The notes under the pieces are model-generated. The model was given only the letters and a program-made list of their open reading frames with translations, was not told the origin of the DNA and ran no database searches. Positions 1 to 64,000 of a stretch of 64,000 bases of DNA are shown here, piece by piece. Position 1 is the stretch's first letter; each line of letters begins with the position of its first letter. The position numbers were made by a program, and so were the translations under genes. The stretch is from Aurantimonas endophytica (GTDB lineage: Bacteria; Pseudomonadota; Alphaproteobacteria; Rhizobiales; Rhizobiaceae): contig NZ_JACIEM010000001.1 in NCBI RefSeq assembly GCF_014196845.1, positions 868,001-932,000 of the forward strand, written 5' to 3'.

Positions 1-352
<352 letters not shown>

Positions 353-434
353 TCACGTGACGCCGGCCGCGCCGACCGAAGGGCGCTTTGTACAGAGGCG
401 GCAAACAGGTGTCTATCAGGCGGAAGCCGAGCAT

Positions 435-461
435 CCCGCCGGAGCATGGGCCCCCGGCGGG
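435..461 (-). terminator. Hairpin after recA
   Basis: Arms CCCGCCGG (435-442) and CCGGCGGG (454-461) form a perfect 8-bp stem 10 bp past the recA stop codon. No T-run follows on the minus strand, so this may be a weak or Rho-assisted terminator between recA and alaS. Confidence 0.4.
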
Positions 462-470
462 ATCAAAGCA

Positions 471-1550
<1,080 letters not shown>

Positions 1551-1606
1551 GGAGACGGGACCTTATTTCACGCGTTGGATCGGGGTGCAATGACGGCTTG
1601 GACGAA

Positions 1607-1635
1607 TTTGTACCGCGTTTGTTCTCATTCGGCAA
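1607..1635 (-). promoter_or_regulatory. recA promoter with LexA-like SOS box
   Basis: On the minus strand TTGCCG (1635-1630) and TACAAA (1612-1607) are separated by 17 bp, a plausible sigma70-type promoter 57 bp upstream of the recA ATG. Inside it, GAAC-N7-GTAC (1624-1610) matches the alphaproteobacterial LexA direct-repeat box GAAC-N7-GAAC at seven of eight positions and overlaps the -10. LexA binding there would block recA transcription. The assignment rests on position and consensus only. Confidence 0.55.
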
Positions 1636-1711
1636 GTCGATTGTCATGCTTTGTTCCGTATTCGCGAGGTACGACGAATCGGCCGCCGCTGCTACCAATG
1701 CTTAAGGATCG

Positions 1712-2674
1712 ATGAACCTCTCCCTCACCCCGTGCCCGAACGTCTTCGTCGCCGGCGCCGCCCACATCGATAGGCGTGCCCGGTCGGATGTGCCGTTTGT
1801 TGCCGGCGCGTCCAATCCCGGACATCTCGTCGACCTGCCGGGGGGTGCCGCCTTCAACGCGGCGGTGGCCTTGCACGGGCTTGGTTGCAAGGTGGCGTTC
1901 CATGGGGCGCGGGGCGGCGACGCGGACGGCCAGCGCGTCGCCCGGGCGCTGTCGGAGGAAGGGTTCGACGATGTGAGCGTGACGTGGCTGGACCGGCGGA
2001 CACCGAACTATACCGCCGTGCTGGACGATCGCGGCGAACTGGTCGCCGGCATCGCCGACATGGCCCTCTATGACAGGCTGGTGCCCCGCATCTTCACGCG
2101 CGTCCACGTCCGCAAGGCGCTGGCGCGGTCGGACGCGGTGCTGGTCGATGCCAATCTGCCGCCGGCCGCGCTCGCGGCGCTGGCCGCGGCAGCTGGCCAG
2201 CGGCCCATCGTCGCGATCGGCGTCTCTCCGGCCAAGGTGACCCGCCTCACCGCCATCCTGCCGGCGCTGACGGCGGTTTTCCTCTCCCGTGCCGAAGCCG
2301 CCAGCCTGGTCGAGGCAACGCCCATGACGAGCCCGCTTCTCCTCGCCGAACTCCTCGCCGAGATCGGTGTGAGCCGCGCCGTGATCACCGACGGGCCGCG
2401 CGACGTGGCGATCATCGAGGGGGACACCGTGCTCTTCCAGCAGCCGCCGGTGGTCGTGGCACGCGATGTCACCGGTGCGGGCGACACGTTGGCGGCGGTT
2501 GCCCTTGTCGGCCTCTGGGCCAGACGCCCGTGGCTCGACTGCGTCCGCCGCGGCGTCGCCGCGTCATCGCTGCGCGTTGCGACGGAGACATTCCCGCCGC
2601 CCGGCATGGCCCGGCTGATCGATGAATGCGTGGCCGGCATGCCGGCCCCGCGTTCGCAGGAAAGGATATTCTGA
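1712..2674 (+). CDS. psuK: PfkB-family sugar kinase, likely pseudouridine kinase
   Basis: 320 residues with the ribokinase/PfkB fold. The N-terminal FVAGAAHIDR and PGGAAFNAAVALHGLG carry the PfkB signature 1, and DVTGAGDTLAAVALVGL holds the anion-hole and catalytic Asp (signature 2). By family and context it phosphorylates pseudouridine to pseudouridine 5'-phosphate. Its TGA overlaps the ATG of the next gene, a pseudouridine-5'-phosphate glycosidase, by one base (TGATG). That supports pseudouridine rather than another nucleoside or sugar as substrate, though specificity cannot be read from sequence alone. An AAGGA sits close before the ATG. Confidence 0.82.
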   Translation: MNLSLTPCPNVFVAGAAHIDRRARSDVPFVAGASNPGHLVDLPGGAAFNAAVALHGLGCKVAFHGARGGDADGQRVARALSEEGFDDVSVTWLDRRTPNYTAVLDDRGELVAGIADMALYDRLVPRIFTRVHVRKALARSDAVLVDANLPPAALAALAAAAGQRPIVAIGVSPAKVTRLTAILPALTAVFLSRAEAASLVEATPMTSPLLLAELLAEIGVSRAVITDGPRDVAIIEGDTVLFQQPPVVVARDVTGAGDTLAAVALVGLWARRPWLDCVRRGVAASSLRVATETFPPPGMARLIDECVAGMPAPRSQERIF

Positions 2675-3594
2675 TGGTACCCGCCTCCCCATTCGGCCTG
2701 TCCGACGAAGTGGCCGCTGCCATCGAGGACGGGCAGCCATTGGTGGCGCTGGAATCCACCATCGTCACGCACGGCATGCCCTACCCGCAGAATCTCGCCA
2801 TGGCGCGGCGGGTCGAAGCGATCATCCGCGAGGAGGGCGCCGTCCCCGCGACCATAGCCGTGCTTGACGGCCGTCTTCGCGTCGGGCTCGAGGCATCCGA
2901 ATTGGAGGGGCTTGCGACAGCGCGTGACGCCATGAAGCTGTCCCGGGCCGACCTGGCCTATGCCGTCGCCTTCGGCCGCACCGGTGCGACCACCGTCGCG
3001 GCAACGATGATCGCCGCCGCCCTTGCCGGCATCCATGTCTTCGCGACCGGCGGGATCGGCGGCGTGCATCGCGGCGCCGAGACGAGCTTCGACATCTCGG
3101 CCGATCTCGAGGAACTGGCGCGGACGCCGGTGCTGGTCGTGTGCGCCGGCGCAAAGGCGATTCTTGATCTGAAGAAGACCTACGAAGTCCTTGAGACGAA
3201 GGGTGTTCCCGTCGTCTGCCACGGCGCGGACGAACTGCCGGCCTTCTGGTCGCGCGGCTCCGGCATCCCGGCGCCGCTGCGGCTCGATTCGCCCGAGGCG
3301 ATCGCTGCGTTCCAGGCAGCCCGCCAATCGCTCGGCATCGGCGGTGGGATGCTGATCGCCAATCCCGTCCCCGAGGCGGATGCCCTGCCGCAGGCGACGG
3401 TGGACGGCTGGATCGACGCCGCGCTGGCCGACGCCGAAGCCCGGGGCGTTGTCGGCAAGGAAGTCACGCCGTTCCTGCTGCGGCGCATGTTCGAACTCAG
3501 CGACGGACGTTCGCTGACGGCCAACATCGCCCTGGTGGAAAACAACGCCCGCCTCGCCGCCCGGATCGCCGTCGCGATGCGCGCAGGCGGCTGA
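2674..3594 (+). CDS. psuG: Pseudouridine-5'-phosphate glycosidase
   Basis: 306 residues. The enzyme cleaves the C-C glycosidic bond of pseudouridine 5'-phosphate to uracil and ribose 5-phosphate. The family core ALESTIVTHGMPYPQN holds the catalytic Glu27. Lys88 (AMKLSRADL) and Lys161 (CAGAKAILD) match the family's active-site lysines, and FATGGIGGVHRGAETSFDISADL is the phosphate/Mn region. An in-frame ATG exists upstream at 2626. The start at 2674 is preferred because AGGAAAGGA precedes it and it overlaps the psuK stop by one base, as expected for coupled translation. Confidence 0.93.
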   Translation: MVPASPFGLSDEVAAAIEDGQPLVALESTIVTHGMPYPQNLAMARRVEAIIREEGAVPATIAVLDGRLRVGLEASELEGLATARDAMKLSRADLAYAVAFGRTGATTVAATMIAAALAGIHVFATGGIGGVHRGAETSFDISADLEELARTPVLVVCAGAKAILDLKKTYEVLETKGVPVVCHGADELPAFWSRGSGIPAPLRLDSPEAIAAFQAARQSLGIGGGMLIANPVPEADALPQATVDGWIDAALADAEARGVVGKEVTPFLLRRMFELSDGRSLTANIALVENNARLAARIAVAMRAGG

Positions 3595-3613
3595 GCCAGA
3601 GGCGCGACCGGCG

Positions 3614-6154
3614 TTACTCGTCGAGCATCGTCTTCACCGAGACGGCAAGGTCGCGCAGCGAGAACGGCTTGGCGAGGAAGCCGAACTTCTCACCCTCCGG
3701 CAGGTTCTTCGCGAACGCGTCCTCGGCATAGCCCGAGACGAAGATGAACTTCAGGTCCGGGCGCTTCTGGCGCATCTCGCGCAGCAGCGTCGGCCCGTCC
3801 ATCTCCGGCATCACCACGTCGGAGACGACGAGGTCGATGCGCCCCTCGAGCTCTTCCATCACCTCCAGCGCCTCGATACCCGACGCCGCCTCGTGCACCT
3901 CGTAGCCGCGCATCTTGAGGGCCCGGACGTTGCCGGCGCGCACGTGATCCTCGTCCTCGACGAGGAGGATCGAGGCGGTGCCGGAGAGATCCATCTTGGC
4001 ATTGCTGACGGCCACGGACCCGGCGTCGCTCTTGATGGCGGCCACCTGGACCGGAATGTGCCGCGGCAAGAAGATACGGAAGGCTGTCCCTTCGCCCTGC
4101 GTGGATTCCACGAAGATGAAGCCGCCGGACTGCTTGACGATGCCGTAGACCATCGAGAGGCCAAGCCCGGTGCCCTTGCCGATCTCCTTGGTGGTGAAGA
4201 AGGGCTCGAAGATCCGCTCGGCGACTTCCGCCGGCATGCCGGTCCCGGTGTCGGCAACTTCGACCAGCACGTAGTCGCCCTCGGTTAACTCGCCATAACC
4301 GAAGCGACGGGCCTCGTCGGCCGGCACGTTGCGCGTCGAGATGGTGATCTTGCCGCCGCCTGGCATCGCGTCGCGGGCGTTCTGCACGAGATTGGTGATC
4401 ACCTGCTCGAACTGGCCGATATCCGCCATGACCGGCCAGAGATCCCGCTCGTGATGGCGCTCCAGCTTGGTGTTGTCGCCGCTGACCCGCTTCAGCAGCA
4501 GATGCATGTCGGCGATCACGTCGGTGAGGCTCAGCATCTTCGGCCGCATCGTCTGGCGGCGAGAATAGGCCAGCAGCTGGCGGACCAGCGACGCCGCCCG
4601 GTTGGCGCTCTGCTTGATCAGCAGGAGATCCTGGAAGGACGGGTCACCGGTGCGATGGTTGAGCAGCAGGAAGTCGACAGACGCAGTGATGATGGTCAGG
4701 ACGTTGTTGAAGTCGTGCGCGATGCCGCCGGCGAGATTGCCGATCGCCTGCATCTTCTGGCTTTTGGCGTACTGGTCCTCCAGCACGCGCTGTTCGGTGA
4801 TGTCGACGCCGTAGAGGATCGCGGCTTCGTCGGTATCGCCACCCGCCTTGGGAACGGCGCTGATATAGAGCCGGACGGAGCGCGGTGGTTCGCCCTCGAT
4901 CTCGGCGTCGATCGCCGGTATGCCGGCCCGCCCGGTCGTCGCCGCGGCCAGCGCCTGGCGCAGCCCCTCGCGACCGCCCTCGCGCAGGCTGCGTTCGATT
5001 TCCGCTCCGCCGGCCGCTGCCTCCTGGCCGAAAAGCTGGCCGAAGACCGCGTTGGCCCGCACCACCCGCCCGTGCTCGTCGAGCGCGGCGATCGCCATCG
5101 GCGAGGAATTGAAGAAACGCGTGAACCGCGCCTCCACGACCTCCAGCGAACCCGGTGCTTCGTTGTCGCCGCCGCGGTTGAGCACCAAGGTGCGCACGAT
5201 GCCCGGCGCGGCCGCATCGCCCTCGGCGCTGCGCCGAAGCAGCCGGACGGGCAGGCTCTGGCCGCGCTCCGTCACAAGGTCGAGATCGATGACCGTCGGC
5301 ACGTCGGGATCGCTGGCGTTCGCGCGTGGTGACAGCAGCGCGTGCGATACTTCCGGGACGAACTCGAGGATCGAACGGCTGAACGGCTTGAACTCGCTCA
5401 GGTCGACGTCGAGCCAGCCGGCCAGCGTGGCATTGAGATAGGCGATCCGGTAATCGGCGTCCGCAGCGAAGAAGCCGGCCGGCGCCTTGTCGAGATAGTC
5501 GATCGCGTGCTGCAGGTCCTGGAACGAGCTTTCCTCGTGCTTGCGGTCGGCGGTGATGTCGAGGATCTGCCAGGCCTGCAGCATGCCGCTCGACGTCGCC
5601 AGCGGCCGGACGGAGGCTCGGTACCAATGGGCCGCCGGGGCGGCTTCGCTCCCTGACAGGCTGCGCGGCAGCCGGAACTCGCGGTGACCAGCACGGTTTT
5701 CCCGCGCCAGATTGGCCAGCGCGTAGATCGCCTCGGAGGCCTCGGGCTCGCGGGCCAGGAGACGCTCGAGCGTCTTAACGGAGGCGGCGGTCGTCGCGCC
5801 CGTCGCCTCGCCATAGGCGCGGTTGGCATAGATGATCCGGCCCTTGCGATCGACGATCAGCGTGCCGGTCCGCGCGGTGTCCAGGAAATCCTTGGCGATC
5901 GCGCCCTCGGCGATTCGGCCGGTGAACTGCACGAAGCCGAGCGCGGTGGCGAAGATCGCGGCAATGCCCGCGATCGCCAGCGCGCCAAAGATGATTACCA
6001 GCGCGATCGCCCCATAGGCATGGCCGAACAGCGCCAGCACCGCCGCGAGCAGGATGAGCCCGCCGCCCAGCACCAGCAGACGGCGCACGCCGGAGGCCGC
6101 CGCGGCCCGGTCGATCAAAGGTTTCTCGACCGTTCCCATCGCCACTCCGTTCAT
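3614..6154 (-). CDS. cckA: Hybrid sensor histidine kinase CckA
   Basis: About 846 residues from the chosen start [11 protein letters not shown], which follows a GAGGGG. Two membrane segments (about 25-46 and 48-73) precede PAS-like sensor regions ([63 protein letters not shown]). The phosphoacceptor is His480 in [14 protein letters not shown]. The ATPase has [16 protein letters not shown] and [20 protein letters not shown]-terminal receiver has its Asp at 779 ([12 protein letters not shown]). In alphaproteobacteria CckA feeds phosphate through ChpT to CtrA and CpdR to control the cell cycle. A longer ORF reaches 6256 but adds a basic leader without a clear ribosome site. It ends 19 bp from psuG, convergently. 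Confidence 0.95.
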
Positions 6155-6415
6155 TCTGCCCCTCGCCTGCATGCGCCATGTTGAGCGCGTGCGATACTGA
6201 ATCAAAAGCCAGACCGAGGCGAGATGTCGCTTGAACGGTTTTTCTTTGGCCTGCAATCGCGAAAAAGCCCGCTTTCGCCTTCGCGCGCGATCAATGACGC
6301 ACTATGAACAGCCAAGCTGGTCCTATGCTTGAGTTAGGGCCTCTTCGTTCAACTCGGCCCGGCCGCGCTTTTTCGGCAGTGGCCGGTCCCTCCCGCCCCG
6401 CAGGAGCTGCAGCCC

Positions 6416-7876
6416 ATGCCCCAATGGCTTGTCGATATCGTCGGGGAGAGCCTCGCCCCGATCGTCTGGGTGGCAATCGTCGCCCTCGTCGTGTGCCTTC
6501 TGGCGATCGTGGTGATCCTGCTGGCCAGAAAGGCCTTCGGCGGTATCGGCGGCGGCGGGTTCAAGACCCGGGCGCCCCGGCTGGCGGTCATGGACGTGGC
6601 GCGAATCGACGAGAAGCGCCGTCTGGTTCTGGTGCGACGTGACGAGGTGGAGCATCTGGTGCTCGTCGGGGGCCAGACCGACATCCTGCTGGAGGGAAAC
6701 ATCCTCCGCGTGCCCGCCTCGCGCTCGCGCACCGAGCCGCAGCTCGACCGGCTGCCGGAGCCTGGCGACGCACCGGCAGCGCGCCGCTGGGATGGCCCGT
6801 CCAACGGCGACGAGCGCCAGGCCCGACCGCATGTTGCGCCCCCGCCCGCCCCCGCCCGACACGAGCCGCGGCACGGAGCGCAGAGCGGGGATGAGCCGGG
6901 CAGTGACCCGCGCGCCGAGGCAGCGCCAAGCCCTGTCGTCACGCCGGCACCCGCTCCCGTCGTCGCGCCGACCCGTCCGGCGGCCCCAAGACGCGACCCG
7001 GCGCCGCTGCCCGATTCGCGACGGCCGGAACCCGAGGCGGTCCGACTTCCGCCGCGTCCGCCCGTTCCACCGGTGCAGCCCCGATCGATGGCGACGCCGA
7101 CACTGCCGGTTGCTGCACCGCGCGAAGAAGCCGCCGCGCCGCAGCCGTCACCCAACGTATCGCCTGAGGGCGCCGGCCGGATCGAGCCATCGCTGGCGAT
7201 GCCGGATCCGCAACCCACACCGGAAATGTCGCGGCAACGTGCAGAGCTGCGCGAGCGCCTGAGCCGCTCCGCCTCGCCGGTTTTGCCCCGCGCGCCAGCG
7301 GCCGCCGCATCTGCCGTGACGCCGGACAAGCCGGCAGAAGCGTCACCCGAGAGGCGCCCGCTTTCCGTGCGCAGCTTCGCCACGGCCATCCAGAACCGTG
7401 GCGCGCCTCTCGAGCCGCAAGCGCCGGCCGTGCCCGCGAAACCACCGGTCGCGGATGCGCCGATCGCAGCTTCCGCACCACCGGTCGCGCCGGTCCCATC
7501 CGCAGCGACGCGTGACGAGCCAGCCGGCGCGTCCATGCCGGAACCCAGTCTCGAAGACTTCCTGTCGGCCGAGCTCGATTCGGAGTTGTCACGCGACGAA
7601 GCCCCGCCCGTTGCAGCCGAAAAGGCGATCTCAGAACCCCAAGACGAGGCAGGGCCGGCTTTGGCGCCACCTCTCGTGGAACCGGCGCATCGGCCGGCGA
7701 CGGCGGCGCCCGGGGCAGTTGCGGAAATCGGTCCCAATACGAATCGCGATAAGCGGCATTCCCCCGCGACCGGCGAGGCCGCAACGCCGGCACGCAAGTT
7801 GACGCTGGAGGAGGAGATGGAACGCCTGCTGGGCGACTTCAGCTTCGGTGAAAGCGACCGCCGCGACCGCGGCTGA
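6416..7876 (+). CDS. FliO-like single-pass membrane protein with Pro/Ala-rich tail
   Basis: 486 residues. One membrane helix (about residues 14-37, WVAIVALVVCLLAIVVILLAR) is followed by a small FliO-type domain (LAVMDVARIDEKRRLVLVRRDEVEHLVLVGGQTDILLE). A very long tail rich in Pro, Ala, Arg and Glu (about residues 105-440) is probably disordered. The end (LTLEEEMERLLGDFSFGESDRRDR) is amphipathic and likely a conserved docking segment. FliO helps assemble the flagellar export gate, but no flagellar genes lie nearby. AGGAG precedes the ATG. It is divergent from cckA. The role is uncertain; it may be an envelope protein sharing only the FliO fold. Confidence 0.6.
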   Translation: MPQWLVDIVGESLAPIVWVAIVALVVCLLAIVVILLARKAFGGIGGGGFKTRAPRLAVMDVARIDEKRRLVLVRRDEVEHLVLVGGQTDILLEGNILRVPASRSRTEPQLDRLPEPGDAPAARRWDGPSNGDERQARPHVAPPPAPARHEPRHGAQSGDEPGSDPRAEAAPSPVVTPAPAPVVAPTRPAAPRRDPAPLPDSRRPEPEAVRLPPRPPVPPVQPRSMATPTLPVAAPREEAAAPQPSPNVSPEGAGRIEPSLAMPDPQPTPEMSRQRAELRERLSRSASPVLPRAPAAAASAVTPDKPAEASPERRPLSVRSFATAIQNRGAPLEPQAPAVPAKPPVADAPIAASAPPVAPVPSAATRDEPAGASMPEPSLEDFLSAELDSELSRDEAPPVAAEKAISEPQDEAGPALAPPLVEPAHRPATAAPGAVAEIGPNTNRDKRHSPATGEAATPARKLTLEEEMERLLGDFSFGESDRRDRG

Positions 7877-8076
7877 CGCGGGTCGGGCGGATATGGCGGC
7901 CCGCGGCCCGATCAGCGAACGATGTGGCCGGCCGCCGGTTCGGCGGCGTGCCTCGACGAGGCATCAGCAAAAGAGGGCGGGACGAGGATGTCGGTCGCCG
8001 GCCTCGTTAGGCAAAGCCCGGCAATACTGGGGTTTCGCCGACGGACGTTCGGTCGCGGCGCCGCGTATGGGTCGGC

Positions 8077-8493
8077 CTATTCGTCCCGGTAGACTTTTTC
8101 GCGTCGCTCGTGGCGCTCCTGCGCCTCAAGCGACATGGTGGCGATCGGCCTTGCATCCAGGCGTTTCAGGCTGATCGGCTCGCCGGTCTCTTCGCAGAAG
8201 CCGTAGGTTCCGTCCTCGATCCGCTCCAGCGCCGCGTCGATCTTGGAGATCAGCTTGCGCTGGCGATCGCGCGCCCGCAACTCGATCGACCGGTCGGTCT
8301 CCGAAGAGGCCCGGTCCGCTGCATCCGCCTGACTGCTGTTCTCGTTGGCGAGGGCTTCGAGGGTCTCGCGTGATTCGCGCAGGATCTCGGCCTTCCAGGC
8401 GAGCAGCTTTCGGCGAAAGTACTCCTTCTGGCGATCATTCATGAACGGGCCGTCTTCCGACAGGGTCGCATCCATCTTGAGTGTCTCGCTCAT
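8077..8493 (-). CDS. dksA: RNA polymerase-binding DksA-family regulator
   Basis: 138 residues. The coiled-coil arm (FRRKLLAWKAEILRESRETLEALANEN...DRASSETDRSIELRARDRQRKLISKIDAALERI) is followed by the C-terminal globular motif DGTYGFCEETGEPISLKRLDARPIATMSLEAQERHERRE. DksA binds the secondary channel of RNA polymerase and, with ppGpp, adjusts transcription of ribosomal and stress genes. Only one of the four zinc-finger cysteines of E. coli DksA remains; the others are Thr, Met/Ser and Ala/Gln. This is a known state among alphaproteobacterial DksAs and suggests folding without zinc. GGAGG precedes the ATG. Confidence 0.93.
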   Translation of the reverse strand: MSETLKMDATLSEDGPFMNDRQKEYFRRKLLAWKAEILRESRETLEALANENSSQADAADRASSETDRSIELRARDRQRKLISKIDAALERIEDGTYGFCEETGEPISLKRLDARPIATMSLEAQERHERREKVYRDE

Positions 8494-8519
8494 TGGGCAC
8501 CTCCGTTCCGCAGCCCGGG

Positions 8520-8548
8520 CTTATAACGACGCTTCAACGCCCGAACAA
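8520..8548 (-). promoter_or_regulatory. Predicted dksA promoter
   Basis: On the minus strand TTGTTC (8548-8543) and TATAAG (8525-8520) are 17 bp apart. The start would fall near 8513, giving a leader of about 20 nt that contains GGAGG before the dksA ATG at 8493. This is a consensus match only. Confidence 0.5.
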
Positions 8549-8775
8549 GTTGCTTGACCCGCGACAACCTGAAAGTGACTCAAAAAAACTAACGCGCGGA
8601 ATTCGTTCGCCTTTCCGCGCGCTTATCCGCCGCCAAGCATGACAGGCGGATGACGCGCGACGAAGGCGCAACCATATCCACCGGCGCTGGTGCCTCCCTT
8701 GCGCCTCGCGCAGTGATTGTTGCCGAGGCGCCGCCCCGATTGCCGCGGCGGCGGATTCGGCATACTCGAACGTCT

Positions 8776-9306
8776 ATGTCTGCCGCCCCGCCAAGCCGCC
8801 TGTTCATCCTGCGCCACGCGCATTCCTCGTGGGCCCTTCCGGGCCAGCGCGATCACCAGCGCCCGCTCGACGAGCGTGGCCGCGACGACGCGGTTCGGCT
8901 TGGGGAATTCCTTGCGAAGGCGGACTGGCGCATCGACGCGGTGGCGAGTTCGACCGCGACCCGCGCGACCGAGACCCTGGACCTCGTACGTCCGGCGCTG
9001 AAGGCCGGGACGCCGGAGCACCTTTCCGACTCGCTCTATGCTCTTGGCGTCGAGGCCTATTATGGCGAAGCGCGCCGCCTGGGCGACGCCGAAGGGCTGC
9101 TGCTCGTCGGCCACAATCCGACGATCGAGGAATTCACCGTCTCGCTGGCCGGTGACGGCGAGGCAAAGGCGCTCGAGACGCTCGCGGCCGGCTTTCCCAC
9201 CTGCGGCCTGGCAATCGTCGAGTTTTCCACCCCCCTTGCCGACATTACCCCGGGCGCCGGCACTCTCCGGCAACTGCTGGTGCCCGCCGATCTCGGCGAA
9301 GGCTGA
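8776..9306 (+). CDS. SixA-like histidine phosphatase
   Basis: 176 residues from MSAAPPSRLFILRHAHSSW. The RHG-type catalytic motif is RHAH, and the second catalytic His lies in LLLVGHNPTIEEF. The short size and missing lid place it with SixA phosphohistidine phosphatases, which remove phosphate from Hpt domains or PTS proteins. An upstream start at 8650 in the same frame would add 42 low-complexity residues not expected in this family. It is divergent from dksA and followed 75 bp later by ycjX. Whether it acts on a CckA-type relay or the nitrogen PTS cannot be told. Confidence 0.82.
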   Translation: MSAAPPSRLFILRHAHSSWALPGQRDHQRPLDERGRDDAVRLGEFLAKADWRIDAVASSTATRATETLDLVRPALKAGTPEHLSDSLYALGVEAYYGEARRLGDAEGLLLVGHNPTIEEFTVSLAGDGEAKALETLAAGFPTCGLAIVEFSTPLADITPGAGTLRQLLVPADLGEG

Positions 9307-9381
9307 AGCTCCGGCCTTTCGGGGTCGGCACGGGCCCCCTATATCGACCTCGCAGCCAGAGCAGAGGAAACCCGCGCGTTC

Positions 9382-10833
9382 ATGACCTCCCTTGCCGACG
9401 AGGCGCGGCTCGTCCTCGACAATTTCGCCGACCGCACGACCGGCCTCTTCCACCCGAACCTCCGGCTCGGCGTCGCCGGCCTGTCGCGGGCCGGCAAGAC
9501 CGTCTACATCACCGCCCTCGTCCACAATCTGCTGCATGGCGGGCGCCTGTCGCTGTTCGAGGCACAGGCCAGCGGCCGCATCATGCGCAGCTATCTGGAG
9601 GAGCAGCCGGACGACGCGGTGCCGCGCTTCCAGTACGAGGAGCATATCCGCACCATCCTGGAAGACCGCGCCTGGCCGAAATCCACGCGGGCGATCTCCG
9701 AGCTGCGCCTGACCATCGAGTACGAATCGGCTTCCGGCTGGTCGCGCATGTTCTCCGGCGGCCGGCTGTCGCTCGACATCGTCGACTATCCCGGCGAGTG
9801 GCTTCTGGATCTGCCGCTTCTGGAGAAGGACTTCGCACGCTTCTCCGCCGAGGCGCTCGAACGTGCGCGCTTGCCGTCGCGAAAGGCCATGGCGGGCAAG
9901 TTCCTCGCGCTGCTCGACGGCTTGGATCTAGCCCAGCCGGCCGACGAGCCGACCGCCCAGTCGCTCAGCGCCGCCTTCGCCGACTATCTCAAGGCTTGCC
10001 GCGACGACTCGACCGCCCTGTCGACTTTGCCGCCCGGCCGTTTCCTTATGCCGGGTGACCTCGAAGGCTCGCCCGCGCTGACATTCGCGCCGCTGCCGGT
10101 CGAGCCGGGCCGGACCTATCCGAAGGGCTCGCTCGCAGCGTTGCTGGCGCGGCGCTACGAGGCCTACAAGACCGTCGTGGTGAAGCCGTTCTTCCGCGAG
10201 CATTTTGCCCGGCTGGACCGGCAGATCCTGCTGGTCGACGTGATGCAGGCCATCAATGCCGGCCCCGAGGCGGTGCGCGACCTCGAGACCGCCCTCGCCG
10301 ACATTCTCGGCTGCTTCCGTCCCGGACGCAGCACCTGGCTCGGCTCCTTCCTGACCCGTCGCATCGACCGTATCCTCGTCGCGGCGACCAAGGCGGACCA
10401 CCTGCACCGCGACAGCCACCGGCAGCTCGAGGCGATCGTCCGCCGGCTGCTCGACGACGCCATCGCACGGGCGAAATTCTCCGGGGCCGAGACGGACGTG
10501 CTGGCCCTCGCTGCCGTTCGAGCGACCCGCGAGGCGACCGTCATGGACGGCGACGACCGCCTGCCGGTGATCGTCGGCACCCCGGCGGCCGGCGAGACCA
10601 TCGGCCGGGACACGTTCGACGGCGAGACCGAGACGGCGGTGTTCCCCGGCGATCTGCCGAGCGACCCTGCCCGGCTGTTCCTGCCGAACCCCGGCAAGCC
10701 GGCGGACGGGATCCGCTTCGTGCGGTTCCGCCCGCCGCGGCTTGAGCGCACGGCGGAGGGGCTGACGCTGTCGCTCCCCCACATCCGCCTCGACCGCGCC
10801 CTGCAGTTCCTCCTCGGAGACCGGCTGGCATGA
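9382..10833 (+). CDS. ycjX: YcjX-family GTP-binding protein
   Basis: 483 residues, matching the YcjX (DUF463) family. The P-loop is AGLSRAGKT (about residues 32-40). The conserved LSLDIVDYPGEWLLDLPLL resembles a switch region, and ILVAATKADHLHRDSHRQLEAIV is the (N/T)KxD-type base-recognition segment. The family is predicted to bind GTP and is linked in other bacteria to phage-shock or envelope stress genes. The next gene encodes its usual partner, and their stop and start overlap (ATGA), so they are almost certainly co-translated. Confidence 0.9.
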   Translation: MTSLADEARLVLDNFADRTTGLFHPNLRLGVAGLSRAGKTVYITALVHNLLHGGRLSLFEAQASGRIMRSYLEEQPDDAVPRFQYEEHIRTILEDRAWPKSTRAISELRLTIEYESASGWSRMFSGGRLSLDIVDYPGEWLLDLPLLEKDFARFSAEALERARLPSRKAMAGKFLALLDGLDLAQPADEPTAQSLSAAFADYLKACRDDSTALSTLPPGRFLMPGDLEGSPALTFAPLPVEPGRTYPKGSLAALLARRYEAYKTVVVKPFFREHFARLDRQILLVDVMQAINAGPEAVRDLETALADILGCFRPGRSTWLGSFLTRRIDRILVAATKADHLHRDSHRQLEAIVRRLLDDAIARAKFSGAETDVLALAAVRATREATVMDGDDRLPVIVGTPAAGETIGRDTFDGETETAVFPGDLPSDPARLFLPNPGKPADGIRFVRFRPPRLERTAEGLTLSLPHIRLDRALQFLLGDRLA

Positions 10834-11942
10834 GCAACGACGACGCCTCCCGCCGTGCCCGCCGTCCCGGTGCATATCGCCTCGACGAAGCCGGCGTTGC
10901 CCGCACCCCGCCCGTGGAGGAGCGGGTTGTGCCCCGCCGCGCCCCCCGGGCCATCGACGACCTGACCCGGGTCGCGCTGGAGCCCGATGACGCCATCGAA
11001 CGCCAGGCTCTGGAAGCACTGGAGGCCGCACCCGCGACAAGGCGACGGCGCCGCTTTTCCTTCGGCAAGCTCTTCATCGCCGCCCTGGGTGTGCTGGTGT
11101 CGCTCGGCGTCGCGCTGGCGATCGATGCGCTGATCCGCGACCTCTTCGCGCGCTATGACTGGCTCGGCTGGCTCGCGGTCGGTGTCACGGTGCTGCTGGT
11201 AGTCGGCGCCGTCGGCCTCGCCGCGCGCGAGGCCATCGGCCTGATGCGCCTGTCGGCGGTCGACCGCGAGCGCCGCGACGGCCTTGCCGCCTACGAGGCG
11301 AACTCGGCGAACGACGCGCGGACCGTGGTGCGCTCGCTGTCAGCTCTGCTGTCGGGACGACCGGAGACGGCGCATGGCCGGGCGCGCCTTGCCGCGCTCG
11401 ACGACGAGGTGATCGACGGCGCCGACCTCATCGCGCTCGCCGAGCGCGAATTGCTCGGTCCGCTCGATGCCGCGGCTCGGACGCTGGTCCTGGCCTCCGC
11501 CAAGCGAGTCTCGGTGGTCACCGCTGTCAGCCCGAAGGCACTGGTCGATGTCGCCTACGTGCTCTTCGAGACCGTCAAGCTGATCCGGCGGATGTCGGAG
11601 CTTTACGGCGCGCGGCCCGGAACGCTCGGCCTGATCCGCCTGACCCGCGACGTTCTGGCGCATCTCGCAGTCACCGGGTCGATCGCCATCGGCGACGGCG
11701 TCATGCAGCAGCTTCTCGGCCACGGCGTTGCCGCGAAACTCTCGGCAAGGATGGGCGAAGGCGTGGTCAACGGCCTCCTGACCGCGCGGGTCGGCCTCGC
11801 CGCCATGGATCTGTGTCGGCCGCTTCCATTCCTGCGGACCCGGCGTCCGCGCATCGGCGACATCCTCTCCGAACTTGTCTCGATCGGCGGCGGCTCCGCC
11901 GCTCGTCGACGTCCGGCGGAGGCCGGTCCGAACGATTTGTGA
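10830..11942 (+). CDS. ycjF: YcjF/TIGR01620-family inner membrane protein
   Basis: 370 residues. An Arg-rich N-terminal cytoplasmic stretch is followed by two membrane helices (about 76-98 and 108-130: LFIAALGVLVSLGVALAID; WLAVGVTVLLVVGAVGLAA). The C-terminal DUF697 region includes TVLASAKRVSVVTAVSPKAL and VNGLLTARVGLAAMDLCRPLPF. It overlaps ycjX by four bases. The pair is conserved in proteobacteria and probably acts together at the inner membrane; its biochemical role is not established. Confidence 0.88.
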   Translation: MSNDDASRRARRPGAYRLDEAGVARTPPVEERVVPRRAPRAIDDLTRVALEPDDAIERQALEALEAAPATRRRRRFSFGKLFIAALGVLVSLGVALAIDALIRDLFARYDWLGWLAVGVTVLLVVGAVGLAAREAIGLMRLSAVDRERRDGLAAYEANSANDARTVVRSLSALLSGRPETAHGRARLAALDDEVIDGADLIALAERELLGPLDAAARTLVLASAKRVSVVTAVSPKALVDVAYVLFETVKLIRRMSELYGARPGTLGLIRLTRDVLAHLAVTGSIAIGDGVMQQLLGHGVAAKLSARMGEGVVNGLLTARVGLAAMDLCRPLPFLRTRRPRIGDILSELVSIGGGSAARRRPAEAGPNDL

Positions 11943-12025
11943 ACCCCTTGGCAAGGCTCTCTTAACCCTTACGAGCGATAAAGATTGGTGAAACAACCGC
12001 TTGCGCCCGTCAGGAAGGTCCGCCC

Positions 12026-12559
12026 ATGTCCCGCATTCTCAAGGCCGGTCTCGCTCTCGCGATCGCCGCCTCTACCGGCCTCTCCACGCCGGCCTTCGCC
12101 GAGAACGACGAGACCTTCTTCCGCCAGGTCGTCGGCCAGTGGTCCGGCCCGGGCGAGATCGTCGCCGGCAAGTACAAGGGGACCAAGTTCATCTGCGACT
12201 TCGCGGGCACCCAGCATGCCAAGAGCGTCGGCATGGCGCTCGACGGCTCCTGCCGGGTCGGGCTGTTCTCCCAGCCGATGCGGGCGGAAGTCGTGCGCGG
12301 CGGCAAGGGCTACACCGGTGCCTTCCAGGACGGTGCCAAGGGCAAGGGCCTCGACATCGTCTCGGGCGACGTCGGTGCAGATCGGATCGTCGTCGGCCTC
12401 GACCGCAAGCAGTTGAAGGGCGCGATGATCGCGCGCCTCGCCGACCAGGACACGATGGCGATCACCGTCTCGGTCCGCGTCGCTTCCGACCTCGTGCCGG
12501 TCATCGGCATGAACCTCAAGCGCACCGGCGCCGTCCGCCAGAGCGCCCTCGCCGACTGA
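12026..12559 (+). CDS. Conserved secreted protein of unknown function
   Basis: 177 residues. A cleavable signal peptide (MSRILKAGLALAIAASTGLSTPAFA, cut expected after AFA) leads a mature domain of about 150 residues, starting NDETFFRQVVGQWSGPGEIVAGKYKG. Two cysteines (FICDF; GSCRVG) could form a disulphide. The composition suggests a small periplasmic beta-barrel or lipocalin-like fold, but I do not recognise the family. AGGAAGG precedes the ATG. It stands alone after ycjF and converges on folK with a 7-bp gap. Confidence 0.8.
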   Translation: MSRILKAGLALAIAASTGLSTPAFAENDETFFRQVVGQWSGPGEIVAGKYKGTKFICDFAGTQHAKSVGMALDGSCRVGLFSQPMRAEVVRGGKGYTGAFQDGAKGKGLDIVSGDVGADRIVVGLDRKQLKGAMIARLADQDTMAITVSVRVASDLVPVIGMNLKRTGAVRQSALAD

Positions 12560-12566
12560 GGATCCG

Positions 12567-13085
12567 TCAGCCGGGCATGCCCGGCTCCCGCCACCATTCG
12601 CCGTCAACACTCGCCGGCTCGATACCCTCCGGATCGGCGGCGGCGGCCCACTCGGTGACCGTGCGGCCAGCGATCCGCAGGGTCGGCGCGATCTCGGCCA
12701 ACGGGATCAGCACGAAGGCGCGGTCCGTCACCCGAGGATGCGGCAGGATCAGCGCATCGTCCTCGTAGGGCCGTTCTCCGTAATCGAGAACGTCGAGATC
12801 GAGCGTTCGCGGCCCCCAGCGCTCGCGGCGCTCGCGCTTGAAGCTGCGCTCGGTCTCAAGACACAGCTCCAGCAGGTCGCGCGGCGACAGCGTCGTCGCG
12901 ACCGTCGCGCACGCATTGAAGAACCAGGGCTGGTCGGTCTTGCCCCAAGGCGGCGTACGGTAGAGCCGCGACGCCGAAACGACATCGCAATCGGCTCGAC
13001 CATCGATAAGGCGGAGCGCCGCCGCCATCGTCGCCTGCGGATCGCCGATATTGCCGCCAAGCCCCAGACAGGCGGCGACCGTCAC
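12567..13085 (-). CDS. folK: 2-amino-4-hydroxy-6-hydroxymethyldihydropteridine pyrophosphokinase
   Basis: 172 residues, usual length. The enzyme transfers pyrophosphate from ATP to hydroxymethyldihydropterin in folate synthesis. Motifs are LGLGGNIGDP, SRLYRTPPWGKTDQPWFFNAC, the signature RWGPRTLDLDVLDYG and LPHPRVTDRAFVLIPLAEI. Translation starts at a GTG overlapping the folP stop (GTGA), so it is coupled to folP. The folB gene usually found between folP and folK in rhizobia is absent here. Confidence 0.95.
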   Translation of the reverse strand: MTVAACLGLGGNIGDPQATMAAALRLIDGRADCDVVSASRLYRTPPWGKTDQPWFFNACATVATTLSPRDLLELCLETERSFKRERRERWGPRTLDLDVLDYGERPYEDDALILPHPRVTDRAFVLIPLAEIAPTLRIAGRTVTEWAAAADPEGIEPASVDGEWWREPGMPG

Positions 13086-13942
13086 CAGCGCTCGCCCTGG
13101 AGCGCGCGCCGCATGGCATCGGCGATCATCAGCGCGTCGCGATTGGCCGGCACGTTGTGCACCCTGAAGATGTCCGCCCCGCGCTCGCGCAGCAGTACCG
13201 AGGTCGCCGCCGAGGCGATGTCCGGCTCGGGATCCTCGCGGCCGATCGCGCCGCGCACGAAGCGCTTGCGCGAGGTGCCGACGAGCAGCGGGAAGCCGAG
13301 GCGCATCAGCTCTGCAAAACGCGCCATCAGGATCATGTTCTCCGGCCCATCCTTGGCAAAGCCGAATCCGGCGTCCAGCACGATGGCGGCATCTGGAACA
13401 CCCGCCGCGCGGGCGATCTCCAGCGAGTGGCGCAGGAACAGGAACTGGTCCTCGATGACGTCGGGAAGCGTCTCGCGCTCGCGACCCGTATGCATCATGC
13501 AGAGACCCGAACCGGTCTCCGCCGCAACGCGCGCGATCGCCGGGTCCTTCTGCGCGCCCCAGACGTCGTTGACGATATGGGCCCCGGCTTCGACTGCGAG
13601 CCTTGCCGTCCCCGAGCGATAGGTGTCCACCGAGATCAGGCAGTCCGAGCGGCGCGCCAGTTCCTCGATCACCGGCAAGATCCGGCGCTGCTCCTCCGCC
13701 GCGTCGACTGGGGTTGCCCCCGGCCGCGTCGATTCCCCGCCGATGTCGACGATGGTGGCGCCCTCGGCGACCATCTTCAGCGATTCCGCCACGGCGGCTT
13801 CGACGCTCGCGTAGCGTCCGCCGTCGGAGAAGCTGTCCGGCGTCGCATTGAGGATGCCCATGATGCAGGCGGATTCGCCGAGCTCGACGCTGCGGCCATG
13901 GCCGACCTGCCAGATGCCGCCCCTTGGTTCGATGACGTCCAT
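13082..13942 (-). CDS. folP: Dihydropteroate synthase
   Basis: 286 residues from MDVIEPRGG. The enzyme condenses p-aminobenzoate with hydroxymethyldihydropterin pyrophosphate; it is the sulfonamide target. Signatures are MGILNATPDSFSDGG, VDIGGESTRPGA, DVWGAQKD, VLDAGFGFAKD and LVGTSRKRFV. The frame is open far upstream, but AGGAG six bases before 13942 and homolog length fix the start there. It is first in the folP-folK pair and divergent from the DUF922 gene. Confidence 0.95.
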   Translation of the reverse strand: MDVIEPRGGIWQVGHGRSVELGESACIMGILNATPDSFSDGGRYASVEAAVAESLKMVAEGATIVDIGGESTRPGATPVDAAEEQRRILPVIEELARRSDCLISVDTYRSGTARLAVEAGAHIVNDVWGAQKDPAIARVAAETGSGLCMMHTGRERETLPDVIEDQFLFLRHSLEIARAAGVPDAAIVLDAGFGFAKDGPENMILMARFAELMRLGFPLLVGTSRKRFVRGAIGREDPEPDIASAATSVLLRERGADIFRVHNVPANRDALMIADAMRRALQGERW

Positions 13943-14098
13943 GGACGCTCCTGCCAGCTGGTATCTTCCTGCGTCGTCGGTAACGTGCCGCTGCGCGGCG
14001 CGCAATTGCGCGCGAGGCGGCTTGTGTTGCGGCGGCGATGGGTTAGCCTGCGGAATGCAGGTATGAGCAGCCTCGTCTCCGGCGGAGGACCACCAGAA

Positions 14099-14719
14099 AT
14101 GCGGACGAAAATGGGCATGCCGCTGATCGGCGTCCTGGCGCTGGGCGTGGCGCTTGCCCACGCTGGGCTGGTCCAGGCGGCGACCGTCACCCAGCGCACG
14201 ACCTATTTCGCCGTGAAGGGTTCGACGCTCGAGGAACTTGACCGTGATCTCAGCCGAAGCGGTCCCTATGTCGCCGAGACCGGCCTTCGCCATCCCGGCG
14301 CGACCGAGGTCAAGTTCGACGGACAGGTGACGTACAAGCGGGTTTCCGGCGGCTGCCAGGTCGACCAGACCAATCTCGGCCTGACGCTCAACATGACGCT
14401 GCCGCGGTGGACGCCGCCGAAGCGAGTGGCGCCGGAAACGATCCTGGTGTGGAGGACGCTCGAGGAAGACATCCGCCGCCACGAGAACCGCCACGCCGAG
14501 ATTGCCCGCGAATGGCTGAAGCGCATGGAAATGGCGATCCGCAACTTGCGGGCCCAGCCCAACTGCGCCGCGATGGAGGCTCAGGTGAACAACGTCACCC
14601 AGCGCTATCTCGCCTCGCACGAGCGCGCCCAGATCGAGTTCGACACGATCGAGGGACGCGAGGTGAATTTCCGGCTGCGCCGCGCGCTCAACCGCACCAT
14701 GCAGGAATACGGCCGGTAG
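14099..14719 (+). CDS. DUF922 putative secreted zinc protease
   Basis: 206 residues. A signal peptide (MRTKMGMPLIGVLALGVALA...VQAA) leads a domain with YFAVKGSTLEELDRDLSRSGP at its start, typical of DUF922. An HExxH zinc motif follows (RRHENRHAEIA, His128-Glu-Asn-Arg-His132). Two cysteines (GGCQVD; PNCAAM) may pair. The family is predicted to be a periplasmic metallopeptidase, but substrates are unknown. The start at 14099 follows GGAGG. An in-frame ATG at 14063 is possible but would bury the signal peptide. Confidence 0.8.
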   Translation: MRTKMGMPLIGVLALGVALAHAGLVQAATVTQRTTYFAVKGSTLEELDRDLSRSGPYVAETGLRHPGATEVKFDGQVTYKRVSGGCQVDQTNLGLTLNMTLPRWTPPKRVAPETILVWRTLEEDIRRHENRHAEIAREWLKRMEMAIRNLRAQPNCAAMEAQVNNVTQRYLASHERAQIEFDTIEGREVNFRLRRALNRTMQEYGR

Positions 14720-14770
14720 CTGGCGCGCACTGCGATCGCTTGAGACGATAAGCCGGTCGGTTGCCGGCGA

Positions 14771-15091
14771 TCAGGCCTGGCGCTCGGGGACCCGCAGCAC
14801 CAGCCCGTCGAGATCCTCGCGGATCTTGATCTGGCAGGAGAGCCGCGAATTCGGCTGCATTTCGTAGGCGAAGTCGAGCATGTCCTCTTCCATCGCCTCC
14901 GGCTCGCCGGTCTTGGCCGTCCATGCTTCGTCGACATAGACGTGACAGGTCGCGCAGGCACATGCCCCGCCGCACTCCGCCTCAATGCCCGGTACGTCGT
15001 TGCGGATGGCGTTCTCCATCGCGGTCGTCCCGATGGGGGCGTCGATGTCGTAGCGTTGTCCGTCATGGGTGACGAAGGTGAGCTTGGCCAT
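14771..15091 (-). CDS. Adrenodoxin-type 2Fe-2S ferredoxin
   Basis: 106 residues. Cluster ligands are Cys40, Cys46, Cys49 and Cys86 ([13 protein letters not shown] ... RLSCQI), the spacing of vertebrate/ISC-type ferredoxins. It likely donates electrons to monooxygenases, haem A synthesis or Fe-S assembly. No P450 or reductase lies beside it, so the partner is unknown. It is an isolated gene following hpt on the same strand after 208 bp. Confidence 0.93.
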
Positions 15092-15219
15092 GAGCGCTGG
15101 TCTCTCGTTCGATGATTGCGGGCGGCGACGTCGCCCTCCCGTTGCGGGAAAAGACGGGACGGGGTCGGTCGGGCGCCCGGCCGGCCGGAGCCGTCAGCGC
15201 ACCGGCCCGTCGCCGAAGG

Positions 15220-15250
15220 CGGCAGACTGCGGGTCTGTTAGAGTCTGCCG
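15220..15250 (-). terminator. Inverted repeat between hpt and ferredoxin genes
   Basis: Arms CGGCAGACT (15220-15228) and AGTCTGCCG (15242-15250) are perfect 9-mers. They lie 50 bp past the hpt stop and 129 bp before the ferredoxin ATG. There is no T-run, so terminator, attenuator or protein site are all possible. Confidence 0.3.
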
Positions 15251-15299
15251 GGTTGCGAAGTCAACTCTTGCGGACCACCCCGAGGGCTTTCGCCCACCC

Positions 15300-15680
15300 T
15301 CAGTCGATCAGCGAGCGGGCGAAGCTTGCCGCTGCCTCGGCCTCACGGCGCAGCTGCGCCAGCGCCGCCGGGTCACGCAGCGCGGTCTCGTAGCGCTCGG
15401 CGCAGTCGGCCAGGCGAAACGCTCCGACGTTGCGGGCCGTCCCCTTGAGCGCGTGAGCGATCTGCCGCCTGTCCTCTTCGCGTGCGCCGTCGAGGCGCCG
15501 CAGCAGCGTGTCGAGCTGGCGGCTCAGCATGCCCAGCACGTCGGCTTCGAGCGCGCGGTCGCCGCAGGTCTGGCGCGCCAGGTGGACGAGATCGATCGGC
15601 CGACGCCGCGACGGACATTGCGTGCCGCCGACCGTCTCGCCGGCCCCGGCCTTTCTCGCCTTCAGCACCGCCTGAAGCAT
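15300..15680 (-). CDS. Single-domain histidine phosphotransfer (Hpt) protein
   Basis: 126 residues from MLQAVLKARK, preceded by GAGGGAG. The core RRQIAHALKGTARNVGAFRLADCAERYE is the Hpt signature, with phospho-acceptor His76. Such proteins shuttle phosphate between hybrid-kinase receivers and response regulators. It has no kinase or receiver domain of its own. It differs from ChpT, CckA's usual partner, which is about 200 residues and dimeric. It is divergent from the giant coiled-coil gene. The partner kinase is unknown; single-domain Hpt proteins such as Caulobacter ShpA are a reasonable comparison. Confidence 0.85.
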   Translation of the reverse strand: MLQAVLKARKAGAGETVGGTQCPSRRRPIDLVHLARQTCGDRALEADVLGMLSRQLDTLLRRLDGAREEDRRQIAHALKGTARNVGAFRLADCAERYETALRDPAALAQLRREAEAAASFARSLID

Positions 15681-16119
15681 GTCCGTCTCCCTCAATGCCG
15701 AATGGCGGCAACCGCATCCCGGCGCGTGGCGGCATGTCACCGGAACACCCGATCATCTGGCGACAGCATGTATGAAGGATTAACCGGAACGCGCGGAATG
15801 AGCCGAACGGCTTGTACCGCCGTCACCGCCTGAATCGCCGCAACCTCGGCGCCGCAGGGGCGACGGTCGGAACCCGCAAAATTTTCGTAAAGCCGTTAAC
15901 CTTATGTTTAAACTTGTAGGTATCCGGCGGTTTTACGGTTTCTTTCGATGCAGTCGCTATCTACCATGGATCATGCGAAACTGCCGGCTGGAGGCTATGC
16001 GCCTACCGCCGACGGCCAGCATGCCGGAATCGGACGGGGCTTCCAACCCCTCGTGCACGTCCGTATGGCGACCCTCGGCGGAGCGGGTCCATAGTAACGA
16101 GTATTGAGGCGCGACGGCC
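15681..16119. other. 439-bp divergent intergenic region between hpt and GPR-like gene
   Basis: It holds an AT-rich patch (15880-15920) in an otherwise GC-rich sequence, with TTAA at 15896-15899 and 15908-15911. That is eight bases apart, one more than the CtrA consensus TTAA-N7-TTAA. A 48-codon ORF runs from ATG 15948 to TAG 16092-16094 with no clear ribosome site. Inverted arms CGGAC (16031-16035) and GTCCG (16059-16063), with inner GGGG/CCCC, could form a leader hairpin before the 16120 start. I see no RNA gene. Confidence 0.5.
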
Positions 16120-19100
16120 ATGTCTAAGACCAATCCCATCGATCAGCTTTCGGACGAGGCAGTCAACGAGCTCGAAGCGGCCCTCAGGGCCGATCTCGGC
16201 GGGCCGGAAACCTACGACGAGCCCGGTCAGGCATCCGGAACGCTCCTGGATGACGCCGCGACCCAGCACGCCGAGGTCGAATTCTCTCTGGACGAGTTCG
16301 AGCGCCAGATCAACGAGACCGCCGGCCAGTTGCGGAACGACGAGGCCGATGCGTCCGCGCCTGTCGCATCTGCTGATCCGCTCGACACCGACAGCGTCGA
16401 CGTGACCGGCAGTCCCGCGGACGCTTCGCAGACGGTCGGTCTGCGCCGCGAAGCCGGCGACGAAACATGGGTGCCGTCCGCCGCGGCCACCGCTTCTCGC
16501 CGCCCCGCTCCCGCCGACGAGACGCCGCGCGCCTACGCCCAGCCGCCGGCAAACGACGAAGAGCGCCGCTCGACGGTCATGGCCGACGCGCTTCTCAACC
16601 GGCGCGCCTCGAAGGCACCTTTGTGGATCGCCCTCGCCGTCTCCGTTGCCTGGCTCGCCGTCACCGGCTTCGTCGCCTTTGGCCTGTACGATCTTGCCGC
16701 GCTGTCTGCCGGCGTCACCGATCCCGCGCGCCAAGGCGAGGTGGCGCTGCTTGCGGCGATCGCCTTCGTGCCGGTGCTGCTGATCTTCGCCTTCGCCGTC
16801 ATGGTCCGTCGCTCGGCCGAATTGCGGCTGATGAGCCGTTCTCTCGCCGAGGTCGCGCTGCGTCTCGCCGAGCCGGAGACGGTGGCCACCGAACGGGTGA
16901 TGAGCGTCGGCCAGGCCGTCCGCCGCGAGGTCGCGGCCCTCGGTGAAGGCGTCGAGCGCGCCCTGGCGCGGACGTCCGATCTCGAAAACATCGTGCACAA
17001 GGAAGTCGGCGCCCTCGAGCGGGCCTATGCCGACAACGAGGTGAAGATCCGCACGCTGGTGCAGGATCTCGGCGCCGAGCGCGAGGCGATGCTTTCGCAT
17101 GGCGAGCGCCTGCGCTCGACCGTCGTCGGCTCGCACCAGCGCCTGGTCGAGGATGTCGACCGCGCATCGGATCAGATCCTGCAGCGGATCGAGGATGCCT
17201 CGCATCGCTTCACCGCCCTGCTGGACGAGCGCAGCGAAGTGCTCAACAAGGACTTCGCCGCCCGCAGCGGCAATCTCGTGGAAGCGTTCGAGGAGCGCAG
17301 CCGCAACGCCAATGACAGCCTGACCGCCCATACCGAAAGCCTGGTGGCGCGTCTCGGCCAGAGCGCCGACGACGCGACGCATCGCCTGATCACCACCGGC
17401 GAGGACGTCGCTCGGCAGTTCGACGAGCGGATGGAGGATCTCGATTCACGCTCCCGTGCCATCGTCGGCCGTCTCACCGATATCGGCCAGGACGTCACCG
17501 CCCGCCTGACCGCCACGGGCGATGCGGTCTCGGGCCTCATGCAGGCGCGCGGCCAGAACATTGCCGGCGAGAGCGAACGCTTCCTTGCCGAGCTAACCGA
17601 AGCGCTCGACGGCCGGTCCATCGGCCTGGCGATGGAAGGTCAGACCTTCCTGACCAGCCTCGAAGAAGCCTTCGAGGAGCGGATGCGCGAAATCGGCGAC
17701 AAGAACCAGATCTTCCTCACCAGCCTGGTCGAAACCGTGGACAGCCGCCGCGAGCGGCTCGATGCCGATTCCCTGCGCTTCATCGAGACGCTGGAGCTCG
17801 GCCTCGGCGAGCGCACCGAGCGTGCCAGCCGTCTGCTGGACGATGCCAACAGCCGCACCCTCGGCGGGCTCGACAGCCGTATCGAGACGATCGAACAGGC
17901 GCTGACCGAGCGCGGCGGTTCGCTCGTGGCGGCGCTCGACCAGCGGACGGACGCGATCGACCGCTCCGGCGACCGGATCGCCGAGGCGCTGGAGCGCCGT
18001 TCCCTGGAATTCGCGCGGACTCTCGCCGATCGCACCCGCGACATCGCCAATGCCTTTGCCAGCGGCCAGGCCGAACTGACGATGAAGGCCGGCGACGCGG
18101 TCACCCTGGCGCAGTCGACGCTCGAAGGTCGCGCCGATGAGCTGCGCCACCTCTTCGACGAGCGCATCGCCACCTTTGCTGCGCTCATGGAAGAGCGGAC
18201 CGGCCAGCTCGCCGGCACCGTCGACGACCGCCTGCTCGCCTTCGACCTCGCCAGCGACGGCCGGATCGACAGCATTGCGCAGAAGGCAGGCGACATGGAC
18301 GCCGCCATCGAGCGGGCAGCAGCGCGTCTGGAAGACCTCCTCTCGCAGCGACGCGACGAGATCGAGGCTGCGGTCGACCGCGGCACGGCCGGCTTCCGCG
18401 AAACGCTGGACGGCCGCGTCCTCTCGATCGAGAAGGCGATCGTCGGTCACGGCGAGGACATCGAGGCCTCCTTCGCCTTCGCCCAGCAGAGCCTGCTCGG
18501 CAACCTGGAAGAGAAGACCGCCGGCCTGACCCGGGCCATCGAGGACACTGTCGCCCGGATGGAGGACCTGATCGGCGGCGCCGAAGGGGCTCTCGCCCGC
18601 GGCATCGATGACCGGACCGGTTCGCTGGCCCAGTTGCTCGACGATCGGCGCGAAGCCATCGAGGGACTGGTTGCCGCCGGCCGTGATGGTCTCGTCAACG
18701 GACTCGACCAGCGGATCGAGGCCATCGCCAGCCTGCTGTCGGAGCGCGTCGGGCAGTTCCACGATTCGATCGAAGACGAGTCGGCCCGCCTCATCGGTGG
18801 CATCGACGAGCGCACCGGGGCCCTCACCATGGGCCTCGCCGATCGCCTCGCCGCCAGCCACACGATCCTGTCGACGGCACAGGACGATCTCCTCGCCGGG
18901 CTCGACCAGCGTCACCAGGCGATCCGGACGACGCTCGACGAGCGCGCCAGCGTGCTGCGCAGCCTGTCCGAAGAGACCCACCAGAACCTCCTTCTTTCCC
19001 TGGACGAGCGCATTGCCGGAATTTCCGGCAGCTTCGACCAGGCGGTCAAGAACGTCGCCGAGGACCTCGCCGAGCGGGTCCAGTCGCTCAGCGGCGTCAT

Positions 19101-22100
19101 CGACGGTTCGCGTCTTGCCATTGTCGGCGAGGTCGACCGCAATACCGAGCGGCTTCGCGAGGAGATGGACGCCCGAACCAATAGCTTCGGACAGCGTATC
19201 GCCATCGATGCCGGCACGCATCTCGCTGCCGTCCAAGACGCGCTTGGCCTCCTCGTCGACGGTCTCGACGAGCGGGTCGGCAAACTGCGGTCGACGGCCG
19301 AGGAAGTCGAGATCTCGCTCCGGGACGGCCTCGACGGTCGCTTCGAGGCTATCCGCACGATTATGCAGGAAGGCCACGGCACGCTCATCGGCGACCTCGA
19401 CCGGCGCACCGAGACGCTCTCCAGCGAGATCGGCGAGCGGGTCATGCGCGTCGGCGAAAGCCTCGACGGCCGCGTCGAAGCCATCCGCGCGATCATGCAG
19501 GAAGGCCACGGCACGCTCATCGGCGACCTCGACCTGCGCACCGAGACGCTCTCCAGCGAGATCGGCGAGCGGGTGATGCGCGTCGGGGAGAGCCTCGACG
19601 GCCGCACGGCGGCGCTGCGCAGCGTCATCGAACAGGCACGTGCCATTCTGGTCGACGGGCTCGACGACCGGCTGGCCGCCTTGCAGGGTGTCATCGACGG
19701 ATCGGAGGGCACGCTGCTCGCCGGCCTCGACGAGCGCACCGCCCGCATCGGCGAACAGCTCGACAATGGCCGCGATTCGATCGCGGCAGCCATCGAAGAG
19801 CGCGTCAACGGCATTGCCGAGGCGATCTTCGAGGCCGACCTTCGACTGGCCTCGGCGCTCGAGGAACGTCGCGACAGCATCGCCGGCATCGTCGAGGAAG
19901 CTGCCCGTTCGGCGGCCGCCACGCTCGGCGACCGTGCCGACGACGTCCGCCGCGTCATCGAGCAGAGCGTCGGCGACGTCTCGACCTCGCTGGAAATCCG
20001 TCGTGACGAACTGCTCGCGGCGCTGGAGACCGGCTCCACGAGCCTGACCGGAGCACTCGACCAGCGCACCGAAGCGATCTCGACGGCTCTGGATCGCGGC
20101 CTCGGCAATGTCGAGCGCACGCTCAACACCCGTACCGCCACGATCGCGGACACGCTGCGCCAGACCATTGCCAGTGCGACGGCAGCCATGGGCGAGGAAG
20201 CCGCTCGGGCCCGTCAGAGCCTCGAAGGCGAGACGCGCAAGATCGCCGCGAGCGTCGACGGGATCGAGGAGATCTTCCTCACCTCCACCGAAGACGCGCG
20301 CCTGCGGCTGTCCGGCGAGGCCGACCGTCTCGCCGAGCGCCTCGGCGCGCTGGCCGACGATCTGGCGACCAAGGCTTCGGAAGCAAGTTCCTCGCTGGTC
20401 GGCGAAGGCGGCCGTATCGCGGAGAACATCAGCGGCGCGGCGGAGATCATCCGCTCGCTGTCCGAGCAGTCGCGCAGCCGCTTCGCTGCCGAAGCCGAAG
20501 AACTGGCAAGGTCGATCGCCGACCTGTCCGGCCGCATGCGGACGGAAGCCGAGGAGGTGCGGACCGGTCTTGCCGAACAGCGCGCCGCATTGGCCGACAG
20601 CCTTGCCGGCATCACCGTTGCGGTGGCCGGCGAGTTCGAGCGCAACACCGGCAGCTTCGCAGCCAGCGTCGACGAGGCGAGCGAGCGGCTCCGCCTGGCC
20701 GGTCAGGAGGGCCGCGAGCGCTTCGTCACCGATGCCGGCGAGATCGCCGCGCAGGTGGAGAGTGCCGCCGAGCGCATGCGCGAAATGACCGAGGCGGCGC
20801 AGGCAGCCATGCAGCAGAACACCGACGGCTTTGCCCGTCGCCTGTCCGGCGCCTCGTATCAGATCCGCAGCGAGACCGATCGGGTCGCCGAGACCCTCGA
20901 GCAGCGCTCGCAGCGCTTTACCGAGGAACTCGCCGCCGTCTCGGAGCGGCTGTCGGAGATGCTGGCTGCCAACCCGCTGCGCACCGACCTGGAGGAAGCC
21001 ACCCGCGCCATCCACGACCAGCTCGCCGAAGCCTCGCAGACCTTCCTGCGCGACGCCGACGGTGCCCGCACGGAGATCATGGCGCGCGGCGGCGAACTGG
21101 CCGGCCAGCTCGCCTCCATCTCCAGCGCCATCCGCGTCGAGACCGAGCGCGCCCGCGAGCAGCTGCTCGAAAGCGCCGGCAATGTCGGCGAAGAGCTCGT
21201 CGCCCGTCTTGCCCGGTCCGAGCAGGAGATCGACGCGCGCGCCCGGATGCTCGGCGACGACATCGACGAGAAGACCCGCACCCTCGCCGCGCTGCTCAGC
21301 GCCCGCACGAGCGAAATCTCCCGCGTCCTCGACGAGGAAGCACGGCCGATGTTCGACCAGCTGGGCGAGAACGGTTCGGAGTTCGCACGGCTGCTCGAAC
21401 GCAGCACCCGCGACGCCTCGGACCGGATGCGCGAGGAGAATGCCGCCCTCGTCGCCGCCTTGGGCCGCCGTGCCAGCGAAACGATCGAGAGCCTGAATGC
21501 GTCTTCCAGCGAGGTCCTCGGGGCCTTCGACGAGAAGACCACGACGGCCGTCGGGCTCGTGGCCGAAATGCGCGACCAGCTGCAGCGTGAAGTGGGTGGC
21601 CTCATCGGCCGGCTGGCGCAGACCAGCGGATCGCTGCGCGGCCTCGTGCAGGAGGCGGCCAGCAATCTCGGAGCGATCGACGCCACCCTGCAGGAAACCG
21701 GCACCCGGTTCACTCAGGGCGCCGAGCAGGCGTCCAACTCGATCTCGCTCTCCTCGCGCCTCCTGGAGAGCAATGTCGAGCGCCTCGACCATCTGTCGAT
21801 GAGCGCCTTCTCGAAGGTCGCCGGCATTGCCGACCGCTTCCAGGAGCACGGGGCAGTCCTCGGCGACGCCGTCAAGCTGATCGAGGCGAGCGAGATGACG
21901 CTGCGCTCGACGCTCGAGAACGGCCATGGCGGCATCGAGGAGCTGTCGGCGGGCCTGGTGAAGCGGTCCGAGGAGATCGGCGAACTGATGCGTTCCTTCG
22001 AGGAGGTCATCGAGGGCCTGTTCGAGCGGACCGAGCAGCGCTCGCGGCTGGTTTCGGCGCGGCTCTCGTCGGAGGTCGGCGAGAAGCTCGGCGAGGCGGA

Positions 22101-23271
22101 TGCGCAGATGCAGAGCGCCGAGGAACGTTCGCGGGCGGCCGCCGAGGCCATGCGCAGCTCGATCCAGTCGGTCGTCGAGGATGCCACCCAGCGCTTCCAC
22201 GGCGCGACCGAGGAGATGCGCCGGACCGCCGCGGAGATCCGCGAGGAGCTCGAGAGCGCCCGCAACGAGATCCGGCGCGGCGTCTTCGAACTGCCCGAGG
22301 AAACCCGCGAGACCACCGAGGCGATGCGTCGGGCCGTCGCCGACCAGATCCGCGCCCTGAAGGATCTCTCGGACATCGTCTCGCAGTCCGGCCGCGCCTT
22401 CGACGTGTCGTCCCGTTCGTCGTCGCAGCGTCCGGCCGCGGTGGAAGCACCATCCCGCCCCGCTGCCAAGCGCGTCGAGCAGCAGCGGCCCGCTCCTGAA
22501 AGCCCGCGGGTTTCGGAGCCTGTCGACCAGGCGCTGTTCACCGAAGAGGAAGAGCGCGACGTGGAGGCGCAGATCGCTGCGTCCTTCATGACCGACGGCA
22601 ATCTCGCACGCGATCTGAGGGGGTCGAACTACGACGCTCCGTCGCGGACGCCGTCAACGTCCGCCGGTTCCGCGCCGACCGCTGGCTCCGCCGAGATGCG
22701 CGGCTCGGAGCGGACGCAGGCTGCTCAGCCCTCGCCGCTGCGTCCCGCGGCGCGGCCGGCGGAGTCGCAGGGAACTCAGGCCGCCGCATCGCGGCCGGGT
22801 GGCGGCTGGGTCTCGGACCTGCTGCGCCGCGCCTCCCGCGACGAGGAGGAGGCGGCGCCGGCTGCGGCCACCCCGGCACGGCCGGCACCTGCCGCCTCGC
22901 AGCCGACGGAACGCTCGCCGGAGCATGTGGTCGACTCGCTCAACTCGCTGTCGGTCGACATTGCCCGTGCGATCGACCACAACGCCTCGGTGGAGCTCTG
23001 GGACCGTTACCGCAAGGGCGAGCGCAACGTCTTCACCCGCCGGCTCTACACGATGAAGGGCCAGCAGACCTTCGACGAGATCCGCCGGAAGTATCAGCGC
23101 GACACGACATTCCGGGAGGCGGTGGACCGCTATATCGGCGACTTCGAGACGCTGCTCGGCGACGTGTCGAAGAACGATCCCGACAACCGGACGACGCACA
23201 CCTACCTGACCTCCGACACCGGCAAGGTCTACACCATGCTCGCGCATGCATCCGGTCGCTTCGACAGCTGA
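16120..23271 (+). CDS. Giant membrane-anchored coiled-coil protein, GPR/RgsE-like
   Basis: 2383 residues. An acidic N-terminal region (1-165) is followed by two membrane helices (about 168-190 and 208-229). Roughly 1860 residues of continuous predicted helix follow, with apolipoprotein-like heptad/hendecad repeats in which LDxRxxxI segments recur. After a Pro/Ser/Ala-rich linker (about 2095-2265) comes a compact C-terminal domain (2268-2383; VELWDRYRKGERNVFTRRLYT, YLTSDTGKVYTML). Size and plan match GPR of Agrobacterium (about 2100 residues, a ring at the growing pole needed for polar growth and rod shape) and RgsE of Sinorhizobium. Residues 1073-1160 contain a near-perfect tandem duplication. 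It is monocistronic and ends in a strong hairpin. Confidence 0.85.
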   Translation: MSKTNPIDQLSDEAVNELEAALRADLGGPETYDEPGQASGTLLDDAATQHAEVEFSLDEFERQINETAGQLRNDEADASAPVASADPLDTDSVDVTGSPADASQTVGLRREAGDETWVPSAAATASRRPAPADETPRAYAQPPANDEERRSTVMADALLNRRASKAPLWIALAVSVAWLAVTGFVAFGLYDLAALSAGVTDPARQGEVALLAAIAFVPVLLIFAFAVMVRRSAELRLMSRSLAEVALRLAEPETVATERVMSVGQAVRREVAALGEGVERALARTSDLENIVHKEVGALERAYADNEVKIRTLVQDLGAEREAMLSHGERLRSTVVGSHQRLVEDVDRASDQILQRIEDASHRFTALLDERSEVLNKDFAARSGNLVEAFEERSRNANDSLTAHTESLVARLGQSADDATHRLITTGEDVARQFDERMEDLDSRSRAIVGRLTDIGQDVTARLTATGDAVSGLMQARGQNIAGESERFLAELTEALDGRSIGLAMEGQTFLTSLEEAFEERMREIGDKNQIFLTSLVETVDSRRERLDADSLRFIETLELGLGERTERASRLLDDANSRTLGGLDSRIETIEQALTERGGSLVAALDQRTDAIDRSGDRIAEALERRSLEFARTLADRTRDIANAFASGQAELTMKAGDAVTLAQSTLEGRADELRHLFDERIATFAALMEERTGQLAGTVDDRLLAFDLASDGRIDSIAQKAGDMDAAIERAAARLEDLLSQRRDEIEAAVDRGTAGFRETLDGRVLSIEKAIVGHGEDIEASFAFAQQSLLGNLEEKTAGLTRAIEDTVARMEDLIGGAEGALARGIDDRTGSLAQLLDDRREAIEGLVAAGRDGLVNGLDQRIEAIASLLSERVGQFHDSIEDESARLIGGIDERTGALTMGLADRLAASHTILSTAQDDLLAGLDQRHQAIRTTLDERASVLRSLSEETHQNLLLSLDERIAGISGSFDQAVKNVAEDLAERVQSLSGVIDGSRLAIVGEVDRNTERLREEMDARTNSFGQRIAIDAGTHLAAVQDALGLLVDGLDERVGKLRSTAEEVEISLRDGLDGRFEAIRTIMQEGHGTLIGDLDRRTETLSSEIGERVMRVGESLDGRVEAIRAIMQEGHGTLIGDLDLRTETLSSEIGERVMRVGESLDGRTAALRSVIEQARAILVDGLDDRLAALQGVIDGSEGTLLAGLDERTARIGEQLDNGRDSIAAAIEERVNGIAEAIFEADLRLASALEERRDSIAGIVEEAARSAAATLGDRADDVRRVIEQSVGDVSTSLEIRRDELLAALETGSTSLTGALDQRTEAISTALDRGLGNVERTLNTRTATIADTLRQTIASATAAMGEEAARARQSLEGETRKIAASVDGIEEIFLTSTEDARLRLSGEADRLAERLGALADDLATKASEASSSLVGEGGRIAENISGAAEIIRSLSEQSRSRFAAEAEELARSIADLSGRMRTEAEEVRTGLAEQRAALADSLAGITVAVAGEFERNTGSFAASVDEASERLRLAGQEGRERFVTDAGEIAAQVESAAERMREMTEAAQAAMQQNTDGFARRLSGASYQIRSETDRVAETLEQRSQRFTEELAAVSERLSEMLAANPLRTDLEEATRAIHDQLAEASQTFLRDADGARTEIMARGGELAGQLASISSAIRVETERAREQLLESAGNVGEELVARLARSEQEIDARARMLGDDIDEKTRTLAALLSARTSEISRVLDEEARPMFDQLGENGSEFARLLERSTRDASDRMREENAALVAALGRRASETIESLNASSSEVLGAFDEKTTTAVGLVAEMRDQLQREVGGLIGRLAQTSGSLRGLVQEAASNLGAIDATLQETGTRFTQGAEQASNSISLSSRLLESNVERLDHLSMSAFSKVAGIADRFQEHGAVLGDAVKLIEASEMTLRSTLENGHGGIEELSAGLVKRSEEIGELMRSFEEVIEGLFERTEQRSRLVSARLSSEVGEKLGEADAQMQSAEERSRAAAEAMRSSIQSVVEDATQRFHGATEEMRRTAAEIREELESARNEIRRGVFELPEETRETTEAMRRAVADQIRALKDLSDIVSQSGRAFDVSSRSSSQRPAAVEAPSRPAAKRVEQQRPAPESPRVSEPVDQALFTEEEERDVEAQIAASFMTDGNLARDLRGSNYDAPSRTPSTSAGSAPTAGSAEMRGSERTQAAQPSPLRPAARPAESQGTQAAASRPGGGWVSDLLRRASRDEEEAAPAAATPARPAPAASQPTERSPEHVVDSLNSLSVDIARAIDHNASVELWDRYRKGERNVFTRRLYTMKGQQTFDEIRRKYQRDTTFREAVDRYIGDFETLLGDVSKNDPDNRTTHTYLTSDTGKVYTMLAHASGRFDS
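19336..19599 (+). repeat. Two tandem 132-bp repeats within the GPR-like gene
   Basis: Units 19336-19467 and 19468-19599 encode 44 residues each. Both contain the segment IMQEGHGTLIGDL followed by RTETLSSEIGE and RVMRVGESLDGR. They differ at a few residues (RF/RV, RT/RA, DR/DL), and their DNA is nearly identical even at third positions. A third, diverged unit begins at 19600 (GRTAAL). The period of 44 equals four hendecads, so coiled-coil phase is kept. Confidence 0.92.
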
Positions 23272-23300
23272 GGTCCCGGCATGCGCCATCGGTAACGAAA

Positions 23301-23334
23301 AACGGCGGCCGCTTCGAAAGGAGCGGCCGCCGTT
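23301..23334. terminator. Strong hairpin after the GPR-like gene
   Basis: Perfect 13-bp arms AACGGCGGCCGCT (23301-23313) and AGCGGCCGCCGTT (23322-23334) with an 8-nt loop lie 30 bp past the stop. On the minus strand the stem is followed by a five-T run. On the plus strand the tail is weaker (TTCTGATT). It probably terminates in both directions between the convergent genes. Confidence 0.75.
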
Positions 23335-23416
23335 CTGATTCCAAGTGATGACAGGGATCCGGCAGGCAGCGCCAGCGGTGCGGGTTACAAAGATACCCGG
23401 TATGCGAGAGAGCAAA

Positions 23417-23446
23417 GCCGGTGACGAGCTTTCGCTTGTCACCGGC
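23417..23446 (-). terminator. Terminator of the MCE transporter operon
   Basis: Arms GCCGGTGAC (23417-23425) and GTCACCGGC (23438-23446) are perfect and extend inward through GAGC/GCTT (one G-T pair) to a 4-nt loop, giving about 13 bp. A TTT follows on the minus strand. It lies 41 bp past the lipoprotein stop codon. Confidence 0.7.
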
Positions 23447-23487
23447 CCCGGTATGTCAGGCAGAAGCGATGGCGCGCCGAGGTCTGG

Positions 23488-24078
23488 TCAGATAAGCGCC
23501 AGCGTCCAGCGGACGATCTCGCCCGAGATCTGCTCGAAGGCGTGGTCGAGGGCCGCGACGTAGTCGGCGTTGCTCGTCCCCGCGACCGGCACCTGCACGG
23601 CAAAGACCTGGGTGCGCAGCACGCTGCCGTTGCGGTCGTTGAGCGCCTTGACCGAGATCTCGATCACCGCCCGCGCCGGGCCGACCGCCTCGATCTCGAA
23701 CTTCCGGACTTCCATGACCATCTGGTAGTCGATGGCCAGGCCCTGGCCGGGCACGCCGACCGCGCCGATGCGCCCGGTGTTCTCGAAGGCCTGCAGCAGC
23801 CGCAACTGGACCATGCGCGGCAGGCGGTCGCTCCACTGGCTCCCGGCAAGATACTCGACCGAATAAGGCGTCGGCTTCACCACGATCCGCTCGGAATCCA
23901 GCGTCTTGATCGCCGTCGGCTCCGGAATCAGGATCTGCGCCCGGCTCTGGCCGGCGACGTTCTGGACCATGGCCGGGGCCGAGATCTCGAACGTGTCCGG
24001 CGGGGGCGTCGACAGGCAGGAACTGAGGGCCACCGCGAGGAACGCCAGCAGGACCGGTCGGGACGTTGAACGCATCAT
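23488..24078 (-). CDS. ABC transport auxiliary lipoprotein (PqiC/DUF330-like)
   Basis: About 196 residues from MMRSTSRPVLLAFLAVALSSC. The lipobox LSSC makes Cys21 the lipidated residue, so an outer-membrane or periplasmic lipoprotein is expected. The body fits the ABC-type transport auxiliary lipoprotein family (YSVEYLAGSQWSDRLPRMVQLRLLQAFEN; VMEVRKFEIEA). In MCE systems this lipoprotein binds the MCE protein or the outer-membrane end. It is the last gene of the permease-ATPase-MCE-lipoprotein operon, 77 bp after the MCE gene. The ORF is open upstream to 24150, but the signal peptide sets the start. Confidence 0.87.
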   Translation of the reverse strand: MMRSTSRPVLLAFLAVALSSCLSTPPPDTFEISAPAMVQNVAGQSRAQILIPEPTAIKTLDSERIVVKPTPYSVEYLAGSQWSDRLPRMVQLRLLQAFENTGRIGAVGVPGQGLAIDYQMVMEVRKFEIEAVGPARAVIEISVKALNDRNGSVLRTQVFAVQVPVAGTSNADYVAALDHAFEQISGEIVRWTLALI

Positions 24079-24155
24079 TTCTTGCCTGTTCCTGTCGCGG
24101 TCGCGACCTTTGCTCGCACTCGTCATTGCCGCTGTCAACGCTGAGTCCATGGGGC

Positions 24156-26105
24156 TCAGCGCCGGGTCCGGCCGTCAAACTGCTTGACCTCGTCGCCGCC
24201 GTAGATCAGCCGGCTCGGGTTGTTCGAGAAATCGTCGACCGCCCTGTCGATCCGGCCAACCGACTGTGTCACATCGCGAACCAGCGTCTGGAATTCGCGC
24301 AGGCCCTGACCGGTGAACCGCTGGAGATTGGCCGAGATCGGCGTGACCTCTGCCTGGATCGACTGGGCAGCGGCCCGGATCGACCGGAGCGTCGTGGCGA
24401 CGTCGGTGCCGAGGCTGGTGCCGTCATTCGCGCCGGCCAGGAGGTCGTTGACCGAGGTCACGACGCTGTCGATGCGCTGCGAGGCGGCACTGATCCGCTG
24501 GCTGGTCAGCTCGACATTGGTGATGATGTCGTTGATGTCCTCGCGCCGCTCCCCGATGGAATCGGCGACGCCGGCGATCGAGTCCGCCGCCCGGGCGACG
24601 TTGTCGGTCGCCGAGGAAACGTTTTCGACCGCGCGGTTGACCTGACCCGGATCGATGCTGGCCAGCAGCGTGTCGACCTGGGCGCGGGTCTCGGAAAACC
24701 CGTTGAGGGTCGCCTCGAGGGTCCGGACCGTCTGGTCGACACCGTCGATGATCGACTGGACTTCAGGGGTCTTGGCGCTCAGTGCCGAGGTGACGTTTCG
24801 CACGTCGCCGATGACCTCGTTGACGGTCGTGGCGTCGATCGAGTTGATCAGCGCGTCGGCCGAGGCCACCGTCTCGTTGACCTGGCGGCTGGCGGCGCTG
24901 ATGTTTTCGGTGATCGGCCCGAGGCTGGCGAGCAGGCCGTCGATCTCGCTGCTGCGACCCGCGATCGTGGTGGTGATCCGGTTGACGTTCTGCGCCGAAT
25001 TCGCGACGCCGGCGATCGCCGAATTGATCGCCTCGCGCTGCGTCGAGATCGACTGCGTCAGCGACGAGACGTTGCTGGCCGTCGCGGCGATGTCGTCGAT
25101 GGCGGTGGAGACTGCTGCGGGATCGACCGCCGCGACGACCCGATTGGCCGTCTCAAGCGTCGTGTCCAGGCGCTCGGCCACCCGCGTCGCCGTCTCGGTG
25201 ATCGGTCCGAGACCGGCAAGGAAGCGGTCGATCTGCGGCGTGTTGCGGCTGATGATCTCGCCGACTTCGCCGACGCTGTCCGCGGCGGTTTGCACCGAGG
25301 CCACGACGCTCTCGACGTTGTCGGATTGGGCACGCAGCGTCTCTGACATGGCTGCGACGTTGGAGACCGTGGTGCGGATCGCTGCCGGGTCGACAGCCGC
25401 AAGGATCGCCTGAACCTCGGAAATCGCATCGGGAAGCCCCTCGGCGACGGTGTTGGCGGTATTGGCGAGCCGGCTGAGGCTCTGCAGGAACTCGTCGATG
25501 TCATCCGAATTGGACGCGAGGCTGGAGGTGAACTGCTCGATGTTCTCCGACGTCTTCGAGACGTTTTCGAGCGTGACGCTGATCGACGGCCCGGCACCGG
25601 CGACGATGCTCTCGAACTCGCCGAGGATGGTGTTCGCCCGATCGGCGATGTCGCGCGCCGTCGCCAGGATGTCGGTGATGTCGGACGGATTGGCCCGGAT
25701 GATCGGCACGGTGCCCTGCTGCTGGGCCTCCTTGATGATGTCCGGCTCGTCGGCGGCGCCGCCCTTCAGCTCGATGAAGGCAAAGCCGGTCAGGCCCTGG
25801 AAGCCGATATTGGCCTGCGTCGTCTCCTTGATCGGCAGGTCCGGATCCACCTGGGTGGACGCAATGACCACCCGGGGATTGTTGGGATCGATGCGCAGCG
25901 ACTGCACGGCGCCCACCGGCAGGCCGTTGAACAGAACTTGGCTGCCCTGCTGCAGGCCGGTGACCGAACCCTCGATCCGCACCAGCAACGGCACGCGCGA
26001 ATCCCCCTGGGAAGCGAAGATCGACCAGTAGACGAAGGCGAACGCCAGAACGAGGACGACGAGCGTGAAGATTCCGACTCGGACGTAATTCGCCTTGGTT
26101 TCCAT
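24156..26105 (-). CDS. MCE-domain (MlaD-like) protein with long helical tail
   Basis: 649 residues. An N-terminal membrane anchor (residues 10-30, VGIFTLVVLVLAFAFVYWSIF) is followed by one MCE domain (about 38-114; GLQQGSQVLFNGLPVGAVQSL, QANIGFQGLTGFAFIELKGG). About 500 residues of Ser/Thr/Ala/Val-rich helix follow. MCE proteins bind phospholipids and bridge the periplasm. Here the tail has repeats that restart at (A/S)(V/I)D(P/A) near residues 236, 325, 421 and 482, suggesting a needle-like extension. The ATG at 26105 overlaps the ATPase stop (TGATG); a TTG one codon earlier is less likely. Confidence 0.92.
   Translation of the reverse strand: METKANYVRVGIFTLVVLVLAFAFVYWSIFASQGDSRVPLLVRIEGSVTGLQQGSQVLFNGLPVGAVQSLRIDPNNPRVVIASTQVDPDLPIKETTQANIGFQGLTGFAFIELKGGAADEPDIIKEAQQQGTVPIIRANPSDITDILATARDIADRANTILGEFESIVAGAGPSISVTLENVSKTSENIEQFTSSLASNSDDIDEFLQSLSRLANTANTVAEGLPDAISEVQAILAAVDPAAIRTTVSNVAAMSETLRAQSDNVESVVASVQTAADSVGEVGEIISRNTPQIDRFLAGLGPITETATRVAERLDTTLETANRVVAAVDPAAVSTAIDDIAATASNVSSLTQSISTQREAINSAIAGVANSAQNVNRITTTIAGRSSEIDGLLASLGPITENISAASRQVNETVASADALINSIDATTVNEVIGDVRNVTSALSAKTPEVQSIIDGVDQTVRTLEATLNGFSETRAQVDTLLASIDPGQVNRAVENVSSATDNVARAADSIAGVADSIGERREDINDIITNVELTSQRISAASQRIDSVVTSVNDLLAGANDGTSLGTDVATTLRSIRAAAQSIQAEVTPISANLQRFTGQGLREFQTLVRDVTQSVGRIDRAVDDFSNNPSRLIYGGDEVKQFDGRTRR
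24428..25400 (-). repeat. Degenerate internal repeats in the MCE protein tail
   Basis: Segments start at residues 236 (AAVDPAAIRTTV), 325 (AAVDPAAVSTAI), 421 (NSIDATTVNEVI) and 482 (ASIDPGQVNRAV), spaced 89, 96 and 61 residues. The first two also share (I/L)LASLGPIT- or LAGLGPIT-type motifs (GLGPITETATRVAE; SLGPITENISAASR). They are diverged at the DNA level, so the duplication is old. Confidence 0.75.
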
Positions 26106-26980
26106 CAAACGATCCCCTCTAGGGCATGCCCGGCATTTTCCGGCGCGGCGATGGTGCGCGCACGTTTGCCGTGGAAGTACGATTTCACCCAGGGGTGATC
26201 GAAGGCGAGCATGGTCGACAGCGGACCTTCGACCAGCACCTTGCGATCCCCGAGAACGGCGATGCGGTCGCAGGCCTGGAAAAGGCTGTCGAGGTCGTGA
26301 GTGACCATGTACACGCTCAGCCCGAGCGTGTCCCTCAACGTCATGATCAACTGATCGAAATCGGCGGCGCCGATTGGGTCGAGGCCCGAGGTCGGCTCGT
26401 CGAGGAACACGATGTCGGGATCGAGCGCCAGCGCTCTTGCGAGGGCTGCGCGCTTGATCATGCCGCCCGACAGTTCCGAGGGGAATTTCCCGGCGGCGTC
26501 CTGCGGCAGGCCGACGAGATCGAGCTTCAACCGCGCCAGCTCGTGCATCAGCTCCGGCGACAGGTCGAGATACTCGCGCATCGGGACTTCGATGTTCTCC
26601 AGGACCGTCAGCGAGGAGAATAACGCGCCGTGCTGGAACAGGACGCCCCAGCGGCGCTCCACCGCCAGCCGATCTTCGTCATTCGCATCCGGATAGTTGA
26701 TCCCGAAAACGTCGATCGTTCCGCCCTGCTTCTGGTTGAGGCCGAGAATGGTCCGCAGCAGCACCGACTTGCCCGAACCGGACGGGCCGACGAAGCCGAG
26801 GATCTCGCCGCGGCGCACTTCCAGCGAGAGCTTGTCGAGAATCGTATTCTCGCCGAAGCGCACGGTGACGTCCTCGACGCGGATGATGATGTCGTCATCA
26901 TTCCGCGAAGCGGCGGCGGCACCGTTCGGGCGGGCGGGATCAGAGACCGATGGAGGCATAGAAGATCGCGAATAGGCCAT
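26105..26980 (-). CDS. ABC transporter ATP-binding protein (MlaF-like)
   Basis: 291 residues. Walker A is GPSGSGKS (65-72), the Q-loop is GVLFQHGALFSSLTV, the signature is ELSGGMIKRAALARAL and Walker B is DIVFLDEPTSGLDP. The switch His lies in VYMVTHDLDSL. This matches MlaF-type ATPases that power lipid movement through MlaE permeases. The start lies inside the end of the permease gene (41-bp overlap). An alternative Met eight residues in lacks a ribosome site. The C-terminus carries a family-typical extension (HPWVKSYFHGKRA). Confidence 0.95.
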   Translation of the reverse strand: MAYSRSSMPPSVSDPARPNGAAAASRNDDDIIIRVEDVTVRFGENTILDKLSLEVRRGEILGFVGPSGSGKSVLLRTILGLNQKQGGTIDVFGINYPDANDEDRLAVERRWGVLFQHGALFSSLTVLENIEVPMREYLDLSPELMHELARLKLDLVGLPQDAAGKFPSELSGGMIKRAALARALALDPDIVFLDEPTSGLDPIGAADFDQLIMTLRDTLGLSVYMVTHDLDSLFQACDRIAVLGDRKVLVEGPLSTMLAFDHPWVKSYFHGKRARTIAAPENAGHALEGIV

Positions 26981-28118
26981 CCATCAGGATGACGAGGAAG
27001 ATGGCTTTCACTACGGCGGCGGTAACGTGCAGGCCGAGGCTTTCGGCGCTGCCCCCGACCTTCATGCCCTCCGATGAGGCCACGAGCCCGATGATGATCG
27101 CCATGAAAGGCGCCTTGATCAGGCCGGAGAACACCGTGAACAGGTCGATCGAAGACTGCATTCCCTGGATGAAGTTCGCCGTCGAGATTCCCGAATAGAC
27201 GTTCAGCACCAGCATGCCGCCGAGCAGCGCCGAGAGATTGGCGAGCACGGTCAGCAGCGGCAGCGCGATGGTCAGCGCGACGAGGCGCGGAAACACCAGG
27301 ACACCGATGGGGTTCAGCCCGATGACCTGGAGCGCGTCGACCTCCTCGCGCATCTTCATCGAACCGATCTCGGCGGTGATGGCGCTGCCGGAACGCCCGG
27401 CGATCATGATCGCCGTCAGGAGCACCCCGATCTCGCGCAGCACGAGGATGCTGATGAGATTGACCGCGTAGACCTCGCCGCCGAAGCGACGCAGCTGGAA
27501 GGCCCCCTGCTGCGCGATGATCGCGCCGATGAGGAAGCTCATCAGCATGATGATCGGCACCGCCTTCACGCCCATCTGGTCGATCTGGTTGAAGATCGCC
27601 GCCGAGCGGATCTGCGTCCGCCCGTTCAGCCGGCGGCCGGCGCCGAAGATCGCGCCGCCGATGATGTTGAGCGCGATGACGACCTCGTCATACATGCCGA
27701 CGGCACCGCGCCCCACCGCGTCGAGCAGACCCATGATGACGTTGCGACGCGCGGTTTCGGGTTCCGGTCGCTCCCGGTCCATCGCCCGCCGCACCGCGTC
27801 GAACAGGGCGGTGTCGCGGTCCGCGACGCCCTCCAGCTGGGACGGGCCCCCAAGATCGCGGGCCAGCCGCTCGATGACGAACGCGCCTGCCGTGTCGATG
27901 CGGCCGATATCGCCGCAATCGACGATGGTGCTGGACCTGGCGTCCGACTTGCCGACCTCACTGACCGTCTGCTCCAGCGAGCCGACGGTGCGCGCCAGCC
28001 AGTCGCCCGTCGCCTTCAGCACGACATGCCCGTCCCGCTGCTCGCGATCGAGCGCAGGCGGGACAGCGTGCCGCCGCCCGGTCGCGCCGGCGGTCCGTGC
28101 TGGAGAACTCTCGGGCAT
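26940..28118 (-). CDS. MlaE-family permease with N-terminal STAS domain
   Basis: 392 residues. A cytoplasmic STAS-like domain (about 30-125; STIVDCGDIGRIDTAGAFVIERLARDLG) is fused to the MlaE permease (about 150-392), which has five to six membrane helices. Conserved permease motifs are EIGVLLTAIMIAGRSGSAITAEIGSMK and EEVDALQVIGLNPIGVLVFPR. In E. coli the STAS subunit is the separate protein MlaB, so this is a natural MlaB-MlaE fusion seen in many alphaproteobacteria. It is the first gene of the operon, divergent from the epimerase gene. Confidence 0.93.
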   Translation of the reverse strand: MPESSPARTAGATGRRHAVPPALDREQRDGHVVLKATGDWLARTVGSLEQTVSEVGKSDARSSTIVDCGDIGRIDTAGAFVIERLARDLGGPSQLEGVADRDTALFDAVRRAMDRERPEPETARRNVIMGLLDAVGRGAVGMYDEVVIALNIIGGAIFGAGRRLNGRTQIRSAAIFNQIDQMGVKAVPIIMLMSFLIGAIIAQQGAFQLRRFGGEVYAVNLISILVLREIGVLLTAIMIAGRSGSAITAEIGSMKMREEVDALQVIGLNPIGVLVFPRLVALTIALPLLTVLANLSALLGGMLVLNVYSGISTANFIQGMQSSIDLFTVFSGLIKAPFMAIIIGLVASSEGMKVGGSAESLGLHVTAAVVKAIFLVILMDGLFAIFYASIGL

Positions 28119-28272
28119 GGGCGAGTGCTTGACCTTCCTTCGAAGAGCCGGACATAGCGAGGCGCGGTTCGCCCTGTTCGCGGCGCTTCGTACAAGGGCG
28201 AAGGATTAATCATCTATTGACGTCTTGTCATGGATTCTCCGCCGTTCCACCGCCCACAGGGATCGATAAGCC

Positions 28273-29253
28273 ATGCCGCGTCGTGTTTCGGTCACAGTCG
28301 AGCACTTCCCGCTCGCCCGCGAGTTCCGTATTTCGCGCGGCGCCAAGACCGAAGCGGTGGTGATCGTCTGCGAGATCGAGGAAGGCAGCTTTCGCGGCCG
28401 GGGCGAATGCGTGCCCTATGCCCGCTACGGCGAGAGCATCGACAGCGTCGTCGCGGCGATGGAATCCGCCCGGGCAGGAATCGAGCGAGGCGCCTCGCGG
28501 GATGATCTCGGCAGGACGCTCCCCGCCGGCGCGGCGCGCAACGCGCTCGACTGCGCGCTCTGGGACCTCGAGGCCAAGGCGAGCGGGCAGCGCGTGGCGG
28601 CGTTGATCTGCCGGACGGCGCCCCGGCCGCTCGAAACCGCCTACACGATCGGCATCGACGCGCCCGCGGCCATGGCGGATGCCGCCAAAGCGGCGCGGCG
28701 CAGCCTCTTGAAGATCAAGGTCGGCACGGAAGACGATCTCGAGCGCATGGCCGCCATCCATGCCGCCACGAACGGAGCCCGGCTGATCCTCGACGCCAAC
28801 GAGGGCTGGACCGCCGCCAATATCGGCGTTCATCTCCAGGCGGCCGCAGCCACCGGCGCCGTGCTGGTCGAACAGCCGCTCCCGAAGGATTCGGACGCCA
28901 TACTCGCGGACATTCCCCACCCGGTGCCGATCTGCGCCGACGAGTCGGTCCACACCACCGAGGACCTCGAGGCGCTGCGGGGCCGCTACGACTACGTCAA
29001 CGTCAAACTCGACAAGACCGGCGGCCTGACCGAGGCGTTGCGGCTGGTCGCACGGGCGCAGGAACTCGGCTTCGGCGTGATGGTCGGCTGCATGGTCGGC
29101 ACGTCGCTGGCCATGGCGCCTGCCGTGCTGCTGGCGCAGATGGCGGACTTCGTCGATCTCGACGGGCCGTTGCTGCTGGCGAAGGACCGGCCGCATGGCC
29201 TCGTCGACGACCGCTCGACCGTCGCGCCGCCCACCCCGGAACTCTGGGGCTGA
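28273..29253 (+). CDS. Enolase-superfamily dipeptide epimerase (AEE/DgcA-like)
   Basis: 326 residues. The enolase-superfamily barrel has acid-base lysines LLKIKVG (Lys147/Lys149) and VNVKLDKTGG. Mg ligands are Asp174 (DANEGW), Glu200 (VEQPLP) and Asp223 (ADES). The loop ECVPYARYGES is typical of L-Ala-D/L-Glu epimerases, which recycle murein peptides. Close relatives in alphaproteobacteria act as N-acetyl-D-glutamate racemase DgcA, but the partner dgcN is not adjacent. Murein recycling is therefore the first guess. A single gene, divergent from the MCE operon. Confidence 0.85.
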   Translation: MPRRVSVTVEHFPLAREFRISRGAKTEAVVIVCEIEEGSFRGRGECVPYARYGESIDSVVAAMESARAGIERGASRDDLGRTLPAGAARNALDCALWDLEAKASGQRVAALICRTAPRPLETAYTIGIDAPAAMADAAKAARRSLLKIKVGTEDDLERMAAIHAATNGARLILDANEGWTAANIGVHLQAAAATGAVLVEQPLPKDSDAILADIPHPVPICADESVHTTEDLEALRGRYDYVNVKLDKTGGLTEALRLVARAQELGFGVMVGCMVGTSLAMAPAVLLAQMADFVDLDGPLLLAKDRPHGLVDDRSTVAPPTPELWG

Positions 29254-29286
29254 CGCAGCCCGACGTCGATCGTCGAGTCCGGTTGC

Positions 29287-30315
29287 CTACCCGGCGAGGC
29301 GCAGCGGCGGTGCGGCCTGCGCATCCATCGAGGTCTGCAGGAACACGTCGGCGCAGGCTTCCCAGCTATAGGCCTTGGAGCGCTCCAGCGCGTCGCTGCG
29401 CCGCAGCGACAGCGCCGCAAGGCACGCCTCGCGCAGGTCCGTCGAGATCCGCCCCGCATCCGACCCCGCGATGACGTCCAGCGGGCCCGGCTCCGGATAG
29501 GCGGCCACCGGCACGCCGCAGGCCAGCGCCTCGATCAGCACGATCCCGAACGTGTCCGTCTTGGACGGAAACACGAAGACGTCCGCCGAGGCGTAATAGC
29601 GTGCCAGTGCCTCGCCGGTCTGGGCGCCCGCGAAATGCACCTGCGGATATCGCTTCATCAGCTCCGGCAACATCGGGCCGTCGCCGACGACCAGCTTGGA
29701 TCCCGGCAGGTCGAGATCCAGGAACGCCTGGATGTTCTTCTCCGGCGCGATCCGCGAGACGGTGAGGAAGATCGGACCCGGCAGGTTCAGCGCGATCGGC
29801 TCGGCGGGATGGAACTGGCGGCGATCGACACCGCGCGTCCAGGTGACGAGGTTGCTGAAGCCGAGCTCGACGAGCTTGCGGCGCATCGACTCGGTCGGCA
29901 CCAGGCATGCCGAGGCCGGGGCGTGGAATCGCCGCAGGAAGGCGTAGGTGACGCTCTCGGGGATGGGCGCCCGCTTGCGCAGATACTCCGGGAACCGCGT
30001 ATGGAAGCTTGTCGTGAAGCGCCGTCCGCTGCGCAGTGCCGCCCGTCTTGCGGCGAGGCCGACCGGGCCTTCCGTCGCGATGTGGATGGCGGTCGGCTGG
30101 AACTCGTCGACGATCTGCCCCAGCCGGTCGGCGGAAGCGAGGGCCAGCCGGATCTCCGGATAGGTCGGACAGGCGACGGTGCGAAAGTCGAGCGGGCTGA
30201 CGACCCGCACTTCGGCCCCGCGGTCACGCAGCTGGTCGCAGAGACTGGAGAGCGTGCGGACCACGCCGTTTACCTGCGGGTGCCAGGCGTCGGTGGCGAT
30301 CAGGAAACGGTTCAT
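29287..30315 (-). CDS. GT4-family glycosyltransferase
   Basis: 342 residues from MNRFLIATDAWHPQVNGVVRTL, an N-terminus typical of GDP-mannose-dependent alpha-mannosyltransferase-like GT4 enzymes. GRRFTTSFHTRFPEYL and the donor-site motif FPSKTDTFGIVLIEALACGVPVAAYPEPGPLDVI (EX7E) are intact. AAGGA eight bases upstream supports this ATG. A GTG at 30336 overlaps the previous stop and is an alternative. It follows a metallophosphoesterase gene by 17 bp, suggesting joint work on a membrane glycolipid. The acceptor is unknown. Confidence 0.88.
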   Translation of the reverse strand: MNRFLIATDAWHPQVNGVVRTLSSLCDQLRDRGAEVRVVSPLDFRTVACPTYPEIRLALASADRLGQIVDEFQPTAIHIATEGPVGLAARRAALRSGRRFTTSFHTRFPEYLRKRAPIPESVTYAFLRRFHAPASACLVPTESMRRKLVELGFSNLVTWTRGVDRRQFHPAEPIALNLPGPIFLTVSRIAPEKNIQAFLDLDLPGSKLVVGDGPMLPELMKRYPQVHFAGAQTGEALARYYASADVFVFPSKTDTFGIVLIEALACGVPVAAYPEPGPLDVIAGSDAGRISTDLREACLAALSLRRSDALERSKAYSWEACADVFLQTSMDAQAAPPLRLAG

Positions 30316-30332
30316 GGACATCGTCCTTGCTA

Positions 30333-31172
30333 TCACGCCGCCTCGGCCGCGGCCGGCGGGACGACATCGGCGACATAAGTCTCGTCCTCGCCTCGCGGAA
30401 GTTTCTCGCGCGCCGTCTCGGTCCAGCGGATCAGTTCGAACGATCCATCGTGGCGCTCCGCGACGGCGGTGCAGCTTTCCACCCAGTCGCCGGTGTTCAC
30501 GTATTCGATGCCGTCATGCGAGGTCAGCTGCGCGTGGTGAATGTGGCCGCATATAACGCCCTCGCAGTCGTGCCGGCGCGCCTCCTCCGCCAGCGCCATC
30601 TCGAAGGCGCCGATGAAGTTGACGGCGTTCTTGACCTTGAGCTTCGCCCAGGACGAGATCGACCAATAGGGGAAACCGAGGCGGCGGCGCACGACGTTGA
30701 ACACGACGTTGATGGCGATCGCGGCATCGTAGGCCCAGTCGCCGAGATAGGCGATGACGCGGGCATTGCGGACGACGACGTCGAAAGCGTCGCCGTGGAT
30801 GACGAGGAACCGGCGTCCGTCCGCGGTGACGTGGACGTCGGTCAGCTTCACCTCGACGCCACCGAAATGCTGGCCGGGAAAATCCCGCAGGAATTCGTCG
30901 TGGTTGCCGGGCACGTAGATGACCGAAGCGCCCTTGCGGGCCTTGCGAAGCAGCTTCTGGACCACGTCGTTGTGGGCCTGCGGCCAGTGCCAGGACCGTT
31001 TGAGGCGCCAGCCGTCGACGATGTCGCCGACGAGATAGATCTTCTCGGCGTCATGCACGCGCAGGAAATCCACCAGCAACTCGGCCTGTGCCGCCTTGGA
31101 CCCGAGATGGACGTCGGAGATGAACAGCGTCCGGAAGTGACGCGCCGTCGTCAGCTGGTGCATGGTCGCCAT
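30333..31172 (-). CDS. Metallophosphoesterase, LpxH-like (UDP-2,3-diacylglucosamine diphosphatase family)
   Basis: 279 residues. All calcineurin-type metal motifs are present: ISDVHLGS, GDIVDGW, PGNHDEF, VIHGDAFD and CGHIHHA. The middle insertion (VVRRRLGFPYWSISSWAKLKVKNAVNFIGAFE) matches the LpxH-like family found in rhizobia. True lipid A pyrophosphate cleavage in many alphaproteobacteria is done by LpxI, so the substrate here is uncertain. It is the first gene of a two-gene unit with the GT4 glycosyltransferase. An Ala-rich C-terminal tail is present. Confidence 0.85.
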   Translation of the reverse strand: MATMHQLTTARHFRTLFISDVHLGSKAAQAELLVDFLRVHDAEKIYLVGDIVDGWRLKRSWHWPQAHNDVVQKLLRKARKGASVIYVPGNHDEFLRDFPGQHFGGVEVKLTDVHVTADGRRFLVIHGDAFDVVVRNARVIAYLGDWAYDAAIAINVVFNVVRRRLGFPYWSISSWAKLKVKNAVNFIGAFEMALAEEARRHDCEGVICGHIHHAQLTSHDGIEYVNTGDWVESCTAVAERHDGSFELIRWTETAREKLPRGEDETYVADVVPPAAAEAA

Positions 31173-31357
31173 CCTGTCCCTGCCTCTGTGGTCCCCTTCG
31201 CTAAGAGCTGGAAATGACTGATTCTGATTGCATCCGTGTGACGCACGGCGCGCTCCCGTTGCGGCAGTCGGCGCTCTTCGGTTGCCAGCCGCAGGTGATC
31301 GTTTAGAAGGAGCCCCGGGCGGCGCGGGAAGGCTGTCGAAAAAGCGGGGGACTTTGC

Positions 31358-33673
31358 ATGTCGGAGAACGAAACAGGCGGCACGGGCATGACCATCGCCG
31401 ACCTCGACGAGCAGGCGCTGTTCTACCACCGCTACCCGACGCCCGGAAAACTCGCGATCCGCGCGACCAAGCCGCTCGGCAACCAGCGCGACCTTGCGCT
31501 GGCCTATTCGCCCGGCGTCGCCGCTCCCTGCCGCGAGATCGCCCGTGACCCGTCGCTGGCGGCGGTCTACACGAGCCGGGCCAATCTGGTCGCGGTTGTC
31601 TCCAACGGGACGGCCGTGCTCGGCCTCGGCGACATCGGTCCCCTCGCCTCCAAGCCGGTGATGGAGGGCAAGGCTGTCCTGTTCAAGAAATTCGCCGATA
31701 TCGACGTCTTCGACATCGAGATCGAGGCGCGCGAGATCGACCACATCTGCGACGTCGTCGCGGCGCTGGAGCCGACCTTCGGCGGCATCAACCTCGAAGA
31801 CATCAAGTCGCCGGAGTGCTTCGAGGTCGAGGCCCGGCTGCGTGAGCGCATGGCGATCCCGGTCTTCCATGACGACCAGCACGGCACCGCGATCATCGTC
31901 GCGGCGGCGATCCGCAACGGTCTGATGCTCGCCGGCAAGACGCTGGCGGAGGCGAAGATCGTCACCTCCGGCGCCGGCGCCGCCGCCATCGCCTGCCTCA
32001 ACCTGCTGGTGGAACTCGGCGCCCGGCGCGAAAACATCACCTGCACCGACATCGAAGGCGTCGTCTACGAGGGGCGCGAGAAGCGCATGGACCGCTGGAT
32101 GGCAGTCTACGCGCGGCAGACCGACAAGCGGACCCTGGAGGAAGCAATCGAGGGCGCCGACGTGTTCCTCGGCCTCTCCGCCGGCGGGGTCCTGAAGCCG
32201 GAATATCTCAAGTCGATGGCCGAGCGTCCGATGATCATGGCGCTCGCCAACCCGACGCCGGAGATCATGCCGGAACTTGCTAAGGCGGTGCGGCCCGACG
32301 CGATGATCTGCACAGGGCGCTCGGACTTCCCCAACCAGGTCAACAACGTCCTTTGCTTCCCCTACATCTTCCGGGGCGCGCTGGATTGCGGCGCCACCGG
32401 AATCACCGAGGGAATGAAGATCGCTGCGGTCGACGCCATCGCGGCTCTCGCCCGCGAGGAAGTCTCCGAAGTCGCGGCCAAGGCCTATGGTTCAGACACG
32501 CCGGTGTTCGGCCCGGACTACCTGATCCCCTCGCCCTTCGATCCGCGGCTGATCCTGAAGATCGCGCCGGCGGTGGCACTGGCGGCCGAGGCCGAGGGCG
32601 TCGCCCTGAGGCCGATCACCGACATGCCGGCCTATCTCGACCGGCTGAACCGCTTCGTCTTCCGCTCCGGCCTGATGATGAAGCCGATCTTCCAGATCGC
32701 CCGCAATTCCGGCAAGCGGGTCATCTTCTCCGACGGCGAGGACGAGCGCGTGCTGCGCGCCGCGCAGGTTCTGCTCGAGGAGAAGGTTTGCCTGCCGATC
32801 CTCGTCGGCCGTCCCGGCGTCATTGCGAGCCGGCTCGAGCGCTACGGCCTGCGCATCCGGCCAGGCACCGACTTCGAGGTGGTCAATCCCGAGGACGATC
32901 CGCGCTACCGGGACTATGTGGACCACTATTTCGAAAAGGTAGGCCGCAAGGGCGTCAATCCCGATACGGCGCGCACCATCGTGCGCACCAACAACACGGT
33001 GATCGGCGCCGTCGCGGTCTCGCGCGGCGAAGCCGACGCACTGCTCTGCGGCCTTGAGGGTCGGTACCCGCCACATGTACGCGACATCAGCCAGGTCATC
33101 GGCATGATGCCGGGCGTGCGCCGCTTCGCCGCGATGAGCGGGCTGATCTTCCAGCAGGGCACCAAGTTCTTCCTCGACACCTACGTACAGCGCGACCCGT
33201 CTGCCGAGGACATCGCCGAGATGACGCTGCTCGCCGCCGCGGCGATCCGGCGTTTCGGCATCGAGCCGAAGGGCGCTTTGGTCTCGCACTCCAATTTCGG
33301 CACAGACGACACCGAGGCGACGCGCAAGATGCGCCGCGCTTTGGCGCTGATCCGTGCGCAGGCCCCGGAGCTCGAAGTCGACGGCGAGATGCACGGGGAC
33401 GCCGCGCTGAACGAGGAGATGCGCAAGCGTCTGATGCCGAACTCGACCCTGAAGGGCGAAGCGAACCTGTTGATCTTCCCCAATCTCGATGCCGCCAACA
33501 TCACGCTCGGCGTGGTGAAGACGATGACCGAGGCGCTTCATGTCGGGCCGATCCTGCTCGGCGCGGCCTCGCCCGCCCACGTGATGACGCCCTCGGTCAC
33601 CTCCCGCGGCATCGTCAACATGGCGGCGATCGCAACGGCGCAGGCCGTCCAGCAGGAGGAAGCGGAGGGCTGA
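31358..33673 (+). CDS. maeB: NADP-dependent malic enzyme with phosphotransacetylase-like C-terminus
   Basis: 771 residues, the size of the rhizobial Dme/Tme chimeric malic enzymes. The N-terminal part (about 1-440) has [11 protein letters not shown], the Rossmann motif [18 protein letters not shown] and [24 protein letters not shown]. It converts malate to pyruvate with CO2 release. The C-terminal part (about 445-771; [19 protein letters not shown]) is phosphotransacetylase-like and usually regulatory rather than catalytic. NADP preference is inferred from family. A G-rich ribosome site precedes the ATG. It is a single gene; a perfect 16-bp palindrome (33671-33686) covers its stop. Confidence 0.95.
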
Positions 33674-33700
33674 GGCGCGCGCCTCAGAATCTCGTTCGCC

Positions 33701-35074
33701 TCAGCGGAGGCGCGACAGCAACCGCTCGCGCCCGATCAACGGCAGCAGGCCGGCAAGCTCGGGGCCATGGTCGACGCCGGTGATCGCCAGGCGGAGCGGC
33801 ATGAACAGCGTTTTGCCCTTGCGGCCCGTCGCCTCCTTCACCGCGCCGGTCCAGGCGCGCCACGTGCCGGCGTCGATCTCGCCCGCCGGCAAGAGGTCAC
33901 GCGCCGTCCGGACCATCGCCTGGTCGTCCTCGGAGAGGTCGGGCGTCGGCACTTCGCCGCCGAAAACCACCGGCACCCACTGGGCAACGTCGCCGACCTT
34001 GGCGCAATTGCCCCGGACGACATCCCAGAAGGTCGCCGCGTGCTCCGGCGGCACGCCCATCGCCGCCAGCCGGTCGGCAACCGCCGGATATTCGAGCCCG
34101 TGCACGATCTCGGCGTTAAGCCGGTCGAGCTCGGCGGGATCGAACTTCGACGACGATGCCGAGACCTCGTCGAAGGCGAGGCGGTCGCCCAGGGATGACA
34201 AATCCGGCATGGCCTCGATGGCGCCGGCATGGCCGACCAGTACCGCCAGCGAGGCGACGGCCATCGGCTCGTAGCCTTCCTCCCGCAGCGATTTGAGCGA
34301 CAGCGCCCCGGTGCGCTTCGACAGGCCCTCGCCGCCGAGCGCCGTCAGCAGGTTGTGATGGCCGAAGCGCGGGACCGCGAGGCCGAGCGCCTGAAAGATC
34401 GCCGCCTGGACGCCGGTATTGGTGACGTGGTCGTCGCCCCGGATGACGTGTGTGACACCCAGTTCCCCGTCGTCGACGATCGACGGCAGCGTATAGAGGA
34501 AGCTGCCGTCCTCACGCACCAGGACCGGGTCCGACAGCGAGGCGAGATCGACCGTCTGCGGTCCGCGGATGAGGTCGTCCCAGTGGATCTCGGTCCGCGT
34601 CGGCGCGAACGGATCGGCGCCGAAATTCGGCAGCAGGAACCGCCAGTGCGGGCGGCGGCCCTCGGCAGCCAACGCGCCGCGCTCGGCCTCCGTCAGCCGC
34701 AACGCCTCGCGGCCATAGACCGGCGGGAGGTTACGCGCCGCGAGCCGTTTGCGCTTGCGGTCGAGCTCGTCCGGCGTCTCGTAGCAGGGATAGAGCAGGC
34801 CCTCCTCCCGCAGCCGTTCCGCCGCCGCCTCGTAGAGTGCCAGCCGGTCCGACTGCCGCACCGTCAGATCGGGCGCGATGCCGATCCAGGCAAGATCCGT
34901 CTCGATCATGTCGGCGAATTCGCGCCGCGACCGCTCCCGGTCGGTATCGTCGAAGCGCAGGACGAAGCGTCCGCCCTCCCGCCTGGCGAACAGCCAGTTG
35001 AACAGCGCGGTGCGCAGATTGCCGATATGCAGGTAGCCCGTGGGCGACGGCGCGAAACGAACGGTAACGGTCAT
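33701..35074 (-). CDS. gltX: Glutamate--tRNA ligase
   Basis: 457 residues. The class I motif HIGN ([21 protein letters not shown]) and the KMSKS variant [11 protein letters not shown] are present, with [30 protein letters not shown]. It charges tRNA-Glu, and tRNA-Gln too if non-discriminating, followed by GatCAB amidation. Many rhizobia carry two GltX paralogs with different tRNA preference; which one this is cannot be decided here. It converges on maeB with 27 bp between the stops. Confidence 0.95.
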
Positions 35075-35152
35075 GGCCCTGACTAGAGAACGCGGGAGGC
35101 GCTGGCAATCAGGGGGCTCGGCCGGGCGCCGTCAACGCCGGTGACTGCCGGC

Positions 35153-35452
35153 TCAGATGTCCAGCCGTATCGGCGTGCCCGTCGCCAGCAGCCAGGCAAA
35201 TAGAACCAGTCCGGTGAGCAGCATCGCGCTCCCGATCACCAGCTGTCGCGCGGCATAGCGCCGTTCGGGTTCGAGATCGGGCCCGAACGCCTCGCGCCGC
35301 GTCGCCCGGAAGAAGTCGCCGAACTGGAAGCTCGGCCGATAGCCGACGACCTTCCATATCCGTCGCATGGCGAGGAAATATCGCAGAAAGAACAGGAGGC
35401 CGACGCCGGTGAAGGCGATGGCGAGCGAGTCGAGCGGCGGGATTTCCAGCAT
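35153..35452 (-). CDS. Small two-helix membrane protein of unknown function
   Basis: 99 residues with hydrophobic helices at about 9-29 (LAIAFTGVGLLFFLRYFLAM) and 70-91 (LVIGSAMLLTGLVLFAWLLA). A basic loop between them (RRIWKVVGYRPSFQFGDFFRATRREAFG) probably faces the cytoplasm. I do not recognise a family. Its ATG starts 2 bp after the nadE stop, so it is very likely co-transcribed and perhaps co-translated with nadE, though a functional link is not implied. Confidence 0.7.
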   Translation of the reverse strand: MLEIPPLDSLAIAFTGVGLLFFLRYFLAMRRIWKVVGYRPSFQFGDFFRATRREAFGPDLEPERRYAARQLVIGSAMLLTGLVLFAWLLATGTPIRLDI

Positions 35453-35454
35453 GG

Positions 35455-37128
35455 TCAGGCTCCGTGCCGGAAGCGGTTGGTGATCGGATAGCGCCTGTCG
35501 CGGCCGAAATTCTTCCGCGTCACCTTGGTGCCCGGCGCCGATTGGCGACGCTTGTATTCAGCGACGTAGAGCAGCCGCTCGATGTGCCGCACCGTGTCGG
35601 CGTCGTAGCCGCGCGCCACCAGATCGTCGACGCCGCCGTCATGTTCGACCAGATGCTCGAGGATCGCGTCGAGCACCTCGTAGGGCGGCAGCGAATCCTC
35701 GTCCTTCTGGTCCTCGCGCAGTTCCGCCGATGGCGGCTTGTCAATGATCCGCTCGGGAATCATCACCCCGTCCGGACCGAGCGAGCCAGCCGGACGATGG
35801 GCATTGCGCCAGCGTGCGAGGCGGAAGACCTCGGTCTTGTAGAGATCCTTGATCGGGTTGAAGCCGCCGTTCATGTCGCCATAGAGCGTCGCATAGCCGA
35901 CGCTCATCTCGCTTTTGTTGCCGGTGGTCACGACCATCGCGCCGAATTTGTTGGAGATCGCCATCAAGATGACGCCGCGCGCCCGGCTCTGAATGTTCTC
36001 CTCGGTCACGCCCGGCTCGGTGCCGGCGAACAGCGGCGCCAGGGCATGGCCGAACCCCTCCACCGCCTCGGCGATCGGCACGACGTCGTAGCGCACGCCC
36101 AACGCGATGGCGCAGGCTTCCGCGTCCTCGAGGCTGGTCTCGGCCGTGTAGCGGTAGGGCATCATCACGCAGTGGACGCGCGCCGCGCCCAGCGCATCGA
36201 CGGCCATGGCGGCGACGATGGCCGAGTCGATGCCGCCGGAAAGACCGAGCACGACCGAGCGGAAGCCGTTCTTGTCGACATAGTCGCGCAGCCCGAGGAC
36301 GCAGGCCCGCCAGATCGCCTCGTCCGGGTCCGGCAGCGAAGCCACCGGCCCGCCCTCGCAGATCCAGTCGTCCTCGGTCTTTCGCCAGCGTGTGACGTAG
36401 ACGCCTTCGTCGAACTCCGGCAGTTGGAAGGCGAGACTGCGGTCGCCATGGAACGCGAAGGATGCGCCGTCGAAGACGAGATCGTCCTGCCCACCGACGG
36501 CGTTGGCGTATACGATGGGCAGGTCGGTCTCGATGACCTGCCGCAGCACCACCTGGTGACGCACGTCGAGCTTGCCGCGATAGAACGGCGAGCCGTTGGG
36601 CACCAGCAGGATTTCCGCGCCCGATTCCGCCAGCGTCTCGCAGACGCCGAGCTCGCCCCAGATGTCCTCGCAGACCGGAATGCCGAGCCGCAGCCCGCGA
36701 AAGTTGACGGGACCCGGCATCGGACCGGCCTGGAAGACCCGCTTCTCGTCGAACTCGCCGTAGTTCGGCAGGTCGACCTTGGAACGCCAGGTCTGGATCC
36801 GGCCCGCGTCGAGCACCGCAACGGCGTTGTGCAGGCCCTCGTCGTCGCGCAGCGGGCAGCCGATGATCACACCCGGCCCGCCGTCCGCGGTGTCCCGCGC
36901 CAGCGACTCCACTGCCTCCCGGCAAGCATCGACGAAGGCCGGCTTCAGGACGAGGTCCTCGGGCGGATAGCCGGCGATGAACAACTCGGTGAACAGGATA
37001 AGGTCGGCATCCTGGGTCGCAGCCTCGGCCCGTGCCGTGCGGGCAAGCTCCAGATTGCCGGCGACGTCGCCGACGACGGGGTTGAGCTGCGCGACGGCAA
37101 GCGTCAGGCGGTCGGTCAGGTTCTGCAC
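35455..37128 (-). CDS. nadE: Glutamine-dependent NAD+ synthetase
   Basis: About 557 residues. The N-terminal nitrilase-type glutaminase has its nucleophile Cys in LGIPVCEDIWGELG and the Glu in ILFTELFIAGYPPEDL. The C-terminal synthetase has the P-loop LGLSGGIDSAIVAAM and TTGNKSEMSVGYATLYGDMNGGFNPIKDLYKTEV. It amidates deamido-NAD. The start is set at a GTG (37128) because AGAAGGG lies seven bases upstream and homologs begin near QNLTDRLTLAVAQLN. ATGs at 37149 and 37173 lack such a site. Confidence 0.93.
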   Translation of the reverse strand: MQNLTDRLTLAVAQLNPVVGDVAGNLELARTARAEAATQDADLILFTELFIAGYPPEDLVLKPAFVDACREAVESLARDTADGGPGVIIGCPLRDDEGLHNAVAVLDAGRIQTWRSKVDLPNYGEFDEKRVFQAGPMPGPVNFRGLRLGIPVCEDIWGELGVCETLAESGAEILLVPNGSPFYRGKLDVRHQVVLRQVIETDLPIVYANAVGGQDDLVFDGASFAFHGDRSLAFQLPEFDEGVYVTRWRKTEDDWICEGGPVASLPDPDEAIWRACVLGLRDYVDKNGFRSVVLGLSGGIDSAIVAAMAVDALGAARVHCVMMPYRYTAETSLEDAEACAIALGVRYDVVPIAEAVEGFGHALAPLFAGTEPGVTEENIQSRARGVILMAISNKFGAMVVTTGNKSEMSVGYATLYGDMNGGFNPIKDLYKTEVFRLARWRNAHRPAGSLGPDGVMIPERIIDKPPSAELREDQKDEDSLPPYEVLDAILEHLVEHDGGVDDLVARGYDADTVRHIERLLYVAEYKRRQSAPGTKVTRKNFGRDRRYPITNRFRHGA

Positions 37129-37255
37129 GCCAAGCCCTTCTCGGAACATCCCGTTGGTGTTCTCGCCGGTCATCTGTTCAACCGTCGATCCGGCTCATAT
37201 CAATCTCCCGGTGACGGCGCGAGCCCGGCTTCGGCCGACTTTGGAGAGAACCACC

Positions 37256-37804
37256 ATGTCGAGAGAGAAATTCGAGGCGGGGGCCCTGCGCTGGTTCGGC
37301 CGACCGCTCGACGTGCTACGCCCCGCCGAGCGGCGGATCCTGGAGCAGGCGCACGCCCGGCAGCCCATCGCCGCCGACAGCAACGCCGATTTCGATGCGC
37401 AGCTCTCGTTCGGAGACCGTTTGTCGGACAGGATCGCGATCGTCGGCGGGTCGTGGGGGTTCATTCTCGGCTTCCTCGGCTTCCTCGTCATCTGGGCTCT
37501 CGTCAACACGGTCCTGCTGACGCAGAACCCGTTCGACCCGTACCCGTTCATCTTCCTCAACCTCATCCTGTCGATGCTCGCCGCCATCCAGGCGCCGATC
37601 ATCATGATGTCTCAGAATCGCGCGGCTGCGCGTGACCGGCTCGATGCCAGCCACGACTACCAGGTCAACCTCAAGGCCGAGATCGAGATCCTGGCGCTGC
37701 ACGAGAAGGTCGATGCTCTGCGCGGCACCGAAATTGCTGCCCTCGGCGCGATGCTGGCCGCGATCGACGAGCGCCTCGACCGCATGGAACGCAGTCGGTC
37801 GTGA
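37256..37804 (+). CDS. DUF1003 membrane protein
   Basis: 182 residues. The DUF1003 signature is SFGDRLSDRIAIVGGSWGFILGF, followed by two membrane helices (about 63-83 and 96-115). NPFDPYPFIFLNLILSMLAAIQAPIIMMSQNR and a C-terminal helical segment (DYQVNLKAEIEILALHEKVDALR) complete the family pattern. The function of DUF1003 is unknown. GGAGAG precedes the ATG. It is divergent from nadE. Confidence 0.9.
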   Translation: MSREKFEAGALRWFGRPLDVLRPAERRILEQAHARQPIAADSNADFDAQLSFGDRLSDRIAIVGGSWGFILGFLGFLVIWALVNTVLLTQNPFDPYPFIFLNLILSMLAAIQAPIIMMSQNRAAARDRLDASHDYQVNLKAEIEILALHEKVDALRGTEIAALGAMLAAIDERLDRMERSRS

Positions 37805-37985
37805 CGCTTGCAGATGACAATACGACGCGCGATCCTGCCGGCAGACGCATGAGCGCTCCGGCGGGATTGAGTGGCAGGCGCTCGACGGCCATTCGTCAGC
37901 CTGGCGAATGAAACCACTTTTTTGCGCCGCAAAACTCTGTAACAAGCCGGCGGAATGAACCTGACAACGCCGCGGCCGGTTGCCG

Positions 37986-38702
37986 ATGGCTGTCCCCATC
38001 CCGATGTTCGGAGCCATGGTGTACGAGATACTGGGCCTCATTGGCCAATTCGGACCGATCATCGTCCTGGCCGGCACCTTCTTCGAGGGCGAGGTCTTCG
38101 CGATCATCGGCGGCTTCCTTGCCTACCGCGGCTCCTACCCGCTGGAGATGATGATTGCCCTCGCTTTTGTCGGCTCGTGCATCGGCGATCTCTCGGTCTT
38201 CCTGTTCGCGCGCTACTGCTCGAACCATCGTTGGGTGGCGCGCTGGCGCGATCACGACAAATTCGCCCGGGCGATCGGCCTCGTCGAGCGGTTCCCGGCC
38301 TTCTTCGTCATCGTCAACCGCTACATCTACGGGCTGCGGATGCCGGGACTGATCGCGCTCGGCCTCTCGCGCATATCGGTGCTACATTTCGCGCTGCTCA
38401 ACCTGATCGGCGCAGGGCTTTGGGCCGGCATCTTCACCACGCTCGGCTATGTCTTCGGCTACTCGATCGGCTCGGTCTTCGCGCAGCTGGAAGTGATGGA
38501 GCAAGGCGTTGGCATCGCCCTGGCGGTCATCGCCGTCCTGCTCGCAAGCTGGTTCGCCTGGCGGCAATGGGGTCCTGCACTCACAAGGCGCATCCGCGGG
38601 CCCCGCCGCCGCGAGACTGCCGCACCCGACGAGCCGCGGCCGGAACTGGCCGCCGTCAGATCCCGATCGCAGCCTCTCCCCGATCGAGGATCAGAGGAAT
38701 GA
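37986..38702 (+). CDS. DedA-family membrane protein
   Basis: About 238 residues. DedA (SNARE-associated/VTT) motifs are LAGTFFEGEVFAIIGGFLAYRG, SCIGDLSVFLFARY, VNRYIYGLRMPGLIALGLSRI and GAGLWAGIFTTLGYVFG. Four to five membrane segments are expected. Family members support envelope integrity, and some flip undecaprenyl phosphate or phosphatidylethanolamine. The start is uncertain; ATGs at 37986, 38004 and 38013 are all possible. The charged C-terminal tail overlaps the end of the convergent hemerythrin gene by 47 bp. Confidence 0.88.
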   Translation: MAVPIPMFGAMVYEILGLIGQFGPIIVLAGTFFEGEVFAIIGGFLAYRGSYPLEMMIALAFVGSCIGDLSVFLFARYCSNHRWVARWRDHDKFARAIGLVERFPAFFVIVNRYIYGLRMPGLIALGLSRISVLHFALLNLIGAGLWAGIFTTLGYVFGYSIGSVFAQLEVMEQGVGIALAVIAVLLASWFAWRQWGPALTRRIRGPRRRETAAPDEPRPELAAVRSRSQPLPDRGSEE

Positions 38703-39246
38703 TCAGATCCTCCTCGTCTTCGAGGTGTCGGATCAGCCGTTTCAACAGCCGCTCGCTCGCATCGGCGTAGCCATCCGCCGCGCGGCGCGCCGCATCGCTC
38801 GGCCGAGGGCCGGCGGCTACCTCGATCGCCAGGAAGCGGTTGGCCGTTTCCGCGGTTTGCATGAGGTCGTGGTGGATCACCTCGTGATCGGCCTCGAGCA
38901 GGTCGAAACCGTGCGCCAGCTTGCGTTCGGCCCGCTGGAAGACCGGGAAGTAATGCTGGTCCTCGACCTGGTGATGGCCCTCGAGCTGCGTCAGGAAGAA
39001 CTGCAGCCGCGGCGCGAACCAGCGGCGGAAGGGATCGAGCTCGACCGTGCCTTCGCGATGCTGCGACAGCCCGTCGCCGAGCGCGGCCCCGAGTTCGCGA
39101 AACATGTCGTGGCGTTGCAGCCAGAACCGCGCCGTGGTGCCGAGATTGGCGTGGCCGTCCCAAACATCGCGCGGATATTTCTCGAGCAGCGCGCGCAGGT
39201 CGGCGGGCAATCCGGGGCGTGTGTCGAGGTCGATCGCTTGAATCAT
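38656..39246 (-). CDS. Hemerythrin-domain protein
   Basis: 196 residues. Iron-ligand candidates occur in the expected order: HANLG, EGHHQVEDQHYFPVF, LEADHEVIHHDL and LIRHLEDEEDLIIPLIL. Such proteins bind a di-iron centre and handle oxygen, NO or iron, or sense redox state; no effector domain is attached here. Its 3' end overlaps the convergent dedA gene by 47 bp. It lies 48 bp after the dioxygenase gene on the same strand and may be co-transcribed with it. Confidence 0.87.
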   Translation of the reverse strand: MIQAIDLDTRPGLPADLRALLEKYPRDVWDGHANLGTTARFWLQRHDMFRELGAALGDGLSQHREGTVELDPFRRWFAPRLQFFLTQLEGHHQVEDQHYFPVFQRAERKLAHGFDLLEADHEVIHHDLMQTAETANRFLAIEVAAGPRPSDAARRAADGYADASERLLKRLIRHLEDEEDLIIPLILDRGEAAIGI

Positions 39247-39294
39247 GGTCTCAGCATCCGCCGGTTTCCGCTTCGTATCGCTGGATATTTCGCC

Positions 39295-40092
39295 TCAGAC
39301 GAAAGCGAAGGCTTCCATGGCCAGCACGCCGAAATCCTGGCTCGCATGAAGCTTCGTCGCCTTGGCCGCGGCGCCCGCCGCTCCCAGGGCGACATAGAGC
39401 GGCATCAGATGCTCGTCGGTCGGATGGTTCTCACGGGCGAACGGAGCACTCGTCCGATAGGTCTGCAGCGCCGACCGGTCCCCCGCGACGAGCCGGTCCG
39501 TCATCCAGTCGGCGAAACCTGAGACCCATTCCGGCGTCGCCGCCTGGCGATCGTTCTGCCGGATGCGGGCAAAGGCTTCGCGAAGATTGTGGGTGAACGA
39601 GCCCGACCCGATCACCAGCACTTCCTCGGCGCGCAGGAAGCCCAGCGCCTCCCCCAGCCTCAGATGGTAGGCCGGGCCCTCGCCCGGGTCGATCGACACC
39701 TGGATAACGGGGATGTCCGCGTCCGGGTAGGCGAGGCTCAGCGGCACCCATGTGCCATGGTCGAAGCCACGGCCGGTCACCACCTCCGCGGCGAACCCGC
39801 CGTCGCCGAGCGCTGCCGCCACGGTTGCAGCAAGCTCCGGATCGCCCGGCGCCGTGTAGCGGATCTCGTAGAGGCTGCGGTCGAAGCCGCCGAAATCGTG
39901 GATCGTCTCGGGCGCCGCATCACCCGAGACGAGAACCCTGCCCTCGGCCTCGAAATGCGCGCTCGCCACCACGATGGCCCGCGGCCGCGGCAAGGCGGCG
40001 CCCAGGCCCCGCAGGAAGCGCGTCGCCTCGGTCTCGGCGATCGCCACGTCGGGAGAGCCGTGGGAGATGAACAGGCTGGGCATCAGGGGCAT
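39295..40092 (-). CDS. Class III extradiol dioxygenase (4,5-DOPA dioxygenase/YgiD-like)
   Basis: 265 residues. Family motifs are LFISHGSPDVAI, VVASAHFE, GRGFDHGTWVPLSLAYPDADIPVIQVSI, LVIGSGSFTHNL and the C-terminal RENHPTDEHLMPLYVALGAA. The histidines in these motifs bind the catalytic metal. The family opens catechol-type rings, but the natural substrate is unknown in bacteria. GGAG eight bases before the ATG supports this start. Confidence 0.88.
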   Translation of the reverse strand: MPLMPSLFISHGSPDVAIAETEATRFLRGLGAALPRPRAIVVASAHFEAEGRVLVSGDAAPETIHDFGGFDRSLYEIRYTAPGDPELAATVAAALGDGGFAAEVVTGRGFDHGTWVPLSLAYPDADIPVIQVSIDPGEGPAYHLRLGEALGFLRAEEVLVIGSGSFTHNLREAFARIRQNDRQAATPEWVSGFADWMTDRLVAGDRSALQTYRTSAPFARENHPTDEHLMPLYVALGAAGAAAKATKLHASQDFGVLAMEAFAFV

Positions 40093-40161
40093 CGCGTCGG
40101 CTCCGGCGGGGGACCCGATTAAGATAGTATCCGGTGGCCTCGCCCGTCACCGGCGCCTGCC

Positions 40162-40190
40162 GCGGACGGATCGTTCACCGATCCGTCCGC
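40162..40190. terminator. Perfect 12-bp hairpin between dioxygenase and DAHP synthase genes
   Basis: Arms GCGGACGGATCG (40162-40173) and CGATCCGTCCGC (40179-40190) flank a 5-nt loop, 23 bp past the DAHP synthase stop. There is no T-run on either side. It is a terminator-like stem or a processing site. Confidence 0.45.
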
Positions 40191-40212
40191 CCGACATCAA
40201 CCGCGACGCCGC

Positions 40213-41595
40213 TCAGCGGCGGGCCGCCTGCTGCTGCTGCGGCGCGGCCGCGTGGTCGTGCTTCAGCAGCTCGGCCACCAGGAAGGCAAGCTCCAGCGCC
40301 TGGTTGGCGTTGAGGCGTGGATCGCAATGGGTGTGGTAGCGATCCGACAGATCTTCAGCCAAAACCGGCCGCGCGCCGCCGGTGCATTCGGTGACGTCCT
40401 TGCCCGTCATCTCGATATGGATGCCGCCGGCATGGGTGCCTTCGGCCCGATGCACCGCGAAGAAGCTCTCGACCTCGGAGAGAATCCGGTCGAAGGGCCG
40501 CGTCTTGTAGTGGTTGAGCGTGATCGTGTTGCCGTGCATCGGATCGCAGGACCACACGACCTTGCGCCCTTCCCGCTCCACGGCGCGGATCAGCTTCGGC
40601 AGATGCGCCTCGACCTTCTCGTGCCCGAAGCGGGTGATCAGCGTCAGGCGCCCGGCCTTGTTCTCCGGGTTCAGCCTGTCGATCAGCCGCAGCAGCGCGT
40701 CCGGCTCGAGCGACGGGCCGCATTTGAGGCCGATCGGGTTCTTGATGCCGCGGCAGAACTCGACATGGGCATTCTCTTCCTGCCGGGTGCGGTCGCCGAT
40801 CCAGATCATGTGGCCGGACGTGGCGTACCAGTCGCCGGAGGTCGAATCCACGCGCGTCAGCGCTTCCTCGTAGCCGAGCAGCAGCGCCTCGTGGCTGGTG
40901 AAGAAATCGGTCTCCCGCAGCGACGGGTGGTTCTCGGAATTGATCCCGATCGCCCGCATGAAGTTCATCGTCTCGGAGATGCGGTCGGCGAGCGCGCGAT
41001 AGCGCTCCGCCTCCGGGCTCCCGCCCACGAACCCGAGCATCCACTGATGCACGTTCTCCAGATTGGCGTAGCCGCCCTGGGCGAAGGCGCGCAGCAGGTT
41101 GAGCGTCGCCGCCGACTGGCGGTACGCCTCGATCTGGCGCTCCGGCGAGGGAATCCGCGAGGCCTCGTCGAACTCGATGCCGTTGATGATGTCGCCGCGA
41201 TAGGAAGGCAGAGTCTTGCCGTCCCGGGTCTCGTTGTTCGACGAGCGCGGCTTGGCGAACTGCCCGGCGATGCGGCCGACCTTCACCACCGGCTGCGAGG
41301 CGCCGAAGGTCAGGACGACGGCCATCTGCAGGAAGGCGCGGAAGAAGTCGCGGATGTTGTCGGCGCCGTGCTCGGCAAAGCTCTCGGCACAGTCGCCCCC
41401 CTGCAGCAGGAAGCCGCGGCCTTCCGCCACTTCCCCAAGCGCACGGGTCAGCTTGCGCGCCTCACCTGCAAAAACCAGCGGCGGATAGGTCGCGAGCTTC
41501 TTCTCGGTCTCGGCAAGTGCCATCGGGTCCGGGTAATCCGGGACCTGCTCGATGGGCATCGAGCGCCAGCTTGCCGGGTTCCAGTCCTTCGCCAT
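40213..41595 (-). CDS. aroG: Class II 3-deoxy-7-phosphoheptulonate synthase
   Basis: 460 residues, the plant-type (class II) DAHP synthase that joins phosphoenolpyruvate and erythrose 4-phosphate at the entry to the shikimate pathway. Motifs are [63 protein letters not shown] and [11 protein letters not shown]. The start [10 protein letters not shown] is preferred because AGGAG lies eight bases before it. An ATG two codons upstream is too close, and the frame is open to 41691. Confidence 0.95.
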
Positions 41596-41760
41596 GGTCA
41601 TGTCTCCTGACCGGACGCTGCGCCGGTCGTCTGTCTTATACGTCGCGGGTCGAAATAAGATGGTCGCCGCACCGTACAATTGGTACGCCACCTGCGCGGG
41701 CTTTAAGCACTTCCGGGCAGATTTGTCATCTTTCGCGGCGTAGCAGGGCGCGCACCCCGT

Positions 41761-42396
41761 TCAGGCCGCCGTGATGAACTGCGCGCCGCGTTCGCTGACC
41801 AGCCGGTCGAACAGCGCTGCCTCGCCATCGGAGAGGGTGACGGCGCGTGGGTAGCGCGGCTGCTCGCGGTCCTGCAGGACCTTTGTCTCGAAGCCCTCGG
41901 TGCCGGCGACGAAGCGGCGCAGCCCATCCTCGCCGTAAAGCGTGCGGAACCCCTGCATCACCGCGTCGAGATAGCTCTGCAGGATCGCGGACTGGGTTTC
42001 GGAGGCGTCGAGGGCGCCCCGGTGGGCCTCATAGATATAGACCGGCACGTCGGCAATCGGCGGCCGCTCGACGGAGAGACGGCCGAGATCGACGATCCGC
42101 CGCGCGTAGCCTGCCTCGCGCTCGTCGACGGCGGGCAGATGCTCCGCCCGGTCATAGACGACCACTCCCTCGATGGCCTGATCCTCTGTCGGCTGCACCG
42201 ACAGCAGCGCCATCTCGCCACCCACGCCGCGCGGCAGCCAGAAGCGCTGCCAGCCAACGGCGCTCGCCCGGCGGATGCCGAGGAACTTCGTGCGCAACGT
42301 CCGGCGATTGACCAGCGACCCGTAGCCGAAATAGGCGACGATCTCGCCCTTCGCCGCCAGTTGCGCCAGATCGGGATGGTCCTCGTGAATATCCAT
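41761..42396 (-). CDS. Gamma-glutamylcyclotransferase-fold protein
   Basis: 211 residues from MDIHEDHPDL. The GGCT fold is shown by IVAYFGYGSLVNRRTL, GVVVYDRAEHLPAVDEREAGYARRIV and VPVYIYEA. The Glu in DEREAGY matches the usual catalytic position. Members act on gamma-glutamyl amines or glutathione, but many are uncharacterised; proximity to gor is suggestive only. The longer ORF to 42468 adds a leader lacking family similarity. Confidence 0.78.
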   Translation of the reverse strand: MDIHEDHPDLAQLAAKGEIVAYFGYGSLVNRRTLRTKFLGIRRASAVGWQRFWLPRGVGGEMALLSVQPTEDQAIEGVVVYDRAEHLPAVDEREAGYARRIVDLGRLSVERPPIADVPVYIYEAHRGALDASETQSAILQSYLDAVMQGFRTLYGEDGLRRFVAGTEGFETKVLQDREQPRYPRAVTLSDGEAALFDRLVSERGAQFITAA

Positions 42397-42526
42397 GGGC
42401 CCTGCTGTAGCGAACCGCGGCGCAAGATCAATATCCGCACGGCTTTGGTGCCGCGGGGCGATCGCCACATGTGAAGACCAGGGCCGATGCCGTGTCCGAC
42501 CCTCCCGCCGGCGCCCGGGGCGCCGG

Positions 42527-43921
42527 TCAGGCGGCGATGCGCTCGCCGTTCCGCAGGCGGTAGCTCGGCTCGTACATGGTGACGAGTTCCTCGGCCATGG
42601 TCGGATGCACGGCCATGGTGGCGTCGAACTGGTCCTTCGTCACCCCGGCCTTGACGGCGATGCCGAGCACCTGGCTGAGCTCACCCGCGTCGGGGCCCAG
42701 GATATGCGCTCCGACCACGCGCCGGCTGTCGGCGTCGACCACGAGCTTGATCATCATCCGCTCGTCGCGCCCGGAGAGCGTGTTCCTCAGCGGCTTGAAG
42801 CTGGCCTTGTAGACTTCGATCTCGTCGAAGCTCTTGGTCGCAACGGCCTCGGTGAGCCCAACCGTGCCGATCTCGGGCTGCGAGAAGACTGCCGTGGCGA
42901 TGGTAGCGTAGTCCGGGATGGTCGGATTGTCGCGGAACGCGGTCTCGATGAAGCACATTGCCTCGTGGATGGCGACCGGCGTCAGCTGGACGCGATGCGT
43001 CACGTCGCCAATGGCGAAGATGTTCTCGACATTGGTGCGAGAATATTCGTCGACGACCACGCCGCCACGCGAGTCCAGCGCGATCCCGGCCTTTTCGCAG
43101 CCGAGATTCTCCGTATTCGCCTTGCGGCCGATCGCCAGCATGACCTCGTCGGCGTCGAGGATGTCGCCGCTTTCGCAATGCGCCTCGAAGCGCCCGTCCG
43201 GCTTCTGCACCACCCTGGTCAGCGTGTCGCGGCAGCGTACCGACATGCCCTTGTGGGTCATCGCCTGATGCAGGCCGTTGCGCAGATCGTCGTCGAAGCC
43301 TTGCAGGATCTCCTGGCCACGGTAGAGCAGAGTCGTGTCGACGCCGAGACCATGGAATATGTTGGCGAACTCGACGGCAATGTAGCCGCCGCCCAGGATC
43401 ACCACCGAGCCCGGCAGCCGCTTCAGGTGGAACGCCTCGTCCGAGGTGATGCAGTGTTCCGCGCCCGGCAGGTCGCCATGCGGGTTGGGCCGACCGCCGG
43501 TGGCGATCAGGATCTTGTCCGCCGTGACCACCCGGTCCGTCGCCAGGAGCCGGATCTCGTGCGGCCCCTCGATCACCGCGCGCGACGCCAGGATCTGCGC
43601 GCCGGTCTTCTCGACATTGGCGCGATAGATGCCTTCGAGCCGCTCGATCTCGCGATCCTTGTTGGCCAGCAGTTGCGACCAGTCGAACCGGCGCTCGCCG
43701 AAATGCCAGCCATAGCCGCGCGCGTCTTCCCATGCCTCGGAATATTGCGAGGCATAGACGAACAGCTTCTTCGGCACGCAGCCGCGGATGACGCAGGTGC
43801 CGCCGAAGCGGTACTCCTCGGCGATCGCCACCCGCTTGCCGAGCATCGCCGCCCGGCGGGCCGCACGGACGCCGCCCGAGCCGCCGCCAATGACGAAGAG
43901 ATCGTAGTCGTAGGTGCTCAC
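42527..43921 (-). CDS. gor: Glutathione-disulfide reductase
   Basis: 464 residues. FAD site IGGGSGGVRAARRAA, redox disulphide GGTCVIRGCVPKK, NADPH-binding GGGYIAVEFANIFHGLG and second FAD motif NIFAIGDVTHRVQLTPVAI are present, with the C-terminal catalytic HPTMAEE. It reduces oxidised glutathione. A GTG start at 43921 follows GGGAG at good spacing; no ATG fits the family N-terminus STYDYDLFVIG. It follows the DUF2059 gene by 14 bp, in the rpiA-DUF2059-gor order common in rhizobia. Confidence 0.95.
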   Translation of the reverse strand: MSTYDYDLFVIGGGSGGVRAARRAAMLGKRVAIAEEYRFGGTCVIRGCVPKKLFVYASQYSEAWEDARGYGWHFGERRFDWSQLLANKDREIERLEGIYRANVEKTGAQILASRAVIEGPHEIRLLATDRVVTADKILIATGGRPNPHGDLPGAEHCITSDEAFHLKRLPGSVVILGGGYIAVEFANIFHGLGVDTTLLYRGQEILQGFDDDLRNGLHQAMTHKGMSVRCRDTLTRVVQKPDGRFEAHCESGDILDADEVMLAIGRKANTENLGCEKAGIALDSRGGVVVDEYSRTNVENIFAIGDVTHRVQLTPVAIHEAMCFIETAFRDNPTIPDYATIATAVFSQPEIGTVGLTEAVATKSFDEIEVYKASFKPLRNTLSGRDERMMIKLVVDADSRRVVGAHILGPDAGELSQVLGIAVKAGVTKDQFDATMAVHPTMAEELVTMYEPSYRLRNGERIAA

Positions 43922-43935
43922 GCCGGCTCCCGTTC

Positions 43936-44496
43936 TTACTGCGGCGTCGCGGGCGCAGCCGGATCGGCGGGCGCCGCGCCCTCGGCCGGAGTCGCGCTGC
44001 CATATAGCTCGTTCATGCCGTCGAGCGCGCTCTGGCGGAGATCGCGTTCGATGCCGTTGCTCCACACTTCCGCGGCCTGAAGCATGTCGCGCGTCGCCGC
44101 CGGACCCTGCGCCAGCAGCTTCTTGCCGGCCTCGGACTGATAGAAGTCGGCAATGGCGCGCAGCTCTTCCTCGGTGAAGAGGTTCGCATAGACGCGGGCC
44201 ACTTCCGATTCCAGCGCTGCACGGCGCGGCGCCAGCTCGATGGCCCGCTCGTCGACCATGTCCGAGATCTCGGTCTGGCGATCGGGGCTGTTCGGGATCA
44301 GTTCTGCCTTGATCTGCGTCGCCGCGTTCGGCAGGATGTTGTCGAACTGCGCCGTCGCGTCGATGGCGGCGATCGCGTCGCGGGCGGCTGCGATGTGCGA
44401 GGCGGAAGCCTCCTGCGCCATCGCCGATGCCGGCACCATCAGCGCGAAGGCGGCGGCCACGACCAGGCCCCGGCGCGTCGATTGGCTGAAGTTCAT
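43936..44496 (-). CDS. DUF2059 secreted protein
   Basis: 186 residues. A signal peptide (MNFSQSTRRGLVVAAAFALMVPASAMA) precedes a helical domain with the DUF2059 core YANLFTEEELRAIADFYQSEAGKKLLAQGPA. It ends in a Pro/Ala-rich tail. Its function is unknown; it is probably periplasmic. The gene sits between rpiA and gor, 14 bp before gor, and shares that order with other rhizobia. Confidence 0.88.
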   Translation of the reverse strand: MNFSQSTRRGLVVAAAFALMVPASAMAQEASASHIAAARDAIAAIDATAQFDNILPNAATQIKAELIPNSPDRQTEISDMVDERAIELAPRRAALESEVARVYANLFTEEELRAIADFYQSEAGKKLLAQGPAATRDMLQAAEVWSNGIERDLRQSALDGMNELYGSATPAEGAAPADPAAPATPQ

Positions 44497-44673
44497 CAAG
44501 CGTTAGTCTCCGTTATCTGGCGATGCCCGTATCGGCTCGCATCGGCTTATCACGTTATTACGACGAAGGCTGGCCCTGTGCTCTCGGAGCCTCTCGGGGA
44601 TGCCTGGTCGTCCTCGGCGCACGGTCTAGTGGATCGCCGCATGGGCTGACAAGTTAACTCGCCACCGTGGGCC

Positions 44674-45369
44674 TCACGCTCGCAGGATCGAAATCCCGTC
44701 CTGCGATGCCAGGATCGCCTCCGTCGCAAGACCCAGAAAAAGCCCGTGCTCGACCACGCCCGGCACGGAATGCAGCGCTGCGGACAGTGCTTCCGGCTCC
44801 TCGATGCGGCCGAACGATGCGTCGAGGATCAAATGACCGCTGTCCGTGATGAACGGTTCCTCGCCGACGCGGCGCAATGTCATGTCGGGAGCAAGCCCCA
44901 TGGCTCGCGACGCCTTCTGGATCGCCAGGAAGGTCGCGATCAGTCCGAAGCCGTTGATCTCGATCGGCAGCGGGAAGTCCCCGAGCGTCTCGACCCGCTT
45001 CGAAGCGTCGGCGATCACCAGCATCCGGTCCGACGCCGCCGCGACGATCTTCTCGCGCAGCAGCGCCCCGCCGCCGCCCTTGATCAGGCGCAGCCTGGCG
45101 TCGAGTTCGTCCGCGCCGTCCACCGTCAGGTCGAGCTGCGGCACCGCCTCCAGCGTCGCTGTCGGAATACCGAGTTCACGGCACAACGCCTCGGACCGCT
45201 CGGAAGTGGTCACGCCGACGATGCCGAGCCCGCCTTCGACCCGCTCGGCCAGCAGGCGGATGAATGCCTCGGCGGTCGAGCCCGTGCCGATACCGAGCCG
45301 CATGCCGTCCTCGACGCGCTCGAGCGCAGCCTTCGCGGCCTGCCTTTTCAGTTCCTGCATGTCCGCCAT
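44674..45369 (-). CDS. rpiA: Ribose-5-phosphate isomerase A
   Basis: 231 residues. Motifs [45 protein letters not shown] and [11 protein letters not shown] are those of RpiA, which interconverts ribulose 5-phosphate and ribose 5-phosphate in the cytoplasm. GAGG five bases before the ATG fits. It begins the rpiA-DUF2059-gor run, with 177 bp before the DUF2059 gene, and is divergent from gph. Confidence 0.96.
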
Positions 45370-45521
45370 GACGGCCTCGTTCCTGCGCGTTCTGCCCGAC
45401 CGTCTAGCCGGTCTCGACCGGAGTGTCGATTACCGACCCCCGTGGTTGACGCCATCGCCGAGTCCGGCCAGAGCGGGCGACGCCGCAGGATCGCGGCGAT
45501 CAGCGCAAGGCGAACCCTGAC

Positions 45522-46208
45522 ATGACGGATGTCGCTGTCTTCGATCTCGACGGCACCCTCGTCGATACCGCGCCGGATCTCGCCGACAGCCTGAACCACT
45601 GCCTGGCATCGGTCGGCATGGAGGCGGTGCCGCTCGACCTGGTGCGCCCGCATGCCGGCCACGGCGCAAGGGTGATGCTGCGCGAGGCCTATGGCTGGGA
45701 CGGCCGCCCCCTCGGCGAAGCCGAGGAAGCCGAGCAGCTGGCCCGCTTCCTCAGCCACTACGAAGCCAACATCGCCGTCCGGTCACGCCCCTTTCCCGGG
45801 GTACTCGATGCAATGGACCGCCTCGCCGCCGGCGGCTTCACGCTGGCCATCTGCACCAACAAGCACGAGCGGCTCGCCATCCTGCTCCTGTCGGAACTCG
45901 GCCTCGCCGACCGTTTCGCGGCCATCTGCGGCGCCGACACCTTCCCCCGCCGCAAGCCCGACCCGATCCACCTTACCGGCACGATCGAGAAAAGCGGCGG
46001 CAAGGCGGCGGGGTCGATCATGATCGGCGACACGATCACCGACATCGCGGCGGCCCGCGCTGCGGGCATCGCTTCAGTGCTGGTCGATTTCGGCTATGCG
46101 CCCGATCCCGACGCAAGGGCCGGAGCCACGGTGATAATCGACGACTACGCCCGGCTCGATGCTGATTTCGCCCGGCGAACCGTGTCCGGGACAACACTGC
46201 TTCGCTGA
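45522..46208 (+). CDS. gph: HAD-family phosphoglycolate phosphatase-like hydrolase
   Basis: 228 residues. HAD motifs are FDLDGTLVDTAPD (nucleophile Asp), AICTNKHE (motif II), RRKPDP (motif III Lys) and IMIGDTITDIAAA (motif IV). The cap and length match Gph, which removes 2-phosphoglycolate made by oxygenase reactions or DNA repair; other small phosphoesters remain possible. It is divergent from rpiA and followed by a tRNA gene with its own promoter. Confidence 0.87.
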   Translation: MTDVAVFDLDGTLVDTAPDLADSLNHCLASVGMEAVPLDLVRPHAGHGARVMLREAYGWDGRPLGEAEEAEQLARFLSHYEANIAVRSRPFPGVLDAMDRLAAGGFTLAICTNKHERLAILLLSELGLADRFAAICGADTFPRRKPDPIHLTGTIEKSGGKAAGSIMIGDTITDIAAARAAGIASVLVDFGYAPDPDARAGATVIIDDYARLDADFARRTVSGTTLLR

Positions 46209-46244
46209 CCGGCGCGCCACGACCGGCCTATGGCAAGCCGGTTG

Positions 46245-46274
46245 TTGACGAGCGGGCCTTTCGGGCACTATATC
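46245..46274 (+). promoter_or_regulatory. Predicted promoter of tRNA-Val
   Basis: TTGACG (46245-46250) and TATATC (46269-46274) are 18 bp apart, about 38 bp upstream of the tRNA 5' end. This is close to the sigma70-type consensus expected for stable RNA genes. Confidence 0.6.
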
Positions 46275-46311
46275 CCCGGCACCTTGCCGCTGGCGCCTCG
46301 CCGCGCGGTCC

Positions 46312-46386
46312 GGGCGCGTAGCTCAGCGGGAGAGCACCTCGTTCACACCGAGGGGGTCACAGGTTCAATCCCTGTCGCGCCCACCA
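46312..46386 (+). tRNA. tRNA-Val (CAC)
   Basis: The acceptor GGGCGCG pairs with CGCGCCC (46376-46382), and the D-arm GCTC/GAGC follows. The anticodon stem CCTCG/CGAGG holds loop TTCACAC with anticodon CAC. The T-arm ACAGG/CCTGT holds TTCAATC. Discriminator A and an encoded CCA (46384-46386) complete it. It reads GTG valine codons, which are abundant in this GC-rich genome. Confidence 0.97.
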
Positions 46387-46421
46387 TCACAGGCTTTCGG
46401 GCCTTCCATGTCAGATCGCTT

Positions 46422-47039
46422 CTATTCCGCATGAGGCGCTTCAGCCACCGGATGCCCGTCCGGTTGCTCCTGGAGTCCATCGACGAAGATGTCGATGAGC
46501 CGGATCACCTTTTTTTCCCAACCGGCCTCCTTCCCCATCAGCGAAATGCCGATCAGCACATGAAGGAGGTCCTCGGCCGTGGCATCGTCACGGATCCGCT
46601 TTCCCGCGATGGCCCGCTGGAGGAGCATCCCGGCGGCCTTGGTGAGATTGGTCTGGGAAAATGCGTAGACCTCCGAAGAACTGTCCACTGCGAGCGCAAG
46701 GGCGGTCAGCGCGCCACGTTTCGTCGCCACCAGTCTGATCCCCGCACGCAGCCATTCCCGAAGCGCGTCCACCGGGTCTCCTGCCCCGGCAAGTTGCTCC
46801 GCGAGTTCGGTCAACTGCTCGACTTCCCGCCGATAGACCGCCTCGAACAGCGCATCCCGGGTCGGGAAATGGCGGTACAGCGTGCCGATCCCGACCCCGG
46901 CGCGACGGGCGACCATCTCCAGGCTCGCCTCCGCCCCGCCCGTGCGGAAAACCTCCGCCGCGGCCTCTAGCAAACGTTCCCGGTTCCGGACCGAATCGGC
47001 TCGCGGTTTGCGCGTTGCCTTCCCTGGCTTCAAGGCCAT
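46422..47039 (-). CDS. TetR-family transcriptional regulator
   Basis: 205 residues. The N-terminal TetR helix-turn-helix is RERLLEAAAEVFRTGGAEASLEMVARRAGVGIGTLYRHFPTRDALFEAVY, followed by a ligand-binding helical domain (SSSEVYAFSQTNLTKAAGMLLQRAIAGKRIR). A basic leader (KPGKATRKPRADSVRN) precedes it. It is divergent from the molybdenum hydroxylase operon. A palindrome in the shared promoter region suggests it represses itself and that operon, probably relieved by a small aromatic or aldehyde ligand. Confidence 0.93.
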   Translation of the reverse strand: MALKPGKATRKPRADSVRNRERLLEAAAEVFRTGGAEASLEMVARRAGVGIGTLYRHFPTRDALFEAVYRREVEQLTELAEQLAGAGDPVDALREWLRAGIRLVATKRGALTALALAVDSSSEVYAFSQTNLTKAAGMLLQRAIAGKRIRDDATAEDLLHVLIGISLMGKEAGWEKKVIRLIDIFVDGLQEQPDGHPVAEAPHAE

Positions 47040-47064
47040 CTGTAAATTTCGAACTCCTCTAGAC

Positions 47065-47092
47065 TTGTAAGCGGAGGATGCCTCCGTATATC
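47065..47092 (+). promoter_or_regulatory. Promoter with operator palindrome in the tetR/hydroxylase intergenic region
   Basis: TTGTAA (47065-47070) and TATATC (47087-47092) are 16 bp apart, facing the hydroxylase operon. The spacer holds CGGAGG-ATG-CCTCCG (47072-47086), a perfect 6-bp inverted repeat with a 3-bp centre. A TetR dimer bound there would occlude the promoter. The next operon starts at 47222, leaving a long leader of about 120 nt. Confidence 0.55.
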
Positions 47093-47221
47093 CCGTTCCG
47101 CGCCGATGGATCGCTGCCGAAGCTGAGCTTCGCTTCCCGTCGCCGCGCAGAGACTATCAAGGCTGGCCAGAGGCGTGCCGCCTCGACCATTCGGTCCGGA
47201 TAACACTGAACGGGTGACCGC

Positions 47222-47719
47222 ATGAACCATTCCATTAGCCTGACGATCAACGGCGAGGCGCGGCAAGTCGAGATCGACGATCCACGCGTGACGCTTCTCG
47301 ACCTCCTGCGCGAGCGGCTCGACCTCACCGGCACGAAGAAGGGCTGCGATCGCGGACAGTGCGGCGCCTGCACCATCCTCGTCGACGGTCGCCGCATCAA
47401 TTCCTGCCTCGCTTTGGCGATCAGCTTCGATGGGGCCGGCATCACCACGATCGAAGGCCTCGCCACGAACGGCGAACTGCACCCGGTGCAGGCCGCGTTC
47501 ATCGAGCATGACGGCTTCCAGTGCGGCTACTGCACGCCCGGCCAGATCATGAGCGCCGTCGGCCTGATCGCCGAGGGCCAGGCCGGCACCGACCCCGAGC
47601 GGGTCCGCGAAGGCATGAGCGGCAATCTCTGCCGCTGCGGTGCCTATGCCGGCATCACCGAGGCGGTGATCGACGCACAGGGCCGACTTGTGGAAACCAA
47701 CCGGGAGCAGGCGGCATGA
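47222..47719 (+). CDS. Molybdenum hydroxylase, 2Fe-2S subunit
   Basis: 165 residues. The plant-type 2Fe-2S cluster is GCDRGQCGACTILVDG, with the fourth Cys in SCLALA. The second cluster's cysteines lie in CGYCTPGQIMSA and SGNLCRCGAY. This is the small subunit of the xanthine oxidase family. No twin-arginine signal is present, so the complex is cytoplasmic, unlike E. coli PaoABC. Its stop overlaps the next start (ATGA). Confidence 0.94.
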   Translation: MNHSISLTINGEARQVEIDDPRVTLLDLLRERLDLTGTKKGCDRGQCGACTILVDGRRINSCLALAISFDGAGITTIEGLATNGELHPVQAAFIEHDGFQCGYCTPGQIMSAVGLIAEGQAGTDPERVREGMSGNLCRCGAYAGITEAVIDAQGRLVETNREQAA

Positions 47720-48774
47720 ACAGGTTCGATTATGTCCGCCCGGCGACGGTTGCCGAGGCGGTCGCGGCGGCTTCGCAGCCAGGTGCGGTCTTCCTCGCCG
47801 CCGGCACCAATCTTCTCGACCTTATGAAGGGCGGCATCACCCGCCCCGAACGCCTCGTCGACATCACCCATCTGCCGGGCCTCGCAGCGATCGAGACGCT
47901 GCCCGACGGCGGCACCCGCATCGGGGCGATGGTGCGCAACGCAGACCTTGCACACGACCCGGAGTTCGCCGCCCGCTATCCTTCGGTGGCCGAGGCGCTG
48001 CTGTCGGGCGCCTCCGCCCAGCTGCGCAATGCCGCGACGGTCGGCGGCAACCTGATGCAGGAAACTCGCTGCCGCTATTTCTACGACACCGCCAGTGCCT
48101 GCAACCGGCGTGCGCCGGGCAGCGGCTGCGATGCGCTGGAAGGCGAGAACCGGGCGCACGCGGTCCTCGGCTGGAGCGAACACTGCATCGCCACCCACCC
48201 TTCGGACTTCTGCGTGCCGCTCGTCGCGCTGGGCGCGGTCGTCGAGCTCGAGGGAACCGACGGTCGCCGTGAGGTGCCGCTCGCCGACTTCCACCGCCTG
48301 CCCGGCACCACGCCCGAGCAGACGACGGTCCGGCGGCCCGGCGAGATCATCGTCGCGGTGCGCCTGCCCGCCGAAGCCGACGCATTCTCGAAGCATTCGC
48401 GCTATCTCAAGGTCCGCGAGCGCACGTCCTACGCCTTTGCTCTCGTCTCGGCAGCTGCAGGGCTCGCGATGGACGGCGACCGCATCGCTGCGGCGCGGAT
48501 CGCGCTCGGCGGCGTTGCCGCCAAGCCATGGCGCTGCGAGGCGGCGGAAGCCGAACTCGTCGGCCAGGTGCCCGGCCCCGAGGCGTTCCAGCGAGCCGCT
48601 CACGCGGCATTGGAGGACGCATCCCCCTCCGGCGACAACGCCTACAAGATCGAGCTCGCCCGGCGCACCGTCGCCCGCGCCCTGCAGCTTGCAGCCGCCG
48701 GCACGCCCGACCGGCTGCCGGCCCTCCCCGCCTCCGCCTTTGCTCCCGCTCCAGCAGGTATGCACCATGTCTGA
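47716..48774 (+). CDS. Molybdenum hydroxylase, FAD-binding subunit
   Basis: 352 residues. The FAD-binding motif is FLAAGTNLLDLMKGGI, followed by AQLRNAATVGGNLMQETRCRYFYD. A cysteine-bearing segment (YDTASACNRRAPGSGCDALEG) resembles PaoB-type subunits, whose extra cysteines hold a 4Fe-4S cluster. The middle subunit passes electrons from the 2Fe-2S clusters to an acceptor. It overlaps the genes on both sides (4 and 8 bp), implying coupled translation. Confidence 0.93.
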   Translation: MNRFDYVRPATVAEAVAAASQPGAVFLAAGTNLLDLMKGGITRPERLVDITHLPGLAAIETLPDGGTRIGAMVRNADLAHDPEFAARYPSVAEALLSGASAQLRNAATVGGNLMQETRCRYFYDTASACNRRAPGSGCDALEGENRAHAVLGWSEHCIATHPSDFCVPLVALGAVVELEGTDGRREVPLADFHRLPGTTPEQTTVRRPGEIIVAVRLPAEADAFSKHSRYLKVRERTSYAFALVSAAAGLAMDGDRIAAARIALGGVAAKPWRCEAAEAELVGQVPGPEAFQRAAHAALEDASPSGDNAYKIELARRTVARALQLAAAGTPDRLPALPASAFAPAPAGMHHV

Positions 48775-51028
48775 GATCAACCTGACCGAAAACGCGCTGC
48801 ACCGACGGCACGGCTCGAACATCGGCCAGCCGATGACCCGCCGCGAAGGTGTCCTGAAGGTCACCGGCGCGGCGACCTATGCCGCCGACAACCACCCGTC
48901 CGGCATGCTCTACGCGGTCTGCGTCACCAGCACGATCGCAAGGGGCCGGGTCATCGGCCTGGACGAAGCCGCGGCACGAGCCCATCCGCGGGTCGTCGAC
49001 ATCATGACGACCGGCAACCGGCCGGACCTCGCCATGGACCCGGACGAGAAGTCCAACCCCTTCATGTTCCGCATGGACCTCCTGCAGAACGACCGGGTGC
49101 GCTACGCCGGACAGCCCATCGCCGTGGTGATCGCCGAGACGCTGGAGGCAGCAACCGAAGGCGCCGCCCTGCTGGCCCCGCGATACGAGGTCGAGCCGGC
49201 CCTCACCGGCCTTGACGGCGCCGAGAGCTTCGTTCCGCAAGCGGTCGGTGTCGGCGGTCCGTCGCATGCCGAAACGGGCGATGTCGAGGAAGGCATGCGG
49301 GCTGCGCACCGCCGCGTCGAGGCGACATACGAGACCCCGGCGCAGTATCACAACGCCATGGAACCGCATTGCGTTGTCGCCGTGTGGGACGGTGACCGGC
49401 TTTCGCTCGACATGCCGACCCAGGGCATGGCCATGGCGCAGCAGCGCCTCGCCGGCCTGTTCGGCATCGCGCCGGAGAATATCGCGATCCGCAGCCCTTA
49501 TCTGGGCGGCGGCTTCGGCTCGAAGGGCTTCCCGGCCGGCCCGCAGGTGCTGGGCATCATGGCGGCGAGGCTCACCGGCAGGCCGGTGAAGCTGGTGCTG
49601 CGCCGGGAGCAGATGTTCGGACCCGTCGGGCATCGCGCGGCCACGCGGCAGACGCTGCGCATCGGCATTGCCGGTGATGGCGGGCTGACCGCGATCGCGA
49701 ACCACACGAGAACGGCGTCGAGCACCTTCGACGACTTCTTCGAGCCCGCGGCCGACGTCGCCCACACGCTCTACGCCAGCCCCGCCATCCGGACGAGCTA
49801 CGAAGCCGTGCGCCTCGACACCGGCACGCCGCTCTTCATGCGGGCGCCGGGCGAGGCCAGCGGCTCGATCGCCTTGGAAAGCGCCATCGACGAGGCGGCC
49901 TATGCCGCCGCGATGGACCCGCTCGAGTTTCGGCTGAGGAACCACGCCGACGTCGAGCCGATGTCCGGCAAGCCGTTCTCGTCGAAACGCCTCAAGGACT
50001 GTTACGCGCAAGGCGCCGAGCGCTTCGGCTGGTCCGGACGCCCGCTCGAGCCGCGCCAGATGCGGGATGCGGACGGGCTCCTCGTCGGCTGGGGCGTCGG
50101 CACGGCGACCTTCCCTGCCGTGATGTTCCAGGCCAATGCCCGCGCCGTGATCCGTCGCGACGGGACCGCCCGCATCGAAACCGGTGCCCACGACATGGGC
50201 CAGGGCGCCTGGACGTCGCTGGCGCAGATCGGCGCAGACGCACTCGGCCTTCACATCGACGAGGTCGAGTTCAGGTCAGGTACTTCCGATCTTCCCGACG
50301 CAGGCATTGCCGGCGGCTCAGGCCATACGGCAACCGCCGGGATGGCGCTCCACATGGCCGGCCTCAACGTCCTGGCCAAACTCGCGGAGATCGCCACGGC
50401 CGACGAACGCTCGCCGCTCTTTGGTGCCGGCAATGTCGGCACGCTGGCGCGTGACGGGCGTCTCGTGCGCCGCGACGACGAAAGCCGGGGCGAGTCGTTC
50501 TCGGCCATCCTCGAGCGGGCCGGGCTCGCGGAGATCGAGGCGAGTGGCCAGGGAGCCGCCGACGGAGCTGCGCAGGAGGCCTATGCCATGCACGCGCATG
50601 GTGCGGTGTTCGCCGAGGTGAGGGTCGATCCCGATCTCGGGCAGATCCGGGTGAGCCGGCTGGTCGGTGCGTTCGCGGCCGGGCGCGTCATCAACCCGAA
50701 GCTCGTCGAGAGCCAGCTCTTCGGCGGGATGATCTGGGGCATATCCTTCGCCCTCCACGAGCATGCGGTCGTCGACCGTCGCTCGGGCCGGATCATGAAC
50801 GCCGATCTTGCCGAGTACCATATCCCGGTCAACGCCGACGTTCCTGCACTGGAAGCGATCCTCGTCCACGAGGACGACCCGCACGTGAACCCCCTCGGCA
50901 TCAAAGGCGTTGGCGAGATCGGTGTCACCGGGACGGGCGGTGCCATCGCCAACGCGGTGTGGCATGCGACGGGCCGGCGCATCCGGCGGTTCCCCATCGC
51001 CTTGTCGGACCTCATCCACGAGGGCTGA
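48767..51028 (+). CDS. Molybdenum hydroxylase, molybdopterin-binding subunit
   Basis: 753 residues, matching PaoC/YagR-type large subunits. Motifs are GQPMTRREGVLKVTGAATYAAD, SPYLGGGFGSKG, APGEASG and GAHDMGQGAWT. The active-site Glu lies in IKGVGEIGVTGTGGAIANAVWHATG. It oxidises an aldehyde or N-heterocycle at a molybdenum-cytosine-dinucleotide cofactor; substrate is not predictable. The start at 48767 lies within the previous gene. No XdhC/PaoD-like maturation factor follows. Transcription likely ends at the hairpin at 51035. Confidence 0.93.
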   Translation: MSEINLTENALHRRHGSNIGQPMTRREGVLKVTGAATYAADNHPSGMLYAVCVTSTIARGRVIGLDEAAARAHPRVVDIMTTGNRPDLAMDPDEKSNPFMFRMDLLQNDRVRYAGQPIAVVIAETLEAATEGAALLAPRYEVEPALTGLDGAESFVPQAVGVGGPSHAETGDVEEGMRAAHRRVEATYETPAQYHNAMEPHCVVAVWDGDRLSLDMPTQGMAMAQQRLAGLFGIAPENIAIRSPYLGGGFGSKGFPAGPQVLGIMAARLTGRPVKLVLRREQMFGPVGHRAATRQTLRIGIAGDGGLTAIANHTRTASSTFDDFFEPAADVAHTLYASPAIRTSYEAVRLDTGTPLFMRAPGEASGSIALESAIDEAAYAAAMDPLEFRLRNHADVEPMSGKPFSSKRLKDCYAQGAERFGWSGRPLEPRQMRDADGLLVGWGVGTATFPAVMFQANARAVIRRDGTARIETGAHDMGQGAWTSLAQIGADALGLHIDEVEFRSGTSDLPDAGIAGGSGHTATAGMALHMAGLNVLAKLAEIATADERSPLFGAGNVGTLARDGRLVRRDDESRGESFSAILERAGLAEIEASGQGAADGAAQEAYAMHAHGAVFAEVRVDPDLGQIRVSRLVGAFAAGRVINPKLVESQLFGGMIWGISFALHEHAVVDRRSGRIMNADLAEYHIPVNADVPALEAILVHEDDPHVNPLGIKGVGEIGVTGTGGAIANAVWHATGRRIRRFPIALSDLIHEG

Positions 51029-51034
51029 GGGATG

Positions 51035-51071
51035 CCAGAGGCGCCCGAGCCTTGCGCTCAGGCGCCTCTGG
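51035..51071 (+). terminator. Terminator of the molybdenum hydroxylase operon
   Basis: Arms CCAGAGGCGCC (51035-51045) and GGCGCCTCTGG (51061-51071) are perfect 11-mers. An inner GAGC/GCTC pairing around loop CTTGC extends the stem. It starts 7 bp after the stop; no T-run follows. Confidence 0.6.
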
Positions 51072-51087
51072 CGAGCGATCCTGCTCA

Positions 51088-51420
51088 TCACGATGGCGGT
51101 GGCTCGTCTCCGCGCCCCTCTTCGGGGACCGCAGCATCGGTCCTGTCGCCGACCAGGTCGAGCGTACCCCGGACGAGTCTCAGCCCTTCATCCGGCAGGA
51201 AGTCGATGTCGTGGCGCTCGAACGCCTGGATCAGTGACCTGAGCGTCGTCGCCGGGATCAGGCGACGTCCCCGCTCGAGCGCCACGATGTCGGCTATCGG
51301 AACCTTGGCTTCCCGGGACAAGCGTCCGGTCGACCAGTTCGCCATCCCGCGTGCGGCACGGCATTGGCTCGCAGAGATGCTGCGCGTGATCCCGCGCCTC
51401 GGCAGCATGTCGGGTCTCAT
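51088..51420 (-). CDS. Small XRE-family regulator
   Basis: About 110 residues from MRPDMLPRRG. The SASQCRAARGMANWSTGRLSREAKVPIADIVALERGRRLIPATTLRSLIQAFERHDIDFLPDEGLRLV region is the compact helix-turn-helix family common in rhizobia. GGAAG precedes this ATG. An ORF start at 51444 would lie within the mipA terminator, so it is disfavoured. The target is unknown. Divergence from the usual QEQLA-type helix to STGRLSREAKVP is notable. Confidence 0.75.
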   Translation of the reverse strand: MRPDMLPRRGITRSISASQCRAARGMANWSTGRLSREAKVPIADIVALERGRRLIPATTLRSLIQAFERHDIDFLPDEGLRLVRGTLDLVGDRTDAAVPEEGRGDEPPPS

Positions 51421-51440
51421 GTTCCACTTCCGCAATTCTT

Positions 51441-51480
51441 CCAAGAAAACGCCGCCCCTGGGATGCCTCGCAGGGGCGGC
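51441..51480 (-). terminator. Rho-independent terminator of mipA
   Basis: Arms GCCGCCCCTG (51451-51460) and CAGGGGCGGC (51471-51480) pair perfectly around a 10-nt loop. The minus strand continues with GTTTTCTTGG. It begins 15 bp after the mipA stop. Confidence 0.88.
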
Positions 51481-51495
51481 GACGTCGCCCGTTTC

Positions 51496-52335
51496 CTAGA
51501 ACAGGTCGAGCGTGAAGCGCTTGGAGACGCCCAGCCCGAAGGTGAACTGGTTCTCGTCGCCGGCCTTCACGATCGGGGAGTCCGCTGCATCGCCGACAAG
51601 CTGGCTGTAGGAGGCATCGGCATTGAGGAACCAGTCCTGCCGGAACTCGTACCGGGCCGAGCCCGACACGCCGACACTCTTCAGGCCGCCCTTCGGATCG
51701 TAGGCGTCGAGACGAAAGCCGGTATTCGCCGATTCCGCGGCGGTCACGCCGAAATAGGTCTCGGTGTAGTCCTCCGAGGCCAGGGTCGCGAAGGGACCGG
51801 CCTTCAGCACGAGCTGCTGCGTCGGCCGATAGATGGCATTGGCCCCCACCTCCCCGACCACGCCCTCGGCGCCGCCGAAGGCGTAGCGCGCCTCGCCGTA
51901 GATCTCGGCGAACTGCCATTCGTAACCGACGCTGATGCCGACCTCATAGGTCGCGTCGACATCGTCGAGGCCGTCGAGGGCGTCGAAATCATCGGCGTTC
52001 CGCTCGCCCGTGTACTCGAAGGCGGGGCCGATCGAGAGGCCGCCCTCCTCCGGGCCGGTGCTGCCGATATCGAACAGGCCTGGAATGCGGAGGTAGCCGA
52101 AGCCCACGATCGGCGAAGGCGAGACCGAATATTTGTCGGAGCCCTCGTATTCCGGCGAGACATTCCCGCCGACGCCGAGTTCGATGATCAGGTCGACCCC
52201 GGAATCAACTGCCGGCGCTTCCACAACCGGTGCTTCTGGAATTGCCGGTTCGTATTCCCCCGGATCGGCAGCCAGGGCGGTGGAGGAGACGGAGACGAGG
52301 GCAGTCGTGGCGAGCAGGCACAGACGGAAGTTCAT
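51496..52335 (-). CDS. MipA/OmpV-family outer membrane protein
   Basis: 279 residues. The signal peptide is MNFRLCLLATTALVSVSSTALA. A Pro/Glu-rich linker leads into a beta-barrel with alternating strands, starting VDLIIELGVGGNVSPEYEGSDKYSVSPSPIVGFGYLRI and ending FTFGLGVSKRFTLDLF, with a terminal aromatic residue as expected for Bam-dependent insertion. MipA scaffolds murein enzymes in E. coli, but OmpV-type members vary, so the role is uncertain. It is a single gene with a clear terminator. Confidence 0.88.
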   Translation of the reverse strand: MNFRLCLLATTALVSVSSTALAADPGEYEPAIPEAPVVEAPAVDSGVDLIIELGVGGNVSPEYEGSDKYSVSPSPIVGFGYLRIPGLFDIGSTGPEEGGLSIGPAFEYTGERNADDFDALDGLDDVDATYEVGISVGYEWQFAEIYGEARYAFGGAEGVVGEVGANAIYRPTQQLVLKAGPFATLASEDYTETYFGVTAAESANTGFRLDAYDPKGGLKSVGVSGSARYEFRQDWFLNADASYSQLVGDAADSPIVKAGDENQFTFGLGVSKRFTLDLF

Positions 52336-52452
52336 TTTCAGCCCCTAGGAAGTGGAGATTGGTCGAAACCGGTGGTGGGTTGCGGAAGGCGCTGCCGGCA
52401 GGATCACGCGCCGGCGGACCCCGCGAAACGCGCACTCCTGCCCGTCGAACCA

Positions 52453-53085
52453 TCAAGGCAGGTGCAGGATAGGCAGGCCCGGAACGAGAGTTCGGACCCA
52501 TTCCGCGGCGTAGAACGCCGGGACGAAAGCGAGCAGGATCAGGCCGTCGAGCGCCGTCTGCCGATAGTGCTTCGGATCGATCATCAGGATCGGCGCGTCC
52601 TGCCACTGCGAAAGCCGCGGCAGAAAGCGTGGCACGCGCTTGCGATAGGCATCGAACTCGGCCCCGAAGAGTGCGCCGAGCGCAATCTCTTCGTGGCGGA
52701 CCACTGGCACGAAGATGGCATAGGCGCCGACGACGAAGAGACTGGCCACGATCAAGCTGCCCGACTGGGCGCCGAGGCCCGCCGCAGCGACGAAGGCAAA
52801 CAGGTAAAGCGGGTTTCGGCTGACCGAGTACGGGCCGTCGGCGACCAGCGTGCGCGCCTTGCGGCCACCGATATAGAGCGTGCACCAGGTCCGGCCGAGA
52901 ATGCCGACGACGATCAGCATGATCCCGGCGGCCTCCAGGCTCTCGCGGTACAGGCTGTCGGGCTGCGCCGATCCGGTGGCGAGGACGAGGAGCGGGCCGA
53001 GTGCCGCGACGACGATCCGGATCGTCGTCTTGCGGCGCAACTGGAGTGCATCGAGATTGCGGTGTGTGGACGCTATGTCAGTCAT
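52453..53085 (-). CDS. Isoprenylcysteine carboxyl methyltransferase-like membrane protein
   Basis: 210 residues with four to five membrane segments. The ICMT/PEMT signature ADGPYSVSRNPLYLFAFVAAAG and the distal RHEEIALGALFGAEFDAYRKRVPRFLP (the E-x6-F-x3-Y-x3-V-PRFLP pattern) form the S-adenosylmethionine site. The bacterial substrates are unknown; a small lipophilic acceptor is likely. The C-terminal part (LDGLILLAFVPAFYAAEWV) adds a further helix. It is an isolated gene. Confidence 0.82.
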   Translation of the reverse strand: MTDIASTHRNLDALQLRRKTTIRIVVAALGPLLVLATGSAQPDSLYRESLEAAGIMLIVVGILGRTWCTLYIGGRKARTLVADGPYSVSRNPLYLFAFVAAAGLGAQSGSLIVASLFVVGAYAIFVPVVRHEEIALGALFGAEFDAYRKRVPRFLPRLSQWQDAPILMIDPKHYRQTALDGLILLAFVPAFYAAEWVRTLVPGLPILHLP

Positions 53086-53220
53086 TGCCGTCTCGTCGAG
53101 AAAGGAACGACGATGGATGTCGTTCTCGTGCGAGATCGGTAGCCTCTGCGACGGCGGCCGTGAGCGTCGTTTTATGTAGAAATATTACGGGAAGCGACGA
53201 GCGGCGTGCTTCGAGCGCCG

Positions 53221-54552
53221 CTAGAGCGCGGGCAGCAAGATCCGGGCGATCAGACCGCGGGGATGGTTGTCGTGGAACTCGAGTCGGCCGCCATGGGCGC
53301 GCACGATATCGGTGACGATCGACAGGCCAAGGCCGAAGCTGGAACTACGGCCGGTGCTCCGTGCGGAATCCACCTTGAAGAAGGGCTCGAGCACCCTGGT
53401 GCGTTGATGGACGGCGATGCCTGGCCCGTCGTCGGCGACGTCGATGCGGATCATCGAACCGGCCGGAGCCAGGGTGATTGCGGCGCTGCTGCCGAATTTC
53501 AGCGCGTTGTCGCAGAGATTGGTCACAGCGCGCGTCAGCGCGTTCGGCTTGCACCGGCCGATCAGGCGGTCCGGCCCGCCATAGGTTACCGCGAAGCCGA
53601 CATCGGCGAAATTCGCCTGGAGGGTCTGCATCAGGCTGGCGATGTCGGTCCTCTCCGCCTCCTCACCGGTGGCGTCGGTCCGCAGGTAATCCAGCGTTTC
53701 ATCGATTAGCGCGTTGATGTGATCGATGTCGGCGATCATCATCTCGCGCAGTTCGCTGTCCTCCAGACGCTCCGTTCGCAGCCGCAGCCGGGTCAAAGGC
53801 GTCCGCAGGTCATGGCTGACGCTGCGCAGCATGCGGGTGCGCGTGTCGACCATCTCGCGGATGCGGGTGCGCATGCCGTTGAGCGCGCGCGCGAGGCTGA
53901 TGACCTCCTCCGAACCTCTTTCGTCGAATACCGTGTCCTCGCTGACGCCATCGGAGCGGTTCAGCTCCGCCGAGATCCGCGCCAGCGGCGCCGTCACGCT
54001 GCGCACGGCGTAGATGGAGAAAAGCAGCATCAGCGTCACGAACGCGGAGACGTAGTAGCTGAGGGGACCGATGAAGTCGTCGGTGTTGAACGCGCTCGGA
54101 AGATCACGCACCAGCAGCACGGTTTCGCCCTCGACCGGAAGCGACAGTGCCGGGCGCCCGTCGATGACGAGTCTACGCCCGCCGGGCGGCAGCTCTGCGT
54201 CCGGCGGAAAAAGCCAGCCGGTCACTGTTTCAAGCCAGCCGGCCGGCGGCGAGGCAGCGATCATCGGCTTCAATGCGGCATTATCGGTCAGCGTCAGGTT
54301 CAGAGGGGTCGCCGCCGCCGACCATCTGAGGATAACCGGGCGCTCGTCGGGGTCCGCCTGTTGCAGCAGGAGCGCCACCATCGACGCCCGCTCCATGATG
54401 ACGTCGAAATCCTCGATGCCGAAATAGTCGCTTTTCCGCAGGCTTTCGATGCCCCGTCCGGTGATGACAACGGCCACGACCGCGATGACGATGACCACGG
54501 TGATCTGTCCGCGGATCGTGCGCGGCGTCAGGCGCCGCCAGAGGCGGTTCAC
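53221..54552 (-). CDS. Sensor histidine kinase of the RND-linked two-component system
   Basis: 443 residues. Membrane helices at about 17-33 and 165-184 bracket a periplasmic sensor of about 130 residues. HAMP spans 185-236, and the phosphoacceptor is His247 (RSVSHDLRTPLTRL). N-box NLCDNALKFG, G1 DDGPGI and G2 SSFGLGLSIVTDIVRAHGG are intact. The GTG start overlaps the regulator's stop (GTGA). It is the last gene of the MFP-RND-regulator-kinase operon, so it probably senses efflux substrates or envelope stress and controls the pump. Confidence 0.92.
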   Translation of the reverse strand: MNRLWRRLTPRTIRGQITVVIVIAVVAVVITGRGIESLRKSDYFGIEDFDVIMERASMVALLLQQADPDERPVILRWSAAATPLNLTLTDNAALKPMIAASPPAGWLETVTGWLFPPDAELPPGGRRLVIDGRPALSLPVEGETVLLVRDLPSAFNTDDFIGPLSYYVSAFVTLMLLFSIYAVRSVTAPLARISAELNRSDGVSEDTVFDERGSEEVISLARALNGMRTRIREMVDTRTRMLRSVSHDLRTPLTRLRLRTERLEDSELREMMIADIDHINALIDETLDYLRTDATGEEAERTDIASLMQTLQANFADVGFAVTYGGPDRLIGRCKPNALTRAVTNLCDNALKFGSSAAITLAPAGSMIRIDVADDGPGIAVHQRTRVLEPFFKVDSARSTGRSSSFGLGLSIVTDIVRAHGGRLEFHDNHPRGLIARILLPAL

Positions 54553-55277
54553 GGCAGTTCCACCGTCGCGGTGAACATGTAGCCGCCGAGCCGCACCGTC
54601 TTCAGCAGGACAGGCTCGCCCGGATCCGCCTCGATCTTCTGCCGCAGGCGCCGCACATGCACGTCGACGCTGCGGTCGATCGGGCCGGCGAGCCCGGCAT
54701 GGGTGTTGGCCAGCAATTGCTCCCGCGAAAGCACCTTTCCAGGATTTCGGCAAAACACCAGGAGCAGGTCGAACTCGGCCGTTGTCATGGCGACGCGTGC
54801 ACCGCTCGGGTCACGCACCTGGCGGCGCTGCGGGTCGAGGGTCCAGCCATCGAAGCGCAGCGGCTTGAGACTGTCACGCTCGTTCGGGGAATAGGCTGCG
54901 CGCCGCAGCAGGGCCCGGATCCGGGCGGTGACCTCCCGGGCGCTGAACGGCTTGGTGACGTAGTCGTCGGCACCGATCTCGAGTCCGACGATGCGGTCGA
55001 TCTCCTCGCCCTGGGCCGTCAGCATGATGATCGGGATGGTCAGCTCGGCGCGCAGCCGGCGGCAGAGGCTGAGCCCGTCCTCCCCCGGCAGCATGACGTC
55101 GAGCACGATCAGGTCGAACGCCGATCGCCGCAGCAGCGCATCCATCTCGACGCCGTCGCCCGCGATTTCCGTCGACAGGCCGGCGTCGGCCAGGGTTGCC
55201 GCCAGCATGCGGGCTATCTCGAAATCATCCTCGACGATGAGAATGCAGGGTCGCTTGGTCGGTGGGCTCTGGCTCAT
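54549..55277 (-). CDS. OmpR-family response regulator
   Basis: 242 residues from MSQSPPTKRPCILIVEDD. The receiver has acidic pocket EDD (16-18), phospho-Asp60 (LIVLDVMLPGEDG) and Lys109 (DYVTKPFS). The C-terminal winged helix ends VDVHVRRLRQKIEADPGEPVLLKTVRLGGYMFTA. GGGA precedes this ATG; one 21 bp upstream lacks a site. It lies 48 bp after the RND gene and overlaps the kinase start by 4 bp. Confidence 0.94.
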   Translation of the reverse strand: MSQSPPTKRPCILIVEDDFEIARMLAATLADAGLSTEIAGDGVEMDALLRRSAFDLIVLDVMLPGEDGLSLCRRLRAELTIPIIMLTAQGEEIDRIVGLEIGADDYVTKPFSAREVTARIRALLRRAAYSPNERDSLKPLRFDGWTLDPQRRQVRDPSGARVAMTTAEFDLLLVFCRNPGKVLSREQLLANTHAGLAGPIDRSVDVHVRRLRQKIEADPGEPVLLKTVRLGGYMFTATVELP

Positions 55278-55325
55278 GGCATTCCCGTTGAGGCCCATGG
55301 TCGGCCGAACTGTTCGGGGCGGCCA

Positions 55326-58300
55326 TCATGCCGATCCCTCTAGCTCTTCTGTCTCGACGGTATCAACCGCCGGACCGACGCGCGACCATAGCCGATGGAA
55401 CAACGCGCCGACATCGCCGACGAGGCAGTGGAGCGTCGGCACGACCACCAGCGACAGGATGGTCGACGCGATGAGGCCGCCAATCACGGCGATCGCCATC
55501 GGCGCGCGGAATTCGCCGCCGTCGCCGGACGCCATTGCTGCCGGGATCATGCCGGCGACCATGGCGAGCGTCGTCATCAGGATCGGCCGCACCCGCTCCG
55601 CCGCCGCCTCGATCATCGCCGTGCGACGCGCCACCCCCGCCTTTTCGCGCTCGACCGCGAAGTCGACCAGCATGATGGCGTTCTTGGTGACGATTCCCAT
55701 CAGCATCAGGACGCCGATGACCACCGGGAGCGAGATCGGCGTCGCCGTCGCCATCAGCGCCGCGACCACGCCACCGACCGACAGCGGCAGCGTGACGAGG
55801 ATCGTCAGCGGCGTCAGCACGCTGCCGAACAGCAGGATCAGGACGATCATCACCAGGCCGAGCCCGGCGGTCATGGCGGTGGCGAAGCCGGCGAAGACAT
55901 CGCCCTGGTCGTCGGAATCGCCGGTCGCCTGGAGCCGCACGCCTTCCGGCAGCGCCCGCACCGTTGCCAGCGACTGGATAGCATCGAGACCCTCGCCGGC
56001 GGTCATTCCTGCCGGGGCGTCGAAGCTGATCTCGATGCGTCGCTCGCGGTCGAAGCGATCGATATTGGCGACACTGGTGCCGAGCGTGATAGTCGCGATG
56101 TCCGATAGCGGGGCCGCTGGCCCCCCGAGGCTGGGAATGCGCAACGACCGAAGCGTGCCGATGTCGTTGCGCGCCCAATCGGCGAGCTGCAGCCGGATCG
56201 GGATCCGGCGCCCGTCCTCGACGAATTCCGGCAGGTCGCTGTCGCTGGCTCCGACGGTGGAAACGCGGATCGTGTCGGCGATGATTTGCGGGGAGATGCC
56301 GGCATCCGCCGCCCGCTCGGCCAGCGGCCGGATCTGGAGCTCGGGCCGTGCCGCCGCCGCGGTGGAGCTTGCTCCAACGGCAAAGCTGCTGGCCGCCAGC
56401 TCCTCGAGAATGGCGGCAGCGGCGTCTCCGGCGACTTCGCCATCCTTGCCGAGGACGGCGAAGGACACGTCGCGTCCGCCCCGATCGTTGAGGATCTCGA
56501 ACCTGATGTCCGGAACGGTCCGCAGGATGTCGGCGACGACGGGCTCGAGCACATCCGTCGAACGCGCCCGCTCCGCTGCCGGTCCGAAGTCGATCCGCAC
56601 GGCCGCGCGCCGGACATCCCTTAGGCCGGCGGCATTTGCCCCGCCCTGGATGAAGACGAGTCGCGCCTCGTCGAGCGCGCCGACGCGCAACGCGATGAGG
56701 CCGGCGGTTTCCCGCGTCTCGGCAAGCGTCGCGCCCGGCGGCAGCTCGATCGAAACCGACATCCGGCCATTGTCCTCCGGCGGGATGAACTCGCTCGGCA
56801 GAAACTGCGCCGACCAGATCGACACGGCGAACAGCGCGAACGCCGTGCCGAGCGTCATCCAGCGCCACGCCATCGAGAGGCGCAGCAGCCTGAGATAGAA
56901 CCGCATGGCGCGTCCCTGCGGGGCGTGTCTCACCGGATGCGCGCGCAACAGATATGCCGCCATCAGCGGCGTGATCAGCCGGGCGACGAGCAGCGAGAAG
57001 AACACGGCGATCGCCACCGTGAGGCCGAACTCGCGGAAGTACTGGCCGACCACGCCGCTCATGAAGCCGACCGGCACGAAGACGGCGATGATCGTGGCGG
57101 AGATGGCCATGACGGCAAGGCCGATCTCGTCTGATGCGTCGATGGCGGCCCGGTACGGCTTCTTGCCGCTCCGGCCATGCCGGACGATGTTCTCGATCTC
57201 GACGATGGCGTCGTCGACGAGGATGCCCGTCACCAAGGTGATCGCCAGAAGGCTGAGGATGTTCAGCGAAAAGCCGAGCAGGTCCATCGCCCAGAAGGTC
57301 GGAATGGCCGACAGCGGCAGCGCGACCGCGGCAATCACCGTCGCGCGCCAGTCGCGCAGGAACAGGAACACGACGACGACAGCGAGGGCCGCGCCCTCGG
57401 CAAGGGTGCTCAGCGCGGCGTGGTAGTTGCCGAGCGTCTGGGTGATGCTGTCGTCGATGCGCGTGAAGCGCATATTGCCGTGCTCGACGGACAATTGCCG
57501 CAGGGCATCCGCGACCTCTTCGGCCACGGTGACGTCGCTCGCCCCGCGGGCTCGGTAGACCGAGAAGCTGACGACGTCGCCGCCATCCAGCGTCGCGAAG
57601 CTTCGCGGCTCGGCAAAGCCGTCGACGACGGTGGCGAGCTCCCCGAGCCTCGCCGTCGAACCATCGGGAAGCGCGATGGCCAGCCTTGCCAGTTCCTCCA
57701 CAGTGCCGGTCGTCGCCACCATCGTGACCGCCCGCTCGCGCCCATCCACCTCGCTGCGGCCGCCGGAAAGGTCCAGGTGCGTTGCCGAGAGTTGGGTGTT
57801 GACCTGGCTTGCGGTAATCCCGAGTGCCAGCAGGCGATCGGGATCGAGCTGCACCTGGATTTCGCGCGCCACGCCGCCCACCCGGTCGATCCGGCCGACA
57901 CCCGGCACCCCGCGCAACCGCCGGATGACGACGTCGTCGACGAACCAGGAGAGCTCTTCCGCCGTCATGGCCTTGTCGGCGGCGGCATAGGTCACCACGG
58001 CCTCGCTCTCGACATCGACCCGTTCGATGACCGGTTCGTCGATCGTCGCGGGAAGGTCGCTGCGGATCTTCGCGACCGCATCGCGCACGTCCGCCACCGC
58101 CCGGTCGATGGGCACGCCGAGCTCGAAATCGACCGAGGTCGTCGAGACGCCGTCGCTGATGGTCGAGCTCAGTTCGTCGACGCCGGAGAGCGCCGAGATG
58201 GCATCCTCGACGAGACGCGTAACGCTGGTCTCCATCTCGGTCGGGGCCACACCGGAATCGGTGATCGTCAGGCTGACCTGCGGCACGTCGATCGTCGGAA

Positions 58301-58409
58301 AGAAGGTGATCGGCAGCTTCTGGAAGCTGTAGAGGCCTAGCGCCGTCAGCACCACGAACAGGAGGATGGACGGGATCGGGTTGCGGATCGCCCAGGCGGA
58401 GACGTTCAT
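55326..58409 (-). CDS. RND-family efflux transporter, inner membrane pump
   Basis: 1027 residues with the twelve-helix AcrB plan. It begins MNVSAWAIRNPIPSILLFVVLTALG. The proton-relay residues are GILVDDAIVEIENIVRH (Asp-Asp in helix 4) and MGIVTKNAIMLVDFA (Lys in helix 10). Periplasmic loops are full length. It belongs to the AcrB/MdtB hydrophobe-amphiphile type; substrates are unknown. Its ATG overlaps the adaptor stop (ATGA). No outer-membrane TolC gene is in the operon, so a shared TolC is inferred. Confidence 0.95.
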   Translation of the reverse strand: MNVSAWAIRNPIPSILLFVVLTALGLYSFQKLPITFFPTIDVPQVSLTITDSGVAPTEMETSVTRLVEDAISALSGVDELSSTISDGVSTTSVDFELGVPIDRAVADVRDAVAKIRSDLPATIDEPVIERVDVESEAVVTYAAADKAMTAEELSWFVDDVVIRRLRGVPGVGRIDRVGGVAREIQVQLDPDRLLALGITASQVNTQLSATHLDLSGGRSEVDGRERAVTMVATTGTVEELARLAIALPDGSTARLGELATVVDGFAEPRSFATLDGGDVVSFSVYRARGASDVTVAEEVADALRQLSVEHGNMRFTRIDDSITQTLGNYHAALSTLAEGAALAVVVVFLFLRDWRATVIAAVALPLSAIPTFWAMDLLGFSLNILSLLAITLVTGILVDDAIVEIENIVRHGRSGKKPYRAAIDASDEIGLAVMAISATIIAVFVPVGFMSGVVGQYFREFGLTVAIAVFFSLLVARLITPLMAAYLLRAHPVRHAPQGRAMRFYLRLLRLSMAWRWMTLGTAFALFAVSIWSAQFLPSEFIPPEDNGRMSVSIELPPGATLAETRETAGLIALRVGALDEARLVFIQGGANAAGLRDVRRAAVRIDFGPAAERARSTDVLEPVVADILRTVPDIRFEILNDRGGRDVSFAVLGKDGEVAGDAAAAILEELAASSFAVGASSTAAAARPELQIRPLAERAADAGISPQIIADTIRVSTVGASDSDLPEFVEDGRRIPIRLQLADWARNDIGTLRSLRIPSLGGPAAPLSDIATITLGTSVANIDRFDRERRIEISFDAPAGMTAGEGLDAIQSLATVRALPEGVRLQATGDSDDQGDVFAGFATAMTAGLGLVMIVLILLFGSVLTPLTILVTLPLSVGGVVAALMATATPISLPVVIGVLMLMGIVTKNAIMLVDFAVEREKAGVARRTAMIEAAAERVRPILMTTLAMVAGMIPAAMASGDGGEFRAPMAIAVIGGLIASTILSLVVVPTLHCLVGDVGALFHRLWSRVGPAVDTVETEELEGSA

Positions 58410-59788
58410 TGTGCAGCGTCCGACGTCAGGATCGGGCGTTCGGACGGTGCCGCCATCGGATAGTCCACTTCGACAGGGGCCACACGGTCGCCTTCGACGA
58501 GGAAGTTTCCGGCGCGCAGCACGACCGTCTCGCCCGCCTCTACCCCCGAACGGATCTCGACGAGCCCGGCGGTTCGAAGGCCGGTTTCCAGGATACGCAC
58601 CACAACGGTTCCGTCCTCGACGACCTGTGCGGTGACTTTGCCCGCCCGATCGCTCAGCGCCGTCGCCGGCAGGAACACGCCGCCGCGGCGCTCGATGTCC
58701 ACCTCGCCCCGCGCAAAGGCCCCGACACTGAGATTGCCGGCCTGCGGGAGGCTGATGCGGGCGCGACCGAGACGGCTGCCCGCCTGCAACTCCGGCGCCA
58801 GCAAGCGTACGCGGCCTTCGAGCGGCGTGCCGCGGCCGAGCACCACGATGCCGGCTGCCTGGCCCACCGCCAGGCGCGCGAAATCCGCTTCCGGAACCTC
58901 GGCATCGAGCTCGATCTCGCCGTTCTCGGCTATCACGAACAGCGGCTCGCCGCTGGCGGACGTCAGTGCGCCCAGCCTGGCAGTTCGCCGCAGGATGCGG
59001 CCGTCGGTCGGCGACGCGATCACCGTGCGCGCCAGCCGGGCTGCGATCTCCTGGCCTTCGGCGACGATCACCCGCCGGTCCGCCTGCGCCACCCAGAGCG
59101 ATTGCTGTGCAAGCGCCAGTGCCGAAGCCGCCCGCTTCAGCGTGGTCTGGCGCAGTTCGAACGTCTCTTCCGCGGCGAAGCCCTTGGCGCTCAGCTGCTT
59201 GCTGCGCTCCATGTCCGCACGGGCCTGCACATGCGCCAGGGCGGCGTCCTCGATCTGGCTTTCCACCTGTTTTATCGCCGCGTCGGCGCGGGCCAGACGG
59301 GCAGCGTTGGCACTCTGCTCGATATTGATCAGCGTCGCATCGAGCCGGGCCAGCACGTCGCCCTGCTGCACGATGTCCCCCGCCTCTGCCTCGACGGCGA
59401 CTATGCGCACATCGGCAAGATCCACCTTCACGATGCTTTCCTCGCGCGCCACCAGCGAGCCGACGACGCGGACGCGGTCGGTCAGGACACTCTCGCGCGC
59501 CGTCACGACACTGACGGCGGACGGGCGTTCCTCAGCCATCGCAATGGTGCAGCCGAGGGCAAGCAACGCGACGACCACGAAAGCCATCCATACCGACTGC
59601 AGGGATCCGGCGCCTTTGCCTTCGTCGCGGCTCGGCATGAACCAGGGCACGACGATCAGTCTTCCACCCCTGCGGGCCTTGTGATGCGGCCGCCGTGCCC
59701 GCATGGCACCGAGTTGGTCCGGCGTGCGGCTCTCCCGATTTCTCGCTCGATCGTCCTGGGAACCGTGGGTGGTGGAGACTGAAGGCAT
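58406..59788 (-). CDS. RND periplasmic adaptor (membrane fusion protein)
   Basis: 460 residues. About 66 basic residues precede a hydrophobic segment (VWMAFVVVALLALGCTIAMA). Then come the lipoyl-like domain (VEAEAGDIVQQGDVLARLD), an alpha-hairpin (about 150-215) and beta-barrel segments (GRILRRTARLGALTSASGEPLFVIAENGEIELDAEVPEADF). The start at 59788 has GGAG seven bases upstream; Met51 and Met68 lack sites, so the long cytoplasmic leader seems real or the start lies further in. It is the first gene of the efflux/two-component operon. Confidence 0.92.
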   Translation of the reverse strand: MPSVSTTHGSQDDRARNRESRTPDQLGAMRARRPHHKARRGGRLIVVPWFMPSRDEGKGAGSLQSVWMAFVVVALLALGCTIAMAEERPSAVSVVTARESVLTDRVRVVGSLVAREESIVKVDLADVRIVAVEAEAGDIVQQGDVLARLDATLINIEQSANAARLARADAAIKQVESQIEDAALAHVQARADMERSKQLSAKGFAAEETFELRQTTLKRAASALALAQQSLWVAQADRRVIVAEGQEIAARLARTVIASPTDGRILRRTARLGALTSASGEPLFVIAENGEIELDAEVPEADFARLAVGQAAGIVVLGRGTPLEGRVRLLAPELQAGSRLGRARISLPQAGNLSVGAFARGEVDIERRGGVFLPATALSDRAGKVTAQVVEDGTVVVRILETGLRTAGLVEIRSGVEAGETVVLRAGNFLVEGDRVAPVEVDYPMAAPSERPILTSDAAQ

Positions 59789-60096
59789 GGTGAACTCCGA
59801 TGACGACAGAGCCCACGCCGTGCAGGACGGGGGTTCCGTGAAGTCTCAGAGCTAGCCCGGACAACCATCGGCCGGGATGACGAACGATTAACTTATGTTT
59901 CCGTCCATTCCGCACGCCAAAGCCGCCGCCTGGCTTGGTCTCCGATGACCGCCGCCGCGATCTCGGGCGCACGTCACCTCGCAGGTCTTCAGCGCCGCCT
60001 ACGAGCCGACCGGCGGCACTGCCTCGTATCCGCGTCCAGCTGACGACGAGCTCAGATCCGGCCGCGACAGCGCGGCGATTTCATCGACGCCTGCCG
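59789..60096. other. 308-bp gap upstream of the efflux operon
   Basis: It holds a short AT-rich patch (about 59882-59902) in GC-rich surroundings, likely the efflux operon promoter, but no convincing -35/-10 pair. The remainder has no supported gene, RNA or repeat. Confidence 0.4.
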
Positions 60097-60423
60097 CTAC
60101 CGCCCGGTCTTGGTTGCCGAGTGAAAGTCGGCGGGCTTGCCGGCGACCCATTTTACGAAGCGAGCGACCGTCTCGTTGTCGGTGAGCGGCGTGCCGCTCT
60201 CGGCATGACGGACCAGTTCGCTCGCCGTGAAGTTGGCGTCGATCGTCTCCCGACAGATCGGGTGGACGGGCACCGTGTCGCGCCCGCCCCGACTCTTGGG
60301 GATGGGGTGGAAGCGGTCGACGGTCTTTCCCAGCGGCCGCCCGCAGAGCCAGCACGGCTCCGCCGGCGCCTCGGCCGCCGCTTCGTCCACCAGCCAGCTG
60401 GCGTCCCGAATTTTCCGTGCCAT
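60097..60423 (-). CDS. HNH-endonuclease-like small protein
   Basis: 108 residues. A CxxC knuckle (EPCWLCGRPLG) and the segment DRFHPIPKSRGGRDTVPVHPICRETIDANFT match small HNH proteins (McrA-like). The position where relatives keep CH...IH reads CRETIDA, so the later histidines appear lost. That may mean no nuclease activity, or a different metal site. GAGGAG precedes the ATG. It is isolated, with no phage or restriction neighbours. Confidence 0.72.
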   Translation of the reverse strand: MARKIRDASWLVDEAAAEAPAEPCWLCGRPLGKTVDRFHPIPKSRGGRDTVPVHPICRETIDANFTASELVRHAESGTPLTDNETVARFVKWVAGKPADFHSATKTGR

Positions 60424-60608
60424 GTCGCCGCTCCTCAGTATGCCGAGCGCGATGCGGTATTCGGCTCAGCGCTTTCCGCAGGACTGATGGGCCGAACCTG
60501 TGCTGCCGGTCAAGCCGCGGGCAAAGGAGCCGGCGACCTCAGCCGCGGGCGCCAGCGCCGGCAAAGCAGCCGACCCGCCTCACGGTCCTTCGCCCACGCG
60601 CCGCAGCT

Positions 60609-61295
60609 TCACTGCAGCCCTCTGCCGTCGCTGACCATGATGGACAAGGCGGCGAGGATCAGCGCGGCCAGGAGCGCGACGGCGCCCAGCAGAACGAAGA
60701 GCAGCGCCCTGGCGAAGGCACGATGCCGGCTGGTTCCGCGATAGACGACGAACCATTGCGTCAACGCGGCCAGATACCAGGCGAGACCTGCGAGGAAGAT
60801 CGATGCGCCCAGCATCCGCGCCGTGGTGCCGTCCCGAATGCCGACCGTCATCGCCAGGTCGATGGCGAGGACGAAGGGGGCCGCGATGAAGCAGTGGCTG
60901 TAGAAGGCCGGCCGCAACGTGGCCCGGTTCAGGGCCAGCCCCTGCTGCCGGACCGCCTGCACCGCCAGGAGCAGCGGCAACAGGCTGAACGCCACCGCCC
61001 GGAACATCAGGAGATTGCGGGTATCGGCGAAGACGCCGCCGGCAGTCACGTGCGACGCGCCGAAACCGAGGTCCAGGAGATGCGCGATGACGATCGTCAG
61101 GAACAGGAAGATCGGCGGGCTGAGCGCATCGATGAACTGCTCGTCCGGCACATCGGCAAGCTCGCTCCTGGCATAGGCCATCATCCGCAACGGCTCACGG
61201 ATGCATCGCCACAGGGTCAGCGGATAGAAGACAAGCCAGGAGACGAGCTCGTAGAGCAGCGCCTCGATCGACTTGAGGAGGTTCATGAAGTCCAC
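60609..61295 (-). CDS. Multi-pass membrane protein (Yip1-like) of unknown function
   Basis: About 228 residues with five predicted membrane helices (near 10-30, 60-80, 98-115, 135-155, 168-190 and the hydrophobic C-terminus). An amphipathic start (FMNLLKSIEALLYELVSWLVFYPLTLWRCIREP) suggests membrane surface binding. I do not recognise it firmly; a Yip1/permease-like fold is a guess. The start is probably a GTG at 61295, six bases after GGAGG. A GTG at 61301 and an ATG at 61286 are alternatives. Confidence 0.65.
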   Translation of the reverse strand: MDFMNLLKSIEALLYELVSWLVFYPLTLWRCIREPLRMMAYARSELADVPDEQFIDALSPPIFLFLTIVIAHLLDLGFGASHVTAGGVFADTRNLLMFRAVAFSLLPLLLAVQAVRQQGLALNRATLRPAFYSHCFIAAPFVLAIDLAMTVGIRDGTTARMLGASIFLAGLAWYLAALTQWFVVYRGTSRHRAFARALLFVLLGAVALLAALILAALSIMVSDGRGLQ

Positions 61296-61357
61296 GGGCA
61301 CCCTCCGGCATGGCCGGCCAGCCTATCGCCGCCGCGACGCGGACTTCAATGGGCGCC

Positions 61358-61386
61358 GACGTCGCGGCCATTCGGCCAGCGACGTC
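61358..61386 (-). terminator. Hairpin after hutU
   Basis: Arms GACGTCGC (61358-61365) and GCGACGTC (61379-61386), with an inner GGCC/GGCC pairing, lie 6 bp past the hutU stop. No T-run follows. Confidence 0.5.
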
Positions 61387-61391
61387 TGCCC

Positions 61392-63065
61392 CTAGAGGAT
61401 CGCCGGCAGATTGAGCCCGTTCTCGCGCGCGCAGTCGAGCGCGTCGTCGTAGCCGGCATCGGCATGGCGCATGACGCCGGTGGCCGGGTCGTTCCAGAGG
61501 ACGCGCGCGATGCGCCGGTCGGCGTCTTCCGTTCCGTCGCAGCAGATCACCATGCCAGCGTGCTGCGAGAACCCCATGCCGACGCCGCCGCCGTGGTGCA
61601 GCGACACCCAGGTGGCGCCGGAGGCGGTGTTGAGCAGGGCGTTCAGCAGCGGCCAGTCGGAGACGGCGTCGGAGCCGTCCTTCATCGCCTCGGTCTCGCG
61701 GTTCGGCGAGGCGACGGAGCCCGAGTCGAGATGGTCACGCCCGATGACCACCGGCGCCGAGAGTTCGCCGTTGCGCACCATCTCGTTGAAGGCGAGGCCC
61801 AGCCGGTGCCTGTCGCCGAGCCCGACCCAGCAGATCCGCGCCGGCAGTCCCTGGAAGGCAATGCGCTCGCGCGCCATGTCGAGCCAGCGGTGAAGATGAT
61901 GGTTGTCGGGCAGGATCTCCTTCACCTTGGCATCGGTGCGGTAGATGTCTTCCGGATCGCCGGAGAGCGCCGCCCAGCGGAACGGGCCGATGCCGCGGCA
62001 GAACAGCGGGCGGATGTAGGCCGGCACGAATCCCGGGAAGTCGAAGGCGTTTTCCAGCCCCTCGTCCTTGGCGACCTGGCGGATGTTGTTACCGTAGTCG
62101 AGCGTCGGCACGCCCGCCTGATCGAAGGCGAGCATTGCCTCGACATGGGTGCGCATCGACGCGCGCGCCGCCTTCTCCACCGATTTCGGGTCGCTCTCGC
62201 GTCGGGCACGCCATTCGGCCATCGACCAGCCGATCGGCAGATAACCATTTATTGGGTCGTGCGCCGAAGTCTGGTCGGTGACGATGTCGGGGCGGATGCC
62301 GCGGCGGACCATCTCGGGCAGGATCTCGGCGGCGTTGCCGAGGAGGCCGACCGACTTGGCCTCGCCGGTGGCGGTCCAGCGCTCGATCATCGCCATCGCC
62401 TCGTCCAGCGTCTCGGCCTTCTCGTCGACGTAGCGGGTGCGCAGGCGGAAATCGATCGAGTCCGGGTTGCACTCGACGGTGAGACAGGAGGCGCCGGCCA
62501 TCACCGCGGCCAGCGGCTGCGCGCCGCCCATGCCGCCGAGACCGCCGGTCAGCACCCATTTGCCGGTGAGATTGCCGCCATAATGCTGGCGGCCGGCCTC
62601 CACGAAGGTCTCGTACGTGCCCTGCACGATCCCCTGCGTGCCGATATAGATCCACGAGCCGGCCGTCATCTGGCCGTACATCGCGAGCCCCTTCTTATCG
62701 AGCTCGTTGAAATGGTCCCAGGTCGCCCAGTGCGGCACGAGATTGGAATTGGCGATGAGGACGCGCGGCGCATCCCTGTGGGTGCGGAAGACGCCGACCG
62801 GCTTGCCGGACTGCACCAGCAGCGTCTCGTCCTCCTCCAGCGTCCGCAGCGACGCGACGATCCGGTCGAAATCGTCCCAGGTGCGCGCTGCCCGGCCGAT
62901 GCCGCCATAGACCACCAGCTCGTTGGGGTTTTCGGCGACCTCCGGATCGAGATTGTTCATCAGCATGCGCAGCGGCGCCTCGGTCAGCCAGCTTTTGGCC
63001 GACAGCTCTGTGCCGCGGGCCGCGCGGACGGTGCGGGCGTTGTGGCGGCGGTCGGGAAGCGTCAT
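61392..63065 (-). CDS. hutU: Urocanate hydratase
   Basis: 557 residues, full length. It converts urocanate to imidazolone propionate in histidine degradation, using NAD as an electrophile. Markers are [58 protein letters not shown] and [14 protein letters not shown]. The conserved active-site Cys lies in [19 protein letters not shown]. It follows hutG after 4 bp, so both are in one hut operon that extends beyond the right edge. Confidence 0.97.
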
Positions 63066-63069
63066 CGGG

Positions 63070-63870
63070 TCAGCCTTTCAGTGCGGGCGCCAGCGCTTCG
63101 AGGCGGCGCAGGAGTTCGGCGAGAACGGGGCGCAGGCGCGCCGCCCGCGTCTCGTCATACGCAAAGGGCGGGGTCTCGCTGGCGAGATGGGTCGACTGCG
63201 CGAGTTCCATCTGGATCGTGTGAACCCCGTCGCCCGGCGCGGCATAGTGCCGGGTGGTCCAGCCGCCGCGGAAGCGGCCGTTGACGATGCTGGTATAGCC
63301 GTCCGCCGTCGCGCACACGCCGCGGGCAGCGAGCTCCACCAGCCTGTCGCAGGTTCGCCCGCCATCGGTGCCGATGTTGAAATCCGGCAGGATTCCCTCG
63401 AACAGATACGGGATGCGCGAACGGATCGAGTGGCAGTCATAGAGGATGGCAACGCCGTGGATCGCCTTCACCCGCGCGATCTCGGCGGCAAGCGCGGCAT
63501 GATAGGGCGCATGGAACAGCTTCACCCGCCGCGCGACCTCAGCGTCGTCCGGCGCCCTGCCCTCCCGCCAGATCGGCTGGTTGTCGAAATCGGTCAGCGG
63601 CACCAGTGCCGTCGTCGTCTGCCCCGGATAGAGGCTCGCCCCGCCTGGATCGCGGTTGGCGTCGACGACGTAGCGGTGGAAGGTCGCGCGCACCGTCGTC
63701 ACGTCCGGCAGCAGCCCGTCATAGAGAAGGTCGATGTGCCAGTCCGTGTCGCGCAGCTTCAGGCCTTCGTCGTTCAGGCAGGCGCGGATGTCGTCCGGGA
63801 CGTCGGTGCCGGTATGCGGCAGGCCGAGAATGACCGGCGACGTGCCGCGACGGACTTCGACGGGGCTCAT
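63070..63870 (-). CDS. hutG: N-formylglutamate deformylase
   Basis: 266 residues from [25 protein letters not shown]. Zinc-site motifs [20 protein letters not shown] and the C-terminal [15 protein letters not shown] match HutG of the five-step Hut pathway, which releases formate and glutamate. GGAGG six bases before the ATG fixes the start; the frame is open upstream to 63963. It lies directly before hutU. Its presence implies that HutF (formiminoglutamate deiminase) is encoded elsewhere, as expected for this pathway branch. Confidence 0.93.
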
Positions 63871-63907
63871 GCTGGGCCTCCAGGAAAGGCGAGGCATCGC
63901 AGCGATC

Positions 63908-63952
63908 GATCTCCACCCATGTGGGGGAGATGGGCGGCAGCCCAGAGGGGGG
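63908..63952. repeat. Rhizobial-type intergenic palindromic repeat
   Basis: The segment has an imperfect inverted pair, GATCTCC...GGGGGAGATG, then GGCAGCCCAGAGGGGGG. This is the pattern of the short mosaic repeats scattered between genes in many Rhizobiales genomes (CTCCCCC...GGGGGAGAT...CAGAGGGGGGT type). It lies upstream of the hutG start. I recognise it by pattern only. Confidence 0.6.
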
Positions 63953-64000
63953 TGGTGCCGCACGATCTCCGGCGTGATCCCTGCTGTCGCTGGTTTTGAA

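Follow-up and report, generated by a model that had tools for sequence, protein, structure and literature searches.

The question raised by this locus is what a 2383-residue protein, most of which is a single helical rod, does in Aurantimonas endophytica, and how the length of such a rod changes between relatives. The gene lies in a stretch of 64,000 nucleotides (the window, to which all coordinates refer). An earlier note, made from the letters of this DNA alone, had described an open reading frame for a growth-pole-ring-like protein (GPR/RgsE). This frame is real: it starts with ATG and runs, on the plus strand, without a single internal stop to its stop codon. The plan read from it also holds, with an acidic N-terminus, two hydrophobic segments, a rod of about 1850 residues, a disordered linker and a compact C-terminus. 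The gene and its parts are as follows:

16120..23271, plus strand: rgsE/gpr ortholog, 2383 aa plus stop (open reading frame, translation, match to S. meliloti RgsE, single copy)
16120..16599, plus strand: acidic N-terminal tail, residues 1-160, net charge -23 (composition)
16621..16677, plus strand: first hydrophobic segment, about residues 168-186 (Kyte-Doolittle window)
16750..16806, plus strand: second hydrophobic segment, about residues 211-229 (Kyte-Doolittle window)
16825..22371, plus strand: helical rod, residues 236-2084, PF01442-like, hydrophobic period 11/3 (Pfam, periodicity, composition)
16840..17109, plus strand: juxtamembrane block, residues 241-330; conserved in RgsE, with similar sequence in TipN-like proteins (alignments)
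19328..19605, plus strand: 132-bp tandem duplication (44 residues), 2.1 copies, 93% matches, a repeat within the rod
22372..22914, plus strand: Pro/Ala-rich linker, residues 2085-2265, 11% Pro (composition)
22915..23268, plus strand: C-terminal domain, residues 2266-2383 (118 residues; homology searches, structure prediction)

The first 100 residues contain 24 Asp and Glu versus 4 Lys and Arg, and a motif of the tail (about residues 8-26) is, when compared by eye, alike in other Rhizobiaceae. Proline makes up only 0.2% of the rod. Searched against Pfam and NCBIfam, the C-terminal domain gives no match up to E 1, and in four homologs taken from other families nothing exceeded a curated cut-off. 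A model predicted from 9 sequences is all helical (mean pLDDT 80, pTM 0.75), and its structural comparison yielded no clear match. A 1535-aa open frame runs antisense to the rod (17593-22200, minus strand) and is probably a by-product of GC-rich repeats.

By sequence, the protein is an ortholog of RgsE/GPR. The family assignment of the earlier note is borne out at both conserved blocks, which match S. meliloti RgsE: the C-terminal domain with 80% identity over 115 aa (E 1e-66), and the membrane and juxtamembrane block (residues 160-360) with 48% over 207 columns (E 3e-58). The full-length comparison gives 319 bits. Taken alone, the first 150 residues do not align significantly and colinearly with either of two named Sinorhizobium homologs. 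The S. meliloti reference gene (record CP090106.1) encodes exactly 2089 aa, the length published for RgsE (PMC7327166). It is annotated as 'kinesin'; the Pfam matches that the window protein gives up to E 1 include no kinesin family. The record itself (L276, S. meliloti Ak57) is labelled pSymB, yet it measures 3.72 Mb and carries rgsE with chromosomal-type neighbours. S. meliloti RgsE (SMc00190) shares with the window protein the plan, the single copy and the upstream gene order with a divergent Hpt gene, but is 294 residues shorter, the rods differing by repeats. The link to Agrobacterium GPR runs via RgsE, since the two are reported to be 42% identical (PMC7327166). GPR (Atu1348) has 2115 aa, with two transmembrane segments, about 1700 helical residues, a Pro-rich region and a conserved tail, as described in PMC8262873; compared by length and by this description only, it has the same plan and is 268 residues shorter than the window protein.

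A search of the host genome with the C-terminal domain returned one match, i.e. a single copy. The domain was present in all 60 genomes of the first sample (own genome included; single in 59) and in 321 of 324 Rhizobiaceae-type genomes. Given its presence in 60/60 genomes, together with a periodicity of the rod far above that of shuffled sequences (see below), the described plan exceeds what chance would produce.

The orthology extends to the gene neighbourhood, in which the following genes precede the rod gene:

9382-10833, plus strand: YcjX (Pfam)
10830-11942, plus strand: DUF697/YcjF-like (Pfam)
12567-13085, minus strand: FolK (Pfam)
within 13082-14620, minus strand: FolP (Pfam)
within 13157-14719, plus strand: DUF922 (Pfam)
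15300..15740, minus strand: single-domain Hpt gene, divergent from the rod gene (Pfam PF01627, E 5.5e-8; the true start may lie further in)

The region 9382..14719 is a conserved upstream neighbourhood, which was also counted in other loci, and the order YcjF-like, folK, folP, DUF922, divergent Hpt is common to the window and the S. meliloti rgsE locus. In the window folK adjoins folP (12567-14620, minus strand); S. meliloti has folB in between. Of 154 loci with 1500 or more bases of upstream sequence, 125 have a divergent Hpt frame within 4 kb upstream. By group, such a frame was found in 74/76 loci of named Rhizobiaceae and in 47/57 of the relatives L031-L087. It was also found in 5/5 sphingomonad-like loci (each with fewer than 1500 bases upstream) and beside a copy on a named Sphingomonas plasmid, but in none of 15 TipN-like loci. 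A simple pattern for the phosphorylatable histidine (HxLKG) matched 106 of the 156 Hpt hits; 45 had no LKG match, and five (three of them sphingomonad, and one, L164, out of register) had another residue at this position. The Hpt neighbours of the sphingomonad copies L124, L125 and L277 seem to have no phosphorylatable histidine. That Hpt is functionally linked to the scaffold is our conjecture.

Directly downstream (23488-28118, minus strand) lies a set of Mla/Mce-type lipid transport genes encoding an auxiliary lipoprotein, an MlaD of 650 aa whose long tail is coil-like, an ABC ATPase and an MlaE permease; matches to the lipoprotein, MlaD and MlaE occur in 23-24 of the 57 relatives' loci and in 32 of the 76 named loci. 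Further on, a 771-aa frame (31358-33673, plus strand) reads, by eye, like a fusion of malic enzyme with a phosphotransacetylase-like domain.

The protein had been considered larger than the Agrobacterium prototype. This is so in the literal sense (2383 vs 2115 aa), but not as a sign of anything unusual, since its size is ordinary within the family. Among the best 150 matches listed, 148 frames exceed 700 aa; these Rhizobiaceae frames span 1171-3392 aa (median 2102), and 82% of them are shorter than the stop-to-stop frame of the gene in the window (2387). Near relatives (group g1) have 2283-2390 aa, with the exception of L034 (2679) and a frame-broken copy.

How, then, does the rod change its length? 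Its hydrophobic residues (ILMFV) recur with a period of 3.66 (11/3), at a power of 120 versus at most 8.5 in 20 shuffles (the shuffles being read at period steps five times as wide), and its autocorrelation peaks at 22, 11, 44, 33 and 66 residues. The median period of 140 long rhizobial homologs is 3.657 (5-95%: 3.627-3.665); short rhizobial ones have 3.57-3.63, TipN-like proteins (n=15) 3.590-3.597, and the other non-rhizobial homologs examined 3.537-3.627. As judged from aligned homologs, rod length changes almost only in whole steps of 11 or 29 residues. Within the coil, 113 pairs of close homologs yielded 119 distinct indels, of which 81 were multiples of 11 and 29 left a remainder of 7 (21 of 29 aa, four of 51, two of 18, one of 7 and one of 95); the other nine had sizes of 3, 58, 69, 116 and 138. 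Outside the coil of the same pairs, multiples of 11 accounted for only 3 of 114 indels, under a laxer flank rule (6 of 12 identical, versus 13 of 25 for the coil). Indels shorter than 11 aa showed the opposite distribution, i.e. 2/119 in the coil vs 99/114 outside it. When the laxer rule was applied to the coil, 82 of 123 indels were multiples of 11, and three other gap penalties left the picture unchanged (66/98, 79/116 and 78/115). These period and indel analyses cover proteins with a rod of at least 800 residues and a detected transmembrane segment.

The indel pairs are drawn from related sequences, and two checks lessen the effect of this kinship. With each sequence used only once, 39 pairs gave 34 coil indels, 33 of them of at least 5 aa, and 27 of these 33 were multiples of 11 (p 5e-23), five being of 29 residues and one of 69. 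In the second, alignment-free check, the distance between two conserved anchors was non-uniform modulo 11 (p 6e-7; 76 distinct values from the 108 of 154 sequences that have both anchors, the other 46 lacking one of them). Modulo 7, 9, 10, 12 and 13 the same distance did not depart from uniformity (p 0.26-0.92), nor did linker length modulo 11 (p 0.96, 56 values). In the window protein and six relatives the anchor distances are 1790, 1790, 1746, 1746, 1680, 1680 and 2296, all of which equal 8 modulo 11. An unfiltered comparison with eight relatives gave 25 multiples of 11 among 28 coil gaps, the exceptions being a gap of 241 and one of 4 beside one of 161 (sum 165). The filter retained no coil indel from 105 pairs of TipN-like proteins, a result that divergence may explain as well as a fixed length. 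Among the papers listed, we did not find stepwise length change of GPR described; this is weak evidence of its absence from print, the subscription literature being thinly covered.

The route of these changes is likely to be tandem duplication and loss, as indicated by the identity of inserts to their neighbours: 34 of 117 inserts are at least 80% identical to an adjoining stretch of equal length. The window provides an example, as the relative L032 (93% identical overall) is without exactly 44 residues at the site of the 132-bp tandem duplication. The suggestion of the earlier note that length varies by repeat gain is thus directly supported, by indel sizes, anchor distances, the 44-residue duplication and the insert-neighbour identity. 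The scarcity of short indels in the coil points to selection against changes that leave the register. Such selection is suggested by the sequences and cannot be fully separated from repeat slippage, because duplication of tandem repeats alone would favour repeat-sized steps. It is also conceivable that total length is neutral, with repeats coming and going by slippage and only the register being selected. The inserts resembling their neighbours are what this reading would predict, and so is the wide range of the family (1171-3392 among the best 150 matches listed), near relatives varying as well; we consider its chances to be about even.

A different view of the rod is that it forms a lipid-binding, apolipoprotein-like surface, whose amphipathic 22-residue repeats would lie on the membrane and sort growth-pole lipids instead of packing into a rod. 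The Pfam apolipoprotein model PF01442 matches the whole protein above its cut-off (167 bits vs 90, E 4e-49) in 14 stretches, and the rod has the same 11/22-residue amphipathic periodicity as apolipoproteins A1/A4/E; moreover, a lipid role has been proposed for Agrobacterium GPR, according to PMC8262873. In the genome-wide PF01442 search, no single piece of the window protein passed the cut-off. On the same rod, ZorA, SpiroCoCo and other coil models give weak matches, all below their own cut-offs, so that the PF01442 match may report only the period. Plasma apolipoproteins have a lipid-binding face rich in lysine. The window rod, unlike these proteins, is acidic (net charge -128), poor in Lys (1.0%) and aromatic residues (Trp 0.0%, Tyr 0.1%), membrane-anchored and far longer; its composition speaks against a lipid face of the plasma type. 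We regard the lipid-surface reading as rather unlikely. The candidate ZorA, of the Zorya defence system, was rejected, as its three NCBIfam matches stay below their cut-offs (36 bits vs 190, 35 vs 700 and 19 vs 250), all of them within the coil. Further weak PF01442 matches in the host genome are located in a 511-aa and a 286-aa frame (G000:C1:1312533-1312862 and G000:C5:478266-478568).

The second question concerns the relatives of the family outside the rhizobia. Similarity of GPR to TipN is already in print (PMC8546619, citing another paper), while PMC13170164 calls the 882-aa TipN analogous, and PMC5182065 states that most Alphaproteobacteria do not encode it; Caulobacter papers describe TipN as a new-pole landmark acting with ParA, PopZ and the placement of the flagellum. 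We found that a profile made without Caulobacteraceae-like members retrieves proteins from that family at E 1e-6 to 8e-6 per genome; these frames measure 838-1005 aa and have hydrophobic segments near the N-terminus. Other members came up at 1e-11 to 5e-5. Rhizobial and TipN-like alignments, compared profile against profile, match at E 6e-12 over 61 columns of the C-terminal domain and at E 4e-14 over 182 columns of the membrane block. At the level of profiles, the RgsE/GPR family and the TipN-like proteins are thus homologous at both ends. The Caulobacteraceae-like family (f79) has a TipN-like protein in 142 of 149 genomes. One genome, whose ChpT is identical to PDB 4FMT at 224 of 225 positions, contains an ATG-started TipN-like frame of exactly 882 aa; 4FMT and 4FPP are from Caulobacter. 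The labels Rhizobiaceae (f1), Caulobacteraceae (f79) and Rhodobacteraceae (f45) are our own assignments, based on ChpT identity, the 882-aa frame and matches to named plasmids.

Caulobacter TipN has two transmembrane segments, a coil and the C-terminal domain, as does the window protein, but the TipN-like rod comprises only about 400-440 residues with a period of 3.59, vs about 1850 residues and 3.66. TipN-like proteins also differ in having neither a PF01442 match (one scanned) nor a divergent Hpt gene, both of which are present in the window. A still shorter form occurs in 11 Rhodobacteraceae-like genomes, whose frames of 329-373 aa carry the C-terminal domain; three of them (L155, L156 and L157, 330-354 aa) have two transmembrane segments and this domain, without a long coil, and named relatives of the coil-less form are in Ruegeria and Tritonibacter. 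Across the class, profile A1 (E 0.01) found the domain in 154 of 387 genomes; in a sample of the phylum, profile A2 found it in 78 of 249, all 78 belonging to the class. The homology to TipN-like proteins, and the occurrence of homologs in many MreB-bearing Alphaproteobacteria, might be taken to mean that the A. endophytica protein is a TipN-like polarity landmark with another task, and not a growth-pole protein. Such a reading is very improbable, since RgsE is far closer (80% identity vs a match at profile level), the rgsE neighbourhood is shared and the host genome is without MreB.

MreB is otherwise widespread: at E 1e-60 it was detected in 361 of 387 genomes of the class. The A. endophytica genome has no MreB at this threshold, its best PF06723 match reaching 60 bits in a 678-aa frame, and we take the weaker PF06723 matches, by frame length, to be DnaK and FtsA. 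This genome, of a member of the Rhizobiaceae in the GTDB sense, therefore holds no true MreB, which is what polar growth would lead one to expect. It could be supposed that the rod expanded upon loss of MreB, the scaffold replacing the MreB system. Four Rhizobiales relatives with a full MreB have frames of only 915, 934, 1103 and 1169 aa, versus a median of 1890 aa in 50 relatives without it (Mann-Whitney p 0.003; the comparison excludes one frame-broken and one contig-end copy as well as a weak second match, and three genomes were absent from the sample). At most four clades contribute to this difference, so that ancestry confounds it, and 4 of the 50 relatives without MreB likewise have frames under 1170 aa. 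Furthermore, families f56 and f83 of other orders possess MreB, yet their frames are mostly of about 1700-2120 aa (one f83 frame has 1054). We consider such an expansion improbable. In a fifth genome, G044, MreB is matched only in part, at the end of a contig, and the frame has 1036 aa.

Taken together, the protein is very probably an RgsE/GPR ortholog serving as an anchored scaffold of the new pole, with a rod that changes length in register, and is homologous to TipN. The two N-terminal membrane helices would anchor it in the inner membrane. A helical rod, almost straight and about 1850 residues long, would carry the C-terminal domain on a flexible linker; as a single extended alpha-helix (0.15 nm per residue) this rod would measure about 277 nm. 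At the new pole, this scaffold would hold the machinery that builds wall and membrane in place. The rod would gain and lose units of 11n and 29 residues by duplication and loss, and we propose that such steps keep the hydrophobic stripe in register, and with it the way in which the rods pack. Polar localisation and a growth function in A. endophytica, as well as an oligomeric ring and the geometry of the rod, are what we infer for the protein, and its C-terminal domain may be a docking site. Two observations count against this proposal: (i) part of the family occurs in MreB-bearing bacteria that are not known to grow polarly, and (ii) the stripe is in phase for about 660 residues (675-1335), drifting earlier, shifting phase after about 1335 and weakening near the end of the rod.

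A wider reading, which we put forward tentatively and with more doubt than conviction, is that GPR and TipN might constitute one alphaproteobacterial family of membrane-anchored pole scaffolds (anchor, rod, linker and tip), in which the rod, changing by in-register steps, could act as an adjustable spacer setting the geometry of the growth ring, and Hpt may provide coupling to a phosphorelay. If this is true, the rod would have been tuned from none (Rhodobacteraceae) via 400-440 residues (Caulobacteraceae) to about 2900 (some Rhizobiaceae), and would set how far the tip domain stands from the anchor. The protein itself is the expected ortholog, and its comparison with relatives matters more. 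Two results are worth following: the rod that changes length by steps, and the common descent with TipN. For the latter there is evidence at sequence level, running through a C-terminal domain lacking from Pfam and NCBIfam, that the rhizobial growth-pole ring protein and the new-pole landmark share an ancestor at both ends.
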